Of a stretch of DNA of 64,000 nt, positions 1 to 64,000 are shown piece after piece. Origin of the DNA: Paraburkholderia sp. IMGN_8 (GTDB lineage: Bacteria; Pseudomonadota; Gammaproteobacteria; Burkholderiales; Burkholderiaceae); NCBI RefSeq assembly GCF_038050405.1, contig NZ_CP150901.1, forward strand, positions 2,108,001-2,172,000, written 5' to 3'. A program made the position numbers and the translations under genes. Every line of letters begins with the position of its first letter. Position 1 is the stretch's first letter. Under the pieces are notes generated by a model. It did not search any database and was not told the DNA's origin. It saw only the letters and a program-made list of their open reading frames with translations.

Positions 1-648
1 CTGGCGATCCTCGCTGAACGGCTCGTGTTCCATCCGCTGCGCAAGTCTTCCGAGTTGCATCCGATGATCGCCGCGATCGGCCTGCTGCTGTTTCTCGAAG
101 CCGGTGCCCAGGCGATCTGGGGCGCCGACTTTCACCGCATGGCCACGCCCTACGCCGGCATCGTCGATCTTGGCGGCGTGACCGCGCCGTTGCAGCGCCT
201 GTTGATCATCGTCAGCGCGTTCGCCCTGGTGGTGTTGCTGCAACTCTTCCTCAAATACACGGTGATCGGTTCGAGCATCATCGCGATGGCGCAGGATCGT
301 GACGGCGCCTCGCTGATGGGCATCGACGCCAACAAGGTGACGATGCTGACCTTCGGCATCTCCGGCCTGCTCGCGGCGGTGGCGGCCACGCTGTATGCGC
401 CGATCAACCTCGTTTATCCGGCGATGGGCCAGCTGGTGATCCTGAAGGCTTTCGTGATCATCATTCTCGGCGGCATGGGCAGCGTGCCGGGCGCGATCGT
501 GGGCGGGCTGATCATCGGCATGGCCGAGAGCTTCGGCGCCTTCTACATCTCGACTGACTACAAGGACATGATCGCGTTCGTGCTGCTGGTGGTGATTCTG
601 TCGGTTCGTCCTCAAGGCCTGTTCACCAGGGAACTGCGCACATCATGA
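1..648 (+). CDS. livH: Branched-chain amino acid-type ABC transporter permease LivH, 5' partial
   Basis: Inner-membrane permease of a HAAT-family importer for branched-chain amino acids or related carboxylates. The frame is open from the first base of the window, so the N-terminus lies outside; about 215 residues are visible. The visible part is strongly hydrophobic with several membrane helices, and the C-terminal part has the LivH-type loop GGMGSVPGAIVGG followed by a last helix and a short polar tail (RPQGLFTREL). The stop codon overlaps the start of the LivM gene by four bases, so it is the upstream member of a five-gene importer operon. Homology to LivH is clear; the substrate cannot be read from the permease. 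Confidence 0.93.
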   Translation: MAILAERLVFHPLRKSSELHPMIAAIGLLLFLEAGAQAIWGADFHRMATPYAGIVDLGGVTAPLQRLLIIVSAFALVVLLQLFLKYTVIGSSIIAMAQDRDGASLMGIDANKVTMLTFGISGLLAAVAATLYAPINLVYPAMGQLVILKAFVIIILGGMGSVPGAIVGGLIIGMAESFGAFYISTDYKDMIAFVLLVVILSVRPQGLFTRELRTS

Positions 649-1655
649 AATTATTCGAGGGCAAGCTGGGTTGGGCGCTGCTGTTCGTGCTCGGTGTCGT
701 GTTTCCGTTTCTGGCCGCCAATGACTACATGCTCACCGTGATGTCCACCGCGTACATCTTCGCGCTGGCCACCGTCGGGCTGAATCTGATTACCGGCTAT
801 ACGGGGCAATACAATCTCGCGCACGGCAGCTTCATGGCGGTCGGCGCGTACACCGTCGGCATTCTGACGGTCGATCATCAGGTGCCGTTCTGGATTGCGT
901 TCGTCGCGTCGGGCGTGGTGGTCGCGGTACTGGGCGCGCTGGTCGGTCTCGTGTCGTTGCGGCTGCGCGGCCATTACTTCTCGATCTTCACGCTGTGCGT
1001 CGGCTACATCATGTTTCTCGTGATCGAGAAATGGGACAGCCTCACGCATGGGGTTGCGGACATCATCGGCATCCCTGCTCCATCCGGTTTCGGCCTCGTC
1101 TCGTTCGAGAATCCGCGCGCGCTCTATTACCTGGTGTTCGGGTTTCTCGTGCTCGGCGTGTGGGTGATGCATCGCATCGTCAATTCGCTGCTCGGCCGGA
1201 CCTTCATGGCGATCCGCAATAGCGACGGGCTCGCCCAGTCGCTCGGCATCGACCTGATGCGCAACAAGGTGCTGGCTTTCGTGCTGTCGGTCGTCTATGC
1301 GGGGCTCGCAGGCGGTTTGTATGCGGGCGCGGTGCGCTTCCTCGGACCGGATCTGGCGGGCGTCGACCATACCTTCGATATGACGATGTACATGCTGGTG
1401 GGGGGCATCGGCACCCTCGCCGGTCCGCTGCTCGGCGCGCTGGCGGTGCCGTGGCTCACGCAGTACCTGCAGTTTCTGCAGGAATACCGTTTCGTCGTGT
1501 TCGGTCCGATCCTGATCCTGCTGGTGATCTTTCTGCCTAACGGTATCGTCGGCCTGTATCAAACGCGCAAGGGACGGCGCGCGAAACTTGCGACGCCGAC
1601 CAACGGCATCGTCGCGCGTCAGTCTCAACCCGCGCGTGGAGACCGTCATGCTTGA
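645..1655 (+). CDS. livM: Branched-chain amino acid-type ABC transporter permease LivM
   Basis: Second inner-membrane permease of the importer, 336 residues, normal for LivM. It has multiple hydrophobic helices, the early motif GLNLITGYTGQYNLAHG (about residues 46-62) and the late GGIGTLAGPLLGA loop (about residues 252-264), both typical of the family. The ATG overlaps the livH stop (ATGA), and its own stop overlaps the livG start by eight bases, so translation of livHMG is probably coupled. The polar tail after about residue 305 is unremarkable. Substrate specificity is not visible here. Confidence 0.93.
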   Translation: MKLFEGKLGWALLFVLGVVFPFLAANDYMLTVMSTAYIFALATVGLNLITGYTGQYNLAHGSFMAVGAYTVGILTVDHQVPFWIAFVASGVVVAVLGALVGLVSLRLRGHYFSIFTLCVGYIMFLVIEKWDSLTHGVADIIGIPAPSGFGLVSFENPRALYYLVFGFLVLGVWVMHRIVNSLLGRTFMAIRNSDGLAQSLGIDLMRNKVLAFVLSVVYAGLAGGLYAGAVRFLGPDLAGVDHTFDMTMYMLVGGIGTLAGPLLGALAVPWLTQYLQFLQEYRFVVFGPILILLVIFLPNGIVGLYQTRKGRRAKLATPTNGIVARQSQPARGDRHA

Positions 1656-2412
1656 AATCGACTCGCTCAGCAAACGCTTCGGCGGCCTCGTTGCGGTGGA
1701 CAACATCAGCACGCACATCGAAGCGGGCAAGATCAACGCGATCATCGGCCCGAACGGCGCGGGCAAGACTACCTTCTTCAATCTGATCAGCGGCACGCAT
1801 CTGCCGACTTCGGGCCGCATTCTGTTCAAGGGGCAAGACGTCACGCGCCTGGCTGCCGATCAGATGGCGCGCCTCGGTGTCGCGCGCACATTTCAGTCCA
1901 CCGCGCTGTTCGATCGGGCTAGCGTGCTGGACAACCTGATTGTCGGCCACCGGCTGCGCACGCGCTCGGGACTGTGGGACGTGCTGACCCACTCGTCGCG
2001 GCTGAAACAGGAGGAACGCATCTGCCGCGAGAAAGCTCGCGAGGCGCTGGACTTTGTCGGCTTGTCGGCGATGGCCGGGCGGATGGCGGGCGACATCTCG
2101 CAGGAAGAGCGCAAACGCGCGGCGGTGGCGCTCGCGCTCGCCACCGAACCGAGCCTGATGCTGCTCGACGAACCGGCGGGCGGCGTGAATCCGGAAGAGA
2201 CCGAAGGCCTCGCCGAACTGATCCGCAAGCTGGTGAAACACGGCGTGACCGTATGCCTCGTCGAACACAAGATGAACATGATCATGAAGCTCGCCGATCG
2301 CATCATGGTGCTGAACTACGGCGAGAAAATCGCCGAGGGCACGCCTGCGGAGATTCGCGCGAATCCGGCGGTGATCGACGCGTACCTTGGGAGCGAGCAT
2401 GCTGAAGTTTGA
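1648..2412 (+). CDS. livG: ABC transporter ATP-binding protein LivG
   Basis: ATPase subunit of the importer, 254 residues. I start at ATG 1648, inside the livM stop overlap, because homology begins at [13 protein letters not shown]; the open frame runs 20 codons further upstream without conserved sequence. Walker A is GPNGAGKTT (residues 34-42) and Walker B is [13 protein letters not shown]. The ABC signature is unusual: where LSxGQ is expected the protein reads ISQEERKRA. Related HAAT ATPases vary here, so activity is still likely, but this is the one atypical motif. A second ATPase, LivF, follows with a 14-base overlap. Confidence 0.92.
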
Positions 2413-3106
2413 CAACGTCGCGCTCGATTACGGCAGTTTTCGCGCACTGGACGGCATCAATCTGCACGCGAACGACGGCGAACTGGTGGTGTTGCTCGGC
2501 GCGAACGGCGCGGGCAAGAGTTCGATTTTCCTCGCGACAAGCGGCCTGCGCCGCGCCGCGAGCGGCAGCCTGCGCTTCGGCGAGCGTGAACTGCTCGGCA
2601 TGACGCCCGCGCAGATCGTGCGCAGCGGCGTGATTCAGTGCCCCGAGGGCCGCAAGCTGTTTCCCGGCATGTCGGTGCTGAAAAATCTCACGCTCGGCGC
2701 GTATGTGCATCGCGGCGACAAGGCCGGCAATCAGCGCAACCTCGATCAGGTGTTCGCGCTGTTTCCGCTGCTGGCCGAACGCAAAGACCATCCGGCCGGC
2801 TCGCTCTCCGGCGGCCAGCAGCAGATGGTGGCGATCGGCCGCGCGATGATGGCGCGGCCCAAGGTGCTGCTGCTCGACGAACCGTCGCTTGGCCTCGCAC
2901 CGCTCGTGGTCAAGCAGGTCTTCGAGGTGATTCAGCAAATCAATCGCGTGGGCACCACTGTGCTGCTGGCCGAACAGAACGCGTTCGCAGCGCTGAAGAT
3001 CGCGCATCGCGCCTACGTGATCGAGAACGGCCGCATCGTGCTCGAAGGCGAACCGGCGAACCTGATGAACAACGAAGCGATCCGGCGCGCTTACGTCGGC
3101 GGATAG
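2399..3106 (+). CDS. livF: ABC transporter ATP-binding protein LivF
   Basis: Second ATPase of the importer, 235 residues. ATG 2399 is preferred over TTG 2387 because a GGAGCG ribosome site lies just upstream and homology begins at MLKFDNV. Walker A is GANGAGKSS, the signature is LSGGQQQM and Walker B is [11 protein letters not shown], so all nucleotide-binding motifs are canonical, in contrast to its partner LivG. It overlaps the end of livG by 14 bases and is separated from the binding-protein gene by about 90 bases. Confidence 0.93.
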
Positions 3107-3197
3107 GCCAAGACGTTCGCGGCCTTTCCGCGCGCTTGCAGAGAACAAGCCGGCCCACCTCGCGCCGGCAGATTCGATCAATCCAAAGGAGACATGT

Positions 3198-4385
3198 ATG
3201 ACGATCAAACGCTTGTGCGGCCGGGCCGGACTGTACGCGGCGCTCGCCTCGACCGCGCTGCTAGGCGCGGGCGCCGCGATGGCGCAGCAAGTGGTGCATA
3301 TCGGCTTCTCCGGCCCCTTGAGCGGCGGCGCGGCGAAGTATGGTCAGGAGGTGCTCGACGGCATGCAATTGGCCGCGGCCGACGTCAACCAGGCAGGCCT
3401 CGAAGTGGCCGGCAAGAAGATCAAGTTCGAGATCGTGCCGCTCGACGACAAGTACAACCCGAGCGAAACAGCGATCAACGCTCGGCGTCTCGCGCAGGAA
3501 CAGCAGGCGGCCGTGGTCCTCGTGCCGCATTCGGGCGGCGGCTTCGCGGTGCAGACCAGCAACGAGCAGCAGAAACTGCTGTTGCTGTCGTACACCAGCG
3601 TGCCGCAGATCAGCGCGCGCGGCAATAAGCTCACTGTGCGGATTCCGCCTGAGTTCACCTCGTATCTGAACTCGTTCATCAAGTATGAAATGGCGACGTA
3701 CGGCAAGAAGGTCGCCCTCGCTGCCACCGATACCGACTACGGCAAGGTCTGGGTCGCCGCGTTCAAGCCGGCGTGGGAAGCGGCCGGTGGCACGATCGTC
3801 GCGGACAACTCGATGTCGTATAACCGTGCAACCGACTTCTACAGCGGTGTGAGCCGTGTGCTGGCGGCGAAACCGGACGTGATGTTTATCGGCGGACCAT
3901 CGGAACCGACCGGACTGATCGTGCAGCAGGCGCGCGAACTGGGCTTCAAGGGTGGCTTCATCGTGATGGATCAGGCAAAACTCGATGAAGTGGCCAAAGT
4001 GACCGGCGGCTATGCGCCGCTGAACGGCGCGATCGGCGTATTGCCGCTGGCGAACGATGAGACACCGAACGCGAAGGCGTTCGTCGAGCGCTTCCGCAAG
4101 AGCCACGGCGGGCGCGATCCGAGCCAGGAAGTGTCGCTCAACTACACCGCGGTCTACGCGACGGCGCTTGCGATGAAACTCGCCGGCAGCGTCAGCGATG
4201 CCACCGCGATCCGCAACCAGTTCGACAAGGCGGTGAAGGCGCTGCCGCCGCAGAACAATCCGCAGAGCGTGACGGGCGTCGATGAACGCGGCGGCTTTGT
4301 GATCGGCAATCCGCTCGCGGCGGTGGTCCAGGCTGGACAGTTGAAGTCGGCGGGGTTGAATTCGCTCGCGACGGCGGCGAAGTGA
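3198..4385 (+). CDS. Periplasmic substrate-binding protein of the Liv-type importer
   Basis: Periplasmic binding protein of the Leu/Ile/Val-BP (type I) family, 395 residues. A cleavable signal peptide covers about residues 1-29, ending GAGAAMAQQ. The mature protein opens with VVHIGFSGPLSGGAAKYGQ, the family's first strand and ligand loop. An AAGG ribosome site (AAAGGAGA) sits six bases before ATG 3198. It is the last gene of the importer operon. Neighbouring acyl-CoA synthetases and a dehydrogenase suggest that the ligand is an aromatic or aliphatic carboxylate rather than an amino acid; this is inference from context only. Confidence 0.9.
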   Translation: MTIKRLCGRAGLYAALASTALLGAGAAMAQQVVHIGFSGPLSGGAAKYGQEVLDGMQLAAADVNQAGLEVAGKKIKFEIVPLDDKYNPSETAINARRLAQEQQAAVVLVPHSGGGFAVQTSNEQQKLLLLSYTSVPQISARGNKLTVRIPPEFTSYLNSFIKYEMATYGKKVALAATDTDYGKVWVAAFKPAWEAAGGTIVADNSMSYNRATDFYSGVSRVLAAKPDVMFIGGPSEPTGLIVQQARELGFKGGFIVMDQAKLDEVAKVTGGYAPLNGAIGVLPLANDETPNAKAFVERFRKSHGGRDPSQEVSLNYTAVYATALAMKLAGSVSDATAIRNQFDKAVKALPPQNNPQSVTGVDERGGFVIGNPLAAVVQAGQLKSAGLNSLATAAK

Positions 4386-4404
4386 AAGCTTAGCGGGTCA
4401 TGAA

Positions 4405-5961
4405 TCAGCGGCCGTTTGGATAGAACTGCTCGCGCAATTCCCGTTTCAGCACCTTGCCGATCGGACTGCGCGGCAATACATCGATGAAGGTCAGCGCGGA
4501 CAGCCGCTGCATCTTGCCGAGCCGCGCGTTGACCCACGCGAGCAGCGCGTCGGCGTCGAGCGTCGCTTGACGATGGCGCACCACGAACGCAACCGGCGTC
4601 TCACCCCACTGCGCCGATTGCGCGCCGACCACGGCCGCATCCGCGACATCCGGATGATTGCGCAGCTCCGCCTCCAGATCGCTCGGATAGACGTTGAAGC
4701 CACCGGAAATGATCATGTCCTTCTTGCGATCGAGCAGCGTCAGGAAACCGTCCTCGTCGAAACGGCCCATATCGCCGGTGCGGATGAAGCGCTTGCCGCT
4801 CGGGTCGTACCACTCCGCCTCGGCGGTTTTGTCCGGTTGCCGGTAGTAGCCGGTCATCATCGCCGGCGAATGCCCGACGACTTCGCCCACCTCGCCAGCC
4901 GGCACTTCGTTGCCCTGTTCGTCGATCAGGCGGATATCATGGCCTTCCATCGGTTTGCCGACCGTGTGCAGTTTGGCCGGCCATTCGTGCGCTTCCAGCT
5001 GGCACGAGCCGCCGCCTTCGGTCATCCCGTAGTACTCGGTGAGCTTGCCCGGCCAGCGTCGCACCACGTCGGCCTTCACGCTGGCCGCGAACGGCGCGCT
5101 GGTGCAGAACTTGGCCACGAAGCTGGAGAGGTCGTAACGATCGAAGTCCGGATGCGCCATCAGCCGCTGATACTGGAGCGGCACGAGCATCGTGTGCGTA
5201 ACGCGGTGCTGTTGCGCGAGCGCCAGATAACGCGTGGCATCGAATCTCGGTATCAGCACGACAGTGCCGCCGAACGTCAGCGTCGGCATGAAACTCACGA
5301 GCGTGGTGTTCGAATACAACGGTGTCGAGATCAGCGTCGACGCGTCCGGCCCATAGCCGCGCGGAATGCTCCGCACCGCGTAGGCCCAGCGCATACCGTG
5401 CGACTGCACGATGCCTTTCGGCGTGCCGGTGGTGCCGGACGAGTAGATGATATTGAACGGCCACGCGGGGTCGATCGTCACGGGTTCGGGCATGGCGCCC
5501 TTCGGCGCGAGCCACGCCTGCAACGGCGTGCTGCCTTCGTGCCCATCGAGTGCGATCGGCGCTGCGCTGATTTCGCCGGCTACCGGTTCGAGCAGACGCT
5601 TGACCTCGGCATCGAGAAACAGCAGCCGCGCGCCCGAATTGCCGATCATGCTGACGAGGCTCGCCGCGCTCGACGAAGGCGCGAGCGGCGCCACCGCCGC
5701 ACCCGCACGCAAGCCCCCGAGAAACGCCACGGCGTATTCGGTCGATGACGTCGCGCACAACGCTATCGCATCGCAAGGCTTGATCCCGTCGCGTTGCAAT
5801 GCGGCGGCGAAACGATCGACCCTCGCGTCCAGTTCGGCGTAAGTCACGACCTCGCCGTCGCAGATCAAGGCGGCATGCTCCGCGCGTTCGGTCGCAAAGC
5901 GGCGGATCATGTCGGTAATGCAGACGAACGGTTCATCCAGTAACGCTTCAAGCCATATCAT
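4405..5961 (-). CDS. AMP-dependent acyl-CoA synthetase (ANL superfamily), second of pair
   Basis: Acyl/aryl-CoA ligase of 518 residues that would activate a carboxylic acid through an acyl-AMP. The motifs are the phosphate loop YSSGTTGTPKG, the YYGMTEGGG adenine motif, the hinge region RTGDMGRFDEDGF and LDRKKDMIISGG, and the catalytic lysine in SPIGKVLKREL near the C-terminus. I choose ATG 5961 because it overlaps the stop of the preceding ligase gene (ATGA) and because the 26 extra upstream codons are shadow of that gene. It converges with the binding-protein gene with 19 bases between the stops. The chain length or ring preference of the substrate is not predictable from sequence by eye. 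Confidence 0.9.
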   Translation of the reverse strand: MIWLEALLDEPFVCITDMIRRFATERAEHAALICDGEVVTYAELDARVDRFAAALQRDGIKPCDAIALCATSSTEYAVAFLGGLRAGAAVAPLAPSSSAASLVSMIGNSGARLLFLDAEVKRLLEPVAGEISAAPIALDGHEGSTPLQAWLAPKGAMPEPVTIDPAWPFNIIYSSGTTGTPKGIVQSHGMRWAYAVRSIPRGYGPDASTLISTPLYSNTTLVSFMPTLTFGGTVVLIPRFDATRYLALAQQHRVTHTMLVPLQYQRLMAHPDFDRYDLSSFVAKFCTSAPFAASVKADVVRRWPGKLTEYYGMTEGGGSCQLEAHEWPAKLHTVGKPMEGHDIRLIDEQGNEVPAGEVGEVVGHSPAMMTGYYRQPDKTAEAEWYDPSGKRFIRTGDMGRFDEDGFLTLLDRKKDMIISGGFNVYPSDLEAELRNHPDVADAAVVGAQSAQWGETPVAFVVRHRQATLDADALLAWVNARLGKMQRLSALTFIDVLPRSPIGKVLKRELREQFYPNGR

Positions 5962-7673
5962 TGCGGAGCACCTCCGCGGGTTCCGTTGCTCGCATTGGCG
6001 TCGGTGCGCGCCGCATCCTCTTCCTGCAGCTTGCGCCACAAGATCTTGCCGCTGCCCGACTTGGGCAACGACGTCACGAACTCGACGATACGCGGCGCTT
6101 TGTACGGCGCCATCTGCTCACGCGCCCACGCAATAATCTCGCTTTCGTCGATCGTGCCCGCATGCGCCGCGTCCGGCACCACCAGCGCCTTCACGGTCTC
6201 GCCGCGCTTCTCGTCTTTCACGCCGATCACGCAGACCTCGTGGATCGCCGGATGCCGGTACATCAGCGCTTCTACTTCGGCGGGCCAAACCTTATAGCCC
6301 GACGCATTGATCATCCGTTTGAGGCGGTCGGTCATGAAGAAATAGCCGTCTTCGTCGATATGGCCGAGGTCGCCGGTACGCAGAAAACGCTTGCCGTCGA
6401 GTTCGATGAACGCCTCTTGCGTGGCCTTCGGATCGCGCCAGTAACCGAGCATCACCTGCGGCGCATTCACGACGATCTCGCCGGTTTCGCCTGCGGGAAG
6501 CTCCTGCAACGTGGCCGGATCGATCACGCGCGAGTCGACGTCGAACACCGGGATGCCGAGGCACTGCGGCTTCGGACGATGCGGCGGATTGATGTGCGTG
6601 CCCGCGATCGTCTCCGACATTCCGTAGCCTTCGACGTAATCGAGCCCGGTCAACGTCTTGAGCTTTTTAGCGATCGCATCGGGCATCGCCGCGCCGCCGC
6701 CGCGCGCGCCACTCAGACTCGACAGATCGTATTCGCCGAGCTTCGGATTCGACAGGAAATCGACCATCATCGTCGAAATCGACTGCCACGCGGTCACGCG
6801 ATATTTCTGCATGCATAGCGCCGCCGCATCGCGATCCCAGCGCGGCAGCACGATGATCGTCGTGCCGGAAAAGACCGCGCTGTTCATGCCGCCCTGCATG
6901 CCGGTCACGTGAAAAAACGGCAGCACCGATAGATACGTGCCGTCCGGCGGCGCCGAGAACCACACGCAACCGCCGAGCAGCGTGCTCATCACGCTGCGAT
7001 GCGTGTGCATGCAACCCTTCGGTTTACCGGTCGTGCCCGACGTGTACGGCATCACGCAGAGGTCGTCGGGGCCGGTGGTGAGCGCACCTGGCGCGATGCG
7101 CCGTTCGAGCACCTTGCGCCACGGTGTAACACCCGGTATGTCGAACGTTTTACGCGCAGCAGATACGAACTCGGGGACCGTAATCGGCGAGGGCCGCTTC
7201 AGATAATCGCTATACGTGGCGACGATTGCATACTTGAGTCCCTGGTCGGGTGCATCGCCGATCAGCGGTTCGACCTGTGGAAACAGGCATTGCGGCGCGA
7301 TGATCGTGGTCGCACCGCTGTCCTCCACGTAGTGACGCAACTCGGTGGTCAGGTTCATCGGATTGACCGGCACGACCACCGCATTTGCGCGCAGGATGCC
7401 GTAGTAGGCCATGATCCATTGCGGGCTGTTCTGCATGTAGAGCAGCACGCGGTCGCCGGCTTTGACGTCGCATTCCTGCTGGAGAAATCCCGCGATCCGC
7501 TCGGCTTCGTCCTTGAACTCGGCGAAGGTGACCGGCGTGTCGTAGAAGATGATGAAGGGCTTGTCGGGAAAGCGCGCCGCCGATACCTCGGCGTTGTAGA
7601 AAATGTTGGTCTGCGGCAGCGTTAGATGCAGTGGCACTTGCGGCGGCCAATGCGGATGATGGCGTTCGTTCAT
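5958..7673 (-). CDS. AMP-dependent acyl-CoA synthetase (long-chain/aromatic acid ligase type)
   Basis: ANL-superfamily acyl-CoA ligase of 571 residues. The phosphate loop is YTSGTTGKPKG, followed by GYGMSETIAG, the hinge motif RTGDLGHIDEDGYF and the catalytic lysine in KSGSGKILWRKLQ. The C-terminal tail after the lysine motif is longer than in its neighbour. Translationally coupled to the next ligase by a four-base overlap. Two non-identical ligases in tandem suggest either substrates of different length or successive activation steps in one catabolic route (inference). An upstream relic of an acyl-CoA dehydrogenase indicates that this operon once carried one more beta-oxidation step. Confidence 0.9.
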   Translation of the reverse strand: MNERHHPHWPPQVPLHLTLPQTNIFYNAEVSAARFPDKPFIIFYDTPVTFAEFKDEAERIAGFLQQECDVKAGDRVLLYMQNSPQWIMAYYGILRANAVVVPVNPMNLTTELRHYVEDSGATTIIAPQCLFPQVEPLIGDAPDQGLKYAIVATYSDYLKRPSPITVPEFVSAARKTFDIPGVTPWRKVLERRIAPGALTTGPDDLCVMPYTSGTTGKPKGCMHTHRSVMSTLLGGCVWFSAPPDGTYLSVLPFFHVTGMQGGMNSAVFSGTTIIVLPRWDRDAAALCMQKYRVTAWQSISTMMVDFLSNPKLGEYDLSSLSGARGGGAAMPDAIAKKLKTLTGLDYVEGYGMSETIAGTHINPPHRPKPQCLGIPVFDVDSRVIDPATLQELPAGETGEIVVNAPQVMLGYWRDPKATQEAFIELDGKRFLRTGDLGHIDEDGYFFMTDRLKRMINASGYKVWPAEVEALMYRHPAIHEVCVIGVKDEKRGETVKALVVPDAAHAGTIDESEIIAWAREQMAPYKAPRIVEFVTSLPKSGSGKILWRKLQEEDAARTDANASNGTRGGAPQ

Positions 7674-7995
7674 AGGTGTCTCCTGCTTTTACGATCTGTG
7701 CGCGCCGGGGTTGCGCGTGGTTCACGCTTTATTCGCGTGCAGCGCTTGCGGCGCGTTGTTCATAGGTCATGCGTCATGCGTCACGCGTTACTCGTGCTTC
7801 ACGATGAACGCCCGAGGTGGCGCCCAAGCTCCATCTTCGCGATCGCATTGCGGTGCACTTCGTCGGGATCGTCCGCGAAGCGCAGCGTGCGTGAACTCGC
7901 CTCGTTGTTTAATCGAACAAAGCGCGAGCAAAGCATGAGCAAAGCTCGAGCGCAGCGCGGCTGCGATCCGCGCGCTGCGTCCTTGAACCCGTCCA
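7674..7995. other. Intergenic stretch between SDR and ligase genes, holding a gene relic
   Basis: No intact gene is seen here. The minus-strand part 7799-7905 encodes a recognisable acyl-CoA dehydrogenase C-terminus (listed separately). The remainder (7674-7798 and 7906-7995) shows short repetitive phrases such as repeated gtcatgcgtca and gagcaaagc units, and no convincing promoter or terminator. Confidence 0.5.
7799..7905 (-). pseudogene. C-terminal remnant of an acyl-CoA dehydrogenase
   Basis: The minus-strand frame ending at the TGA at 7799 reads RTLRFADDPDEVHRN followed by AIAKMELGRHLGRSS. The phrase LRxADGPDEVHRxxIxxLEL is the usual extreme C-terminus of FadE-like acyl-CoA dehydrogenases. 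Only about 30 codons remain; upstream of them there is no dehydrogenase sequence, start codon or ribosome site. The relic lies exactly where a dehydrogenase gene would sit between the SDR and the ligase in a beta-oxidation-type operon, so an internal deletion of that gene is the simplest explanation. Confidence 0.72.
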
Positions 7996-8769
7996 TCAGA
8001 CGATGATGGCGCCGCCGTCCACCGCGACATACTGGCCGGTAATATGGCGCGATGCCTCGCTCGCCAGGAAAACGACCGGGCCCTTCAGGTCCTCTTCCCC
8101 GCCGAGCCGCTGCAACGGCGTGCGTTTGACGATCGTATCTTCGAGCTTGCCGAGCAGCCCCGCGGACATCTTCGACGGAAAGAAGCCCGGACAGATCGCG
8201 TTGACGTTGATGTTGTACTTGCCCCATTCCGCCGCCAGCGCACGCGTGAAGTTGATCGCCGCGGCCTTCGACGTGTTGTACGCAATCGTGTTCATGCCGG
8301 GCGGCGAACCCCTCAGGCCCGCGACCGATGCGATGTTGATGATCTTGCCGGCGCGGCGCGGGATCATGCTGCGCTTGCCGACTTCGCGGGCGAGAAAAAA
8401 CGGTGCGCTGACGTTCAGGTTCATCACCTTGTGCCACGCTTCGTCGGGATAGTCCTCGGCGGGTGCACCCCATGTCGCGCCCGCGTTGTTCACGAGGATA
8501 TCGATGCGGCCGTACAGGCCGAGCACTTCTTCCACGAGCCCCGGAATTCCCTCGAAGTGCTGCAGATCGTTGACGACGGTCAGCACCTCGATGCCTTGGC
8601 TCTGCAGATGCGCTTTCGCCTCGGCGAGCTCGTCGGCCTTGCGCGCCGTGATCGCAACGCGGCAGCCCATTTCTCCGAGCGCCTCGGCCATTTGCAGGCC
8701 AAGTCCGCGCGAGCCTCCGGTGATCAGTGCAACCTTGCCGTTCAGTTGAAACAGGTCTTTCACAGACAT
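7996..8769 (-). CDS. SDR-family NAD(P)-dependent oxidoreductase (3-hydroxyacyl-CoA dehydrogenase-like)
   Basis: Classical short-chain dehydrogenase/reductase of 257 residues. The cofactor motif TGGSRGLG lies near residue 20, NNAG near residue 95, the catalytic YNTSK near residue 165, and the C-terminus VAVDGGAIIV is typical. I start at ATG 8769 because GGAGGAG sits seven bases upstream; the longer open frame to 8883 is unconserved and runs through the promoter. It is the first gene of the minus-strand unit with the two acyl-CoA ligases and probably oxidises a hydroxyacyl-CoA or an alcohol in the same route (inference). Confidence 0.88.
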   Translation of the reverse strand: MSVKDLFQLNGKVALITGGSRGLGLQMAEALGEMGCRVAITARKADELAEAKAHLQSQGIEVLTVVNDLQHFEGIPGLVEEVLGLYGRIDILVNNAGATWGAPAEDYPDEAWHKVMNLNVSAPFFLAREVGKRSMIPRRAGKIINIASVAGLRGSPPGMNTIAYNTSKAAAINFTRALAAEWGKYNINVNAICPGFFPSKMSAGLLGKLEDTIVKRTPLQRLGGEEDLKGPVVFLASEASRHITGQYVAVDGGAIIV

Positions 8770-8835
8770 GACGACGCTCCTCCAGATTATCCAGGTTGTT
8801 CTGCTATGCAGACTTCTATTCCAGATTTTCTGACC

Positions 8836-8864
8836 ATCATACGTGCCGAAATTCGGCGTGTAAA
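8836..8864 (-). promoter_or_regulatory. Sigma-70-like promoter with palindromic operator in the spacer, upstream of the SDR gene
   Basis: On the minus strand TTTACA (8864-8859) and TATGAT (8841-8836) are separated by exactly 17 bases, each differing from consensus at one position. The spacer contains the perfect palindrome GCCGAA-A/T-TTCGGC (8845-8857). A 13-base dyad between -35 and -10 is a classic repressor position. The expected transcript start is about 60 bases before the SDR start codon. The regulator is unknown; the nearby IclR protein is one candidate. Confidence 0.6.
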
Positions 8865-9034
8865 TAAAAGCACGCTCATTCACTTTTGATATAAACTGAC
8901 ACGCATCGCTTGGCTAGCGGATCATTGGGGCTTACCCGGATACCGTATTTTTCAATCGAGCCGCGCTCATGCGCTGTGCGTTTTTTCGCGCACCTGTTCC
9001 GCACAGCGGCTTCCCTTTTGACAGGTCTTCTCCC

Positions 9035-10840
9035 ATGCCTGATGCGCTGATCATCAACTCACGCGACCTGGAATTTCAGCTGTTCGAAGTGCTCGAGGCC
9101 GAGACGCTCACACAGCGCGCGCGCCACGGCGACCACAGCCGCGAGACCTTCAACGCCGCGCTAGAAACCGCCCATGCGGTCGCCGCGGAAAAATTCGCGC
9201 CCCACAACCGTCTATCGGACGAACACGAACCGCAATTCGACGGCCAAAGCGTCACGATCGTCGCGGAGGTCAAGGACGCGCTCGACGCGTTCCGCTCAGC
9301 GGGGTTCCTCGCCGCGGGCAAAGACTACGAATGGGGCGGCATGCAATTGCCGGCGGTGATTTCCTTTGCTTGCCTGTCGCTCTTCAAGAGCGCCAACATC
9401 GCCACCTCGTCGTACGCGATGCTGACCACGGCGAATGCCAACGTGATCGAACGCTTCGGCAGTGCCGTGCAGAAGCGCAAATATCTGCAAGCACTGCTCG
9501 ACGGACGGGCGTTCGGGACGATGGCGCTGACCGAGCCGCAAGCGGGCTCGAGCCTGTCCGATCTCGTCACGAGCGCGACGCCCAATGAGGACGGCACCTA
9601 CTCGATCCGCGGCAACAAGATTTTTATTTCGGGCGGCGATCACGAGTTGAGCGAGAACATCGTGCACCTGGTGCTGGCGCGCATTCCGGGTGGGCCGCCG
9701 GGTGTCAAAGGCATCTCGCTCTTCACGGTGCCGAAATTCCACGTCAACGAAGATGGCAGCCTCGGCGCGCGCAATGACGTTGCACTGACGGGCCTGATTC
9801 ACAAGATGGGCTGGCGCGGCACCACCTCGACCATGCTGTCGTTCGGTGAGCGCGGCGAGTGCATCGGCGAACTGGTCGGAGAACCGCATCACGGCCTCGC
9901 CTACATGTTCCACATGATGAACGAGGCGCGCATCGGCGTAGGTCTGGGCGCGGTCATGCTCGGCTACCGCGGCTATCTGGCGTCGCTCGATTACGCTCGC
10001 GAACGGCCGCAAGGACGCCGCCCGGACAACAAGAATCCGCTCGATCCGCAATTGCCGCTGATCGAACACGCCGACGTGCGCCGCATGCTGCTCGCCCAAA
10101 AGGCCTACGTGGAAGGCGCTTATGCGCTATGCCTGTATGCGGCGCGCCTCGTCGACGAGCAGAACACCGGCGAGAGCGACACGGCGCGCGCCGAAGCGGG
10201 CCTGTTGCTCGATCTGCTGACGCCTGTTGTGAAATCGTGGCCGTCGCAGTGGTGTCTTGAAGCGAACAGCCTCGCGATCCAGATTCACGGCGGCTACGGC
10301 TATACGCGCGAGTATCCGGTCGAGCAGTACTACCGCGACAATCGCCTGAACATGATTCACGAAGGCACGCACGGCATTCAGGCGCTCGATCTGCTGGGCC
10401 GCAAGGTGGTGATGAAAGACAGCGCCGCATTGAAGCAACTGGGGTTCGAAATACAGCGGGGTATCGATGCCGCGCGCGCTCATCCGGCGCTGCACGCGTA
10501 TGCCGATGCGTTACGCACGGCATGGAGCGAGTTGACCGGCACCGTCGAAGCATTGCGGCCCACGCTCGGCCGCGAAAGCGAACGCGCGCTCGCCAACGCG
10601 AATGCGTTTCTGGAAGCGTTTGGCCATATCGTGATTGCGTGGACGTGGTTGCGGCAAGCGATTGTTGCGAGCGCAGCACTCCCTGGGGTGACAAGCGAAG
10701 CTGACCGCGACTTCTATCGCGGCAAGCTGCACGCGTGCCAGTGGTTCTTCCGCTGGGAATTGCCGCGCGTCTCACTCATGCTCGCGACACTGCGCAGCCT
10801 CGACGACACCACCCTCACCATGTCGCCTCGCTGGTTCTGA
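9035..10840 (+). CDS. Acyl-CoA dehydrogenase, long (~600 residue) DmdC/FadE-like type
   Basis: FAD-dependent acyl-CoA dehydrogenase of 601 residues from ATG 9035 (MPDALIINSRDLEF). The upstream open frame to 8969 reads through an AT-rich control region and is not used. FAD-binding motifs include GTMALTEPQAGSSLSDL, and the conserved segment IHGGYGYTREYPVEQYYRD precedes IHEGTHGIQALDLLGRK, whose glutamate is the expected catalytic base. The length and extra C-terminal helical domain match the dehydrogenases of the DmdC subgroup. It is divergent from the SDR-ligase unit and should catalyse the first oxidation of the CoA ester those ligases make (inference). Confidence 0.9.
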   Translation: MPDALIINSRDLEFQLFEVLEAETLTQRARHGDHSRETFNAALETAHAVAAEKFAPHNRLSDEHEPQFDGQSVTIVAEVKDALDAFRSAGFLAAGKDYEWGGMQLPAVISFACLSLFKSANIATSSYAMLTTANANVIERFGSAVQKRKYLQALLDGRAFGTMALTEPQAGSSLSDLVTSATPNEDGTYSIRGNKIFISGGDHELSENIVHLVLARIPGGPPGVKGISLFTVPKFHVNEDGSLGARNDVALTGLIHKMGWRGTTSTMLSFGERGECIGELVGEPHHGLAYMFHMMNEARIGVGLGAVMLGYRGYLASLDYARERPQGRRPDNKNPLDPQLPLIEHADVRRMLLAQKAYVEGAYALCLYAARLVDEQNTGESDTARAEAGLLLDLLTPVVKSWPSQWCLEANSLAIQIHGGYGYTREYPVEQYYRDNRLNMIHEGTHGIQALDLLGRKVVMKDSAALKQLGFEIQRGIDAARAHPALHAYADALRTAWSELTGTVEALRPTLGRESERALANANAFLEAFGHIVIAWTWLRQAIVASAALPGVTSEADRDFYRGKLHACQWFFRWELPRVSLMLATLRSLDDTTLTMSPRWF

Positions 10841-10873
10841 TCGGAGACGGCCACGGCTCAATGCATCAATGCC

Positions 10874-11791
10874 TCAATGTGATAGCGCGCTTTCGAGCTG
10901 CGTCACCACGTCGATCAGACGTGGCCGCACTTCTTCGAGCAGAAACGCCTTCGACAGCTTGAACGAAGGGCCACCGACATTGATCGCCATGATCGGCAGT
11001 TCGCCGCCGGGTTGGAACGCGCGCGCAATGCCGTTCACGTCTTTCTGCCAGTCGCCGAACGAAGTCGTGACACCGAGCGTGCCGTAATCGTCGAGCGCCT
11101 GCTCGATGCCGCGCCGGGTTTTCGGCCAGGCCACGTGATCGAGCTCGCGCACCTGCTCCATGAAACTGAGCCGCTCATGCTCGGGAACCGCCGCGAGCCA
11201 GGCGCGGCCGATTGCGGAGGTCGCAACGGGAATACGCGAGCCGACTTCCAGGGTTAGCGTAAGCGCCACCGAGCCCCGGCAGTTTTCCACATAGATCATC
11301 GAGAGCCGATCGCGCGTGCCCAATGAAACCGTTGCTCCGGAGATATCGGCCAGTTCCTGCATGACCGGGCGAGCGATCTTGCGCACGTCGAGACGGGCCA
11401 GCATCGCGCTCCCCAACGCAAGCGAAGCTGTACCGAGACGATATTTGCCGCTCTCTTTCAGATGGATCAGATAGCCGAGCAGCGTGAGCGTATGAGTCAG
11501 CCGCGACACCGTCGATTTCGGCAGCTTGCAGCGCTGCGCGAGTTCCTGGTTGCTCAGCGATTTGTCGCCCGAGCGAAAACAGGCGAGCACTTCGAGCCCG
11601 CGTGCGAGTGCCGTGACGAAGTGCCGGTCGTCCTTGTGCGCCTCATGCGCGGTCCGGGATACGAGAGCCGCGTGCGTTCCGCTCGATGAAGACGGTTTTT
11701 GCGCCGCTTCGTTGGCAGCCTGGCCGCTAACCGGTTTTTCGATCGGGCTGTTAATCGGGCTGTTAATCGGGCTCTTATTAGACTTGTTCAA
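10874..11791 (-). CDS. IclR-family transcriptional regulator
   Basis: IclR regulator with an N-terminal winged helix-turn-helix (about 55-115, containing ALARGLEVLACFRSG and LPKSTVSRLTHTL) and a C-terminal effector-binding domain. No ATG is available before the HTH. I choose TTG 11791, preceded by GGGAG at 11 bases; TTG 11833 is the alternative and would add 14 residues. The N-terminal extension carries a Ser-Pro-Ile-Asn tetrapeptide repeat from a 12-base DNA repeat. IclR proteins commonly control adjacent aromatic or acyl catabolism genes, and the neighbouring dehydrogenase and ligase units are the obvious targets (inference). Confidence 0.85.
   Translation of the reverse strand: MNKSNKSPINSPINSPIEKPVSGQAANEAAQKPSSSSGTHAALVSRTAHEAHKDDRHFVTALARGLEVLACFRSGDKSLSNQELAQRCKLPKSTVSRLTHTLTLLGYLIHLKESGKYRLGTASLALGSAMLARLDVRKIARPVMQELADISGATVSLGTRDRLSMIYVENCRGSVALTLTLEVGSRIPVATSAIGRAWLAAVPEHERLSFMEQVRELDHVAWPKTRRGIEQALDDYGTLGVTTSFGDWQKDVNGIARAFQPGGELPIMAINVGGPSFKLSKAFLLEEVRPRLIDVVTQLESALSH
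11742..11777 (-). repeat. Three tandem 12-base units in the IclR N-terminus
   Basis: The unit atcgggctgtta occurs twice exactly and a third time with one change (11742-11753, 11754-11765, 11766-11777). It is in frame and encodes repeated Ser-Pro-Ile-Asn ahead of the DNA-binding domain. Copy-number change would alter linker length without shifting the frame. Confidence 0.85.
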
Positions 11792-11996
11792 AATGGAACG
11801 CGCTCCCGCAAAACGGCTGCATCTGAAGGACAAACCGTGACCCGGTTGTGGTAGGTCCGGGCAGCGGAATTATAGGCGGAAACGTGGAGCGCCTTTAATG
11901 GAGGCCTTCTACAACTGGCTGCTATCCGGGCAGCGCACGACCCGGCAGCGTGGCTGCTCACGCGACATACTAAGGCGAACCCGCCGGCACCTGGAG

Positions 11997-12393
11997 TCAA
12001 GCCTCAAAGTCCTCTTTGGGCGTCGCCACGACCGGGCTGAAAAAATAAACCGCCGCGCCGAGCGCGAGCGGCACCGCGGTCACCGCAAACAGCCATGAAT
12101 AGATGCCTACGCTGGACAAATGCGCCTGTTTTGCGGCGCCCGCGATCCAGCCGAAGCAACTGCTGGTCAGCGCCACGCCCAGAAAAACCAGGCTGTTGAG
12201 CAGGCCAAGGCCGAGCCCGATCCGGCGAGAACTGGAAATCGCCAATCAACTGAGTGGCGATCACCGCGATATAGCTGCGGAAAAACTGGCTCAGCACGTA
12301 GCTGAAGGTCAATGCCCATAAGCCGTAATCGATCGGCGATGCTGCGGCATCCGTGCGTGGTTCGTTTAGTTCTTGTGTTACGCCGTCAGACAT
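11997..12393 (-). pseudogene. MFS transporter with internal deletion and frame change
   Basis: The first part (from ATG 12393, about 56 codons) reads as an MFS N-terminus with the first membrane helix, containing LSQFFRSYIAVIATQL. Near 12240 the homology moves to another frame, which reads RIGLGLGLLNSLVFLG and continues as the last two or three helices, ending VATPKEDFEA at 11997. MFS proteins have about 400 residues and twelve helices, and here only the two ends survive. A deletion of roughly 270-300 codons with a frame disruption explains this. It lies between the IclR and BON genes and is probably the decayed transporter of the same catabolic locus. Confidence 0.75.
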
Positions 12394-12698
12394 CTCAATG
12401 GTGTTTTTGATGATCGAAGCTCACATCATAGGCGAATCGCGCGATGGGCGTCCTTCGTATGCGTGGTCGTTTTTTCGTAAGTTGCTGAGATCGGTGTGGA
12501 CTGCGGAGCATCGGTGTTTCACTCAGTTTTTTCAACGCCGGGGCGTTTGCTGGAGTATTGTTTAATCGCGTTTGGGGGGCTTCACGACGTCACTCTTCTA
12601 TAAGACAAAGTGCTCCTGGCGGGCGGCGCAGTGCTCGCAAGCGCGTGGTTTTTTTCATGCAACGATGCGAAGTCAACTTTTCGAGGAATGGAGAAAAC
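12394..12698. other. Noncoding stretch between MFS relic and BON gene
   Basis: About 300 bases with stop codons in all frames of any length and no recognisable gene. The base composition is more T-rich than the flanks. I see no confident promoter; the only clear signal is the GGAATGGAG ribosome site at its right end for the BON gene. Confidence 0.5.
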
Positions 12699-13070
12699 GT
12701 GAAAACAGTCAATCTTTTGAAGGCGCTCGGTATCGCGTTGTGTGTGGCGACGGCGTCCAGCGCCTATGCCCAGTCGAGCGACGCGATGGCGACGACCGAT
12801 ACGGCCGCGGCGGCTCCCAGTGCGAAAACGACCAAGAAGATGGACCGGAAGCTGGGTCTGGACGTGCGTAAGGCGTTGGCGAAAGCGCAGGGTTTTGATG
12901 TGTCGAACGTGTTTGTTCGCGCGCGAGGGGGCGCGGTGACTTTGACTGGAACGGTGCCAGATGGGGCGCAGATTCCGAAGGCGGAAGAAGTGACCAAGAA
13001 TGTTGCTGGTGTGAAGTCGGTGAATAATAAGTTGACTATTGGGGCGCCTAATGGAGGCGGTGGGGGTTGA
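12699..13070 (+). CDS. Secreted BON-domain protein
   Basis: Small periplasmic protein of 123 residues. GTG 12699 is chosen because GGAG lies six bases upstream and the next residues (KTVNLLKALGIALCVATAS) form a complete signal peptide ending in AYAQ. An alanine/threonine-rich linker is followed by one BON domain (about residues 50-115), with the typical pattern VRARGGAVTLTGTVPD and VAGVKSVNNKLTI. The tail is five or six glycines. BON domains bind phospholipid or help to maintain the envelope, as in OsmY. The gene stands alone; no operon partner is visible. Confidence 0.85.
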   Translation: MKTVNLLKALGIALCVATASSAYAQSSDAMATTDTAAAAPSAKTTKKMDRKLGLDVRKALAKAQGFDVSNVFVRARGGAVTLTGTVPDGAQIPKAEEVTKNVAGVKSVNNKLTIGAPNGGGGG

Positions 13071-13178
13071 GAAGTAGGTTTTTTTTTGCCTTTTGCGGCG
13101 CTTTTTGGCTGTGTGCCTACGGCGGTGGGGTTTTCTTTTGTTTTTGGTTTATTAGCGTTCCCCCTGTGCGGGGGGGCA

Positions 13179-13212
13179 CCTACTTTTCTTTGCCGCCGCA
13201 AAGAAAAGTAGG
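13179..13212. repeat. Perfect 15-base inverted repeat
   Basis: CCTACTTTTCTTTGC (13179-13193) is followed by a four-base loop (13194-13197) and its exact reverse complement (13198-13212). It is the core palindrome of the dispersed repeat and would form a strong hairpin in RNA from either strand, without a typical U-run. Confidence 0.9.
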
Positions 13213-13314
13213 CAAAAGAAAGCGGCTCAAACCGCTAGCTCTTAAGCGGGTCCCTTGGCTTGGAGGTGGTAGTGGAGCATCTGGAATCTGTGTCCTCGCA
13301 CATTCAGCCCTGGT

Positions 13315-13343
13315 GACAAGGCAGTCATTCTTCCGGCGGCGCT
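13315..13343 (+). repeat. Dispersed repeat segment, copy 1 (29 bases identical to copy 2)
   Basis: The 29-base segment starting gacaaggcagtcattc is repeated exactly at 14965-14993, in the same orientation, on the other side of manC. Similarity continues in diverged form for about 17 bases (gcgcgccgaagggta here, ctcgcgccaagcggta in copy 2). Confidence 0.9.
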
Positions 13344-13382
13344 GCGCGCGCCGAAGGGTACTTCCCTACCTTTGGGTTGGGT

Positions 13383-13424
13383 GAGGCGGCTGGTTGTTTT
13401 TTGCCGCCTCGTGTGCTTTTTTTT
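13383..13424 (+). terminator. Hairpin with downstream T-run
   Basis: GAGGCGGC (13383-13390) pairs perfectly with GCCGCCTC (13403-13410). Six bases later comes a run of eight T (13417-13424) on the plus strand. The stem-to-T spacing is longer than ideal. On the minus strand the hairpin lies just after the manC stop but lacks a T-run. Confidence 0.45.
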
Positions 13425-13434
13425 CGTTGAGCTT

Positions 13435-14865
13435 TTACGCCTTCGCTGCGCGACCGTAGGTGTCTTCGAAACGCACAATGTCGTCCTCGCCTAAATAGGC
13501 GCCAGATTGTACTTCGATTAGTTCGAGCGGAATCTTGCCTGGGTTCATCAGTCGATGCGTCACGCCGAGTGGAATGTACGTTGATTGATTCTCGGTCAGG
13601 ATGATTTCCTTGTCGCCGTTTGTCACCACCGCGGTGCCCTTTACGACAATCCAGTGCTCCGCGCGGTGATGGTGCATCTGCAGACTCAACTGGGCGCCCG
13701 GGCTCACGATAATGCGCTTCACCTGGAAGCGGTCGCCGCTGTCGATGCCTTCGTACGACCCCCATGGCCGCACCACGCGGCGGTGCGTCACCGACTCGTG
13801 TCGGCCCATCGCGTTCAGTTGCGCAACGATCTTCTTGACGTCCTGTGCCTGGTCGCGATGCGCAACCAGCACAGCATCAGCAGTCTCCACGATGACGACG
13901 TTGTCCAGACCAATTGCGGCCACCAGGCGGTGCTCGGCGCGAATGTACGAATTGCTCATGGCGTCAGTGAGCACGTCGCCGAGCAGCGCATTGCCCTGCG
14001 TATCGCGTTCGGCAATGTCGGCAAGCGCCGTCCAGGAGCCGATGTCGTTCCAGCCCAGATCCGATACGGCAATCACCGCGGCGCGCTTCGTTTTCTCCAT
14101 CACAGCATGGTCGACGGAGATGTTCGGGCTCGCGGAGAAAGCTTGCGCGTCCAGGCGCACGAAGTCGTTGTCGTGTTGCGCGCCTTTGAGCGCAAGCTCC
14201 GCCTGCAGCGCAATTTCCGGCTCGTAGCGGCGCAGTTCTTCCATGTAGGTCGAAGCCTTCAGCATGAACATGCCGCTGTTCCAGTAGTAACCGCCCTCCG
14301 CAAGGAAACGCTCCGCCGTGGCCGCGTCCGGCTTCTCGACGAACTTGTCGACAGCGAAGGACTGCGTGTCGTCCACCAACTGTGCGCCTGCACGGATATA
14401 GCCGTAGCCGGTGTGAGGCTCGGTCGGCGTAATGCCGAAGGTGACCAGGTAGCCGTCCTTGGCAATGTGCGCGGCGGCTTCGGCTGCTTTAATAAAAGCC
14501 GCTTCGCCGGTGATCACGTGGTCAGACGGCAGAACGAGAAGCAACGCCTCAGGGGATTCGCGCATCGCCAGCAGCGCGGCTGCCGCAATAGCCGGGGCCG
14601 TATTGCGGCTGGCAGGCTCGAGCACGATCGACGACGACACCGTATCGACCTGGCGCAACTGTTCAGCCACCAGAAAACGCTGCTCATTATTCGTGACGAC
14701 GATCGGCGAAGCGATGTCGGCAATGCCGCGCAAACGCAGCGCCGTTTGTTGAATCAGCGTGTTATCACCGGTCAACTTCAGATATTGCTTGGGATAGCCC
14801 CCGCGCGACATCGGCCACAGTCGGGTGCCGCTTCCGCCGCAAAGGATCACTGGATGAATCTGCAT
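13435..14865 (-). CDS. manC: Mannose-1-phosphate guanylyltransferase / mannose-6-phosphate isomerase (type II PMI/GMP)
   Basis: Bifunctional cytosolic enzyme of 476 residues that makes GDP-mannose and can interconvert fructose-6-P and mannose-6-P. The N-terminal nucleotidyltransferase domain has the signature ILCGGSGTRLWPMSR (residues 7-21) and FVEKPD (about 175). The C-terminal cupin domain (about 350-476) begins RPWGSYEGID and has the metal-site region QMHHHRAEHW. ATG 14865 has GAGAGGAA upstream. It supplies GDP-mannose for the capsule and for the Gmd enzyme encoded at 45394-46452. It lies downstream of the lipid-arm operon but is separated by 157 bases that hold a repeat copy, so it may have its own promoter. 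Confidence 0.93.
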   Translation of the reverse strand: MQIHPVILCGGSGTRLWPMSRGGYPKQYLKLTGDNTLIQQTALRLRGIADIASPIVVTNNEQRFLVAEQLRQVDTVSSSIVLEPASRNTAPAIAAAALLAMRESPEALLLVLPSDHVITGEAAFIKAAEAAAHIAKDGYLVTFGITPTEPHTGYGYIRAGAQLVDDTQSFAVDKFVEKPDAATAERFLAEGGYYWNSGMFMLKASTYMEELRRYEPEIALQAELALKGAQHDNDFVRLDAQAFSASPNISVDHAVMEKTKRAAVIAVSDLGWNDIGSWTALADIAERDTQGNALLGDVLTDAMSNSYIRAEHRLVAAIGLDNVVIVETADAVLVAHRDQAQDVKKIVAQLNAMGRHESVTHRRVVRPWGSYEGIDSGDRFQVKRIIVSPGAQLSLQMHHHRAEHWIVVKGTAVVTNGDKEIILTENQSTYIPLGVTHRLMNPGKIPLELIEVQSGAYLGEDDIVRFEDTYGRAAKA

Positions 14866-14964
14866 GGCTCAATTCCTCTCTACGTTTTCTTGTGATTGAA
14901 TATCTTCTATATAGCGTGTGGGTATTAACCGCCCCACTCCGGAACTCAACCGCCCGGCAATAGC

Positions 14965-14993
14965 GACAAGGCAGTCATTCTTCCGGCGGCGCT
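14965..14993 (+). repeat. Dispersed repeat segment, copy 2
   Basis: Exact 29-base match to 13315-13343, direct orientation, located between the manC start and the GNAT gene. Only this part of the larger repeat is present, so it is a truncated copy. Confidence 0.9.
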
Positions 14994-15022
14994 ACTCGCG
15001 CCAAGCGGTATGTCTTGATCCA

Positions 15023-15706
15023 CTAAACGTGACGCATCAGTTGCATCCGCACCGATTCCAGTTCGTACGGCAAACGCCGCGAAATTGGGCCCCTGCGCGG
15101 CAACTCCACGAAGCCCAAGCGTCTATACAACTCATACGCACGTGTATTGCTGACCAGCACGTCCAGCACGATCTGACGGTCGCGGTCCTCATGCGCCAAA
15201 CCGGCGCGCATCGCGTCCATGAACAGTGCGGTAAACACACCCGTGCCGCGCATACGCTCATGCGTCGCGCAATGCGCAATCAACGTCTGCGAAGACTTCG
15301 GCGCGGGTAATTCGCTTTCGAGCACCAGTCCGCGCAACAACATGCCAACGGTGCGGCGCACGCCGAAGAACAACAGCAACATCAACACTACATGCGGATC
15401 GTCGAACCAGGTCGTGCGGCCGTCGTGCACGGCGAGCACCGCGACCACCGTGCCGTCGGCGGTCACGGCAACGCGGTGGCGTCGGTACGAGAAACGGCCG
15501 TGTTTCGATGTGAACGCGAATTGCAGGAACTCGATACACGTAGCGGCGGAGTCGCCGAGAAAGAACCCGAACTCACGTACGCCCGACGCAAACATCAGCG
15601 GCGCGCAAGCCTGTGCGTCACGCGCTTGCGCCGCACGAAAACGCAGTGATGCCGGATCTTCTGCCTGATGCAGCGCGTGAGCGCGATCTGGTTGAACGGC
15701 GTACAT
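15023..15706 (-). CDS. GNAT-family acyltransferase in the capsule lipid operon
   Basis: Protein of 227 residues with a GNAT fold. The acyl-CoA-binding region is recognisable at HERMRGTGVFTALFMDAM (about residues 152-169), followed by VLDVLVSNTRAYELYRRLGF, the usual alpha4/strand pattern. A hydrophobic patch lies in the middle (VVLMLLLFFGVRR). It starts 16 bases after the oxoamine synthase stop and is therefore probably in the same operon. The substrate is unknown. Because bacterial ceramide synthase in Caulobacter is reported as a GNAT-family enzyme working with a serine palmitoyltransferase, N-acylation of the amino-ketone product of WcbT is one hypothesis; O-acetylation of the capsule is another. 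Confidence 0.8.
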   Translation of the reverse strand: MYAVQPDRAHALHQAEDPASLRFRAAQARDAQACAPLMFASGVREFGFFLGDSAATCIEFLQFAFTSKHGRFSYRRHRVAVTADGTVVAVLAVHDGRTTWFDDPHVVLMLLLFFGVRRTVGMLLRGLVLESELPAPKSSQTLIAHCATHERMRGTGVFTALFMDAMRAGLAHEDRDRQIVLDVLVSNTRAYELYRRLGFVELPRRGPISRRLPYELESVRMQLMRHV

Positions 15707-15722
15707 GGTCGAGTCTTCCTCT

Positions 15723-17060
15723 TTAGCGAGGCAGGCGCTTCAGCGCCGCAATGGTTCGGCTGATCTGCTCCGGCTCGTGCGTCGAGCAAATGAAAAACCG
15801 CAAACGTGCTGCTTTTTCTTCGACAGCCGGATAGAAGATCGGCTGCACGTTGATGCCATCGGCAAACAGCGTATTGGCCCATTGCGCGGCTTTCAGCGTG
15901 CTGCCCGTGATGATCGGCACGACTGCATAGCCCGCGCTTTTTCCGGTCTCGAGGCCTGCTGCACGCGCTTCGTCGAGAAACTGCTTGCCGCGCGCGCGTA
16001 GCAATGCGACCCGTTCGGGCTCGGCGATCAGGCGTTCGAGCGCGGCCAGCGACGCCGCCGCCAGCGCGGGCGCAAGACCGACGCTGTACAGAAAGCCTGG
16101 AGCCAGGTGCCGCAGGATGTCGATCAACGCCTGCGATCCGGCGATAAAGCCGCCGCAGCCCGCCAGCGTCTTGCTGAGCGTGCCCATCCAGATATCGACG
16201 TCGCCGCTCGCCATGCCGCACTGCTCGCGAATGCCCTTCCCGTTCGCGCCGAGCACGCCCAGCGAGTGCGCCTCGTCGACCATCAGGAACGCCGCATGCC
16301 GGCGCTTGATGTCGACGAATTGCGCCAGGTCGGGAAGATCGCCGTCCATGCTGTACAAACCTTCGATCGCGATCAGCACGCGCCGGTAGTCGTGCCGCAC
16401 ACGTGCGAGTAATGCGTCGAGCGCTTGCCAGTCGTTATGCGGAAAGCTCAGGCGTTTGGCGCCGCTCAGTTGCGCGCCCTGCACGATGCTGTTGTGCGCG
16501 AGCGAATCGTGCACGACCAGATCGCCTGGACCGAACAGCGAGCCGATCACCGTCACATTGGTCGCGTGGCCGCTCACGAATACAACGCAATCGTCCACTT
16601 CGTAAAACGACGCGAGCGCGGTCTCCAACTCGCGCTGCACCGGGCGTTCGCCTGCCACCATCCGGCTCGCCGATGCCGATGTGCCGTAGCGGTCGATCGC
16701 CTCCTTCGCGCGAGCGGAGACCTGCTCGTCGCCGGCGAGGCCGAGGTAGTTGTAGTTCGCGTAGTTCAGATATTCGACACCGCCGATCTGCGTAGTCGCG
16801 CCGGCAATGCCTTCGTGCACCCGGAAGAACGGCGACTGCACCTGGAGCTTCTCGCCCATCTGCCGCAGAATTTCGACCTGCTGATAACCCGGCATCGCCT
16901 CGAAACTGCACAGCGCGGCGCGCGACGCGTCCTGCGCCGCGCGCGTGCCGCCCGCGGGCAGCGGCGCGCCAGGCGTCTGCGCCTCTTCAGAGACGCGCTC
17001 CAGTTGCCGCATCAGCGCTTTCGCAGCGAGTTGCTGGCGGATGTGATCACCCAATCCCAT
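15723..17060 (-). CDS. wcbT: Alpha-oxoamine synthase (PLP; serine palmitoyltransferase/AONS-like), WcbT/RkpG type
   Basis: PLP enzyme of fold type I, 445 residues. It has an N-terminal extension of about 50 residues before the AONS-like core. It carries FVSGHATNVTVIGSLFG, the PLP aspartate in LMVDEAHSLGVLG (about 255-267) and the Schiff-base lysine in GTLSKTLAGCGGFIAG (about residue 295). The SLSK-x(5)-GG form resembles serine palmitoyltransferase more than biotin-pathway KAPA synthase. Family reaction: decarboxylating condensation of an acyl thioester with an amino acid. The position next to a PKS/FAS without thioesterase suggests that it takes the acyl chain off the carrier. The symbol is assigned from family and the O-P-Q-R-S-T gene order. 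Confidence 0.88.
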   Translation of the reverse strand: MGLGDHIRQQLAAKALMRQLERVSEEAQTPGAPLPAGGTRAAQDASRAALCSFEAMPGYQQVEILRQMGEKLQVQSPFFRVHEGIAGATTQIGGVEYLNYANYNYLGLAGDEQVSARAKEAIDRYGTSASASRMVAGERPVQRELETALASFYEVDDCVVFVSGHATNVTVIGSLFGPGDLVVHDSLAHNSIVQGAQLSGAKRLSFPHNDWQALDALLARVRHDYRRVLIAIEGLYSMDGDLPDLAQFVDIKRRHAAFLMVDEAHSLGVLGANGKGIREQCGMASGDVDIWMGTLSKTLAGCGGFIAGSQALIDILRHLAPGFLYSVGLAPALAAASLAALERLIAEPERVALLRARGKQFLDEARAAGLETGKSAGYAVVPIITGSTLKAAQWANTLFADGINVQPIFYPAVEEKAARLRFFICSTHEPEQISRTIAALKRLPR

Positions 17061-17091
17061 GTTGTTCTTACTACCCCGTGACGTACCGCTC

Positions 17092-18018
17092 TTAAACTAA
17101 CGATTCAGCCGGAAATTCGGCCCACTCCCACGCTTCGCGCGTGGCGAGCAATTTGGCAATAAGCCGGTAGTTCATTTCATGACTTGGCCGCAACGCAGTG
17201 ACGCGGCCGAGCAACGGCGCGCCCGCCATCGCCATGTCGCCGACCAGGTCGAGTACGCGGTGCCGCACGAATTCGTCTGGCACGCGCATGCCGCCAAGCA
17301 CGCGGTTGCCGACGATCGCCGCGGTGCAAGACAGGCGCGCGCCACGCAGAATCGGCATGCCGCGCACGTAGCCGGCGACGATCGCTGGGATCGCCCATTT
17401 GACGCGTCCGTAGGATCGCGACGGCGCGATCTCCGCCGCAAAACTCGCGGGCGTCACGGCGCCATCCCAGCGCAATTCGCCAAAGCCCTTCAGGTCGTTG
17501 CGTACCGCCATTTCGTATGCGGGCGACGGTTCGATCGAGATGCGGCGCTCGTCGCGCGCGCCCTCGGCGTCCATGATCGTCACCGGTTGCAGCACGCGAA
17601 TGAAACGCTTCGCGCGCGGCAACTCGATCCGGCCGCATGCGCGGATCGCATCGATCCACGGCTGCGCGCTGCCGTCGAGGATCGGCACCTCCTCGGCGTC
17701 GAGCTCGACCGTCGCGCGATCGATCTCGCAGGTCAGCAGCGATGCCAGCAAATGCTCGACGGTGCGGACCCGGACGCCATCACCGGCTTCGAGCATCGTG
17801 CAAAGCGGCTGGCCGCGCCGCAACGCCGGACTCACCGCCAGCTCGGCCAGCACGCGGCCGCCTTGCATTCGACGGAACACGATGCCGCGCGGGCCGTCGG
17901 CATCGCCCGGGATGATTCGTACGTTGACGGGCCGGCCCGTGTGCAGGCCGTGCCCGCTCAGTTCCAGCGGACGCGCCAGCGTGCCTTCGCGCATGCTCCA
18001 GCCTGCGGGCGCGCTCAT
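17092..18018 (-). CDS. wcbS: LpxC-like zinc amidohydrolase in the capsule lipid operon (WcbS position)
   Basis: Protein of 308 residues homologous to UDP-3-O-acyl-GlcNAc deacetylase LpxC. The zinc and catalytic positions are preserved: TVEHLLAS (first His), EFVRHRVLDLVGD (second His and Asp) and the late SHEMNYRLIAKLL (His). The otherwise conserved Lys after the second His (E. coli EFVRHK) is Arg here. ATG 18018 overlaps the PKS stop (TGATG), so it is translationally coupled. Lipid A synthesis needs one housekeeping lpxC, normally beside ftsZ, so this operon copy probably deacylates a different amide, perhaps an acylated amino lipid or sugar. The symbol rests on gene order and is less certain than the family call. 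Confidence 0.85.
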   Translation of the reverse strand: MSAPAGWSMREGTLARPLELSGHGLHTGRPVNVRIIPGDADGPRGIVFRRMQGGRVLAELAVSPALRRGQPLCTMLEAGDGVRVRTVEHLLASLLTCEIDRATVELDAEEVPILDGSAQPWIDAIRACGRIELPRAKRFIRVLQPVTIMDAEGARDERRISIEPSPAYEMAVRNDLKGFGELRWDGAVTPASFAAEIAPSRSYGRVKWAIPAIVAGYVRGMPILRGARLSCTAAIVGNRVLGGMRVPDEFVRHRVLDLVGDMAMAGAPLLGRVTALRPSHEMNYRLIAKLLATREAWEWAEFPAESLV

Positions 18019-21000
18019 CAAACAAGCTCCGTTGCAGTGGATTGCATTGGCGTCTGCGCTTCCGTTTGCGCTGACAGCGCATCGGCGACATCGGCCAGCG
18101 CGTTCGCGCCGACATCGAGCGCGTGTTGCGCGGCGACCGCCGCGACGTGCGCCGCGACACCGTTCGACTTCGCCGCGTCATCCTTCGTCTGAATCGACTC
18201 GACGATCCGTTGCGCGAGCGAATGCACCGTCGCGCCTTCGGCCATCGTCATGATCGACAGCTTGACCTGGAAGCTCTCTTCGACCGCCATCCCGAGTTCC
18301 ATGCCCATCAGCGAATCCATCCCCATGTCGAGGATCGAACGGCCGGTTTCGATTTTTTCCGGCGACATATGCAGGATGCGCGCGATCTGCGCCTGCAAGG
18401 TCTCTTCGACGAGGCGCAACGCGTCCTCGAACGGCAGGCCGAGAATCTGGTCGCGCATCTGCGCGCCGCCCTGACGCGCCGGTTCGTGGCTGCCGCGCGC
18501 ATGCATTTCTGCGTAGCGGCGCGCACGCGCCGCCGGCATGCCGAGCGACAACGCCTGCCAGTCGAGCCGCACCACGGCCTCGCCCGCATTCATCTCGACG
18601 ATCGCGCGCTCCAGCGCCGCGAGCGCTTCGGCCGACGTGATCGACAGCCCGCCAATGCGCGCTTGCAGCGCTTCACGCGTTTCGGCATTGCGCGCGAGGA
18701 AGCCGACGTCGTCCAACGGACCCCATGCCATGTAAGTGCCCGGCAAACCGGCGGCACGACGCTGCCCGACCAGCGCCTCGAGGAAGCTGTTCGCCGCCAC
18801 GTAGCTGGACTGCCCCGGATTGCCGAGGAAGGTCGTCGCCGACGAATAGACCACGAAGAAGTCGAGTTTCGCGCTGCGCGTAGCGCGGTCCAGATTCCAT
18901 GCGCCGGCCAGTTTCGGCGCGAGCACGGCGGCGAAACGCGCGTCGTCGAGATTGCGCACGAGGCCGTCGTCGATCACCATCGCCGAATGCAGGACGCCCT
19001 TGAGCGGCGTGCCGCGTGCGGCGATCGTTGCCAGCAGCATGTCGAGCGCGGCTGCATCGGTGACGTCGCATGCCGCGGTGTGCACCTGCACGCCGTGCTC
19101 TTCGCGCCAACGCGCGGCTTCTTCGGCGAGTTCCGGCGCGAGCGTGCCCGAACGGCTCGCGAGCGTCAGATGACGTGCGCCGCGCGACATCATCCAGCGC
19201 GCGGTCGCGAAGCCGAGCCCACCCGTGCCGCCGACGATCAGATACGCCGCCGCCGGATCGAGTTGCAGCGTTGCGGCAGCAGCCGTCGCGCGTGCCGGAC
19301 TCGGCGTGCCGGCCGGATACGTCACGAGGATCTTGCCGATCTGGCGCGCCTGCTGCATGTGACGGAACGCTTCCTCGACCCGCTCGGCCGGGAACGCGCG
19401 ATACGGCAACGGATGAAGCACGCCGCCCGCGAACAGTTGCATGACCTCTTCGAAAAGACGCGCCGTCAAGTCCGGCAGCGCGCTCATCAATTGATCGGCA
19501 TCGATGCCGAAATAGCTGATGTTGTTCCGGAACGGGCGCAGCCCGATGCGGCTGTTTTCGTAGAAGTCGCGTTTGCCGAGTTCGAGGAACCGGCCGAACG
19601 GACGCAGCGTGTCGATGCTGCGCACCATCGCTTCGCCAGCCAGCGAGTTGAGCACGATGTCGACACCCGCGCCCTGGGTGCGCTCCAGAATCTCATCGGC
19701 GAACGCCAGGCTGCGCGAATCGAACACGTGGTCGGCGCCGAGCAGGCGCACGAATTCGCGTTTCTCGCGGCTACCGGCCGTCGCGAAGACTTCCGCGCCC
19801 AGGTGGCGCGCGAGCTGGATCGCCGCGATCCCGACGCCGCCGGCCGCGCCGTGCACCAGCACCCGCTCGCCGCGACGCAGACGCGCCAGCTCGCACAGCG
19901 CGTAGTACGCGGTAAAGAATGTGGTCGGCACGGTGGCCGCTTCTTCGAACGTGAGACGTTCGGGCTTATGAGCGATCGCCTCCGCGTGGCTCCGCACATG
20001 GCTCGCGAACGATGCCGGCGCGAAACCGAGCACCGCATCGCCCGGCGCAAAACGCTGCACGTCGCGACCCACGCGCGTCACGCGCCCGGACAGTTCCATG
20101 CCGATCGTCGCGCCGGCAAAGCCGTTTTCGACGGCTTCATCCGACAGCAAGCCCATCGCGTACATCACGTCGCGGAAATTCAGGCCGGTCGCGACCGGCT
20201 CGATTTCCACTTCGTCAGAAGCGAGCTCCCGCTGCGGCAGCGCGAACCATTCGAGGTTGCGCAACGAACCCGGCGACGCAAAACCAAGCACCGCTGCCTC
20301 GTTCTGCGCACGTACCGGAGAAGCCGGTGCGCTGCGCAGTGCCGCGCTCGCCGCGGGCAACATGCGCGGCACGTAGCGGCCGTGCGGCGTGAGCAATACT
20401 TCTTCTTCGCTGTCGACGGCGAGCAGTTCTCGCGCCAGCACTGCGCTCGCGTCGCGGCAAGCCGGCGATACATCGATCAGACGGCACGACAATTCGGGAT
20501 GTTCGTTAGCCAGCACGCGGCCAAGCCCCCACATCGCGGCTTGTTCCGGGCGCAATGCGGCGGCATCGGCAAACGGCGTGACGAACGGCGCGCCACCGCG
20601 CGTGACGATCCACAACTGCGGCTGCATCACGCCGGCCACCGCCGCGAGATCGCGCACGAGTTGCGCGAGCGCGAGCGTGGTCTGCTGCTGGGCGCTCATC
20701 ACATCTGCGCCGTTTGCATTGGCGGGCAAGGCCTGATCCGGCGCGATGAAAACCACGTGATGCAGGCGCCCCGCCGGTGCGGCCAACTTGCTCATGTCGT
20801 GACGCAACGCTTGGAGCGTGCTGCTCGACGTGGTGTGACCGGCAGCTTGCAGTGCGGCGACCAAGGTGTCGTCCGCAGTCGCATCGGACTGTGCCGCGTA
20901 CAGCAGGGACCAATGCATTAACGGGGTCTGCGCTTCAGCCTCATTCATGGTCGTCGCAAGCACATACGGCTCACGCGCGACGATCAGCGTCGGTGCGCCT

Positions 21001-24000
21001 TCGAGATCGAGACCCTGCTCGGTATGCCGCGTGACGTTTTCGAATCCGGCTTCTTCGAGATGTTTCGTCAGCGCCGTCGGCGACAGCCACGCAGCGCAGC
21101 GCGCATTTGCATGAACGGCATCGGCGTCGAGATCGAACACGATGTCCGCAAAGCGGCTATTGCGCGGCTCGGCAATCACGACCAGCGCGCCCGGCGCAAG
21201 CCAATCGCGCAGCGCGGCGAGCAGCGCGCGCGGATCGCTCTGTGCGGCCAGCACGTGACTTGCCACCACGACGTCATACCGCTCGCCCGCCTCGATGCCG
21301 GACAGGCGCGGCGTATCGCCGAACTCGATGTTCGCGGTGCGGATGGCGGGATGTTCGCTCGCATCGAAACCGCTCAACTGCTCATGCGTGCCGGCAATCG
21401 TGTAGTCGCAACGCGACACCGGCACATGGATCGCGAGCGGTTGCAGCACGTCGCTCAACGGCGAATCGAGTTCGAGCACGCGCAAGCGGCGCGGCTCGCT
21501 CCATCCTTCGATCACGCGATGCAGACATGCGCCGGTCAACGCATTGACGTGCGCCCACGTCGGCGAAGCTTCAAAGAAGTGCTCGACCAGACTGCTGCGC
21601 GACGGCGGCAGGATCCGCGCACCGCTCACTTCGCCGCGCAACACGGCAGGCAGCGCTGCGCCGCAATGCGCGAGCAGCGTCAGTTCAGCTACGTGCGCGG
21701 GCGACTGCGAGAGCAGATCACGCCACAAGTCGTCGATGCCCGGCAGATTTTCGCAGGCCGCGGCGTCGCGCACGAGACGTGTGTCGTCGCGCCGTGCGAG
21801 GCCGTCTTCGACCGCGATCTGTGCGAGGCGCGCGAGCAACGCGGGATGTGCGCAGTCCGGCAGCGACGGTTGCGCGAAGACGTTCAATGCGTCGAGTGCA
21901 TTCAGCGCGTAGGCGCTGGCGAGGACGTCGAGGAGCGGCAGCATTTCCGTCAGATGCGACTGTCTGCGCGGCAGGTCTTCTTGCGTCATCAGCGTCGAGA
22001 CGGCGTCTTCCAGCAACACGGCCGGTTCCGGCAACGTGCGAGCGTCGAGTTCGCCGGCAAGCGGCTTCGCTTCGACGATATACGCGTAACGTGCGGGCGC
22101 ATGCTGACGCCGGCCCATCAGGTCGACGCGGCGGAAGCGGCACGCGCCGAGACGCGCGACGATCGCGCCGTGCGCGTCGGCGAATTCGAACGATGCGACG
22201 ACCGAATGCGGGCTGCGCCGTTCGATCCGCGCGACCACATAGCGAATCGCGTCACCGCGCAGATAGTCGATACGGCCGAGCTGCACGGGCACGTAGGCGG
22301 CGTGTTCGATTTCAGCCGGATCTTCAGCCTGGCCGGGCGCGGCGAGCAACGCGAAGAGCGGATGAAAGCCGCTGTCCATCAACGCCGGATGAAGCGCATA
22401 CGCGTTCAGCGCGGCGTCGGATTGCGCGAGCACGCTCGGGACTTCTACTTCGGCTAGCGCGATGTCAGCGGCGGCGGCGACATGCACCGAGCGCACCCAC
22501 TGGAACGCCGGACCGTAGCTCAAGCCAATCGCGGTGGTGTTCGCATACAGCGTGTCGCCCGGCATGGCCGGTTGCGCGAGCAGGCCTGCGAGCGTCGCCG
22601 CAGGCACCGTGCTTGAACCGGCCTGCGCCGCCAGCGCACAACCGCTTGCCAGCAGACGGCCGGTGACGTTGAGCGACCACGCTTCGTCGGACATGCGGTC
22701 GCGCGTTTCGATCGTAAAGCTTGATGTGCGCACATCGACTGTGAAGCGGAACAGCTTCGAATGCTGCGGCTGGAACACGACCGGCAGACGAATTTCGAGG
22801 TTCTCCACCGCACAGCTATCGGTGCCGAAATGCTCGCGCGCCGCGGCAAGCGCCATCTCGACATAGCCCGCGCCCGGGAACGCCACGCCGTCATCGACGA
22901 CGTGATCGGCCAGCATCGGCAACCCGGCCGGGTCAAGCTGATTTTCCCAGGCCAGCGCGTGTTCGCGCAGACGGTAACCGAGCAGCGGATGTTCGCGGCG
23001 GCGATTGACGAGGTTGTACGCCTCGGGGGTCGGGCCGAGCCAATAGTGTTCGTGCTGCCACGGATAGGACGGCAGCGCCACGCGTGCGCCGGCCGGTGCA
23101 AAGCGTTCGGCATCCACGCGCGCGCCGTTCGCGAGCGCCGCGTAGATCGCGTGATGCAGCATCTGCGCGCTATCGTGATTGCGCTTGAGCGTCGCCAGCG
23201 AACGGCCGCTCACGTGGGCCTCGTCGAGCGTTTGCGTGACGTAGCTGCGCAGGATCGAATGCGGGCCGACTTCGAGGAACAGACGCACGCCGGACTGGGC
23301 GACCTGCGCGATGGCGTCGCCGAAACGGACCGGCTCGCGAATATTGCGCCACCAGTAGTGAGCATCGAGCGCGGTGCCCGCGAGTTCCGCGCCGGTGACC
23401 GTCGAAACGAAGCTGCACGCTCCGGCGTTCGGTACGAGATCGGCGAGGCCGTGAAGCACGGTCGGCTCGATCGGATCCATCTGACGGCTGTGGAACGCGT
23501 AGTCGAGTTCCAGCATCTGGAAAAAACGGCCGCTTTCCTTCACCGCAGCTTCGAGAACCTGCAACGCGGCAAGCGGGCCGGCCAGCGTGACCGCCTGCGG
23601 ACTGTTCACGCCCGCGATTTCCACCGCGCCGTCCACGCCGACTTGCGCCATCAGCGCACGCATCGCGGCTTCGCCGAGACCGGCCGCGGCCATCCGGCCC
23701 ATGCCGCGCGTGCTTGCCTGAGCGCGACTGCGGATCTTGATCACGTGTACGGCCTGCTTCAGCGTCAACGCGCCCGCAGCCCATGCCGCGGCGACCTCGC
23801 CGACGCTGTGGCCGAGGCACACGTCATAGCCGACGCCGCGCGCTTCGATGACGCGCACCACGCCGACCTGAAGCGCGAACAGCAATGGCTGCGCATGCTC
23901 GGTAGCTTCCAGCCATTCAGCGCTCACTCCGTCGCGCAACACCTCGACCAGCGACGGACTGCCGTCCGCGCGCCACAGCGCGTCGAGTTCGTCGAGCGCG

Positions 24001-25679
24001 GCACGGAACACCGGTTCTTGCGCGAACAATTGCTTGCCCATCCCGGCCCACTGCGAACCGTTGCCGGAGAACACCAGCGCGAGACGCGTATCGTCGCCCG
24101 GGGTGTCGCCTTGTACGAGTGCCGGTTCCGTTTGATCCGGCGTCGGCGCGGCAAGCGCGGCGAGTGTCGCACGCGCTTCGGTTTCCGTCGACGGCGCGAC
24201 GATCGCACGATACTTCAGCCACTGACGGCGATGCGCCGCGTTCGACGCGAGCGTGCTCCACGGCGTGCCGTTGTCCAGCATCGACAGATAGCGTGCCGCC
24301 AGCGCCGGCAACGCGGCTGCGGTGCGAGTCGACAGCACCAGCGGCGGCAGTGCGACGCCGTTTTCGACTTGTGTGGTAACGACGGGCGCAGGCGCTTCAC
24401 GCAACACGACGTGCGCGTTCGTCCCGCCAAAGCCGAACGAATTCACGCCGATCACCAAGGGCTCCGCGCCGCTGTCGAGCGGCGTCAGGCGATCCACAAC
24501 CCGCAGTCGTCCACCAACAAAATCGATCGCCGGATTGGGCGTTTCGAAGTGCAGTGTCTTCGGCACGGCGCGATGCTTCAGGCACAGAATCGCCTTCATC
24601 AGCCCAGCCATACCGGAAGCGGTTTCGAGGTGGCCCACGTTGGTTTTCACCGAGCCGATCAACAGCGGCCGATCGACCGGCCGGCCCGCCGACGCGGCTT
24701 CCATCAACGCGCGCGCTTCGATCGGATCGCCGACGGCCGTGCCCGTGCCGTGCGCCTCGACATATGCGAGCGAGCGCGGATCGACACCCGCGCGCTTGTA
24801 GACCGTGCGCAGCAACGCCGCTTGCGTGGCCGCGCCCGGCACGCTGATGCCGCCTTGCGAGTAACCGTCCGAATTGACGCCGGAACCGGCGATCACCGCG
24901 TGGATCGTGTCGCCTTCGGCCAACGCACGCTCGAGCGTTTTAAGCATCACCAACGCGCCGCCTTCCGAACGGACATAGCCGTCGCCGGTGGCGTCGAACG
25001 CGCGGCAGCGTCCGCGTGGCGACAGCATCGACGCTTTCGAAAACGTCACGAAGCCGAACGGATGCAGCAGCAGATTGACGCCGCCCGCGAGCGCCATTTC
25101 GGCGTCGCCAGATTGCAGTGCCTGACACGCCTGATGCAAAGCCACCAGCGACGACGAACACGCGGTATCCACCGAAACGCTCGGTCCGCGCAAGTCGAAC
25201 AGATACGACAGGCGGTTCGACGCGATGCTGAGCGTGTTGCCTGTGGCCGAATATGGATCGACCGCGTTCAGGTCGTCGACGAAACGATTGCCGTAGTCCG
25301 GACTCGCGACGCCCACATAAACCGCGCAATTGCTGCCTTCCATGTCGCGTGGACGCACGCCCGCGTCTTCGAAGGTCTCCCATGCGAGTTCGAGCAACAG
25401 GCGTTGCTGCGGATCCATCTGCTGCGCTTCGCGCGGCGAAATGCCGAAGAAAGCCGCGTCGAAACCGGCTACGTCGTCGAGCACGCCGGCTGAGAACGTG
25501 TAGCTCTTGCCCGCTTCGCGCTTCAACGGGTGCTGATAAAACTCCGTGCCGAAGCGTTCAGCCGGTACTTGCGTCACCGCATCTTTTTCGTCGCGCAGCA
25601 GCGCCCAGAAATCGTCGGGGCTCTCAACATGGCCGGGGAAGCGGCATGCCATCCCCACAATTGCAATCTGTTTGGTCAT
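18018..25679 (-). CDS. wcbR: Multidomain fully reducing FAS/PKS (KS-AT-DH-psiMT-ER-KR-ACP), WcbR/RkpA type
   Basis: Giant type I synthase of 2553 residues. Domain order: KS (1-430; DTACSSS Cys near 173, HGTGTAVGDP, KTNVGHLE), AT (about 530-830; GHSVGE near 625, YAFHS motif suggesting malonyl), DH (about 890-1170; DHVVDDGVAFPG), a methyltransferase-like region (about 1200-1560) whose SAM loop is degenerate (VLELDSPLSDVL), ER (about 1800-2120; VLVHGAAGGVG), KR (about 2140-2330; VGGTGGLG, SSYVAANSF) and one ACP (about 2400-2480; GMDSLMGMEL). No thioesterase or reductase follows the ACP, so another protein must release the chain. All reductive domains look intact, predicting a saturated chain. 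Start ATG 25679 overlaps the upstream stop. The equivalent RkpA is needed for K-antigen in Sinorhizobium. Confidence 0.92.
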   Translation of the reverse strand: MTKQIAIVGMACRFPGHVESPDDFWALLRDEKDAVTQVPAERFGTEFYQHPLKREAGKSYTFSAGVLDDVAGFDAAFFGISPREAQQMDPQQRLLLELAWETFEDAGVRPRDMEGSNCAVYVGVASPDYGNRFVDDLNAVDPYSATGNTLSIASNRLSYLFDLRGPSVSVDTACSSSLVALHQACQALQSGDAEMALAGGVNLLLHPFGFVTFSKASMLSPRGRCRAFDATGDGYVRSEGGALVMLKTLERALAEGDTIHAVIAGSGVNSDGYSQGGISVPGAATQAALLRTVYKRAGVDPRSLAYVEAHGTGTAVGDPIEARALMEAASAGRPVDRPLLIGSVKTNVGHLETASGMAGLMKAILCLKHRAVPKTLHFETPNPAIDFVGGRLRVVDRLTPLDSGAEPLVIGVNSFGFGGTNAHVVLREAPAPVVTTQVENGVALPPLVLSTRTAAALPALAARYLSMLDNGTPWSTLASNAAHRRQWLKYRAIVAPSTETEARATLAALAAPTPDQTEPALVQGDTPGDDTRLALVFSGNGSQWAGMGKQLFAQEPVFRAALDELDALWRADGSPSLVEVLRDGVSAEWLEATEHAQPLLFALQVGVVRVIEARGVGYDVCLGHSVGEVAAAWAAGALTLKQAVHVIKIRSRAQASTRGMGRMAAAGLGEAAMRALMAQVGVDGAVEIAGVNSPQAVTLAGPLAALQVLEAAVKESGRFFQMLELDYAFHSRQMDPIEPTVLHGLADLVPNAGACSFVSTVTGAELAGTALDAHYWWRNIREPVRFGDAIAQVAQSGVRLFLEVGPHSILRSYVTQTLDEAHVSGRSLATLKRNHDSAQMLHHAIYAALANGARVDAERFAPAGARVALPSYPWQHEHYWLGPTPEAYNLVNRRREHPLLGYRLREHALAWENQLDPAGLPMLADHVVDDGVAFPGAGYVEMALAAAREHFGTDSCAVENLEIRLPVVFQPQHSKLFRFTVDVRTSSFTIETRDRMSDEAWSLNVTGRLLASGCALAAQAGSSTVPAATLAGLLAQPAMPGDTLYANTTAIGLSYGPAFQWVRSVHVAAAADIALAEVEVPSVLAQSDAALNAYALHPALMDSGFHPLFALLAAPGQAEDPAEIEHAAYVPVQLGRIDYLRGDAIRYVVARIERRSPHSVVASFEFADAHGAIVARLGACRFRRVDLMGRRQHAPARYAYIVEAKPLAGELDARTLPEPAVLLEDAVSTLMTQEDLPRRQSHLTEMLPLLDVLASAYALNALDALNVFAQPSLPDCAHPALLARLAQIAVEDGLARRDDTRLVRDAAACENLPGIDDLWRDLLSQSPAHVAELTLLAHCGAALPAVLRGEVSGARILPPSRSSLVEHFFEASPTWAHVNALTGACLHRVIEGWSEPRRLRVLELDSPLSDVLQPLAIHVPVSRCDYTIAGTHEQLSGFDASEHPAIRTANIEFGDTPRLSGIEAGERYDVVVASHVLAAQSDPRALLAALRDWLAPGALVVIAEPRNSRFADIVFDLDADAVHANARCAAWLSPTALTKHLEEAGFENVTRHTEQGLDLEGAPTLIVAREPYVLATTMNEAEAQTPLMHWSLLYAAQSDATADDTLVAALQAAGHTTSSSTLQALRHDMSKLAAPAGRLHHVVFIAPDQALPANANGADVMSAQQQTTLALAQLVRDLAAVAGVMQPQLWIVTRGGAPFVTPFADAAALRPEQAAMWGLGRVLANEHPELSCRLIDVSPACRDASAVLARELLAVDSEEEVLLTPHGRYVPRMLPAASAALRSAPASPVRAQNEAAVLGFASPGSLRNLEWFALPQRELASDEVEIEPVATGLNFRDVMYAMGLLSDEAVENGFAGATIGMELSGRVTRVGRDVQRFAPGDAVLGFAPASFASHVRSHAEAIAHKPERLTFEEAATVPTTFFTAYYALCELARLRRGERVLVHGAAGGVGIAAIQLARHLGAEVFATAGSREKREFVRLLGADHVFDSRSLAFADEILERTQGAGVDIVLNSLAGEAMVRSIDTLRPFGRFLELGKRDFYENSRIGLRPFRNNISYFGIDADQLMSALPDLTARLFEEVMQLFAGGVLHPLPYRAFPAERVEEAFRHMQQARQIGKILVTYPAGTPSPARATAAAATLQLDPAAAYLIVGGTGGLGFATARWMMSRGARHLTLASRSGTLAPELAEEAARWREEHGVQVHTAACDVTDAAALDMLLATIAARGTPLKGVLHSAMVIDDGLVRNLDDARFAAVLAPKLAGAWNLDRATRSAKLDFFVVYSSATTFLGNPGQSSYVAANSFLEALVGQRRAAGLPGTYMAWGPLDDVGFLARNAETREALQARIGGLSITSAEALAALERAIVEMNAGEAVVRLDWQALSLGMPAARARRYAEMHARGSHEPARQGGAQMRDQILGLPFEDALRLVEETLQAQIARILHMSPEKIETGRSILDMGMDSLMGMELGMAVEESFQVKLSIMTMAEGATVHSLAQRIVESIQTKDDAAKSNGVAAHVAAVAAQHALDVGANALADVADALSAQTEAQTPMQSTATELV

Positions 25680-27211
25680 CGTTCTGTGATTGGGTGCAGC
25701 GTGTGTGCGGCCTTATCACGCGGCGTGGCTGGTTCAAGAGTTCGAACGAGGGCCACGCCGAGCTGTTCGGCACACAGATCTTTTCGGGTAGCAGGCGCGT
25801 CGCCGTAATTGCGCCAGATAAAGTAGTCACTGCGAGCCGGTTCGTAACCGAGATCGACGAACACGTGCGGTAGCGCCGGCACGTGATCGCCATAAAAGCA
25901 GAGCACCGTATCGCGGCGCCGCGCGCGCAATGCTGCGAGCAGGCGGCCGAGCATTGCATCGGCGTTGGCGAGGTGGCGCAGATAGACAGTCAGATCGCGC
26001 CAGCGTGCATCGTCGCCGAGCGCGTGGAAGGCGGCACCCTCGCCTGCCTCGACCGGCTCCAGATGCAAGGGACCGTGGTTTTCCATCGTCATCGAGAAGA
26101 TAAAGGCCGGCTTGTCGCGCGGTTCGTCGAGCGCCTTGATGATCGAATCGGCCACCGCCAGATCGGACACGTATGGACCCGCGCGCGGCGCGTCGGCGAA
26201 CGCGGCGATGTCGATAAAGCGGTCGATCTGCAAATGTTTGAAGGCGCGCTTTCGGCCGAAGAAATCCGCATAGTACGGATGGATCGCCAGCGTTTGATAA
26301 TCGCCGCGCTTGAACCACGACGCCAGTGAGTTGCACGCTCGCCGCACGAACGCGTACGGATAGAAACGCGCATAGCCGAGTTGCGTCTGATCGATGCCGG
26401 TCAGCACCGCAAACTCGGTGCGCATCGTATTGGCGCCCCATGCGGGCACCGTCAGTTCGCCGTGCTGGACCGACTCGCGGCGCGCGGTGTCGAAGTTGCG
26501 CAGGATCGCGCGATCGATCGACGCATCAAGACGCCGCGCGTCGAAGAACGACTCGCTCTGGATCAGGATCACATCGGGCGCGGTTTGCGGCGCGCCGCTC
26601 GCGAACGGACCGGCCGCCAAGGCGTCGCACAATTGACGCGCGGTGGCAGGCTTCATGCCGTTCAGCAGGTAGGCGACGAACACTGAGAAGAAGCCGTGAC
26701 GCTTCTGATCGTCGACGGGGTTCAGCGTGAGCGGCAAGCGCGCGGCAAACACGTAGGCCGCGGCAAGGCAGGCACCGGCAGCGATCACGAGCTCTCCAAC
26801 AGGCCTTTGAGCAAGGGACTTGTCCGTGACAAAAACGACGATCACCACCGCGATGCCAATGACGATCGCCACCACCGTGCCTATGCTGAGAAACGGCAAG
26901 TAGAGCCGCGGATGCGCGAAAAGCTGGCTGAAAAGACTCAGATCGGTGAAGACGAACGGTTCTTGCAGCGATGCGTGCTTGGCGTTGCTCACGCCTGCCA
27001 GCAGCGCGACCAGCGCGATCGCGACAAAGGCGGAAAACCTGACGCGCCCCGTGAGCAGCAGCACGCACACACAGATGAACACGATAGCGGCGACGTGCAA
27101 CGCCAAGGCGAGCGGCGAGCGGCGCAACCACGCGCGCGGCAGCGCAAGCGCTTCAGGCAGAAGCGCGAGGCCGGCTGCGGCCACGAAGCTGAGTGCGAAC
27201 GTCGCCTCCAC
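25676..27211 (-). CDS. wcbQ: Membrane sulfatase/LtaS-superfamily protein, WcbQ/RkpI type
   Basis: Protein of 511 residues with about five N-terminal membrane helices (residues 1-165) and a C-terminal alkaline phosphatase-superfamily domain, probably periplasmic. It shows DVILIQSESFFDARRL (metal site), GANTMRTEFAVLTG with the probable Thr nucleophile, MTMENHGP and FYGDHVP. This architecture is that of lipoteichoic acid synthase and phosphoethanolamine/phosphoglycerol transferases rather than of a soluble sulfatase. It may add or remove a phospho-group on the capsule lipid or linker (inference). The start lies one base from the WcbP stop and its stop overlaps the PKS start (ATGA). Confidence 0.85.
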   Translation of the reverse strand: MEATFALSFVAAAGLALLPEALALPRAWLRRSPLALALHVAAIVFICVCVLLLTGRVRFSAFVAIALVALLAGVSNAKHASLQEPFVFTDLSLFSQLFAHPRLYLPFLSIGTVVAIVIGIAVVIVVFVTDKSLAQRPVGELVIAAGACLAAAYVFAARLPLTLNPVDDQKRHGFFSVFVAYLLNGMKPATARQLCDALAAGPFASGAPQTAPDVILIQSESFFDARRLDASIDRAILRNFDTARRESVQHGELTVPAWGANTMRTEFAVLTGIDQTQLGYARFYPYAFVRRACNSLASWFKRGDYQTLAIHPYYADFFGRKRAFKHLQIDRFIDIAAFADAPRAGPYVSDLAVADSIIKALDEPRDKPAFIFSMTMENHGPLHLEPVEAGEGAAFHALGDDARWRDLTVYLRHLANADAMLGRLLAALRARRRDTVLCFYGDHVPALPHVFVDLGYEPARSDYFIWRNYGDAPATRKDLCAEQLGVALVRTLEPATPRDKAAHTLHPITER

Positions 27212-27997
27212 TCAGCGCTCCTCACGCGGCAAATAGGACAGACCGCCGAGAATCGCATCCGCCAATGTTGCGGGCAGCAACGGCAACAGGCGCATGCCGA
27301 AAGCGAGCAAGTTCGGGAATGCGATTTCCGCGCGGCCCGCCTTCAGTTTGCGCCGGATGTGTTGCGCGGCTTTATCCGCCGACCATAGAAAGGGCTTGTC
27401 GCCCGGGAAGACGTCGCTCATGGCCGTCTTGACGAAACCCGGCAACACGATCGACATCCGCACGCCGTCGCGCGATAGAACCGGACGCACCGAGTCGCCG
27501 TAGGCTTTGATCGCCGCCTTGCTTGCGCAGTAGGCCGGCGAAATCGCCATGCCGCGTAATGCGGCGAGCGAACTGACCAAAGCGATTTGTCCGCTCCGGC
27601 GCGGACGCATGCGCGCGACTACCGGCAGGACCGCGTGCATTGCGCCGTAGAAATTGGTATCGACGATGGCCGCCGTGCGTTCCAGTTCTTCCCAGTCGTG
27701 CGCGGATGCGAGGGTGCTGGCTGCGCCGGCGTTGGCGATCAGCAGGTCGATTGGGTGGGCGTCATCGAATTGGTGCAGCCAGGATTGCATGGCTGCGGCG
27801 TCGCGCACGTCGAGTTGTGCGGTGTCTACCTTTGCGCCTTTCGCGCGACAGGCTTGCGCTGAAGATTCGAGGCGTTCGACATCCCGGCCGATGAGGCCGA
27901 GTACTACGCCGGGTGCCGCATACGCCAGCGCAAGCGCGCGGCCGAGGCCCGCGCTGGCGCCGGTGATGACGATGTGGCGCGGCGCGGCGCTAGACAT
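27212..27997 (-). CDS. wcbP: SDR-family ketoreductase, WcbP/RkpH type
   Basis: Short-chain dehydrogenase of 261 residues with VITGASAGLGRAL near the N-terminus, NAGA near residue 90, SSLA (catalytic Ser) and PAYCASKAAIKAYG (Tyr/Lys). The C-terminus is hydrophobic (LLPLLPATLADAILGGLSYL), as in membrane-associated SDRs such as 3-ketodihydrosphingosine reductase. Beside an SPT-like synthase, the natural guess is reduction of a 3-keto amino lipid; reduction of a sugar is the alternative. It abuts wcbQ and its start overlaps the end of wcbO by eight bases. Confidence 0.86.
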   Translation of the reverse strand: MSSAAPRHIVITGASAGLGRALALAYAAPGVVLGLIGRDVERLESSAQACRAKGAKVDTAQLDVRDAAAMQSWLHQFDDAHPIDLLIANAGAASTLASAHDWEELERTAAIVDTNFYGAMHAVLPVVARMRPRRSGQIALVSSLAALRGMAISPAYCASKAAIKAYGDSVRPVLSRDGVRMSIVLPGFVKTAMSDVFPGDKPFLWSADKAAQHIRRKLKAGRAEIAFPNLLAFGMRLLPLLPATLADAILGGLSYLPREER

Positions 27998-29198
27998 GCG
28001 CGGCCGCCTCGAGACGCTGCACCGCGCCGGCTGTCGCCATCGCGATGCCGGTGCGGGTGTAGAAGTCGCCGTTGATCTGAGTGTGGTGGACGACGTAGTC
28101 GAGAAAGGCCTTGTAGAGATGCATGTCCGGCTGTTCGCCGTGCCGCCAGAAATCGTCGAGCGAGCCTTGCCACGTCAATCCCGGCATGCTGTAGATCGCC
28201 GTGCCGAGCGCGATCAGCGGACGACGGTGATGCAGCGCCGACAAGCCGACCGTGCTGTTGACCACCACGGCGCCGCGCGCGTGATCGAGAAGCGTCGGCA
28301 GGTGGCCCGCGTCAATGAAACGCAGACGCTCAGCAATGCCGAGTTCGCGCGCCAGTTGCTCCGCGTGACGACGATAGTCGATCAGGCCGGTGTCGAGGGG
28401 ATGGTTTTTGATGACGAGCCAGGTCCCGGCAGGCGCGTGGCGTGCAAATGAGGTCAGCACCTTTGCGATCGCGTCACGCACGCTGTCGAACGGCGAATGG
28501 ACGACGATCTGCGCATCCGAATTCAGCTGCAGCGGAAAGATGTAATACGCATGACCCGCATCGAGCAGATCGCGAGTGACCTTGTCGGCATCGCGATGGT
28601 GCTGACGCTGACGCAATGCGCGGGCAGCCAGGCCTGAGTATTCGAAGAAACCGTTTCTCGGACGATGGCTGCGGTAATGCGGAAAGCGAGAGGCGAAAAG
28701 CGTGTTGGCGCTGCGATAGCGGATGTCGTGAAACGCGCGTTCGTAGAGGTTATAGCCAGTGGGCTGCCCTGCAGGGCTTGCTGGCGTAAAACGGCGCTGA
28801 TCGATATACCAGGCGGGGTCCCGTGGTAATTGCGAGCGGCCATTTACGCCGTGCTTTTCCAGCGTCAGCCAATGCGGGCGGACGTAACCTTCTTCGAAAA
28901 CATGGACGCGCAAGCCATTAGTTTGCGCAACCGGATGCATATGACGGTGAATTTCGCGGCAGTCGCCGAACATTATTACGTCGGTAAATCCGCCAGTTTT
29001 CACTCGATTGACATACCAATCTGTTAGTTCGCTTGACTGATCGCGGAAATTCCACGAATCGCCATTACCCGCGTAGGCCAGATCGCCACCGCAGTAATTA
29101 ACTCGACGTACAGCATGGCCGCGCTCGCGCAGTGCGATGGCAAGGCGGCTAAAGAACGGTGAAGCCGTGCCTTGCAGGGCGAGAAAGGAGCGGTGCAT
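27990..29198 (-). CDS. wcbO: KpsS-like capsule Kdo-linker transferase, WcbO/RkpJ type
   Basis: Protein of 402 residues of the KpsS/LipB capsule polysaccharide family, which adds beta-Kdo to a lipid acceptor at the inner face of the inner membrane. Recognisable segments are FLALQGTASPFFSRLA at the start, FEEGYVRPHWLTLEKHGVN (about residues 100-118), WLVIKNHPLDTGL and the late VVNSTVGLSALHHRRPL / MPGLTWQG motif. It is the first gene of the six-gene minus-strand unit and so nearest the divergent promoter region. Its partner KpsC-like protein is encoded at 49068-51116. Presence of both indicates a poly-Kdo linker. Confidence 0.9.
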   Translation of the reverse strand: MHRSFLALQGTASPFFSRLAIALRERGHAVRRVNYCGGDLAYAGNGDSWNFRDQSSELTDWYVNRVKTGGFTDVIMFGDCREIHRHMHPVAQTNGLRVHVFEEGYVRPHWLTLEKHGVNGRSQLPRDPAWYIDQRRFTPASPAGQPTGYNLYERAFHDIRYRSANTLFASRFPHYRSHRPRNGFFEYSGLAARALRQRQHHRDADKVTRDLLDAGHAYYIFPLQLNSDAQIVVHSPFDSVRDAIAKVLTSFARHAPAGTWLVIKNHPLDTGLIDYRRHAEQLARELGIAERLRFIDAGHLPTLLDHARGAVVVNSTVGLSALHHRRPLIALGTAIYSMPGLTWQGSLDDFWRHGEQPDMHLYKAFLDYVVHHTQINGDFYTRTGIAMATAGAVQRLEAAAHV

Positions 29199-29416
29199 GT
29201 AAGAACGTCGTATAGCGGCCAGAGGTTCACCGACGGGACACGTACAGATGCGCCCCTTCCCCGCTGACCTCGGTATCGTTTGAATAGCTGTTGCTGGTCC
29301 TTCGCAAGGATCGAAGAATACAACATTACGAGAGTAAACAATATGAAACTGTCAGAAAAATTATGAAATGTTGCGAAAGCTCTCAATGCTGGATGGCGCT
29401 ATACATATCGGGTGGC

Positions 29417-29422
29417 TATAAT
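29417..29422 (+). promoter_or_regulatory. Candidate -10 element for kpsE-M-T
   Basis: A perfect TATAAT in the context TGGCTATAATCGG. The matching -35 is poor, so an activator may be needed. A start near 29429 would give a leader of about 215 bases before TTG 29647, beginning with the hairpin cluster. Confidence 0.4.
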
Positions 29423-29450
29423 CGGCCGCCGCCATACTCTGCTTGACCGC

Positions 29451-29528
29451 CCTCTTGGGTAAGTTCCGCAAGAGGAGAATGCAACGCCAAGTTGTTGCAT
29501 TCCTTACAGGCAAAGCGATTGCGTAAGG
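29451..29528 (+). ncRNA. Three consecutive hairpins in the kpsE leader
   Basis: Hairpin 1: CCTCTTG (29451-29457) with CAAGAGG (29469-29475). Hairpin 2: GAATGCAAC (29477-29485) with GTTGCATTC (29494-29502). Hairpin 3: CCTTAC (29502-29507) with GTAAGG (29523-29528). All arms pair perfectly and the three stems are almost contiguous. No T-run follows, so this is not a simple terminator. It does not match a riboswitch class I recognise; a structured leader or small RNA is possible. Confidence 0.5.
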
Positions 29529-29646
29529 ACTCGTATCGGCACACGTAAAACGTTTGCGCCGACCTTGGCTACCAGATTCTGCGGGCATTTCCGCACTTCC
29601 CTTTGATGCGCGTGCGACATCAAGGGAATCGAAAGAATTATTCAGT

Positions 29647-30813
29647 TTGGATAAGACGTTGGAAACTGTATCTAGCAACAACGCGGCACTGCCGCCGTCG
29701 GGGAACAAGAAAGGTCTGGTCGAGCGCATCAAGGGAGTCAATCGGCTCTTTGCGTTGACTGTCGTGGTGCCGACCGCGATCGCCGTGGCGTATTTCGGGC
29801 TGATTGCGTCGGATGTGTATGTTTCTGAGTCACGCTTCGTGGTGCGCAGTGCGCAACGGCAGAGCCAGACCAGCGTGGTGGGCGCACTACTACAGGGCAC
29901 CGGGTTCTCGCGCGCGCAAGACGATACATATCCCGTGATCGACTACATTCAGTCGCGCGACGCGCTCAAGGAATTGAACCAGGGCGACTATATTGCCGAC
30001 GCATACGGCAATCATGGCGACTTCTTGAGCCACTTTTCACGGAGTTTCGACAACAGTTTCGAAGCGCTGTGGAAGTACTATGGCAAGCACATTGTCACGG
30101 TCGATTTCGATTCGACTTCGGCGATTACCACGCTCCAGGTTCGCGGCTATACCGCCAACGACGCAGAAAAAATCAACGAGACGCTGCTGGAGATGAGCGA
30201 GCGGTTGGTCAACCGGATGAACGCGAGGGCAGCGGCAGACACGGTTCAGTTCGCGCAGAGCCAGGTGGATGTGGCGGCCGGCAAAGCCAAGGACGCCGCG
30301 GCGGCATTGGCCACCTACCGTAATTCGTACACGGTATTCGATCCCGATCGACAGTCTGCCATGCAGTTGCAGCAAGTCACCGCACTGCAAACACAGTTGT
30401 TCGCGGCCCAAACCCAATTGATCCAGTTGCAGTCGATTTCGCCCCAAAACCCGCAAATCCCGGTCTTGAAGACGAGTATCGCCTCTCTGGAAAAGCAGAT
30501 CGAAGGGACCACCGGCGGCGTGACGGGCGGAAAAAATTCGCTGTCGAATAAGGCGGCTGCGTACGCGCGTCTGCAACTTGATTCGCAGTTTGCCGACAAG
30601 CAGTTGGCATCGGCGATGGCTGCGCTCGAGAGCGCACGCGCTGAAGCGCAGCGCAAGCAGCTTTATCTAGAGAGGCTGGTGCAGCCGAATACGCCGGATG
30701 TGGCGATTGAGCCAAAGCGGATCAAATCCATTTTCGAAGTTTTCGCGCTGGGGATGATTGTCTGGGGCGTGTTGAGTCTGCTGCTTGCGGGCGTGCGTGA
30801 ACACCACGACTAA
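29647..30813 (+). CDS. kpsE: Capsule export inner-membrane/periplasmic protein, KpsE/WcbD-like
   Basis: PCP-family protein of ABC-dependent capsule export, spanning the periplasm between KpsM/T and the outer-membrane channel. It has an N-terminal helix (LFALTVVVPTAIAVAYFG), a long alanine/glutamine-rich coiled-coil periplasmic part (about residues 165-350) and a C-terminal helix (FALGMIVWGVLSLLLAG). No ATG or GTG is available. I use TTG 29647; TTG 29554 would add 31 unconserved-looking residues. It is followed by kpsM after 12 bases. The start is the main uncertainty. Confidence 0.87.
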   Translation: MDKTLETVSSNNAALPPSGNKKGLVERIKGVNRLFALTVVVPTAIAVAYFGLIASDVYVSESRFVVRSAQRQSQTSVVGALLQGTGFSRAQDDTYPVIDYIQSRDALKELNQGDYIADAYGNHGDFLSHFSRSFDNSFEALWKYYGKHIVTVDFDSTSAITTLQVRGYTANDAEKINETLLEMSERLVNRMNARAAADTVQFAQSQVDVAAGKAKDAAAALATYRNSYTVFDPDRQSAMQLQQVTALQTQLFAAQTQLIQLQSISPQNPQIPVLKTSIASLEKQIEGTTGGVTGGKNSLSNKAAAYARLQLDSQFADKQLASAMAALESARAEAQRKQLYLERLVQPNTPDVAIEPKRIKSIFEVFALGMIVWGVLSLLLAGVREHHD

Positions 30814-30825
30814 GGATCGGAAACT

Positions 30826-31617
30826 GTGCATCACGACACACCCTTCCTGAGATCACTGCAAATTCAAATGCGCGTCGTCGGCGCGCTTTTGATGCGGGAA
30901 ATCTTGACGCGATATGGGCGGCACAACGTCGGCTTCTTGTGGATTTTCTTCGAGCCGATGATGTTCACGCTTGGGGTGCTCGCTCTGTGGACAGCCACGA
31001 AGGCGACACATGGCTCAACGCTTCCGATCACCTCTTTCGCAGTCACTGGGTATTCCTCGGTGCTCCTATGGCGTAACTGCGCGAACCGGTGCGCACTTGC
31101 TATTCTGCCGAACCAGGCTTTGCTCTATCACCGCAATGTGCGCGTGATTGATTTGTTCATGGCACGGGTGCTGCTGGAAATCGCGGGAGCTACGATGTCC
31201 TTCGTTTTCTTGACAGTTCTCTTCGTGACTATTGGACTGATGCAACCTCCCCAGGACATCACGCTGGTCATCGGCGCGTGGATTTATCTGGCTGTTTTCG
31301 GCAGTTCGCTTGGATTTGCTATCGGCGCCCTGAGCGAGCGAAGCGAAACTGTGGAGCGCGTTTGGCATACAGTGGCGTACTTGCTGTTCCCACTATCCGG
31401 CGCCCTCTTCATGGTCGATTGGTTACCGACCAATTTCCAGAAAATCGTTCTGCTTCTGCCAATGGTTCACGGCACCGAAATGCTTCGCGGCGGCTATTTC
31501 GGATCGTTGGTTAAGCCGCACTATGATGTCGGCTACATGATTGCGTGCGACTTGGCCCTGATGTTCGTGGGTCTATTTCTCGTCAAGGATGCTAGTAAGC
31601 GAGTCGAACCCGAATGA
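30826..31617 (+). CDS. kpsM: Capsule ABC exporter permease KpsM/Wzm
   Basis: ABC-2 type permease of 263 residues with about six membrane helices, exporting capsular polysaccharide across the inner membrane. The N-terminal [19 protein letters not shown] motif is the family hallmark. Start GTG 30826 follows GGAAAC. Its stop overlaps the KpsT start (ATGA), as usual for this pair. Confidence 0.92.
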
Positions 31618-32267
31618 TCGAGCTCAAGGAACTCTGCAAGGACTATCACACGCGGCAAGGCAGCCGGCGCGTTCTCGACGGGATCAATCTGCGTGTCAAC
31701 GCGGGTGAGAAGATCGGTATCCTCGGACGCAATGGCGCGGGCAAGTCGACAATGATCCGGATGATTAGCGGAGCCGAATTACCGACCTCCGGCAAAATCC
31801 GCCGCAATATGAGCGTGTCCTGGCCTCTCGCATTCGGCGGCGCATTTCAGGGCAGCCTGACTGGGATGGACAACCTCCGGTTCATCTGCCGCGTATACGG
31901 TGCAGACGCAAAGGCGGCAGAACCGTTTGTTCAGGAATTCTCCGAGCTCGGCTACTATCTGCGCGAGCCGGTTAAGAGTTACTCAGCCGGTATGCGCGCA
32001 CGGCTCGCCTTTGCCATCTCGATGGCAGTCGAATTCGATTGCTTCCTGATCGATGAAATCGTCGCTGTCGGTGACAGCCGCTTTCATGCGAAGTGTCACC
32101 ACGAGCTTTTCGAGCGTCGCCAAGACCGTTCACTGATCATCGTGAGTCACGATGCAGGTTATATCCGAGAGCACTGCGATCGCGCTGCCGTACTGGTCCA
32201 AGGAAAATTGCACTCGTTTGATCAAATTGAGGAAGCCTACAGCTTCTACCAGGAGAGCGTAAGCTAG
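31614..32267 (+). CDS. kpsT: Capsule ABC exporter ATPase KpsT/Wzt (short form)
   Basis: ATPase of 217 residues energising capsule export. Walker A is GRNGAGKST, the signature is [13 protein letters not shown] and Walker B is [12 protein letters not shown]. The short length, without a C-terminal carbohydrate-binding domain, fits group 2/3 capsule KpsT, which exports lipid-linked polymer without reading a terminal cap. It overlaps kpsM by four bases and ends the exporter operon. Confidence 0.93.
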
Positions 32268-32731
32268 CGCATTCAACAAGCGAGCCCCCCGCCCGAACTG
32301 CAGACTGCAACCGCATCACCAACCTGACGTAACCCGCTCCACCCTGACGAGGGAGCGGGTCAAAGTCAGGATTGCCTGTCAGCAAGATCGTTAAAAGGAA
32401 ACCTTTTCGATCAGCTCTTCATCACAAATCACACGATCCATATCGTCCCGTCTGTTGCGCGTCAACGTCAACCCGACGCGCAGCAGACAGATTTATGCAA
32501 CAACGCCATTCCTGATCGACAACCATCCAGCATTGCTAAATCTGCCGTCTGGCGGTTCGCGCGCGGGAATAGCGTCAGCATTGCGGGCGCACACTGCCAG
32601 AAAAGATGATTGAAAACTGCAATTCTGGCAGGAACGAGATTCACCGCTCGACGCAAACTTTCTCCGGTCTGCGTGGCGGTGATCACGTGAATCATTATCT
32701 GGCCCCTTTCGCTTGATCCGATTCTCCTGGA
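32268..32731. other. Intergenic region after kpsT, with two inverted repeats
   Basis: No supported gene. ACCCGCTCC (32332-32340) pairs with GGAGCGGGT (32352-32360) over an 11-base loop; no T-run follows. A second, bulged inverted repeat spans 32386-32412 (GATCG..AAAAGG / CCTTTTCGATC). Either may stop or process transcripts from kpsT or from the convergent methyltransferase gene. The rest shows nothing recognisable. Confidence 0.45.
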
Positions 32732-33358
32732 TCAGACATTCGCTCTTTTAACTGCGATGTCGCAGAACATATTCTTTTCGAGCGCAAATCCTGCAACGCG
32801 CCAAGGTCCGGCTGTTACCAATTCATTGACTGCTTGAACAACACCATACGGGCCCTCTCCGAACGGATCGTAGAGCACGTAGTCATTGAACACGATGGTG
32901 CCGCTTTTCTTAACCTTTCGGGCCGACACTTCTGCATCGCGCTTCACGCTCTCGTAGTCATGTCCAGCGTCGACATAAATAAGGTCGAAAAATCCATCCG
33001 GGTATTTATCCAGCATGTCGTAACTCGGACCTTCTTCTGTCGCGATGCGATCCATCTTGCTTGCAAAGCGCATCCGGAAATACTCAAGCTGCGTTTTGTT
33101 TTCGAACAGTTCCGTCGATGGCTTGCCCCAGATAACCGGGTACTTGTGCATATCGAACAGGTCGATCGCGACAAATTTTTTAGGCTGCAATTTGTCCATC
33201 ATAAATTGAGAGAAGTCGCCAGCAGCGACGCCCAATTCAGCGATTACGCCGCCGACCGTGCCAAGCCGCGCAACCATGTCGGCTCGGTTTGCAAACAACT
33301 CTGCACCTAGGATGTGCTTTCTATCGAGCGCCGGAAAGTTCGTGTGCGTGTATGCCAT
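32732..33358 (-). CDS. Class I SAM-dependent methyltransferase of the capsule region
   Basis: Protein of 208 residues with a Rossmann-type methyltransferase fold. Motif I is VIAELGVAAGDFSQFM (about residues 37-52), then FVAIDLFD, and the acidic strand FFDLIYVDAGHDYESV near residue 123, which resembles Methyltransf_24 proteins from sugar-modification clusters. ATG 33358 is preferred because GGAG lies five bases upstream. It probably O-methylates a capsule sugar or precursor (inference). It stands alone on the minus strand, next to decayed genes. Confidence 0.8.
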   Translation of the reverse strand: MAYTHTNFPALDRKHILGAELFANRADMVARLGTVGGVIAELGVAAGDFSQFMMDKLQPKKFVAIDLFDMHKYPVIWGKPSTELFENKTQLEYFRMRFASKMDRIATEEGPSYDMLDKYPDGFFDLIYVDAGHDYESVKRDAEVSARKVKKSGTIVFNDYVLYDPFGEGPYGVVQAVNELVTAGPWRVAGFALEKNMFCDIAVKRANV

Positions 33359-33435
33359 TACCACTCCATGTCTAAAGTGTGAAGCTGTTCTTGTCGCTGC
33401 CTCCTAAAAATGTAAGCACGAGGCACGGCAGGATT

Positions 33436-33744
33436 CTACAGGTTTAGAAAGTTGCCGGATTCCCTGTTTACTTGGATAAAGGTCGTCTGTATAAGAGGGA
33501 AGGTCGGAAGCCCCGCCAATTGCATGGCTTCCGTGGTGCTGTTATTCCAGTAGAGAACTGGGTGTCGTAACAGCTGGAAAAGTCTTTCATTGGTGACTGT
33601 GATGTTTGGTCTAAGAGCTTTCGACAACGCTCGGAATCGGTCAGGCAGCAATACGCGGATGCTCGTCTCCCCCGGTGCACGCGCAGGGCATTCTAGTCGA
33701 TCCTTTACATTTTTGCGGTGACGATTGACGACGGACCGTCGCAA
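33436..33744 (-). pseudogene. C-terminal remnant of a probable capsule carbohydrate-processing protein
   Basis: The minus-strand frame reads IRVLLPDRFRALSKALRPN, then LYWNNSTTEAMQLAGLPTF and ends VNRESGNFLNL. The NSTT-x-A-x-x-GLPTF pattern resembles the C-terminal sugar-nucleotide loop of capsule polysaccharide transferases. The upstream part (about the first 30 codons) looks random and no start signal is present, so only a 3' fragment of about 70 codons survives. The family assignment is tentative. Confidence 0.45.
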
Positions 33745-33955
33745 AGGTATTCTCGCCGCGCTTCTTCGCGGTTGCGGCGTCTATTGCCGAAGCCGTGCAA
33801 TGAGGGCACCGCCGGCGCGTCCGCACGCGCCGGCACCTCCAGCGACAAGCACATCTCATCAAGGCCCACCCAGCCGTCAAAACCGATAATCGCGGGTGGC
33901 TGTGGCGAAGCAATACGGCTGGAAACTGACCGGCGCGAATCAACCGCGCATCGGG

Positions 33956-34252
33956 TTACCGCTTCCCGGTCGGCCCATCGCTCTTGAGCAATCTCTGCCG
34001 GCTGCACTCGATCTGACTTTCCTGCCGAGGCGTCGGCGGGTCGGTTAGGCAGGGCTCAGCTTTCAACTCGTTCTCGAACGCCGCCCACACCGCGGACGGA
34101 ACGCCAGCGCCTCCTGATCCGATCATTCGCCGGATCTGGTTCGCGCGGCGAACTGTTGCCCGCAGTCGGTGGATTTCCTGAAGCAATCGCTGGACCGTCT
34201 CGGTCGGCTCGCGGTCGTAAATCTCGGCCAGTTCGGCGGCGGTGAGGGTCCT
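33956..34252 (-). pseudogene. 5'-truncated hypothetical gene remnant
   Basis: This frame is open from just after an in-frame TAA (34253-34255) to the stop at 33956. It reads RTLTAAELAEIYDREPTETV and continues VQRLLQEIHRLRATVRRANQ, with coherent protein-like composition (about 98 codons). There is no start codon or ribosome site at the front, so the first codons are lost. I do not recognise the family. Confidence 0.4.
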
Positions 34253-34359
34253 TTAACTGCAGATTCTGGCAATGACGGTGCAATCAGAAAGCAATTGATC
34301 TTGCGTAGAAAATTATCAGACAACCGGCAGCAAAGGGACAGTCGTTTACGACAATACGC

Positions 34360-35610
34360 TCATCGGAGGCATACCGGTTGTTGCGCCTCAAAGAGCAAAC
34401 TTGCACGCTCCACAGACCATTCCGACATATCCATGAACCACTCAGCCGGGTCGGAGAGCGAGGCGACCGCCCGCATTAACTCGTAAAGCTTATCGGGGTC
34501 CGCAACATGCGCGTCGTGCAAATGGCTATACCGGCTGCTTAAGAAGGCGAGAGTTGACATGGCCTCCCTTGCGTTTAGCACAGGCGCATCGGCAATCCCA
34601 GCCGGATCATCTATGCACCACGCGTTAAAGGGCGACCGACCGGTCACGACGACACGCTTTCCAAGCAACAAAGCGGTCATTGCGGACGAGGACGAGAGCG
34701 TTACCAGACCCTCTGCATGCGCAAGTAACGGCTCCGTCAAGCCCTGCGTGAACGCTTGCGGCAAGAATCGAAGGCGCGGGCATGACCGGGCAAGCACGGT
34801 CTCCATTTCTACACTGAGCCGATGAACAGGATGATAAGTCGGCACACCAACCCACCCTTCAGGCAAGCGTTGGGCCCACTCATAAAGCATGTTTTCCACT
34901 TCGGCTCCTGTACCGGCGCCTTCATACGTCACCCAGTCAGGCGGCTGAGTCGCCAGAATTGCGACCTTTGCACCTTGACGCGCCTTATCCAGCTCCGCTT
35001 CAGCGTCGGCAAGATGCGGATGAATCTCCAGAGAGCGACGATAGGTCGAAGCGAGCAGTTCCTGCAGGCGCAGGCTATCGCCCGCCGGCAGCGGAAGGCT
35101 TTTGATTCGCTGTGCATGAGTTTCGAGCATCGAACCAGTTTGATGTCCACCGGGATCGTACGCGGTTCGAAATGGCTGACCAAGGCGCGGCAAGGGGGCC
35201 TGCTCGACGCTCAGAATCGGTACATCCGAAAAGACGTGGCGCAAAAAGCTACTTTGTGACGTCGCCATGACAAGGTCCGGTCGAAATTCACGCCTGATTT
35301 GTACCAACTCCCTAGTCAGGTAATTCGCTGAATCGCCTGCGCCGTAAAGCGCTTTAGAGTAATCTGCCCGCTTATGATCGAACGTCGACAGCACTTTAAA
35401 GGAATCGAGCGGAAAACAGTCCCGATCCGACTCCCCGCCACCACGCAACGCCCGCCATCGCTCGCAAACCTCGGTGTTTGCAGCAAGGGCGAAAACATCA
35501 CCCCTCCCGGTTGTCGCACGCCTCGCAAGGTCCGTCCAGATGAAGTGACATGATAGGAAGTCCGGCGTCAGATGAAAAATGACCGGCTCAAGAAAAAAGA
35601 GAACGCGCAT
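34360..35610 (-). CDS. Predicted GT-B-fold capsule glycosyltransferase
   Basis: Protein of 416 residues that I cannot place in a named family with certainty. The N-terminus (MRVLFFLEPVIFHLTPDFLS) and the late segment LVTLSSSSAMTALLLGKRVVVTG resemble the nucleotide-sugar-binding half of capsule synthesis GT-B proteins, including those of the KpsS/KpsC group. VPTYHPVHRLS in the middle is compatible with a sugar-phosphate site. It lies inside the lower-GC capsule region on the minus strand, with decayed genes downstream and a long empty stretch upstream. A role in assembling the repeat or linker is inferred from context. Confidence 0.6.
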   Translation of the reverse strand: MRVLFFLEPVIFHLTPDFLSCHFIWTDLARRATTGRGDVFALAANTEVCERWRALRGGGESDRDCFPLDSFKVLSTFDHKRADYSKALYGAGDSANYLTRELVQIRREFRPDLVMATSQSSFLRHVFSDVPILSVEQAPLPRLGQPFRTAYDPGGHQTGSMLETHAQRIKSLPLPAGDSLRLQELLASTYRRSLEIHPHLADAEAELDKARQGAKVAILATQPPDWVTYEGAGTGAEVENMLYEWAQRLPEGWVGVPTYHPVHRLSVEMETVLARSCPRLRFLPQAFTQGLTEPLLAHAEGLVTLSSSSAMTALLLGKRVVVTGRSPFNAWCIDDPAGIADAPVLNAREAMSTLAFLSSRYSHLHDAHVADPDKLYELMRAVASLSDPAEWFMDMSEWSVERASLLFEAQQPVCLR

Positions 35611-36535
35611 TGCTTTCGATACGTTATATGCAGGTCAAACATGAGCGCGGCCAGCTATCGCGCTCTCAAGTGGTCGGCAGTGTAATCCAATACCGAACTC
35701 TATGCGCACCGGGTGCACCACACCAAGGCGGCCGCACTGGTGTGCGCAGCATCCATACATCAAATTTTCAAGCCTAAGACTCATATGGCACTAAATGCGC
35801 TCCACGCAGCTTCGGAGTAAAACTCAAAAAATTTGCTACAGAGGCCCATACGCAAACGTTTTCAACCATATTTTTTCATTGACTGCCGAACCCCATTTCC
35901 GACCGGAATGAACCGCAAGCAACCCTGACCTCACACGCAGTCAATCTCTCACGACATTAATACAACAAGCGGGCTAAACGCACGATTTCACATTTCGATT
36001 TTTTTTCGATTGCTGTAAACTTCACTACCGTACATCGTTTGCTGTCGTCTCCGCGTTAGCTTTCGCTAGACCAACAAACACAGCAATGCAGGTCTGCGCC
36101 AAGAAATGCGATATGTAGACTTTCCCAACGGTCAAATGCCTCCCGTACCCGTACCCGCACCGATAGCGACGCAGGTTTGCCGAGCTTTGAGCATCGCCTC
36201 ATCGCAGGCAATCAGCGGGTGTTGGCGCTCAACCCAGCAACTATCGAGCCCTTGTCCCGCCATACCTACGCGGTTGACGTCAATTCGTTGCCAGCGCAGC
36301 GCTCTTAAACATCATAGCGCCCCCAAGAGCCACAAATCGTGCCGAAGGAAATGCATCGCACTGCAGTCTTCACCTCCGTCAGTTTCAAGCACGCTATAAC
36401 AGATGAGGACCGTTCCACCGCAACGATAGTCGCTCATTGCTGCGATATCGCGCTGCTGTCACTGCCAACCCTCGCACCCCTCACTTTCCTTTGATGTCGG
36501 TGAGCAACCAAGCTGGCCCATTCATCTAGTCGAAC
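35611..36535. other. Long AT-rich noncoding stretch
   Basis: About 925 bases between two divergent genes without a supported gene. It is clearly more AT-rich than the rest of the window, with T- and A-runs around 35860-36010. A 97-codon plus-strand frame at 36106-36399 has no ribosome site and no protein-like composition. It must carry the promoters of the flanking genes; none stands out. Confidence 0.5.
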
Positions 36536-39343
36536 ATGACACGCTTCATTTCGTACGCGCAAAACTTCGAGGACGTAATGTTGTTGCGCGCCTTGAAAGA
36601 CGTCCCTAGCGGCTTCTATATCGATGTCGGAGCACATCACCCCGTCATCGATTCGGTCAGCAAGGCATTCTATGACCGCGGCTGGCGTGGCATACATGTC
36701 GAGCCTACAGCTGAACATGCAGACATTCTGCGCCGCGAAAGACCCGATGAGATAGTCATTCAAGCTGCCGTCTCCGATAATCGCAATGTCATCACTTTTT
36801 TCGAAATGTACGGCCTGTCGACCGGCAACGCCGACATTGCCGAGAGGCATCGCGCACAGGGTATCGAGTCCGTCCGCGTCGTAGTTCCATGCCTGACACT
36901 AGACGACGTGATCGCTCAAGCAGGAGAGCGTGAAATCCACTGGCTGAAGATTGACGTGGAGGGAATGGAACACCAAGTTCTAAGCGGCTGGCAGTGTTCG
37001 CGCCTACCGTGGATCGTAGTCGTCGAAAGCACTGTACCGAACTCCTCCGAAGAGAACTGGGAACAATGGGAGCCGCTGCTAGCGGAGAAAGGCTATCAAT
37101 TTGCCTATTTCGACGGACTCAACCGCTTCTACGTCTCCCCGGAACATCTGTCGATAAAGGCGGTATTCCGTGCCTCTCCCAACGTTTTTGACAATTTCGC
37201 TCTGCATGGCGATTCGAGCGCACCGTTTTGTACATATTTGATCGATAAGCATAGAGATCGAGAGCAAGAGCTGCTACGCAACGCCGACTCTCTTACCGCC
37301 GACATCGCGTCATTGCAAACCGAGATTTCTCTCCAAATACAGACGCAGGAGGACCTGACGCGTCAAAACGAAGACCGGGCTCGCGCACTCGATGTGCAAG
37401 TCGCCGAGCTAGCGAATGAATCTCGACTCGAAAAGCAGGCTTTGTCCGAAACTCTTGCCCGCACTGAACGCGAGCTAAGGGCCGAATTGGTGGCGGTGCG
37501 CAGCGAGGAAAGCCGACTTGTACAAGAATCGGCCGAACGGGAGCGGTCTCTCTCAGCGCAACTCACTGCCGCGAAGGAAGAAGGCCACCAAGGCAAGCAG
37601 GTACTGCTTCGGGAACTGCTGACGATGGAGCAAACCCATCATCAAGCACTCGAAAAATTGCAGGGTGAACGAGACGAGCGCGAACGGATTTTGGTAGCAC
37701 GACTCGTCGAGACCAAGGAAGAAATAAACCGCGAAAAAGACGCGCTGTTTCACCAGCTTCTGGCCCAAAAACAGGCTCACCTCGATTCGCGCGAACAGGC
37801 GCATCGCGAGCTGGCAGACAAGACTGCGCTCATGGCCGCAGCGCATAGCGCGCGCGAGCGTGATCTGCACGACCAGATGCGCCTGACCGCGGCAGAGCAC
37901 GAACGCCTCTCTCTACATTGGGCAGAACGAGAACGGACAATGCGCGCCGAACTCGCCGCCCGCGAACAGGCTCACCTCGATTCGCGCGAACAGGCGCATC
38001 GCGAACTGGCAGACAAGACTGCGCTCATGACCGCAGCGCATAGCGCGCGCGAGCGTGATCTGCACGACCAGATGCGCCTGACCGCGGCAGAGCACGAACG
38101 CCTCTCTCTACATTGGGCAGAACGAGAACGGGCAATGCGCGCCGAACTCGCCGCCCGCGAACATGCTCACGCCGTCACCCTGCGGGCACTTCACAGCGAA
38201 ATCGACGAACGCATCGAACGGCTTACTCAAGCCCATCATCTGTGCGAATTTGAGCTGCTAAATCGCGTCCAAGCCTTGAGCGAAAGATCAGTCCGTGCGG
38301 CGGAGCATCAAGACGAATGGCAGCGCCATGTTCTCAGAAGTTGCGACTCACTAAACGAAGCGAATCAATCGCTTGCTGACAAAGTTGCAGATTTGGAAAG
38401 AGGCATTCAGGCAATAGCTCAAGATAAGGCGGCTCTAAGCAAAGATCTCGAGCAACTCGACGCGGTAACGGCCGAAATCAACCGGATGAAAGCGACTGCG
38501 TCCTGGCGCTTTACGGCCCCGCTTAGAGCGCTAGCGGAGCTCCTTGGTCAATCAAACACCACACCCATGACGACGAAGGATGTCCCCTCATCCACTGATG
38601 GCAAATCTGTCGCGATCGCCGTGAAATCGGACGCCGAGGCACTATCAGCAAGAGCCGAACACGCCCTCAGCGAGGCAAATCAATCCGTCGTTACGCCTCA
38701 GCAAGAGCCGCAAGAAAACTATTCTGATCAGACGCGCGAGTTTGGACATCCCATGAAAACTATTAAACATATTGATCAACTCCTCGAGATGGACGGAGCA
38801 GAATTTTTAAAAGCCACTTACAAAGCATTGTTGAACCGTCCAACGGATTCCGGCGGAATGGCTTACTACATGGGACGCCTGCGGGCGGGACATGGAAAGG
38901 CGAAAGTGATCGCTCAAATTGCTCAATCCAAAGAAGCGAATTTCATACAACCGAAGATTCCTGGCCTGGAGGAACTTGTCGCAACGCAAGCGCGCGCGAA
39001 GCACTGGTTCCGGGGCTGGTTCTCCAAGCAGTCGTCGGTTCTAGCCCAAGTGTATCGCCTAGAATACATGTTAGGTCAGATGGAGCACCGCACGGAAGCG
39101 AGACTGATTTCGATTGAACGCAATGTCGAGGTAATTGTTGATCGCTTGAGAGACCTTCAACTAGGCGCCCATGTTGAGCCTGAAACGATGCATCAACTCC
39201 ACGAAGAGTCGGTCAGAACACAGGCGCGCTCGAACATTGTCGACGGCCTAACTTTGCCGATCGAGGGCACCCCGACCGAGATCATCGCAGCGCTCGAAGC
39301 GCAGATAGCAGAGTCTTTGGAAGCGACTTCCTTCAATCGCTAA
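36536..39343 (+). CDS. FkbM methyltransferase - coiled coil - DUF4214 fusion protein
   Basis: Protein of 935 residues. Residues 1-about 240 are an FkbM-family methyltransferase (FYIDVGAHHPVIDSVSKAF, WLKIDVEGMEHQVLSGW). Residues about 250-670 are highly charged coiled coil rich in Glu, Arg, Ala and Gln, including two near-identical 65-residue repeats. Residues about 739-805 match DUF4214 (LLEMDGAEFLKATYKALLNR, then GMAYYMGRLRAGHGKAKVI), a domain often fused to sugar-modifying enzymes. A short coiled tail follows. It may methylate capsule sugars while the coiled coil acts as a ruler or scaffold (inference, by analogy with chain-length regulators such as WbdD). The 5' side has no strong ribosome site. 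Confidence 0.82.
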   Translation: MTRFISYAQNFEDVMLLRALKDVPSGFYIDVGAHHPVIDSVSKAFYDRGWRGIHVEPTAEHADILRRERPDEIVIQAAVSDNRNVITFFEMYGLSTGNADIAERHRAQGIESVRVVVPCLTLDDVIAQAGEREIHWLKIDVEGMEHQVLSGWQCSRLPWIVVVESTVPNSSEENWEQWEPLLAEKGYQFAYFDGLNRFYVSPEHLSIKAVFRASPNVFDNFALHGDSSAPFCTYLIDKHRDREQELLRNADSLTADIASLQTEISLQIQTQEDLTRQNEDRARALDVQVAELANESRLEKQALSETLARTERELRAELVAVRSEESRLVQESAERERSLSAQLTAAKEEGHQGKQVLLRELLTMEQTHHQALEKLQGERDERERILVARLVETKEEINREKDALFHQLLAQKQAHLDSREQAHRELADKTALMAAAHSARERDLHDQMRLTAAEHERLSLHWAERERTMRAELAAREQAHLDSREQAHRELADKTALMTAAHSARERDLHDQMRLTAAEHERLSLHWAERERAMRAELAAREHAHAVTLRALHSEIDERIERLTQAHHLCEFELLNRVQALSERSVRAAEHQDEWQRHVLRSCDSLNEANQSLADKVADLERGIQAIAQDKAALSKDLEQLDAVTAEINRMKATASWRFTAPLRALAELLGQSNTTPMTTKDVPSSTDGKSVAIAVKSDAEALSARAEHALSEANQSVVTPQQEPQENYSDQTREFGHPMKTIKHIDQLLEMDGAEFLKATYKALLNRPTDSGGMAYYMGRLRAGHGKAKVIAQIAQSKEANFIQPKIPGLEELVATQARAKHWFRGWFSKQSSVLAQVYRLEYMLGQMEHRTEARLISIERNVEVIVDRLRDLQLGAHVEPETMHQLHEESVRTQARSNIVDGLTLPIEGTPTEIIAALEAQIAESLEATSFNR
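37772..38161 (+). repeat. Two tandem 195-base units inside the FkbM-fusion gene
   Basis: Unit 1 (37772-37966) and unit 2 (37967-38161) are nearly identical at DNA level, differing at only about three positions seen by eye. Each encodes 65 residues starting QAHLDSREQAHRELADK. Being in frame and so similar, this is a recent duplication lengthening the coiled coil. Confidence 0.92.
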
Positions 39344-39370
39344 AATAAAAAACGCAAGGCACATAAGAAA

Positions 39371-42300
39371 ATGCAATTCAATACATCATTCACTGGCCGG
39401 ATTATTCAAGTTACGGAAGCTCTCGACTACGGCGACGCGGTGTCGAACCAAGTCATTGCTCTCGGCGAATTGCTGAAAGAAATGGGCCTTCAGACTGCAG
39501 TTTATTCCAAGTGGTATAACGAAAATGTCGCGCACCACCGTCATGACATTGACGAACTCTCGCTTCGAGAGAACGACATCGTCATCTACCATTACTACGG
39601 CTTCGCGGAACACACCCTCAAAGCTGTTGCCGAACAGTACTGCACAAAGATACTTCTCTATCACAACATCACGCCACACGAGTTCTTCGAGCAAAGTTCG
39701 AAGGTTCGCCAGTTCTGCCTCAAGGGCAGGGAACAACTAAAGGAAACGATCGCGAAGTTTCATTTCTTTTGGGGAGACAGCGACTACAATCTGCACGAAC
39801 TAAAGGATCTCGGTGCAAGTCCCGATGCATGCTTCGTCGTTCCGATTATCGTGCCGCCCTTCCAGCGAGATGATCCTGTGCCAGCACGGGAAGCAGGTTC
39901 ATGGCTCTTCGTTGGACGCATTGCACCGAACAAAAAACAGGTTGAACTGGTTAGACTTTTCGCACAAACACATGCGAAAGCGCCAGAGACTGCACAAACG
40001 TTGCATATCGTCGGCGGTTATGAATCGGACGATCCCTATTTTGTTTCTCTGCTACGTGAGATCGATGCACACGGTATCAGGGCCAGGATCAAGCTTACCG
40101 GCAAGATGTCTGACGAAGATCGCGAAGATATCTTTTCTCGCGCCATGGTCTATGTATCGCTAAGCGAACACGAGGGGTTCGGCGTCCCACTAGTCGAGGC
40201 GCCGCTTCGCGGCATGCCGGTCGTCGCCGTAAATAGCTCCGCCGTTGGCGAAACGATGGGCAATTGCACGGGTCTGGTGAATACGAGCGACGAACTCACC
40301 GAGTTGATTGCTCGTCTTATGGTCGACAACGATCTACGTGCAAGCGTTCTCGACAAACAACAGATCAACGCGATGCGCTTCTTTCCCAAGGCTGTCCAGA
40401 GAATGGCATCCTTGGCTCTTCGCCCAGCCCTGCCCCAACGCCGGCAGTTCAAGAAAGTATCTGTAGTCATCTGCACCTACAACCGACGCGGATATCTGGA
40501 ACGTTGCCTCGACTATCTTCGTTACCAGACCTGTACGGATTTCGAAGTTGTGGTTGTCAATGGGCCTTCAAATGACGGGACCGCAGAACTGCTTGAACGC
40601 TACGCCGACAAAATTAAAATTGTCCAGAATCCGGAAAGAAACCTTTCGAAGTCGCGCAACCTCGGTATCGAATTGGCAGACGGCGACATCATTGCCTTTA
40701 TCGACGACGACGCGATTCCATTTGACGACTGGATTCACAATATTTTGCTGGAATACAACTCCCGGCCGCTGACAACAGCCGGCTTGGGTGGGCCAGCCTA
40801 CTACGCCGGGTCATTCTGGTTCCAGGCGCAAGACAACGGCATCAACAAGTTTTCCGAAACGAAAGTTAATATCGACAGTGACGAAATCGGTCAAGACGGC
40901 TGGTTCCGGTACAACACCGGGACCAATGCAACGTTCACTAAGCAACACCTCAGGGACGTCAATGGTTTCGACGAACAGTTCGACTATTATCTCGACGAGT
41001 CTGAGCTGTGTTTCAGACTGCAGCAAAAGAACACACTGATCGGTTATTCCGAGGATGTGATCGTTAGACATGAGTTCGCGCAAAGTCACAATCGAGGCGG
41101 CAAGTACAACTATAACTGGCTAACCATTTGCAAGAACACCGCGTACTTTGTGGCGGCTTATTCTGGATGGTCGGGCCAACTGTTGCGCAAAAAACTTGAA
41201 GAACGTATGAAGAGGGAGCGGATTGTTCCTCTTGATGCAGCGGTGCAGGCGGGAGAATTGTTGAGCTCGGAGCGGGATCGCCACGTAGCGGCGATATGGG
41301 AAGGTATTTCTCAAGGATTGGCAGATGCACAGCATCATCCTAAGTCTCGCAAACTCGCATCGCCGCCCGATGCTTTCAAACTCTACGCGCCGTCCTCGTC
41401 CTATCTGCGTGTCGGCAAAGACATTAAGTCGTTGCACATTTGCATCGTGACCAAGGAATTCCCCCCTTTCACCGGAAACGGTGGCGTAGGGACGTTGTAC
41501 TACCATCTCGCCAGCGAACTGCTCCTTATGGGTCATCGGGTGAGCGTCATTACCCCTTCAGGAGAAGATCGAGTTCATAGCCAAGGACGGTTTAACATTT
41601 ATTTCTCGAAGATGCAGCCGGACGCTTGGGTCAACGGGCTTGACGGCGGCTTCACTACGAATCTAATGTGGTCGCTCAGCGCATTCCACGCGCTATCGAA
41701 ACTTCACAAGGAGCGTCCGATTGACGTTGTAGACTCCGCCCTCTGGGATACGGAAACTTTGGCAATATCCCTGTTGCCTTCGTCTTCGCGCCCGCCGGTC
41801 GTACTACGCCTGGTAACACCCTATCCGGTTTCGTCGCGCATCAATGGCTGGTCGGTTCCTGACAACGTCACCGCTCTCTTTGTGGAAGCAGAGCGCACGC
41901 TCTTGAGCCGCGCAAACGCCGTCATACCCATCAGCGAATCGATTGCCAAGACCGTCGAGAAAGAGCACAGCGTCCAACGCGATGTGCGTTGGCAAATGGC
42001 ACATTGCGGGATTGCCTATTGGCCGTACTTTGATGTTGAGAAAGGCTATTCCGAGTTCCAAGAGTTTGAGAAAGTGCCGCGCGAAGCACTTGAATCAAGC
42101 AAGCTAGTCGTATTCGTAGGACGCCTGGAACGACGAAAGGGAATTGATTTACTGATGGAATCTGCTCAAAGAATTCTTGAAGCAGACCCGGACGCACGCC
42201 TGCTTATTGCTGGCCGCGATCCCGAAGGTTGGGCACAGCGCGCCGCCAATTTCTTAACGGAAGAAACGATTGGCCGAATCCATTTCCTCGGAGAGGTCAG

Positions 42301-42646
42301 TGATGCAACCCGCGATAAACTCCTGGCCCGCGCACATTGCCTCGTGTTCCCGTCTCGATACGAATCGTTTGGTTTGGTGCCTCTCGAAGCGTTCGTCCAC
42401 GGAACACCTGTCATTGCATCGCGAAGCGGTGCAATTCCTGAGGTTGTTGCCCATGACTTCTGCGGTTTGCTTTTTGAGCCAGAATCCGCGGACTCGCTGG
42501 CCGACAGTGTGATTCGCACACTGGCCGAACCTGGCCTCAGGACGCGACTGTCAGACGGAGCGAAGACGCAGATTCGACGTTTCAGCAGTCGCACCAGTGC
42601 AATTCGAGCTGTCGAAGTCTATGCCGATTTGATCCTTCCTACCTGA
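39371..42646 (+). CDS. Trimodular glycosyltransferase (GT4 - GT2 - GT4)
   Basis: Protein of 1091 residues with three transferase modules. Residues 1-about 350 are a GT4 (GT-B) domain with EHEGFGVPLVEA. Residues about 361-650 are a GT2 (GT-A) domain with VSVVICTYNRRGYLERCLDYL and the DXD-like FIDDDAIP. Residues about 687-1091 are a second GT4 with FPPFTGNGGVGTLYYHLA, VGRLERRKGIDLLMES and RYESFGLVPLEA. All three carry their key motifs, so the protein could add three sugars, probably building most of the capsule repeat by itself (inference). It lies 27 bases after the FkbM-fusion gene and is probably co-transcribed. Confidence 0.88.
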   Translation: MQFNTSFTGRIIQVTEALDYGDAVSNQVIALGELLKEMGLQTAVYSKWYNENVAHHRHDIDELSLRENDIVIYHYYGFAEHTLKAVAEQYCTKILLYHNITPHEFFEQSSKVRQFCLKGREQLKETIAKFHFFWGDSDYNLHELKDLGASPDACFVVPIIVPPFQRDDPVPAREAGSWLFVGRIAPNKKQVELVRLFAQTHAKAPETAQTLHIVGGYESDDPYFVSLLREIDAHGIRARIKLTGKMSDEDREDIFSRAMVYVSLSEHEGFGVPLVEAPLRGMPVVAVNSSAVGETMGNCTGLVNTSDELTELIARLMVDNDLRASVLDKQQINAMRFFPKAVQRMASLALRPALPQRRQFKKVSVVICTYNRRGYLERCLDYLRYQTCTDFEVVVVNGPSNDGTAELLERYADKIKIVQNPERNLSKSRNLGIELADGDIIAFIDDDAIPFDDWIHNILLEYNSRPLTTAGLGGPAYYAGSFWFQAQDNGINKFSETKVNIDSDEIGQDGWFRYNTGTNATFTKQHLRDVNGFDEQFDYYLDESELCFRLQQKNTLIGYSEDVIVRHEFAQSHNRGGKYNYNWLTICKNTAYFVAAYSGWSGQLLRKKLEERMKRERIVPLDAAVQAGELLSSERDRHVAAIWEGISQGLADAQHHPKSRKLASPPDAFKLYAPSSSYLRVGKDIKSLHICIVTKEFPPFTGNGGVGTLYYHLASELLLMGHRVSVITPSGEDRVHSQGRFNIYFSKMQPDAWVNGLDGGFTTNLMWSLSAFHALSKLHKERPIDVVDSALWDTETLAISLLPSSSRPPVVLRLVTPYPVSSRINGWSVPDNVTALFVEAERTLLSRANAVIPISESIAKTVEKEHSVQRDVRWQMAHCGIAYWPYFDVEKGYSEFQEFEKVPREALESSKLVVFVGRLERRKGIDLLMESAQRILEADPDARLLIAGRDPEGWAQRAANFLTEETIGRIHFLGEVSDATRDKLLARAHCLVFPSRYESFGLVPLEAFVHGTPVIASRSGAIPEVVAHDFCGLLFEPESADSLADSVIRTLAEPGLRTRLSDGAKTQIRRFSSRTSAIRAVEVYADLILPT

Positions 42647-42800
42647 ATTTTAGACGATGCCAGGTTCTGCGATCCCGCGGAACTCGCACCGTTAAAAACT
42701 GCAGCCGCATGACTCGCTGGCCATTAGCAGGGTCTGCAATTTAAGTCTGTTCATCTTCTCCTCGATATGCGCGAGCCGGTCGGGCTCGCGCCGGCACGAA

Positions 42801-44099
42801 TTGCTAAATTCTCTTAAGACGATCAAAGCGGCAGCCCTCCAGTTCGCGGCGATTTGGCTCCACCCCTCGTTTGTTAGACCGGCCAGACACGCCGTCAATG
42901 CGGTTCGAACGGCAGCGGCCATAGCTCCGGTCAGGCGGAGACAGTTGCTTGTCGACGTGTCCATCATTGCGACGCATGATGCCGGTACGGGCATCCAGCG
43001 AGTTGTCCGATCAATTCTGATCTCTCTATTCGAAGCCCCGCCGCCGGACGTAGAAATACGGCTAGTAAAGGCAACACGAAAGCGCGCTTATATTTACGCC
43101 AATGAGTATTCCGCCTCACTTACCGGCACTGAACGGCATTTTGATTCACATGTGACAGTTGCCAGTGGTGACATCTTTCTAGGTTTGGATCTTTCGAGCC
43201 GAATTGCTCCCCGAAGGCAGCGCGACTTCCTGTTATGGCGAAAACAAGGCGTCGTATGTGCGTTTGTCGTTTATGATCTTCTCCCTGTTTTGCATCCCCA
43301 ATGGTTCACAGCGCGCGCATCCCGGTCTTTTCGGCATTGGCTTTCGACAATAGCCGTTCACGCGGATGCGCTGTTTTGCATCTCTGCTGCCGTTGCCGTT
43401 GAAGCAGCAACGCACATGGCACAGAAGTTTCGAATTGACAATAGAGAACTGAAAGTTGAATGGTTTCACCTCGGGGCAAACCCATCGACTCAAGCTGCGG
43501 CTCCCGGGCAACGGAGCGCCCCGGCCTCTCCCTTCTTTCTTGGAACACACACGGAACTGACCATACTGATGGTTGGCACTATTGAGCCGCGCAAGGGACA
43601 CGCTCAAGTGCTGGACGCGTTCGAATTGCTCTGGCTTAAGGAACTCAACGTCAAATTGATCGTTGTCGGCCGCCAAGGGTGGCATGTAGACGAACTCGCC
43701 AACAGACTGCTGCTACACACTGAATTCGGTAAGCGATTGCTATGGCTTTCCAACGTAGACGATGCCGAACTTGAGGATCTGTACAAAACCGCCGACGGTC
43801 TTGTAATGGCGTCCGAGGCTGAGGGTTTCGGCTTGCCGTTAGTGGAGGCAGCTCAACATGGAGTGCCTCTTTTGGTCCGCGATCTTGCCGTGTTCCGCGA
43901 AGTCGTAGAAGACTGTGCGACGTACTTCCGCGCGAAGAGCGGTGCTGAACTTGCTCCGCAACTTCATCACTGGTTAGATGCACTTGCCGCTGGATCAGCC
44001 ATCGCCAGCAACTCGGTGAAGCCACTGACCTGGCAAGCCAGCTCCGAAGAACTGAAGATGCTAATTGCACAACTTTGCGACGCAAACCAATCTAATTGA
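42801..44099 (+). CDS. GT4-family glycosyltransferase
   Basis: Retaining GT-B glycosyltransferase of 432 residues. The N-terminal domain begins LLVDVSIIATHDAGTGIQRV; the C-terminal domain has MVGTIEPRKGHAQVLDAFE and the EX7E motif in ASEAEGFGLPLVEAAQHG. The start is uncertain. TTG 42801 is the first usual start codon in a frame that stays open back to 42696; no ATG or clear ribosome site exists, so the 5' end may be altered. Its 3' end overlaps the convergent glycosyltransferase gene by eight bases. Confidence 0.8.
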   Translation: MLNSLKTIKAAALQFAAIWLHPSFVRPARHAVNAVRTAAAIAPVRRRQLLVDVSIIATHDAGTGIQRVVRSILISLFEAPPPDVEIRLVKATRKRAYIYANEYSASLTGTERHFDSHVTVASGDIFLGLDLSSRIAPRRQRDFLLWRKQGVVCAFVVYDLLPVLHPQWFTARASRSFRHWLSTIAVHADALFCISAAVAVEAATHMAQKFRIDNRELKVEWFHLGANPSTQAAAPGQRSAPASPFFLGTHTELTILMVGTIEPRKGHAQVLDAFELLWLKELNVKLIVVGRQGWHVDELANRLLLHTEFGKRLLWLSNVDDAELEDLYKTADGLVMASEAEGFGLPLVEAAQHGVPLLVRDLAVFREVVEDCATYFRAKSGAELAPQLHHWLDALAAGSAIASNSVKPLTWQASSEELKMLIAQLCDANQSN

Positions 44100-45231
44100 G
44101 AGCCTTGTACACTGCAGCGGTTCGTCGCGCGCATCGCTCCCACGTCATTTCACTGGCGACGTCGAGCCCCCTTTTTATCGCTGCTGCGCGCCATACATCG
44201 TCACTGATTACCTTCTCGATGCCCTCGCGCAATGCGACGTGATCGTCCGGTTCGACAAGCCAAGCGGCACCTCCGGCAACTTCCGGCAGCGATGAACTAT
44301 TCGACGTAAGCGTCGGTACACCGCTTGCCAACGCTTCGAGAACGGGTAAGCCGAAACCTTCATAAAGCGAGGGCAGAAAAAATGCGCGGGCGCCGGCGTA
44401 GAGTGAAGGCAACGATGCTTCAGGCACGAATCCCAGATACCGCAACCATCCATCGACCTCGCCTCGGCCAATTTTCTCCTGCAAGCTATCGTTTAACCAA
44501 CCTTTGCTGCCGGCTAAGACTAACGGGTATGCCTTACGAATTTCGACCGCCAGCTGGGAGTAGGCGTCGAGAAGACGATCGATTTGCTTGCGCGGTTCAA
44601 GTGTCGAAACGCACAATGTGTAGCCCCCGGGCGAAAGGCCGATTCGACCTAGCGGCTCGACTAACGTGGTCGCTTCATACGGGCGAAATTCTGGCAAGAC
44701 ACCAAGATGTACCGCTGTGATCTTTTCTTTTGCCCAGCCAAAAAAGCTTGAGACCTCGTCACGAATGGCCTCGGAGTCGGTGATCAAATGGCTTGATCTA
44801 CTCAGGGTCGATGCGAAACTGCGTTCAAAATGATGTAGCCGCTCAGCCGGGTGAGTCTCAGGATATTTGAAAACAGAAAGATCGTGTATGGTAACAACAC
44901 CTTCGGTCGCAGATTCCGGCAGGAAGTAGTTGGGCGAGTGAAACAGTGAGTCGCGCATCGCACGTTGAAGACGCCATTTGCGTACACCAGCAGGCGGACG
45001 CAAGAACTTTGTTATGCGGCTCCCCGCTCGCCGATTCAAGTCTTTTTTAAGCAGGGACAATGGATCTGCTATCCATTTTCCTGACGAAAAGTATCGTACG
45101 TTCTCGAAGCCGTAGTCACCGATCGAGTAGTGCTTCGCCAACTCCCATGTGTAGCGCCCAATGCCGGTCAAGGGCGGATTGATAGCATCGACTCCGAGAA
45201 CCAACTTCAAAGCACGCACTCCACCATACAT
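44092..45231 (-). CDS. GT4-family glycosyltransferase
   Basis: GT-B glycosyltransferase of about 380 residues. Homology starts at KLVLGVDAINPPLTGIGRYT, and the UDP/GDP-sugar site lies in FLPSLYEGFGLPVLEALASG. ATG 45231 is chosen; TTG 45210, preceded by GGTGGAG, is an alternative, while the open frame up to 45303 adds residues without homology. The gene is on the minus strand, convergent with the previous glycosyltransferase and downstream of gmd in the same direction. It probably transfers mannose, rhamnose or a related sugar (inference from the gmd/manC context). Confidence 0.82.
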   Translation of the reverse strand: MYGGVRALKLVLGVDAINPPLTGIGRYTWELAKHYSIGDYGFENVRYFSSGKWIADPLSLLKKDLNRRAGSRITKFLRPPAGVRKWRLQRAMRDSLFHSPNYFLPESATEGVVTIHDLSVFKYPETHPAERLHHFERSFASTLSRSSHLITDSEAIRDEVSSFFGWAKEKITAVHLGVLPEFRPYEATTLVEPLGRIGLSPGGYTLCVSTLEPRKQIDRLLDAYSQLAVEIRKAYPLVLAGSKGWLNDSLQEKIGRGEVDGWLRYLGFVPEASLPSLYAGARAFFLPSLYEGFGLPVLEALASGVPTLTSNSSSLPEVAGGAAWLVEPDDHVALREGIEKVISDDVWRAAAIKRGLDVASEMTWERCARRTAAVYKALN

Positions 45232-45393
45232 ATGTTGTACTGCATCGCCTGCAACGCGAAGCTTACCTGCAGCGTTCCGCAGTCGAGTGGCACGGATGCT
45301 CACATCAGCGGATTGACGACTCTATAGATGATTTCGACTATAAAGAACGGCCGCAATGCGAACTGCGGCCGTAACGAGATTTCACCGATCAAG

Positions 45394-46506
<1,113 letters not shown>

Positions 46507-46602
46507 TCAGGTGCGGCGATACAGTGCAAGCAATCGCTCCCGGTGCCCCGATATCCACGTGAGTTTGGTAACCTGTCTAAACAACCTCACCATCGAAAGG
46601 GA

Positions 46603-47769
46603 TCACCTAAACGTCTGAACCCCCGTAATCACCGGATACGCCACCGAGAACACCACATTCAAGAACTTCTGCACCTCGGCGATCGGCGCATTCGACACAT
46701 ACAGCAGATCCTTGTTATCCATCATGAAGCTCTGAGCGACGAAAAATGAGTTCGGGTCACGCAGATTCACGCGATACACCACCGGCACCTTGCCGTCCGC
46801 GGTAGTACGCACTGGCGTATTCGGCCACGGCAACGCTTTCGCATCTTCAAGACGGAAAATAAACACGCCCTGCGCATCCGAACGGGAATCTTGCAAACCG
46901 CCCGCACGAGCCAAAGCCTGCGCAAGCGTGATTCCTTGCGCCTCGAAATTGATTTCCTGATTCTTGCCGGTCGCACCGAGCGACGTGAAGCTAAACGGCT
47001 GGAACAGCGCTGTCACAACGTCGCCGGCGTGCAGTGGCACGTTCTGATGAGGGTCGCGAATCACCGTTTCGAGTGGCAGCGACGCAACGGTGTCGCCGCG
47101 CGTCACCTGAATCGTGATCTTGTCGACCGGCTGCTTGACGCCACCGGCCGAAGCCAGTGCGTCAAGCAAACGCTCGCCACGCGCACTCAGCGGCATCCGG
47201 TTGCTACTCGCTACGTCACCCACCACAGTGACGTACGAGGTTGCGTTGCGCGAGAGCTTGACCAGAACCTGCGGATCGTGTGCGATATTCTTCAGGCGCA
47301 CTGTGATATCGCGCTGCAGTTCGGTCGGCGTACGGCCCACCGCTTTCAATTCGCCTGCGAACGGCACGTTGATTTTGCCTTCGCCATCGATCGTCTGATC
47401 CGGCAGCACGGTCACGCGCGCGTTACTTGTGCCTCCCTTCGAGTCCATTTGCGCGGCGCCAAACAGCGTAGCGGGTGGCGCCTCCCAAATCGATACCTCG
47501 ATTGTGTCGCCCACACCAAGCTGCTGCTGAAATGATGTGCTACTGCCCAGTGTGGCTGAGAAATTGCCGACACTGCGCTCAGCAAAAAGCTTGCGCGCAA
47601 CCTCATCGGTCACGTCGACAATCTGGATACCCGTTGGATTGGCTTGGACCGCAGCCTTGCTAATCTGCGAGCTGCTAGGTCCGGAGGTCGGAATACTCGA
47701 GCAACCGCTAAGCGAAACCGCGCCAAAGGCGATCGCTGTAAAAACAACACGACGAGACAGACGCGACAT
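46603..47769 (-). CDS. wcbC: Capsule polysaccharide export lipoprotein, Wza/KpsD family (WcbC)
   Basis: Outer-membrane polysaccharide export protein of 388 residues. The lipobox LSGC places the acylated cysteine at residue 23. The polysaccharide-export domain is recognisable at VGDTIEVSIWEAPPATLFG and GEGKINVPFAGELKAVGRT, with SLBB-type repeats after it (SYVTVVGDVASSNRMPL). It forms the channel through which KpsM/T/E deliver capsule. It is divergent from wcbB and lies 150 bases downstream of gmd in reverse order; both face the same direction. Confidence 0.9.
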   Translation of the reverse strand: MSRLSRRVVFTAIAFGAVSLSGCSSIPTSGPSSSQISKAAVQANPTGIQIVDVTDEVARKLFAERSVGNFSATLGSSTSFQQQLGVGDTIEVSIWEAPPATLFGAAQMDSKGGTSNARVTVLPDQTIDGEGKINVPFAGELKAVGRTPTELQRDITVRLKNIAHDPQVLVKLSRNATSYVTVVGDVASSNRMPLSARGERLLDALASAGGVKQPVDKITIQVTRGDTVASLPLETVIRDPHQNVPLHAGDVVTALFQPFSFTSLGATGKNQEINFEAQGITLAQALARAGGLQDSRSDAQGVFIFRLEDAKALPWPNTPVRTTADGKVPVVYRVNLRDPNSFFVAQSFMMDNKDLLYVSNAPIAEVQKFLNVVFSVAYPVITGVQTFR

Positions 47770-47918
47770 TTATTGCAAGAGTTAGCAAGAGTTAGTAAGT
47801 AAAACTTCGGTGCGAATTGTCTCACGCACTCGGGTAAAATGGCGCGCCGTGAAAAAAAATCCATGCTCGAAAGACCAAAAAAAGTCTGCACGCCCGCTAA
47901 CAAACCGTACCGCACTCT

Positions 47919-49067
47919 GTGTCAACGATCTTTCTGGACGTCACCCGTCTCCTCACGCGCCTTTACGATGGGCTTTTGCCTACTGGTGTAGATCGCGTCG
48001 GTCTCGCATATATTCAAAAGTACGGCTCCAAAGCACGTGCAATTCTCAGCGAACGGGGTTTTTCGACGGTTTTGACCGAGTGCGATTCACAGCAAACGTT
48101 TGCTTTGCTCCTGTCATCCATCCGTAATCGAAACGCAATCCGCGCTTTAGTCGCGCGCGCGTGCCTTAATCGCCTGCGAGAAACAAGACTTAATGGCGTG
48201 TTGTTGCACACAAGTCACAACGGCATGGAATTCGGGCGTTATTACAGCGCAATGACAAAGCGTGAAATTCACCCCGTATTCATGGTGCATGACTTAATCC
48301 CGTTGACGCATGCCGAATACTGCCGTCCGGGCGTCGATTCGATTCATCGGCACCGCATGCATACCGCGCTCAAACACGCGAGCGGCCTGATAGCCAATTC
48401 GCAAGCCACGCTCGACTCGCTCGCCGCCGAAGCGCGCCACGCGAATCTGCCGCTGCCGCCTAGCGTAGTCGCTCGCCTGGCGTCAGGCGTCACACAGCGC
48501 CCCCTCGCCACCCGCCCGCTGCCCTCGCCCTACTTCGTCATGCTCGGCACCATCGAGCCGCGCAAGAACCACTGGTTCATCCTGCATGTCTGGCGGCGTC
48601 TCGTCGAACAGCTTGGCGCGGCTGCGCCCAAGCTCGTCGTCATCGGCCGGCGCGGCTGGGAATGCGAAAACGTCGTGGATATGCTGGAGCGCTGCGAAAG
48701 CCTTAAAGGCGTCGTGATCGAAGAAGCGCACTGCTCCGACGAGCAGCTTCACGCTTATCTGCAACACGCTCAGGCGCTGCTGTTCCCGTCGTTCGTCGAA
48801 GGCTACGGCATGCCGCTCGCCGAAGCCTTCGCGCTCAAAGTACCGGTGCTCGCCAGCGACCTCGACGTGTTTCACGAAATCGCCGAAGACATCCCGGACT
48901 ATCTGGATCCGCTTGACGGCCCCGGCTGGCTCGCCCGCATCCAGGCCTACGCGCGCACGGACAGCCCTGAGCGCAGCGCTCAATTAACGCGCATTGAACG
49001 GTTTCGCGAGCCGACGTGGGCTGAGCATTTCGAACACGTCGACCGCTTTCTCGAGACGCTGCGCTAA
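47919..49067 (+). CDS. wcbB: GT4-family glycosyltransferase, WcbB position
   Basis: Retaining GT-B glycosyltransferase of 382 residues from GTG 47919 (STIFLDVTRLLTRL). Conserved segments are MLGTIEPRKNHWFILHVWR and the EX7E site in FPSFVEGYGMPLAEAFALK. The gene ends in TAA immediately followed by the ATG of the KpsC-like gene, so the two are coupled. In composition it is richer in G+C toward its 3' end, marking return to the conserved part of the locus. The symbol is inferred from the wcbC-wcbB-wcbA arrangement. Confidence 0.85.
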   Translation: MSTIFLDVTRLLTRLYDGLLPTGVDRVGLAYIQKYGSKARAILSERGFSTVLTECDSQQTFALLLSSIRNRNAIRALVARACLNRLRETRLNGVLLHTSHNGMEFGRYYSAMTKREIHPVFMVHDLIPLTHAEYCRPGVDSIHRHRMHTALKHASGLIANSQATLDSLAAEARHANLPLPPSVVARLASGVTQRPLATRPLPSPYFVMLGTIEPRKNHWFILHVWRRLVEQLGAAAPKLVVIGRRGWECENVVDMLERCESLKGVVIEEAHCSDEQLHAYLQHAQALLFPSFVEGYGMPLAEAFALKVPVLASDLDVFHEIAEDIPDYLDPLDGPGWLARIQAYARTDSPERSAQLTRIERFREPTWAEHFEHVDRFLETLR

Positions 49068-51116
49068 ATGGAGCAGCCAGTCATCGAGCAACCGGCTCCG
49101 GCGAGCGCGGCAGCCGATCTGCGCAGCATCACGCGTGGCTGGCGCTCGCTGAACTGGCTCGCCGGGCGCTCGGCGCATCCGTGGATCGACCGCTGGCTCG
49201 GACGTATGGCGCTGCGCGTCGCACGCATCTGCGGCAAGCATGTTAGTGCTGCATGGGCGGGGCCGGTCTGGTCACAGGGTCCTTCCGGTGCACCCTTGTT
49301 GTCATGGTTCGTCGTGCCGGTGGTTAATGCCGGCGCCGATGCATTTGCGGTCGCGCTCAACGCAGCACTGAATTCGACGCTCGAGCATGATCCAAACGCC
49401 GGCGCCTCGCTCGAGCTCGCGCGGCTGATGCAACGCGTACTGCGCGGGCATGCCACCACGATGCGTAGATCGCAGCACGTCTGTCCCGCCGCTTTACTCG
49501 AAACCAACCGCGCGGCCCGCGTCATGCTGATCGACGAGCGCGCGCGTTCGAATGGGCTCGGTGCGGTGGCAGTCAGCAACTCGCGACAAGCCTTCACGCG
49601 AATGGTGATGGCAGCGCGCGCCGCGCATCCACATGCCGAATTCTGGATCGCGCGTTCGGATGACAAAGGCTCAGGGCGCTGGCTCTCATCGTCGGTCGAA
49701 GCCATGCCACCGGGCATTCGGCATCTCACCGGCCGTGAATCGCTGTGCGCTGCATTGCCTCATGTCGATCACGTCTATACGCTCGGCGCCTCGGAGGGCA
49801 TGCACGCGCTGCTGGCCGGTGTGCCAGTGCACGTATTCGGTGCACCCTATTACGCGGGCTGGGGATTGACCGACGACGACCTGCGCTTGCCAAACCGCAC
49901 AGCGCGGCCCTCGCTCGCCGCGTTGTTCGAGGTCGTCTTCCTGCGCTTTACGCGCTATCTGAATCCGGCCACGCACACGCCGGGCACGCTCGACGATCTG
50001 CTCGACAGCATCGAGTTGCAGCAATCGGTTCAGCAACGTTTCGCGGATCTGCAGCAAGTAGCGGGGATCCGTTTCCAGTGGTGGAAGCGGCCGTTCGCTA
50101 CGCCATTCGTGACTGCCGGCGGCGCGGCGTTGCGCTGGACGCGCGAGCCGCAGTCGCTGCACGCGGATGAATGCGCGGTGCTGTGGGGCGCGCGTAGCGC
50201 GGACGGTCTTCCTCCTGAGGTTCGCCGCGTCAGAATCGAAGATGGCTTCTTTCATTCGACGGGTCTCGGCTCCGACATGATCGCGCCGCGCAGTCAGGTA
50301 ATCGACCGCCGCGGCCTCTACTTCGACGCCAGTCAACCGAGCGACCTCAGCGTGCTGCTGAACGAAGCCGAATTCAGCGAAGCCGAACTGGCGCGCGCGG
50401 CCGCGCTGCGCGCTCGGGTCGTCAAGCTTGGCGTCACCAAATACAATCTCGGCCGGCGTCGCCCGGCATGGACTGCGCCTGCGGGCAAACAGGTCGTACT
50501 GGTGCCGGGCCAGGTTGCCGACGATGCATCGATTCGCCTCGGCACGCGCGCCATCGCCACCGCCGACGCGTTACTGCGCGAAGTGCGCCAACAGCGCCCC
50601 GATGCATTCGTGGTCTACAAGCCGCATCCGGACGTGCTATCGGGAAATCGCAATGGGTTGATCGACGCGCGGCAACTCGCGGACGTCGTGGATACGGAAG
50701 CGGACTTGCTGTCGCTCGTCGATGTGGCGGACGAGGTTCATACGCTGTCGTCGCTCGCGGGTTTCGACGCGTTGTTGCGCGGCAAAGCCGTCTTCACTTA
50801 CGGCCTGCCTTTCTACGCCGGTTGGGGATTGACGCACGATGCGCTCGCGCCAGTGCCGTGGCGGCATCGCACGCTGACATTGGACATGTTGAGCGCGGGC
50901 GTCCTGCTGCGTTATCCGCTCTACTGCGACTGGCGCACGCGTCTTTTCACGACCCCGGAAGCTGTGGTCGAACAACTCGCGCCACAGGCCGCGCGCCCGC
51001 TCGAACAGGTACGCGGCAACCGGATGCGCCCGCTTCTCAAAGCAATCCGTTGGACCCGCAACGCAATCCGCCATGCGTCATGGCGCTATCGGCAAAATCT
51101 CATGCGCCGTCCTTAG
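49068..51116 (+). CDS. wcbA: KpsC-like capsule Kdo transferase (WcbA)
   Basis: Protein of 682 residues with two KpsC-type modules. Each carries the same signature: ASEGMHALLAGVPVHVFG with PYYAGWGLTDD near residue 265, and AGFDALLRGKAVFTYG with PFYAGWGLTHD near residue 585. KpsC proteins are dual-module beta-Kdo transferases that extend the poly-Kdo linker on the lipid anchor started by KpsS. Both modules appear intact. The ATG abuts the stop of wcbB. With wcbO this completes the linker machinery of a group 2/3 capsule. Confidence 0.9.
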   Translation: MEQPVIEQPAPASAAADLRSITRGWRSLNWLAGRSAHPWIDRWLGRMALRVARICGKHVSAAWAGPVWSQGPSGAPLLSWFVVPVVNAGADAFAVALNAALNSTLEHDPNAGASLELARLMQRVLRGHATTMRRSQHVCPAALLETNRAARVMLIDERARSNGLGAVAVSNSRQAFTRMVMAARAAHPHAEFWIARSDDKGSGRWLSSSVEAMPPGIRHLTGRESLCAALPHVDHVYTLGASEGMHALLAGVPVHVFGAPYYAGWGLTDDDLRLPNRTARPSLAALFEVVFLRFTRYLNPATHTPGTLDDLLDSIELQQSVQQRFADLQQVAGIRFQWWKRPFATPFVTAGGAALRWTREPQSLHADECAVLWGARSADGLPPEVRRVRIEDGFFHSTGLGSDMIAPRSQVIDRRGLYFDASQPSDLSVLLNEAEFSEAELARAAALRARVVKLGVTKYNLGRRRPAWTAPAGKQVVLVPGQVADDASIRLGTRAIATADALLREVRQQRPDAFVVYKPHPDVLSGNRNGLIDARQLADVVDTEADLLSLVDVADEVHTLSSLAGFDALLRGKAVFTYGLPFYAGWGLTHDALAPVPWRHRTLTLDMLSAGVLLRYPLYCDWRTRLFTTPEAVVEQLAPQAARPLEQVRGNRMRPLLKAIRWTRNAIRHASWRYRQNLMRRP

Positions 51117-51190
51117 CCGCTGCGCAGCGCCTTGCGACCCCGTGCGGTATCCTTCCCGGTTCCGCGAACCTTTATCCATATCCCTGCCAG

Positions 51191-51865
51191 ATGGCCGATT
51201 TCCCTTTCGACGCCGTACTCTTCGACTGCGACGGCGTGCTCGTCGACTCCGAACCCATCACCAATCGCGTGCTGACCGAGATGCTCGGCGAACTGGGCTG
51301 GCACCTGAGCGTCGCAGAGACGATGCGCATTTTCGTCGGCAAGGCCGTCAAGGATGAAGCACTGTTGATCGAAGCGCGCACCGGCTTCGCGATCACCACG
51401 GAGTGGCTCATGCAATTTCGCGCGCGCCGTAACGCAGCGCTCGATCGGGAACTGGTGGCGATTCCGGGCGCGGCCTCCGCAGTCCGCGCGCTGCACGCGG
51501 CATTCGATGGACGCATCGCGGTCGCCTCCGGTGCCGACCGGATCAAAGTGGAATTGCAACTGACGAAGGCCGGCATCCTCGATTGCTTCGAGGGGCGCAT
51601 CTTCAGCGGCCACGAAACGCCTCGCAGCAAGCCGTTTCCCGACGTCTATCTGGCCGCGGCCAAAGCATTAGGCGTGGATCCGAAACGCTGCGCTGTCGTG
51701 GAAGACACCGTGACGGGCGCAACCGCAGGCGTGGCGGCCGGCGCGACGGTGTTCGGATATTGTCCGAGAGAACTGGGCCACAGCAGCGCGACGGCGCTGC
51801 ACGGCGCCGGCGCGGTTCACGTGTTTCGGGACATGGCGGAGTTGCCCGTCTTATTGACGGAATGA
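51191..51865 (+). CDS. HAD-superfamily phosphatase/phosphoglucomutase-like hydrolase
   Basis: Cytosolic HAD hydrolase of 224 residues. Motif I FDCDGVLVDSE (nucleophile and acid/base Asp), motif II in VASGADR, and motif III/IV in SKPFPDVYL and CAVVEDTVTG are all present, with a small helical cap. The real start is ATG 51191 (MADFPFDAVLF); a longer open frame beginning inside wcbA is shadow. It resembles YfbT/beta-phosphoglucomutase-type enzymes, and the substrate is probably a sugar phosphate. It follows the capsule genes by 74 bases but belongs to the conserved flank. Confidence 0.87.
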   Translation: MADFPFDAVLFDCDGVLVDSEPITNRVLTEMLGELGWHLSVAETMRIFVGKAVKDEALLIEARTGFAITTEWLMQFRARRNAALDRELVAIPGAASAVRALHAAFDGRIAVASGADRIKVELQLTKAGILDCFEGRIFSGHETPRSKPFPDVYLAAAKALGVDPKRCAVVEDTVTGATAGVAAGATVFGYCPRELGHSSATALHGAGAVHVFRDMAELPVLLTE

Positions 51866-51971
51866 CGCGGCGTGCAGCGTTGACGCTGCCGACTACCGCT
51901 ATTCGAACGCGGGATCGATCGAGACGCGGCGTGACGGCACCGGAAAACAGCAGGCGACGTTACGCTCGTGT

Positions 51972-53360
51972 TCACAACCCGGCTTTATCGAGGGGACGCA
52001 ACAACTGCCCGCTCGCGCTGTCTTCGACATGCCACCCAGCCGCTTTCAACGCTTCGCGCAGACGGTCGGCTTCGCCCCAGTCCTTGCCGGCCCGAGCCTT
52101 CTCACGCTGTTCGGCCAGAAGCGCGATATCCGCGGGAATGGCAAACGCATCCGCCTTCCAGTCCGCGAGCCCTAATCCCAGCACAGTATCGAAGCAATCG
52201 ACAGTCGCCCGTTGTGTCGCCGCCGGCAGATCGCTCTTGACGAGTTCCCACAGCACCGCAAGCGCGCGCGGCAAGTTCAGATCCTGATCGACCTCGGCCT
52301 TGAAACGGGCCACGAAACGCGCATCGGCCGAACCGCCTTCCGGCCATTGCACGTAGGTTCTACGCAAGCGGTCCAACGCGGATTGCGCGGCATCGAGCGC
52401 GTCCTCATTAAAACGCAAAGTACTCCGGTAGTGTGCCGTCAGGCATAAATAGCGATACGCCAGCGGATCGATGCCGCGGTCGATCAACGTCTGCAAGCGC
52501 ACAAAATCGCCACCGGACTTCGACATCTTGCCGGCGTCGAGCATAAGGAAATGGCCATGCATCCAGAAGTTCGCCAGACGTGTGCCGTGACGCGCCTGTG
52601 TCTGCGCAATTTCATTACTGTGATGCACGGCGATATGATCTTCACCGCCGCAATGAATATCGAACCATGGGCCAAGGTATTTCGCCGACATCGCCGAGCA
52701 CTCGATATGCCAACCCGGAAAACCGCGGCCCCAAGGACTGTCCCACTCCATTTGGCGCGTCGCATCGGATGGACTGAACTTCCAAAGCGCGAAGTCCGTA
52801 GCGCGCTGCTTTTCTCCTACCGCAACACGCTTGCCGGCCTGCAAACCCGCAACATCGAGACGCGCAAGAAAACCGTAGTCGTCCTGTTTGCCGGTGTCGA
52901 AATAGACGCCATCGGAAGTCTGATACGTGTAGCCGTTGCGTTCGAGCTCGGCGATAAAAGCGAACTGCTCGGCAATGTGATCCGTCGCGCGGCACCAGAC
53001 GGCAGGCTCCAGCAGATTCAACGCTTGCCAGTCGCCCATAAAGGCCGCGGTATATCGCTCGGCGATCGCCCATGCCGATTCGCCGGTGCGCCGGCTGCCC
53101 TTCTCCATTTTGTCTTCGCCTTCGTCTGCATCGGAGACGAGATGACCGACGTCGGTGATATTGACGACGTGCCGCACGGTGTGGCCGTTCAGCGCCAACA
53201 CGCGCCGAAGCACGTCTTCGAACACATAGGTCCGAAGATTGCCGATATGCGCGTGGTCGTATACCGTCGGGCCGCAGCAATACATGCCCACGTAATCCGG
53301 ATTGATCGGCGTGAATGCGCGTAGGGTGCGCGACCAGGTATCGTATAGGGCAAGCGGCAT
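51972..53360 (-). CDS. cysS: Cysteinyl-tRNA synthetase
   Basis: Class I aminoacyl-tRNA synthetase of 462 residues charging tRNA-Cys. It has the HIGH motif HIGN in TVYDHAHIGNLR, KMSKS in GKMSKSGGDF, and the zinc ligands Cys (MYCCG), Cys (WHIECS), and His/Glu (HHSNEIAQ). ATG 53360 is used (MPLALYDTWSR); the frame runs further upstream but crosses a terminator. Its sequence (GHLVSDADEGEDKMEKGSRR) differs from the usual Burkholderia CysS, as I recall it, so it may be a second copy. It is preceded by a leader with a cysteine-rich peptide and an intrinsic terminator. Confidence 0.92.
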   Translation of the reverse strand: MPLALYDTWSRTLRAFTPINPDYVGMYCCGPTVYDHAHIGNLRTYVFEDVLRRVLALNGHTVRHVVNITDVGHLVSDADEGEDKMEKGSRRTGESAWAIAERYTAAFMGDWQALNLLEPAVWCRATDHIAEQFAFIAELERNGYTYQTSDGVYFDTGKQDDYGFLARLDVAGLQAGKRVAVGEKQRATDFALWKFSPSDATRQMEWDSPWGRGFPGWHIECSAMSAKYLGPWFDIHCGGEDHIAVHHSNEIAQTQARHGTRLANFWMHGHFLMLDAGKMSKSGGDFVRLQTLIDRGIDPLAYRYLCLTAHYRSTLRFNEDALDAAQSALDRLRRTYVQWPEGGSADARFVARFKAEVDQDLNLPRALAVLWELVKSDLPAATQRATVDCFDTVLGLGLADWKADAFAIPADIALLAEQREKARAGKDWGEADRLREALKAAGWHVEDSASGQLLRPLDKAGL

Positions 53361-53387
53361 TTGAATTCCCGCGGCGTTGAGCGCATT

Positions 53388-53423
53388 AAAACAAAAAGGC
53401 CACCGGTCAGTGACGGGTGGCCT
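53388..53423 (-). terminator. Intrinsic terminator in the cysS leader (candidate attenuator)
   Basis: On the minus strand AGGCCACC (53423-53416) pairs perfectly with GGTGGCCT (53404-53397) over an 11-base loop, and is followed by TTTTGTTTT. It is a textbook Rho-independent terminator lying between the cysS promoter and the cysS start, which only makes sense as an attenuator, or as the end of an unseen short transcript. Confidence 0.8.
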
Positions 53424-53453
53424 CAGGGACATGAATGTGTACAGATCGACTCG

Positions 53454-53498
53454 CTAGACGCAAGCTCCCCTTGGCAAGCCGCAACAGCATGCGCGCAT
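53454..53498 (-). CDS. Candidate cysteine-rich leader peptide of cysS
   Basis: A 14-codon minus-strand ORF, ATG 53498 to TAG 53454, encodes MRACCCGLPRGACV. Four of 14 residues are cysteine, three of them consecutive (TGC TGT TGC). It lies about 34 bases after the predicted transcription start and 31 bases before the terminator stem. No good Shine-Dalgarno sequence is seen upstream (CTTCCGTATTCC), which weakens the case. Ribosome stalling at the Cys run when Cys-tRNA is short would be the expected sensing step. Confidence 0.5.
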   Translation of the reverse strand: MRACCCGLPRGACV

Positions 53499-53538
53499 GG
53501 AATACGGAAGGGAATGGATAAATGCGATCATGAAAACG

Positions 53539-53567
53539 ATGCTAACGCGTACGTTTGGCCAGGTCAA
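53539..53567 (-). promoter_or_regulatory. Sigma-70-like promoter of cysS
   Basis: Minus strand TTGACC (53567-53562), 17-base spacer, TAGCAT (53544-53539). The predicted start near 53532 gives a leader of about 170 bases before ATG 53360, containing the mini-ORF and the terminator. Confidence 0.6.
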
Positions 53568-53612
53568 TTGCGAACTGCATCGCACGTCGATGGCGTGGCT
53601 GCCGCACGGATG

Positions 53613-53645
53613 AAAAAGACCCCGCAAGACTTTCGCCTCGCGGGG
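53613..53645 (-). terminator. Intrinsic terminator of the cyoABCD operon
   Basis: On the minus strand CCCCGC (53645-53640) pairs with GCGGGG (53625-53620), with further AG/CT pairing inside, followed by TCTTTTT (53619-53613). It lies 40 bases after the cyoD stop. Confidence 0.75.
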
Positions 53646-53685
53646 CTGCGCGGGAACTGCTTTCCCGAGCCGTTGCGTCTTCCGG

Positions 53686-54036
53686 CTAGCGGGACATCAT
53701 CATCATGCTGACGTTGTGCATGACCCACAATGACCCGCCGATCAGGATCAGCGCGGTCAGCGCGGTGAACGCAAACGCCGTCACGTTCCAGCGTTGTGCC
53801 GACGACGTGTTCATATGCAGGAAAAATACCAAGTGCACGATGATCTGCACCAGTGCAAGACCGGCGATGGCAAGCAATGCCTGGTGTCCTTGCAAAGCGC
53901 CGGTCATGACAATTCCGAACGACGCGGCCGTCAACAACACGGCGAGGACGAAACCGATCATGTAGCCGCGGGCGGTACCGTGCGCTTCGCCGTCGTGTCC
54001 CGCGTGGACAGTGTGAACGCTTTCGCTGTGGCCCAT
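53686..54036 (-). CDS. cyoD: Cytochrome o ubiquinol oxidase subunit IV
   Basis: Small membrane subunit of the bo3 quinol oxidase, 116 residues with three helices. The N-terminal histidine-containing region is followed by GTARGYMIGFVLAVLLT, a hallmark of CyoD, and the C-terminus WVMHNVSMMMMSR is typical. It abuts cyoC and is the last gene of the operon, followed by an intrinsic terminator. No cyoE (heme O synthase) follows, so that enzyme must be encoded elsewhere. Confidence 0.92.
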   Translation of the reverse strand: MGHSESVHTVHAGHDGEAHGTARGYMIGFVLAVLLTAASFGIVMTGALQGHQALLAIAGLALVQIIVHLVFFLHMNTSSAQRWNVTAFAFTALTALILIGGSLWVMHNVSMMMMSR

Positions 54037-54642
54037 TTAAATCACGCTCCCAAGATAGACAAAGGTGAAGACACCGATCCACACGATGTCAAGGAAGTGC
54101 CAGAACAAACTCAGGCAGGTCAGGCGCCTCAGTTCGCGTTCGCCGATCTCGCGACAGCCGATCACCTGAACGGCCAGCACGATCATCCACAACATGCCGG
54201 ATGCGACGTGCAAGCCGTGCGTGCCGACCAGCGTAAAAAACGACGAGAGGAACGCACTGCGGCCAGGGCCTGCGCCTTCGGCGATGAGACCTGCAAACTC
54301 GCGCAACTCCATGGTCAGGAACGTCCCACCCAGCACGAACGTGACTGCCAGCCAGAACAGCAACACGCCCTTCTTGCCCTTGTAGGCGCCCAGCATCGCG
54401 AAGCCGTATGTGATGCTGCTGACTAGCAGCACCGCGGTTTCCACGGCTACGCCGTGGATGTCGAACAGATCCTTGCCGCTCGGACCGCCTGCGAACTGGC
54501 CGCTCATCACCGCGAACACCGCAAATAGCGCAGCGAAGACGATGCAGTCGGTCATTAGGTACAACCAGAATCCGAACACCGAATGCGACGGCACATGGTC
54601 CGGCGCAAGCTGCGGCTGCGCCGTTATGGTTTTCTGCAACAT
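54037..54642 (-). CDS. cyoC: Cytochrome o ubiquinol oxidase subunit III
   Basis: Inner-membrane subunit III of 201 residues with five helices. Recognisable segments are VFGFWLYLMTDCIVFAALFA, THGLHVASGMLWMIV and the final WHFLDIVWIGVFTFVYL. The start overlaps the cyoB stop by one base (TGATG), and it abuts cyoD. Confidence 0.94.
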   Translation of the reverse strand: MLQKTITAQPQLAPDHVPSHSVFGFWLYLMTDCIVFAALFAVFAVMSGQFAGGPSGKDLFDIHGVAVETAVLLVSSITYGFAMLGAYKGKKGVLLFWLAVTFVLGGTFLTMELREFAGLIAEGAGPGRSAFLSSFFTLVGTHGLHVASGMLWMIVLAVQVIGCREIGERELRRLTCLSLFWHFLDIVWIGVFTFVYLGSVI

Positions 54643-56642
54643 CAGTGTGCCTCCATGGCGGTCATCGCACCGGCGGCGCCGCGCTCTTCGGTCAATTCAA
54701 CGGTATCCGCCGGGATGTAGTAATCAACATCACGGGCGAAACTGCGAGCGATCACCGTACCGATCGCCCCGACCAGTCCGACGATGGCAAGCCACCAGAT
54801 ATGCCACACCGCGGCAAAACCGAACGCGAGCAGGAAGAGCGACACGATCAGGCCAGCGCTCGTATTGGACGGCATATGGATGTCGCGGTAGGTTGGCTTA
54901 GCCTCCTTCGAGATTGGCGTGTTTGCCGCACGCGCCTTCATATCAGCCCATGCGTCAAGCTCGCGTACCTGCGGCAACTCCGCGAAGTTGTAGACCGGCG
55001 GCGGCGAACTAGTCGCCCACTCGAGTGTGCGGCCGCCCCATGGATCGCCCGTGACATCGCGATAATCCGGGTGATGGCGGTTGCGGATACTGACCACCAG
55101 TTGCACGACCTGAAACACTACGCCCAGCGCAATGATGGCCGCGCCAACTGCGGCAAGCACCAGCCACGGGTGCCACGCAGGGTTGTCGTAGTGATTCAGG
55201 CGGCGAGTCATGCCCATGAAGCCCAGCACGTATAGCGGCATGAACGCAACATAGAAGCCGATGATCCAGCACCAGAACGCGCATTTTCCAAGCTTGTCGT
55301 TCAGCTTGAAGCCGAACGCCTTCGGGAACCAGTACTGCAGTCCCGCGAGATAACCGAACACCACCCCGCCGATAATCGCGTTGTGGAAGTGAGCGATCAG
55401 GAACAGACTGTTGTGCAGCACAAAGTCCGCGCCCGGTATCGCCACCATCACTCCGGTCATGCCGCCAATCGTGAAAGTCACCATGAAACCGATCGTCCAC
55501 AGCACCGGCGCAGTGAATTCAATGCGCCCCTTGTACATGGTGAACAACCAGTTGAAGATTTTCACGCCGGTTGGAATCGCGATGATCATCGTCACGATGC
55601 CGAAGAACGCGTTGACGTTCGCGCCGGAGCCCATCGTGAAGAAGTGATGCAGCCATACGAGGAACGACAGCACCATGATCGCGCAGGTCGCGTAAACCAT
55701 CGTCTTGTAGCCGAACAACGGTTTCTTCGCGAAGGTTGCGATCACTTCCGAGTAGATACCGAACGCAGGCAACACGAGGATATACACCTCGGGGTGGCCC
55801 CATGCCCAGATCAGGTTCAGATACAGCATCGCATTGCCGCCGGCGTCATTCGTGAAGAAATGCATACCGAGGTAACGGTCCAGACACAGCAGTGTCAGCG
55901 TGACGGTCAGGATCGGAAACGATGCCATGATAAGCACGTTGCTGCACAGCGAGGTCCACGTGAACACCGGCATCTTCATGAAGGTCATGCCAGGCGCGCG
56001 CATCTTGACGATCGTGACGAAGAAATTGATCGCGGTCAGCAACGTGCCAATACCGGATAACTCCAGACTCCACAGATAGTAATCGACCCCCACACCCGGA
56101 CTGAACTGCAACTCCGACAGCGGCGGATACGCAAGCCAGCCGGTCTGCGCGAATTCACCCACCACCAGCGAAATGTTGACGAGGATTGCACTGATCGCCG
56201 TCAGCCAGAAGCTCAGCGAATTGATGAACGGATAAGCCACGTCCCGTGCGCCGATCTGCAGCGGCACGATAATGTTCATCAAACCGATCATGAACGCCAT
56301 GGCCATGAAGAAAATCATGATGACGCCGTGTGCGGTGAACACCTGGTCGTAGTGATGTGGTGGCAGATAGCCAGGATTGATATAGGCGAGCGCAAGCTGC
56401 AGACGCATCATGACCGCGTCGGAAAAACCCCGCAGCAGCATGATGATCGCGACGATGATGTACATCACGCCGATCTTCTTATGGTCGACCGACGTCAGCC
56501 ATTCCGTCCACAGGTAACGCCATTTGCCGAAATAGGTGACCCCACCGAGAATCGCGACCACGCAAAGCGCCATAAATACAGCGGCGCCCATGATGATCGG
56601 TTCATGATACGGCACCGCATCGAGAGTAAGTTTGCCGAACAT
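54642..56642 (-). CDS. cyoB: Cytochrome o ubiquinol oxidase subunit I
   Basis: Catalytic heme-copper subunit of 666 residues, pumping protons while reducing O2 with ubiquinol. Metal ligands are visible: low-spin heme His in [13 protein letters not shown], the CuB His and cross-linked Tyr in [15 protein letters not shown], the His pair in [10 protein letters not shown], and the heme ligands in [10 protein letters not shown]. The E-type proton channel of bo3 oxidases and the long N-terminal helix are present. Normal length. It starts three bases after the cyoA stop. Confidence 0.96.
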
Positions 56643-56645
56643 GCT

Positions 56646-57548
56646 TTACCCCTTTGTCCCGTTAGGACCACAGTTGCTGTTCTTCAGATCGTCGAGCACG
56701 TGGCCGTTGTTGTAGCGGGCGATGATGTTATGGAAAAGCTTCGGATCGACTGACGAGAAGTACGCAACCGGCGCTTTTTCTCCCGGTTGCGACACCGCGT
56801 GGTAACGATCCATATCGAGGCGGTCCGAAGACGAGCGGACCTTTTCGACCCACGCGCTGAACTGTTCAGGCGACGTGGCGAGCGCGCGGAACTTCATGTC
56901 CGAAAATCCCTTGCCGCTGTAATTAGCCGACATGCCCGCGTAATCGCCAGCTTCGTCAGCGACCAGATGCAGTTTCGTCTGCATGCCGGCCATCGCGTAG
57001 ATCTGCCCGCCGAGTTGCGGAATGAAGAAAGAATTCATTACCGAGTCGGACGTGATACGGAAGTTGACAGGCGTGCCGACCGGGAAGGCAACCTGATTGA
57101 CCGACGCAATGCCGAGGTCCGGATAAATGAAGAGCCACTTCCAGTCGAGCGCCACGACCTCGACGTCAATCGGCTTCACCTGTGACTCGAGCGGACGGTA
57201 AGGATCGAGCTCATGCGTGGTTTTCCACGTCAGCACCGCGAGAAACAAAATGATCAGAGCGGGGATCGTCCAGATGACGATTTCGATGCCGGTGGAGTGC
57301 ACCCATGTGGGCCGATATTCGGCCGCTTTGTTCGAAGCGCGATAACGCCACGCGAACAGCAGCGTGAGCACAATGACCGGAACGACCACGATCAGCATGG
57401 CCCAGACAGACGTGGCGATCAGATCACGCTCCGCCAGCCCCACGCTCCCCTTCGGATTCAGAATATCGAGGTTGCTGCAACCCGAAAGCAGCAACACGAG
57501 GCCCGTGGAGACGAAACTCATCGACCCTCGCAGAGTCTGTGCTTTCAT
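56646..57548 (-). CDS. cyoA: Cytochrome o ubiquinol oxidase subunit II (lipoprotein)
   Basis: Subunit II of 300 residues. The lipobox LSGC puts the acylated Cys at residue 24. Two membrane helices (about 45-65 and 85-108) are followed by a periplasmic cupredoxin-like domain containing VEVVALDWKWLFIYPD and VMNSFFIPQLGGQIYAMAG. The CuA-binding cysteines of cytochrome c oxidases are absent, as expected for a quinol oxidase. First gene of cyoABCD; ATG 57548 follows AAGG. Confidence 0.95.
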   Translation of the reverse strand: MKAQTLRGSMSFVSTGLVLLLSGCSNLDILNPKGSVGLAERDLIATSVWAMLIVVVPVIVLTLLFAWRYRASNKAAEYRPTWVHSTGIEIVIWTIPALIILFLAVLTWKTTHELDPYRPLESQVKPIDVEVVALDWKWLFIYPDLGIASVNQVAFPVGTPVNFRITSDSVMNSFFIPQLGGQIYAMAGMQTKLHLVADEAGDYAGMSANYSGKGFSDMKFRALATSPEQFSAWVEKVRSSSDRLDMDRYHAVSQPGEKAPVAYFSSVDPKLFHNIIARYNNGHVLDDLKNSNCGPNGTKG

Positions 57549-57823
57549 ATCCAGTGCCTTTTTTGTACGACTTCAACGAACGTCATTCGAGCGCCCCCTT
57601 TAGTAAGCGCACGGATAATAGGGGGGCGGCGAGGCACAATAAAGCTTTGAATGAGCAACGATCTATTGCGGCGCAACCGCGTGCGGCATGTTGCCGCATA
57701 AGCACGATGCTTCGCACCTTGTCACAGGACAAATGGAAGGCGAAAAAGGCGGGAGGGAAAACGCAGTAAGACGATGCAGCGCAAAGATCTGCATCGTCTC
57801 AGGGCAGGTGCCGGGGGTCGATG
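57549..57823. other. Intergenic region upstream of cyoA
   Basis: No gene is seen. It carries a candidate cyo promoter (57615-57643) and a C/G-run (57621-57628) inside the spacer. The rest shows no recognisable FNR or Fur-like site by eye. Confidence 0.45.
57615..57643 (-). promoter_or_regulatory. Candidate cyoABCD promoter
   Basis: Minus strand TTTATT (57643-57638), 17-base spacer, TATTAT (57620-57615). The -10 is close to consensus and the -35 is weak, about 65-70 bases before the cyoA start. Confidence 0.4.
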
Positions 57824-57875
57824 AAAAAAACAAAGGCGTCTCACCCGCGCAACATCAACTTGACCGCGAGACGCC
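57824..57875 (-). terminator. Intrinsic terminator of the solitary nuoM gene
   Basis: On the minus strand GGCGTCTC (57875-57868) pairs perfectly with GAGACGCC (57842-57835), followed by TTTGTTTTTTT (57834-57824). It lies just after the nuoM stop at 57890. Confidence 0.8.
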
Positions 57876-57889
57876 TGTAGCGCGCGCTA

Positions 57890-59449
57890 TCAGCCCGGCG
57901 AACGGGCCGCGGCGGCGACAGTGGGTGCGGCCGCCTGCAAATGATCGCCACCGTCTGCCGGTGTGGACTCCGAAGGATGCGCGGTGCTGCGCTCCGATTG
58001 CGCGAGCAGCGTGCCGACCGACGGATCGATCGCATCGGTGAACGGCTTAGGATCGAGACCGATCGCCAGCACCAGCAATGCCATTGCGCCGAGCAAAACG
58101 AACTCACGTTTGCCGAGATCCTTCAGCTTCGCGACGCGTGCATTGGCAATCGCGCCGAAGATCACGCGCTTGTACATCCAGAGCGTGTACGCCGCGCTCA
58201 GAATCAGTGTCGAGGCCGCGATTGCGCCGATCCAGAAATTGAAGCGGATCGTGCCCATCAGCACCATGAACTCGCCGACGAAACCCGACGTACCTGGCAA
58301 GCCGATATTCGCCATCGAGAACAGCATCACGAAGGCAGCGAACTTCGGCATGGTGTTGGCAACACCGCCGTACTCGGAGATCGAGGCGGTTTGCGTGCGA
58401 TCGTAGAGCATGCCCGTGCACAGCAGCATCGCGCCCGACACTACGCCGTACGACAGCATCTGCACGATCGCGCCAGCCTGGCCGATACGATTGAAGACGA
58501 ACAGGCCGAGCGTGACGAGACCCATGTGCGCGACCGTCGAATACGCGAGCAAGCGGCGCATATCGCTCTGCACGAGTGCCAGCAGACTCGAGTAGATCAC
58601 CGCGACCAGCGACAGCGTGATCATCATCGGCGCAAAGAAGTGACTCGCCTGCGGCGCGATCGGCAGCGCAAAGCGCAGCAGACCATAGCCGCCGAGCTTG
58701 AGCATACCGATCATCACGGCGGCGCCGGTCGGTCCGTCAAGGTGGACATCCGGCAGCCACGTATGCAACGGCCACATCGGCACCTTCACACCAAAGGCCG
58801 CGAGGAAGCCGAGGAAAATCAATACCTGCGGCATGGTGCCGAGATGCGTTTCACGCCATTGCGCGAGATCGAAGCTGTGCGTCTGGCTGTACAGATACAG
58901 CATCGACATCAGCATCATCAGCGAGCCGAGGAACGAGACGAAGAAGAACTTGACCGCCGCATACGAGCGGTTCGAGTGACCCCACGTGCCGATCAGCAGG
59001 TAAAGCGGAATCAGCGTCGCTTCGAACGAAATGAAGAACAGCATGCCGTCGAGCGAAGTGAAGACGCCTTGCATGAAACCCGACAACATCAGAAACGCGC
59101 CGAAGTACTGCGCGGTGCGCTCGGTAATCGACTCCCACGAGGCGACCACGATGATGATCGTAGTGAGCGCGGTCAACGCGACCAGCCACAGCGAAATGCC
59201 ATCCACCCCCACATGCCACGCGATGTCGAACGTCGGCGACCATTTGACGTTCTCGACGAACTGCATGGTCGTCACGTCATTGCGAAAGTTGGCGACGAGC
59301 GGAATGACCGGCAGGAAGCCCGCTACCGCGCCTGCAAGCGCGAGCAATCGAGTACGGCCGAGCGCCCGGTCTGATCCGGCACGCAACACCATCAGGCCGG
59401 CAAAAATAGGGATCCAGATTAGAAGGCTAAGAAGCGGAGGCAATGGCAT
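57890..59449 (-). CDS. NuoM-like proton-pumping subunit, not in a nuo operon
   Basis: Antiporter-like membrane subunit of complex I type, 519 residues from ATG 59449, with about fourteen helices. The key charged residues of NuoM are present: Glu in SFEATLIPLYLLIGTWG, Lys/His region in VPMWPLHTWLPDVHLDGPTG, and the pumping Lys in MIGMLKLGGYGLLRF. The 35-residue Ala/Pro-rich C-terminal tail is extra. No nuoL, nuoN or other complex I gene lies beside it, and it has its own terminator, so it is monocistronic here. It may be a second NuoM or part of another NuoL/M-type ion-translocating system. Confidence 0.86.
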   Translation of the reverse strand: MPLPPLLSLLIWIPIFAGLMVLRAGSDRALGRTRLLALAGAVAGFLPVIPLVANFRNDVTTMQFVENVKWSPTFDIAWHVGVDGISLWLVALTALTTIIIVVASWESITERTAQYFGAFLMLSGFMQGVFTSLDGMLFFISFEATLIPLYLLIGTWGHSNRSYAAVKFFFVSFLGSLMMLMSMLYLYSQTHSFDLAQWRETHLGTMPQVLIFLGFLAAFGVKVPMWPLHTWLPDVHLDGPTGAAVMIGMLKLGGYGLLRFALPIAPQASHFFAPMMITLSLVAVIYSSLLALVQSDMRRLLAYSTVAHMGLVTLGLFVFNRIGQAGAIVQMLSYGVVSGAMLLCTGMLYDRTQTASISEYGGVANTMPKFAAFVMLFSMANIGLPGTSGFVGEFMVLMGTIRFNFWIGAIAASTLILSAAYTLWMYKRVIFGAIANARVAKLKDLGKREFVLLGAMALLVLAIGLDPKPFTDAIDPSVGTLLAQSERSTAHPSESTPADGGDHLQAAAPTVAAAARSPG

Positions 59450-60015
59450 GTGTTCTTTTCGATACTTGAAGTACAAAACACCACCTCAACGCCTTCAAAA
59501 TAGAAGGCATCGAAATGTATTTGAAAGCTTTGGGTCGCTGAGGAGGTCGGAGAGGTACTAGTCGACGTTTCTTTGAGGCAAATCAGCAAGGAGTAAGAGA
59601 TTACCCTTATCTAAAAGATTTTGCATCGCACCACGGCAAAAAGATGTTTTCTGTAACGCGCTCTTGCGGAGCTTGGGTCTTGCGGGAAAAGTTGGAATGT
59701 GCAAGCGCACAAACGGATTGCGCAGAAATCGCGAAATACGAGGTCCGTGGAGGTCCGTTATGCCCCAGAACGGAGCATGACTTGATCATCGTCCGACGAA
59801 GGGGCCGGTCAAAACACGTCAATCGATAGCTTATTGAAAGGTTTAAACGGTGCGCTGTGATTGTGTGCTCGCCGCTCCGCTTTTCAGCTCTGGTTCACGC
59901 GCTATTCTCAACCCGAATATACTGCGGCGGTTCAGGGCTGCTGCTCGTACACGGTGCGCGTGTTTCTTCGCATCGCTCGACGCCGCCCTCGCCGGCCAGA
60001 CTTATCGGATACCGC
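59450..60015. other. Intergenic region between nuoM and the ABC exporter genes
   Basis: About 565 bases between divergent genes without a supported gene. A 61-codon plus-strand frame at 59644-59829 has no ribosome site. A short direct repeat, gaggtccgt, occurs twice around 59740-59757. The promoters of both flanking genes must lie here, but none is convincing. Confidence 0.45.
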
Positions 60016-60750
60016 ATGGTGCTTCGTGATGAAGGTGTCGTTCCCGCGCTCGAGTGCCGCGGGCTGAGTAAAACGTATGGCGCCGGCCGCATCGTGCTTG
60101 CGCACCTCGATTTCACGCTGGAGCCGGGTGAATTCGTCGCGATCATGGGCGACTCGGGTGTCGGCAAATCGACGCTGCTGAATCTGATCGCGGGCCTCGA
60201 CAGCGCGGATAGCGGCGATGTGGTTATCGACGGCAGCGTGGTCTCCCGTCTCGATGACAACGCGGCGACGCGGCTGCGCCGGCAAAAACTCGGCTTTGTG
60301 TTCCAGGCATTTCACGTGCTGCCGCATCTGACGCTCGCGCAGAATGTGGCCTTGCCTCTGCTATTGAACGAACTGCCCACGGCCGGCGCGCTCGACATGC
60401 TCGCAGCCGTCGGCCTGGGCGGCCGGGGCGACGACTTTCCGCGGCAGTTGTCGGGCGGTGAACTGCAGCGCGTCGCCATCGCTCGGGCGCTGGTGCATCG
60501 TCCCACCCTAATCCTCGCCGACGAACCCACCGGCAACCTCGACCCCGATACCGCACACGAGGTGCTCGGTCTGTTCCGTGCGGAAAGCAAGGCAAGCGGC
60601 GCGGCCACCATCATGGTCACGCACTCGGAAGCGGCGGCTGCCATTGCCGATCGAATCCTGATTCTGAGCGACGGCGGCTTGCATCCATCCGGACACGCCG
60701 CGCGTTCCGATTCGCCATCCACGGCGCGTTCCGCCGATGATGCACGCTGA
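60016..60750 (+). CDS. ABC transporter ATP-binding protein, LolD/MacB-like
   Basis: ATPase of 244 residues of the FtsE/LolD/MacB group. Walker A is MGDSGVGKSTLLN, the signature is LSGGELQRVAIARAL and Walker B is LILADEPTGNLD. ATG 60016 is chosen where homology starts; a 53-codon upstream extension of the frame lacks conserved sequence. The gene overlaps the following permease gene by 14 bases. With it and the AttH-like gene it forms an AttEFGH/YbbA-YbbP-type unit, probably acting on lipids or lipoproteins (inference). Confidence 0.9.
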   Translation: MVLRDEGVVPALECRGLSKTYGAGRIVLAHLDFTLEPGEFVAIMGDSGVGKSTLLNLIAGLDSADSGDVVIDGSVVSRLDDNAATRLRRQKLGFVFQAFHVLPHLTLAQNVALPLLLNELPTAGALDMLAAVGLGGRGDDFPRQLSGGELQRVAIARALVHRPTLILADEPTGNLDPDTAHEVLGLFRAESKASGAATIMVTHSEAAAAIADRILILSDGGLHPSGHAARSDSPSTARSADDAR

Positions 60751-63310
60751 GCCACGGCCACTGCTGCGCATGAAAGGCCATCGCATCCTCGCGCGCTGGC
60801 TGCTTGGCGCTGAATGGCGCAGCCATCGCGGGCGCGCCTTGGTCGCCATCGCGACGATCGCGCTCGGCGTCGCCCTCGGTTATGCAGTTCAACTGATCAA
60901 CAGCGCGGCCTTCAACGAATTCTCCGCGGCGGCTCGCAGTCTGTCAGGCCAAGCCGATCTGCAAGTGCGCGGCGCGCAACCTGCCTTCGACGAATCGATC
61001 TATCCGCGTTTGGCAGACGAGCCGGGGGTGGCGCTGGCCAGTCCCGTCCTCGCGCTCGACATCACCGTGCCGAATCAGAGTGCCCCGCTGCCCGCACTCG
61101 GCATCGACATCTTCAAGGCAAGCCGCATTGCACCCGACCTGATCGGCGTGCCATCGCCGGATCATCCGTACGATACGCTCGCTGCCGACACGATGTTTCT
61201 CTCGTCGGCGGCACAACAATGGTTGAAGGTGAAAATCGGCGACTACGTGTCGCTGCGCAGCGGCACGGCGATCGTGCGCTTACGCGTGGCCGGCGGCCTT
61301 GTGCGAACGCGACCGGGCCAGCGGCTCGCGGTAATGGATATCGCCACCGCTCAATGGAAGTTCGGCAACGTGGGTAAGCTCTCGCGCATCGACTTGCAAC
61401 TCGAGCGCGGCGTCGATCGAGAGCGCTTCAAGCGTGACCTGCAGGCGCGGCTTGGCAGCCAGTGGGTGATCTCCGAAACGCGCGACGCCGAAAGCCGCAC
61501 GGACCGTCTGTCGCGCGCTTATCGAATCAATATGAACGTGCTCGCGTTGGTCGCGCTCTTCACCGGTGCGTTCCTGGTGTTTTCGACGCAGGCGCTGGGG
61601 GTCGTGCGGCGCCGCGCGCAGTTCGCGATGCTGCGAGTACTCGGACTGACACGCGGCCAATTGTTGCGCCAGATTCTGATGGAAGGCGCGCTGCTCGGCC
61701 TGCTAGGTTCGCTGCTTGGACTCGCGCTCGGCTATGCGATGGCAAGCGTCGCGTTGCGTTTTTTCGGCAGCGACCTGGGCGGCGGCTACTTTCCCGGCGT
61801 GCAACCGCAAGTCGGCTTCGAACCGCTTGCCAGCGCGCTGTTTCTGACGCTCGGCATTGCCGTGTCGCTACTCGGCAGTCTTGCGCCCGCATTGGAAGCC
61901 GCCCGCGCACGGCCGGCGGCGGCGCTCAAGGCGGGCGCCGAAGAAGGCGCATTGGCGCGGCTCGCTACGCCGTGGCCCGCTTTGGCATGCCTTTTTGTTG
62001 CCGCCGTCCTCACGCAGTTGCCGCCCTGGTTCGACGCGCCTGTCGGCGGTTATCTCGCCGTGGCGTTCCTGCTGATAGGCGGTATCGCGTTGATGCCGCG
62101 CGTCACCGCGTCGATCTTCGGTGCTGCGAGCCGCGCGCTCGGCGCCCGAGTTCGCGCCGGCGCCGCCGCCACGCTGGCGTTGACGCGCCTCGCGAACGCA
62201 CCGGGTCACGCATCGATTGCAATGGGCGGCGTGTTGTCGAGCTTCGCGCTGATCGTCGCGATGGCGATCATGGTGGCCAGCTTCCGCGTTTCCGTCGAAG
62301 ACTGGCTGAGCCACCTGCTCTTCGCCGACCTGTACGTTCGCGTGGCGCCAAACGGCGATACCGGCGGCCTGCGCCCCGACGAACAGACGCTGCTGGCAGC
62401 TGTGCCTGGCATCAAATCGGCCGCATTTGCCCGTACCTCGCATCTCACCCTCGACCCTGCGCGGCCGGACATTGCCGTGCTCGCACGTGAAATCGATGCC
62501 GCCGATCCGGGCGCGAATCTGCAAATGACGGGAGCGGTGCTGCCGCCTTCCGCATTGCATGAGGGCGAGACACCTGTTTGGGTATCCGAAGCAATGGTCG
62601 ATCTGTACGGTTATAAGTTCGGCCAACGTGTGCAGTTGCCGCTCGGCGAGCGCGGTCATGAGTTTGTGGTGGCCGGCATATGGCGCGATTATGTGCGTCA
62701 GACCGGCGCGATCCAGATACGACTTGCCGATTATCGACGCCTGACCGCCGATAACCGTGCGACCGATGTGGCCGTCACCGTTCAGCCGGGAACGCGCGTC
62801 GAACGCGTTATCGCGGGGCTGCGTGCGCTACCCTTCGGCGCATCGATGGACCTGTCGCAACCGGGCGAGATTCGCGCGCGCACGCTGGTCATCTTCGATC
62901 GGAGTTTCGCGGTGACTTACCTTCTCGAAGCCGTCGCTATCGTGATCGGATTGTTCGGCGTGGCGGCGACGTTTTCTGCGCAGACACTTGCGCGGGCTCG
63001 TGAGTTCGGCATGTTGCGGCACGTGGGCGTGACCCGCTCGCAGATCCTTGCGATTCTTGCGCTGGAAGGCGGGATGCTCACCGCTTGCGGCATCGCGATG
63101 GGTTTCGTTCTGGGATTCGCAATCAGTCTGATCCTTGTGTTTGTCGTTAATCCACAGTCGTTTCATTGGAGTATGTCGCTGCACGTTCCATGGACGGTGT
63201 TGGGCACCGTTGCGCTTGTGATGCTGGCGTCGTCGTGCTCGACGGCGGTGATCGCGGGACGTGGCGCGGTGTCGGTGGATGCGGTGCGCGCCGTGAAGGA
63301 GGATTGGTGA
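60737..63310 (+). CDS. FtsX-like ABC transporter permease (large, duplicated type)
   Basis: Membrane protein of 857 residues with an N-terminal helix (GRALVAIATIALGVALGYAV), a large periplasmic domain, a first FtsX core around residues 260-400 (RRRAQFAMLRVLGLTRGQLL), further helices, a second periplasmic domain and a second FtsX core around 725-850 (REFGMLRHVGVTRSQILAIL). This ten-helix, two-FtsX architecture matches YbbP/AttFG-like permeases that handle lipids rather than small solutes. The stop overlaps the start of the AttH-like gene by one base. Confidence 0.88.
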   Translation: MMHAEPRPLLRMKGHRILARWLLGAEWRSHRGRALVAIATIALGVALGYAVQLINSAAFNEFSAAARSLSGQADLQVRGAQPAFDESIYPRLADEPGVALASPVLALDITVPNQSAPLPALGIDIFKASRIAPDLIGVPSPDHPYDTLAADTMFLSSAAQQWLKVKIGDYVSLRSGTAIVRLRVAGGLVRTRPGQRLAVMDIATAQWKFGNVGKLSRIDLQLERGVDRERFKRDLQARLGSQWVISETRDAESRTDRLSRAYRINMNVLALVALFTGAFLVFSTQALGVVRRRAQFAMLRVLGLTRGQLLRQILMEGALLGLLGSLLGLALGYAMASVALRFFGSDLGGGYFPGVQPQVGFEPLASALFLTLGIAVSLLGSLAPALEAARARPAAALKAGAEEGALARLATPWPALACLFVAAVLTQLPPWFDAPVGGYLAVAFLLIGGIALMPRVTASIFGAASRALGARVRAGAAATLALTRLANAPGHASIAMGGVLSSFALIVAMAIMVASFRVSVEDWLSHLLFADLYVRVAPNGDTGGLRPDEQTLLAAVPGIKSAAFARTSHLTLDPARPDIAVLAREIDAADPGANLQMTGAVLPPSALHEGETPVWVSEAMVDLYGYKFGQRVQLPLGERGHEFVVAGIWRDYVRQTGAIQIRLADYRRLTADNRATDVAVTVQPGTRVERVIAGLRALPFGASMDLSQPGEIRARTLVIFDRSFAVTYLLEAVAIVIGLFGVAATFSAQTLARAREFGMLRHVGVTRSQILAILALEGGMLTACGIAMGFVLGFAISLILVFVVNPQSFHWSMSLHVPWTVLGTVALVMLASSCSTAVIAGRGAVSVDAVRAVKEDW

Positions 63311-64000
63311 TGTGGGGGTTGCGCGCGAAGGTTAATGCAATTCTGTGCGTCGGTTTTCTGTCTGGTGTTCCTGTGTTCGCCGCAACGCCAGAATTCGCGG
63401 CGGTCACACCGAACCATCCGATCACGCTTCCCCAGGACAGCGGCGCACACGCGCCTTTTCGCACCGAGTGGTGGTACGCGACCGGCTGGCTCACTACACC
63501 GGATAACCAGCCGCTCGGTTTTCAGATCACCTTTTTCCGCTCGGCGACTGGTCACGATGCCGCCGATCCGAGTGCATTTGCACCCTCGCAATTAATCATC
63601 GCTCACGCCGCGCTGAGCGATCCTGCGATCGGCCACCTCACGCACGATCAACGCATTGCCCGCCAAGGCTTCGGGCTCGCCTACGCCAAACCAGGCAATA
63701 CCGACGTCAAACTTGACGCATGGAAAATCATCCGTGCCGTCGACGGCCATTACGACGTAACGGTCGATGCCAACGGTTTTTCACTGCATCTCTCGCTGAC
63801 GCCGACGCAGGCTCCGTTAGTGCAAGGCGAGCACGGGTACTCGCGCAAAGGTCCGCGGCCCGAGCAGGCGAGTTATTACTACAGCGAGCCTCAATTGCGC
63901 GTGACCGGCAGCGTCGTCCGCCCGGCCGCGGCGGGCACCACGTCGAAGAACGAGACAACCGTCACTGGCGCGGCGTGGCTCGATCATGAATGGTCGAGCA
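63310..64000 (+). CDS. AttH / carotenoid 1,2-hydratase-family secreted protein, 3' partial
   Basis: The open frame starts at ATG 63310, overlapping the permease stop by one base (TGATG), and runs off the window end after 230 codons. A signal peptide (AILCVGFLSGVPVFAA) is followed by the family motifs FRTEWWYATGWL near residue 58 and AAWLDHEWS near the end. The family includes AttH of Agrobacterium, bacterial CrtC (hydroxyneurosporene synthase) and lipocalin-like proteins found with LolCDE/MacB-like transporters. The protein probably works in the periplasm with the preceding ABC transporter on a hydrophobic substrate. Confidence 0.88.
   Translation, partial: MWGLRAKVNAILCVGFLSGVPVFAATPEFAAVTPNHPITLPQDSGAHAPFRTEWWYATGWLTTPDNQPLGFQITFFRSATGHDAADPSAFAPSQLIIAHAALSDPAIGHLTHDQRIARQGFGLAYAKPGNTDVKLDAWKIIRAVDGHYDVTVDANGFSLHLSLTPTQAPLVQGEHGYSRKGPRPEQASYYYSEPQLRVTGSVVRPAAAGTTSKNETTVTGAAWLDHEWSS

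What the first reader, a model, noticed from the sequence alone, without database searches (positions are those of the whole stretch)
15023..29198. Capsule-linked assembly line that looks like a dedicated sphingoid/ceramide-like lipid pathway
Seven overlapping or adjacent minus-strand genes encode KpsS-like transferase, SDR, LtaS-like membrane protein, reducing FAS/PKS, LpxC-like deacetylase, SPT-like oxoamine synthase and a GNAT acyltransferase. FAS/PKS + SPT-type PLP enzyme + ketoreductase + GNAT N-acyltransferase is the chemistry set for a 2-amino-1,3-diol or ceramide-like lipid. The known rkpAGHIJ (Sinorhizobium) and wcbO-T (B. pseudomallei group) loci are needed for capsule, but I know of no established structure for the lipid they make; classical group 2 capsules use lyso-phosphatidylglycerol instead. 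The idea that these capsules carry a purpose-made amino lipid anchor or carrier is inference.
Basis: partly seen in the sequence, partly recalled or inferred. Interest (0 to 1): 0.87.

Follow-up and report, generated by a model that had tools for sequence, protein, structure and literature searches.

The report
Sphingolipid cassette inside a capsule locus
A run of seven bacterial genes inside a capsule locus most likely makes a sphingosine-like lipid with a phosphoglycerol head, which would serve as the membrane handle on which the sugar capsule is built; if true, it would answer an old question about what lipid these capsules sit on.

Summary
The seven genes are present and intact. They form the known wcbO-T/rkpAGHIJ-type cassette in an ABC-transporter capsule locus of a Paraburkholderia-like genome. 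The 2-amino-1,3-diol idea is well supported: a 2025 paper shows that such a PKS and oxoamine synthase in Pseudomonas fluorescens MYb115 (SgaAB) make very long sphinganines and probably phosphoglycerol-sphinganines; SgaB prefers serine. The words 'capsul' and 'LTA synthase' do not occur in its text. Here, four Pseudomonas loci matching its sgaA primer exactly carry an LtaS-type phosphoglycerol transferase, SDR, KpsS and KpsC beside the pair. In 299 genomes, 11 of 11 with a strong match to this synthase encode KpsC/KpsS-family proteins (26 of 288 others); 8 of 8 strong LtaS-type matches adjoin KpsS or KpsC. Cassette KpsS separates from E. coli KpsS in a tree. Best reading: the cassette makes sphinganine-phosphoglycerol, a lyso-PG look-alike, as capsule acceptor or anchor. 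The ceramide (N-acyl) part is unsupported; LpxC-like and GNAT genes remain unexplained. Main objections: LtaS enzymes act outside the membrane, KpsS inside; three of the 11 genomes lack LtaS; some lineages have LtaS without Kdo transferases.

The parts
27990..29198 (-). KpsS/WcbO/RkpJ-type beta-Kdo transferase, taken to add the first Kdo to the lipid acceptor
   Evidence: PF05159 E 1e-113; falls with 32 other cassette KpsS rows on one side of a 97/96 branch, KpsS of E. coli CFT073 and UTI89 on the other
27212..27997 (-). SDR (WcbP/RkpH/SgaC type), inferred 3-ketosphinganine reductase
   Evidence: PF00106 E 3e-38; an SDR adjoins the LtaS-like gene in 28 of 33 well-bounded loci; proposed role of SgaC in PMC12134224
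25676..27211 (-). LtaS-family membrane protein (WcbQ/RkpI), inferred glycerol-phosphate transferase from phosphatidylglycerol to sphinganine
   Evidence: PF00884 E 3e-42; nearest solved relative GacH phosphoglycerol transferase E 4e-29; E220, T262, H379, D442, H443 present in 37 of 37 aligned sequences, window included
18018..25679 (-). Iterative type I PKS/FAS (WcbR/RkpA/SgaA): KS-AT-DH-(degenerate MT)-ER-KR-ACP, no thioesterase
   Evidence: no match to the SAM motif I pattern in 63 of 63 aligned PKS, window included; 97 residues after the ACP serine
17092..18021 (-). LpxC-like metal-dependent deacylase, second copy besides the genome's own lpxC; role unknown
   Evidence: PF03331 E 2e-65, NF009666 over cut-off; a higher-scoring LpxC at G000:C1:500689-501504; 14 seen among the loci searched, window included, all Burkholderiaceae
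15723..17060 (-). PLP-dependent alpha-oxoamine synthase (WcbT/RkpG/SgaB), inferred acyl-ACP:serine decarboxylative condensation
   Evidence: 58-59% identical to the synthases of Pseudomonas loci L016 and L172, whose PKS start matches the MYb115 sgaA primer
15023..15706 (-). GNAT acyltransferase, inferred to act on the lipid amine; donor unknown
   Evidence: PF00583 E 5e-6; model pLDDT 86, nearest folds acetyltransferases; present in 12 of 14 LpxC-bearing loci
29554..30813 (+). KpsE-type inner-membrane polysaccharide co-polymerase (by position and relative)
   Evidence: no Pfam hit; 64% identical to a P. dioscoreae protein with a weak, below-cut-off Wzz match
30826..31617 (+). KpsM-type ABC permease
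   Evidence: PF01061
31614..32267 (+). KpsT-type ABC ATPase
   Evidence: PF00005
46603..47769 (-). KpsD/Wza-type outer-membrane exporter
   Evidence: PF02563, SLBB
49068..51116 (+). KpsC-type Kdo transferase
   Evidence: PF05159, three stretches; 39% identical over 485 residues to a Pseudomonas KpsC-type protein
13435..14865 (-). ManC-type GDP-mannose pyrophosphorylase/phosphomannose isomerase, downstream of the GNAT

Best explanation
The cassette is a dedicated route to a single-chain sphingoid lipid on which the capsule is built. The PKS makes a straight, fully reduced, probably very long acyl chain on its own ACP. The oxoamine synthase releases it by decarboxylative condensation with L-serine to 3-ketosphinganine, and the SDR reduces this to sphinganine. 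The LtaS-type enzyme moves glycerol phosphate from phosphatidylglycerol onto the C1 hydroxyl, giving sphinganine-phosphoglycerol: one chain, one phosphate, one free glycerol, i.e. a lyso-PG look-alike. KpsS of a cassette-specific kind adds the first Kdo to that glycerol, KpsC extends the linker, the polymer is added and KpsMT-E-D exports it. In Burkholderiaceae the LpxC-like and GNAT proteins edit the amine. Reported in print for homologues: serine-preferring SgaB activity, sphinganines, probable PG-sphingolipids, and loss or strong reduction of capsule in rkp or wcbR mutants. Inferred: the SDR and LtaS steps, the lipid as Kdo acceptor, and amine editing.
For: Sphinganines C24-C28 depend on PKS and AOS in MYb115, which also makes lipids 154 Da heavier, read as phosphoglycerol sphingolipids; SgaB uses Ser, virtually not Ala or Gly. 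The published MYb115 sgaA primer matches the PKS start of Pseudomonas loci L016, L169, L172 and L174 with 0 mismatches; each has PKS, AOS, then PhyH, KpsC, GNAT (weak match), LtaS, SDR, KpsS, KpsC. The tag distance SgaA to SgaC in MYb115 (RS19805 to RS19775) equals PKS to SDR in annotated plasmid L011. PF05159 in 11 of 11 strong-AOS genomes against 26 of 288 others, p 2e-11; strong LtaS-type matches (298 bits or more; 15 weaker ones not counted) in 8 genomes, all among these 11, within 1 kb of a KpsS or KpsC match in 8 of 8. Cassette KpsS rows on one side of a branch, 98/98 and 97/96. LtaS nearest to phosphoglycerol transferase GacH, catalytic residues kept in 37 of 37. KpsS starts on (lyso-)PG in E. 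coli (PMC7694667 passages). A B. pseudomallei wcbR mutation greatly reduces capsule (PMC3961207 passage). A Cobetia paper already calls wcbPQRT lipid-carrier synthesis (PMC11766843 passages).
Against: LtaS-family active sites face the periplasm (recalled; five hydrophobic segments in the window protein fit this, but only four in L016 and L013), KpsS/KpsC are cytoplasmic, so the lipid would have to flip back. Three of the 11 AOS genomes (G169, G264, G267) have cassette-side KpsS but no LtaS, and so do 9 of the 25 PF05159-bearing genomes among the 48 named ones searched, several of them MAGs. Five of the 48 (G605, G610, G615, G617, G620) have PKS, AOS, LtaS and SDR but no PF05159 match at E 1e-40, so the lipid is not tied to Kdo. 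The PG-sphingolipid structure rests on mass, and its amount did not rise with induced sphinganine. The KpsS branch could reflect shared descent of whole loci rather than acceptor specificity. The Cobetia authors say WcbQ moves glycerol phosphate onto the polysaccharide.
Confidence: 0.55

Rival explanations
1. Anchor exchange. KpsS/KpsC build the Kdo linker on ordinary lyso-PG in the cytoplasm. After export, the periplasmic LtaS-type enzyme attacks the phosphodiester and transfers polymer-glycerol-phosphate onto sphinganine, so the capsule ends on a sphingolipid.
For: Fits the expected periplasmic site of LtaS-type enzymes (and recalled); LtaS-type gene adjacent to KpsS or KpsC in 8 of 8 sampled genomes with a strong match; free PG-sphinganine would be the by-product with PG as donor.
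Against: Does not explain why cassette KpsS separates from E. coli KpsS. LtaS also occurs where KpsS/KpsC were not found.
Confidence: 0.15
2. The lipid is a free sphingolipid (membrane lipid or natural product) and sits in the capsule locus for joint regulation or as a transport or assembly aid, not covalently on the polymer.
For: MYb115 sphinganines act on a host as free lipids; genomes of 11 Planctomycetota and 2 cyanobacterial loci with the synthase lack LtaS and PF05159 at the thresholds used, 0 of 13 each; G014 has two copies without PF05159.
Against: 11 of 11 against 26 of 288 co-occurrence with the Kdo-transferase family; capsule loss or reduction in rkp and wcb mutants (PMC4881576 and PMC3961207 passages).
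Confidence: 0.18
3. Capsule on ordinary lyso-PG; the cassette makes a capsule modification, with WcbQ adding glycerol phosphate to the polysaccharide.
For: Statement about WcbQ in PMC11766843; the solved relatives GacH and LtaS are polymer-related glycerol-phosphate enzymes (acceptors recalled).
Against: An SDR adjoins the LtaS gene in 28 of 33 loci, and the pair stays with PKS/AOS genomes where Kdo transferases were not found and other glycosyltransferases are alongside.
Confidence: 0.07
4. Ceramide route: GNAT N-acylates the sphingoid base with a long chain and the capsule hangs on a ceramide.
For: A GNAT gene follows the synthase in 12 of 14 LpxC-bearing Burkholderiaceae loci; a hydrophobic helix pair at about 96-130 of the model could meet a lipid (inference).
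Against: Nearest folds are acetyltransferases; no N-acyl form reported for the characterised relative in the sections read; my profile finds no such GNAT beside the cassette outside Burkholderiaceae and Pseudomonas (a diverged one could be missed); a deacylase-type LpxC beside it points the other way (inference).
Confidence: 0.05

Closest known systems
wcbO-T of the Burkholderia CPS I locus and rkpAGHIJ (rkp-1) of Sinorhizobium
   Same: PKS, oxoamine synthase, SDR, LtaS-like and KpsS genes with a capsule system (matching of gene names to genes is partly recalled); a B. pseudomallei GNAT 66% identical to the window's appears in a protein search listing
   Different: No LpxC-like or GNAT match in the S. 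meliloti stretch read. The lipid product is not established in the texts seen.
SgaABC of Pseudomonas fluorescens MYb115 (PMC12134224)
   Same: PKS + serine-preferring oxoamine synthase + SDR; Pseudomonas synthases beside the sgaA primer site are 58-59% identical to the window's
   Different: Described as a secondary-metabolite cluster; 'capsul' and 'LTA synthase' each occur 0 times in its text. No LpxC-like match in the Pseudomonas stretches.
Group 2 capsules on (lyso-)PG-Kdo (E. coli)
   Same: KpsC, KpsS, KpsM, KpsT, KpsE, KpsD set
   Different: The kps loci of CFT073 and UTI89 show no PKS, LtaS or WcbT-type gene in their annotation, and their KpsS lies on the other side of the tree
Canonical bacterial sphingolipid pathway (SPT with dedicated ACP and acyl-ACP/CoA synthetase; bCerS, CerR)
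   Same: Oxoamine synthase related to solved SPTs
   Different: Chain comes from a PKS with built-in ACP; the window synthase separates from E. coli SPT (weak tree)
GacH, LtaS and LtaP phosphoglycerol transferases
   Same: Domain and catalytic residues
   Different: Acceptor inferred here to be sphinganine

Membership tests
wcbO-T / rkp-1 capsule lipid cassette | PKS (KS-AT-DH-ER-KR-ACP), oxoamine synthase, SDR, LtaS-like and KpsS-like genes together | tested here: met
wcbO-T / rkp-1 capsule lipid cassette | Lies in an ABC-transporter capsule locus | tested here: met
wcbO-T / rkp-1 capsule lipid cassette | Needed for capsule | not testable with these tools
   only literature on relatives
SgaABC-type PKS sphingolipid cluster | Synthase in the same clade as SgaB | tested here: met
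   58-59% identity to synthases of loci carrying the sgaA primer site; separate from four SPT- or KBL-like rows, 99/99, though one cassette row (L093) has an implausibly long branch. MYb115's own protein was not available, so this rests on its close Pseudomonas relatives.
SgaABC-type PKS sphingolipid cluster | Serine condensation, sphinganine product | not testable with these tools
   no enzyme assay or lipid data for the window organism
Group 2 capsule on lyso-PG | KpsC and KpsS family Kdo transferases present | tested here: met
Group 2 capsule on lyso-PG | KpsS groups with that of lyso-PG users | tested here: not met
   97/96 branch separates it from KpsS of CFT073 and UTI89; that these strains (K2, K1, recalled) use lyso-PG is recalled, K5 is
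Group 2 capsule on lyso-PG | Acyl-glycerol at the reducing end | not testable with these tools
   needs chemistry
Phosphoglycerol transferase (LtaS family) | Metal ligands and catalytic threonine | tested here: met
   roles of the residues recalled from LtaS
Phosphoglycerol transferase (LtaS family) | Five TM segments with outside catalytic domain | tested here: inconclusive
   5 segments in window and L009, 4 in L016 and L013 by hydropathy
LpxC | Zinc and catalytic residues | tested here: met
   aligned with 4mdt; E-H, H-x3-D and H motifs kept in 14 of 14; residue roles recalled
LpxC | Acts on UDP-3-O-acyl-GlcNAc as the lipid A enzyme | not testable with these tools
   a better LpxC match is elsewhere in the genome, so this copy is probably not that enzyme
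Canonical sphingolipid pathway | Separate ACP and acyl-CoA synthetase co-occurring with SPT (PMC9386255, abstract start seen, passages) | tested here: not met
   none within the cassette; two AMP-binding enzymes lie at 4.4-7.7 kb beyond other genes
Bacterial ceramide synthase (bCerS) | Homology of the GNAT gene to bCerS | not tested
   no bCerS sequence was obtained

The most novel reading that the evidence does not exclude
A large class of ABC-exported capsules in proteobacteria (11 of the 37 KpsC/KpsS-bearing genomes in my sample of 299) is primed on a purpose-made sphingolipid, sphinganine-1-phosphoglycerol, read by its own lineage of KpsS. The PG-sphingolipids of P. fluorescens MYb115 would then be capsule primers rather than a stand-alone natural product, and the same lipid module (PKS, AOS, SDR, LtaS-type) would also serve other glycosyltransferase systems in Nitrosomonas and others.
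Probability: 0.42. Interest if true: 0.86.

Novelty: new variant of a known kind. Interest (0 to 1): 0.7.

Why it matters
The lipid made by rkp-1 and wcb genes has been an open question since rkpGHIJ were described (1997, title seen only). Joining the 2025 sphinganine chemistry to the capsule genes turns it into a direct test: is the capsule's reducing end a serine-derived sphingoid phosphoglycerol? If yes, there are two parallel acceptor lipids for Kdo-primed capsules, sphingolipid synthesis has a structural role in many bacteria not counted as sphingolipid makers, and published phenotypes of such lipid clusters need re-reading as possible capsule phenotypes.

Tried and rejected
Considered and rejected or left open. 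(1) Methyl-branched lipid: Pfam sees a methyltransferase remnant in the PKS, but my SAM motif I pattern matches in 0 of 63 aligned PKS, so I read it as degenerate. (2) N-acylation: the GNAT model gave acetyltransferases as neighbours; undecided. (3) A strict rule 'synthase always with LtaS and KpsS': false; see the Against line. (4) An LtaS substitute in the LtaS-less genomes G169, G264 and G267: only five nearby ORFs were scanned (of ten; the other five were from G014); two are a response regulator and a symporter, three have no Pfam family, so a substitute is not excluded. (5) AOS family tree: of eleven loci offered as 'other' rows only four gave a usable domain, and one cassette row has a branch of 9.24; used only weakly. 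(6) PF00155 in the own genome (54 matches) is too broad; with A1 at E 1e-120 the window synthase is the only match there (5 of 29 candidates scored).

Limits and rows dropped. Searches scored at most 5 candidates a genome, at most 7. Of the 26 PF05159 genomes without a strong synthase, 14 were re-examined with A1. The KpsS tree used named-locus proteins over 300 bits and 330 aa only; the second tree left out four rows (two long branches, two duplicates) and added two E. coli rows. PF05159 was searched in 48 of the 80 named genomes, not in the other 32. The sets overlap: G264 and L088 share a contig and KpsS rows; G187 appears to be L078's genome (same LtaS place). The 33 loci include L012 and L151, whose KpsS rows are almost identical.

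Papers. A link between SgaAB-type sphinganine and capsule or Kdo was not found (open-licence PMC only, no bioRxiv). Kiss 1997, Muller 2009 and Fraysse 2005 were not held; only their titles in reference lists were seen.
Full report
What is there. The seven minus-strand genes named in the finding are real, intact and at the stated coordinates. They sit in an ABC-transporter capsule locus with KpsM, KpsT, KpsE-, KpsD- and KpsC-type genes. The genome is 9.1 Mb in two contigs. The best plasmid-collection hit, on a Paraburkholderia dioscoreae plasmid, has the same seven genes in the same order, a synthase 92.6% identical to that of the window, and a ManC-type gene next door.

The cassette is known by name. 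It corresponds to wcbO-T and rkpAGHIJ (gene-by-gene naming partly recalled). A review says that rkp-1 products take part in making and modifying a lipid carrier for K antigen (PMC4881576, passages). A paper on Cobetia calls wcbPQRT lipid-carrier synthesis, says little is known of the proteins, and reports WcbQ as an LTA-synthase-like enzyme that puts glycerol phosphate on the polysaccharide (PMC11766843, passages). A wcbR mutation in B. pseudomallei greatly reduces capsule (PMC3961207, passage).

The chemistry. The PKS has the KS, AT, DH, ER, KR and ACP motifs; the AT reads DYAFHS in 57 of 63 aligned PKS; my SAM motif I pattern is found in the methyltransferase remnant of 0 of 63; and 97 residues follow the ACP serine, too few for a thioesterase. 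This suits a straight, fully reduced chain taken off by another enzyme. Peters et al. 2025 (PMC12134224; abstract, sections 7, 8 and 15 and passages read) show that a homologous pair in P. fluorescens MYb115 makes C24, C26 and C28 sphinganines; the strain also makes lipids 154 Da heavier that they read as phosphoglycerol sphingolipids; SgaB condenses acyl-CoA with L-serine, with virtually exclusive preference over alanine and glycine; an SDR, SgaC, is proposed as ketosphinganine reductase. They count 6,101 homologous clusters, dominantly in Burkholderia. The words 'capsul' and 'LTA synthase' each occur 0 times in their text, and the parts read name no enzyme for the phosphoglycerol head.

Link to the capsule. 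The published sgaA primer matches the start of the PKS in Pseudomonas putida 31753 (L016) with no mismatch, and in three of thirteen further Pseudomonas stretches (L169, L172, L174); in L172 the other two primer sites match with one and three mismatches. All four have the order PKS, AOS, then on the other strand PhyH, KpsC, GNAT (weak matches, 48-60 bits), LtaS, SDR, KpsS, KpsC; the first KpsC of L016 is in two frames. In a genus sample 15 of 298 genomes hold the synthase at E 1e-150. Of the 13 stretches newly fetched, 12 contain LtaS (L168 partial, L175 cut by the end) and 10 contain SDR and KpsS; L180 has none of these. In MYb115 the tags of SgaA and SgaC are six steps apart, as PKS and SDR are in the annotated plasmid L011. 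I conclude, without having seen MYb115's genes, that the characterised sphinganine cluster most likely is a capsule cassette of this kind.

Co-occurrence. In one set of 299 genomes drawn across the phylum, 17 match the synthase alignment at E 1e-120, 11 of them at 620 bits or more. The KpsC/KpsS family PF05159 is in 37 of 299 at E 1e-15 and in 11 of these 11; of the other six matching genomes (G014, G171 and four of 407-445 bits) one has it (Fisher p 2e-11 for 11 of 11 against 26 of 288). Best synthase scores in 14 of the 26 PF05159 genomes without the cassette are at most 284 bits. LtaS of the cassette type (298 bits or more; the next is 229, and 15 weaker matches were not counted) is in 8 of 299, all within the 11, and lies within 1 kb of a KpsS or KpsC match in all 8. 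In G097 the synthase is on another large contig, so LtaS keeps company with the Kdo transferases even when parted from the PKS.

KpsS lineage. A tree of 35 KpsS rows from cassette genomes (12 from the phylum sample, 23 from loci chosen for their synthase) and 23 rows from genomes without the cassette places each group on one side of a branch (98/98). With KpsS of E. coli CFT073 and UTI89 added and four rows left out, the branch has 97/96 support, and both E. coli rows fall with the non-cassette side (33 against 23 rows). KpsS adds the first Kdo to (lyso-)PG in E. coli (PMC7694667, passages), so a separate lineage is what a different acceptor would predict. Caveats: 15 of the 23 non-cassette rows in the first tree and 14 of 23 in the second are one family, the tree has no outgroup, and loci may be inherited whole.

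LtaS-type enzyme. Its nearest solved relatives are GacH phosphoglycerol transferase (E 4e-29), then an LTA primase and LtaS. The residues E220, T262, H379, D442 and H443 are present in 37 of 37 aligned sequences; their roles are recalled from LtaS. An SDR adjoins it in 28 of 33 well-bounded loci, and KpsS or KpsC lies within 6 kb in 28 of 33. In five of 48 named genomes (G605, G610, G615, G617, G620) the LtaS-type gene and SDR occur with the synthase but without PF05159 at E 1e-40; in G605, G615 and G617 they adjoin a conserved GT2-like protein and a conserved 361-aa glycosyltransferase-like protein. This favours LtaS belonging to the lipid module and acting on the lipid rather than on one polymer.

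Breadth. Of 80 named loci, 32 have LtaS in the stretch and 21 of the other 48 genomes have it elsewhere. PF05159 is in 25 of those 48: 16 have both, 9 PF05159 only, 5 LtaS only, 18 neither. The 18 include all 11 Planctomycetota and both cyanobacteria, so the PKS/AOS pair has other uses too.

LpxC-like and GNAT genes. The LpxC-like gene occurs in 14 loci, window included, all Burkholderiaceae, always between PKS and AOS; zinc-site and catalytic motifs are kept and the genome has a better LpxC match elsewhere. GNAT follows the synthase in 12 of these 14. Its model (pLDDT 86) resembles acetyltransferases, several of which act on amines.

Objections. LtaS enzymes act on the outer face of the inner membrane (recalled), KpsS on the inner. 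Either the sphingoid lipid flips back, or the polymer is moved onto sphinganine after export; the KpsS tree favours the first, topology the second. Cassette-side KpsS without LtaS exists (G169, G264, G267, and L084, L088, L094 among the named loci; L088 is the same genome as G264). The PG-sphingolipid assignment in print rests on mass.

Verdict. Observation confirmed. The sphingoid-base reading is strongly supported by a characterised homologue, the capsule-anchor reading moderately by co-occurrence and the KpsS lineage, the ceramide reading not. The locus is a member of a known cassette; the capsule-on-sphingolipid mechanism would be a new variant of the Kdo-primed capsule.

Noticed in passing
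L186 45254-49305 (E. coli CFT073): Annotated serine palmitoyltransferase operon (fatty acyl-AMP ligase, epimerase, ACP, spt) lies about 16 kb beyond the group 2 capsule locus, past type II secretion and glc genes; whether the neighbourhood means anything is unknown.
   Followed up: no
L181 8630-13505, L182 9411-14253, L185 3603-8458: LtaS-type gene and SDR beside a conserved GT2-like and a conserved 361-aa glycosyltransferase-like gene in Nitrosomonas europaea, Leeia oryzae and an Accumulibacter MAG, without KpsC/KpsS found.
   Followed up: partly
L084, L088: Two Stappiaceae cassettes have two neighbouring KpsS genes and no LtaS-type gene found in the genome.
   Followed up: partly
L142, L143 (G014): Two PKS-AOS pairs in one genome without PF05159, one near a Wzz-like and an ABC ATPase gene, the other near a glycosyltransferase, APS kinase and sulfotransferase genes.
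   Followed up: partly
L015, L144: Synthase fused to a PKS (Planktothrix) or in a 2622-aa open frame (G171), in stretches without recognised capsule genes.
   Followed up: no
L011 21240-22283, L016 12764-13807: A phytanoyl-CoA dioxygenase family gene lies between AOS and KpsC in many of the Pseudomonas cassettes, with weaker matches in some Halomonadaceae stretches; it could hydroxylate the lipid.
   Followed up: no
window 36536-39343: 935-aa protein with an FkbM methyltransferase domain and a DUF4214 domain among the glycosyltransferase genes.
   Followed up: no
window 30001-48000: G+C is 0.53-0.56 in this part against 0.64-0.67 in the lipid cassette (16001-28000), suggesting different histories.
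   Followed up: no
window 34360-35610: A third, weak Capsule_synth-family protein (E 1e-4) besides KpsS and KpsC.
   Followed up: no
L168 13700-15900: In one Pseudomonas locus the LtaS match is short and runs into a KpsC match, with no SDR or KpsS hit in the stretch, as if by deletion.
   Followed up: no
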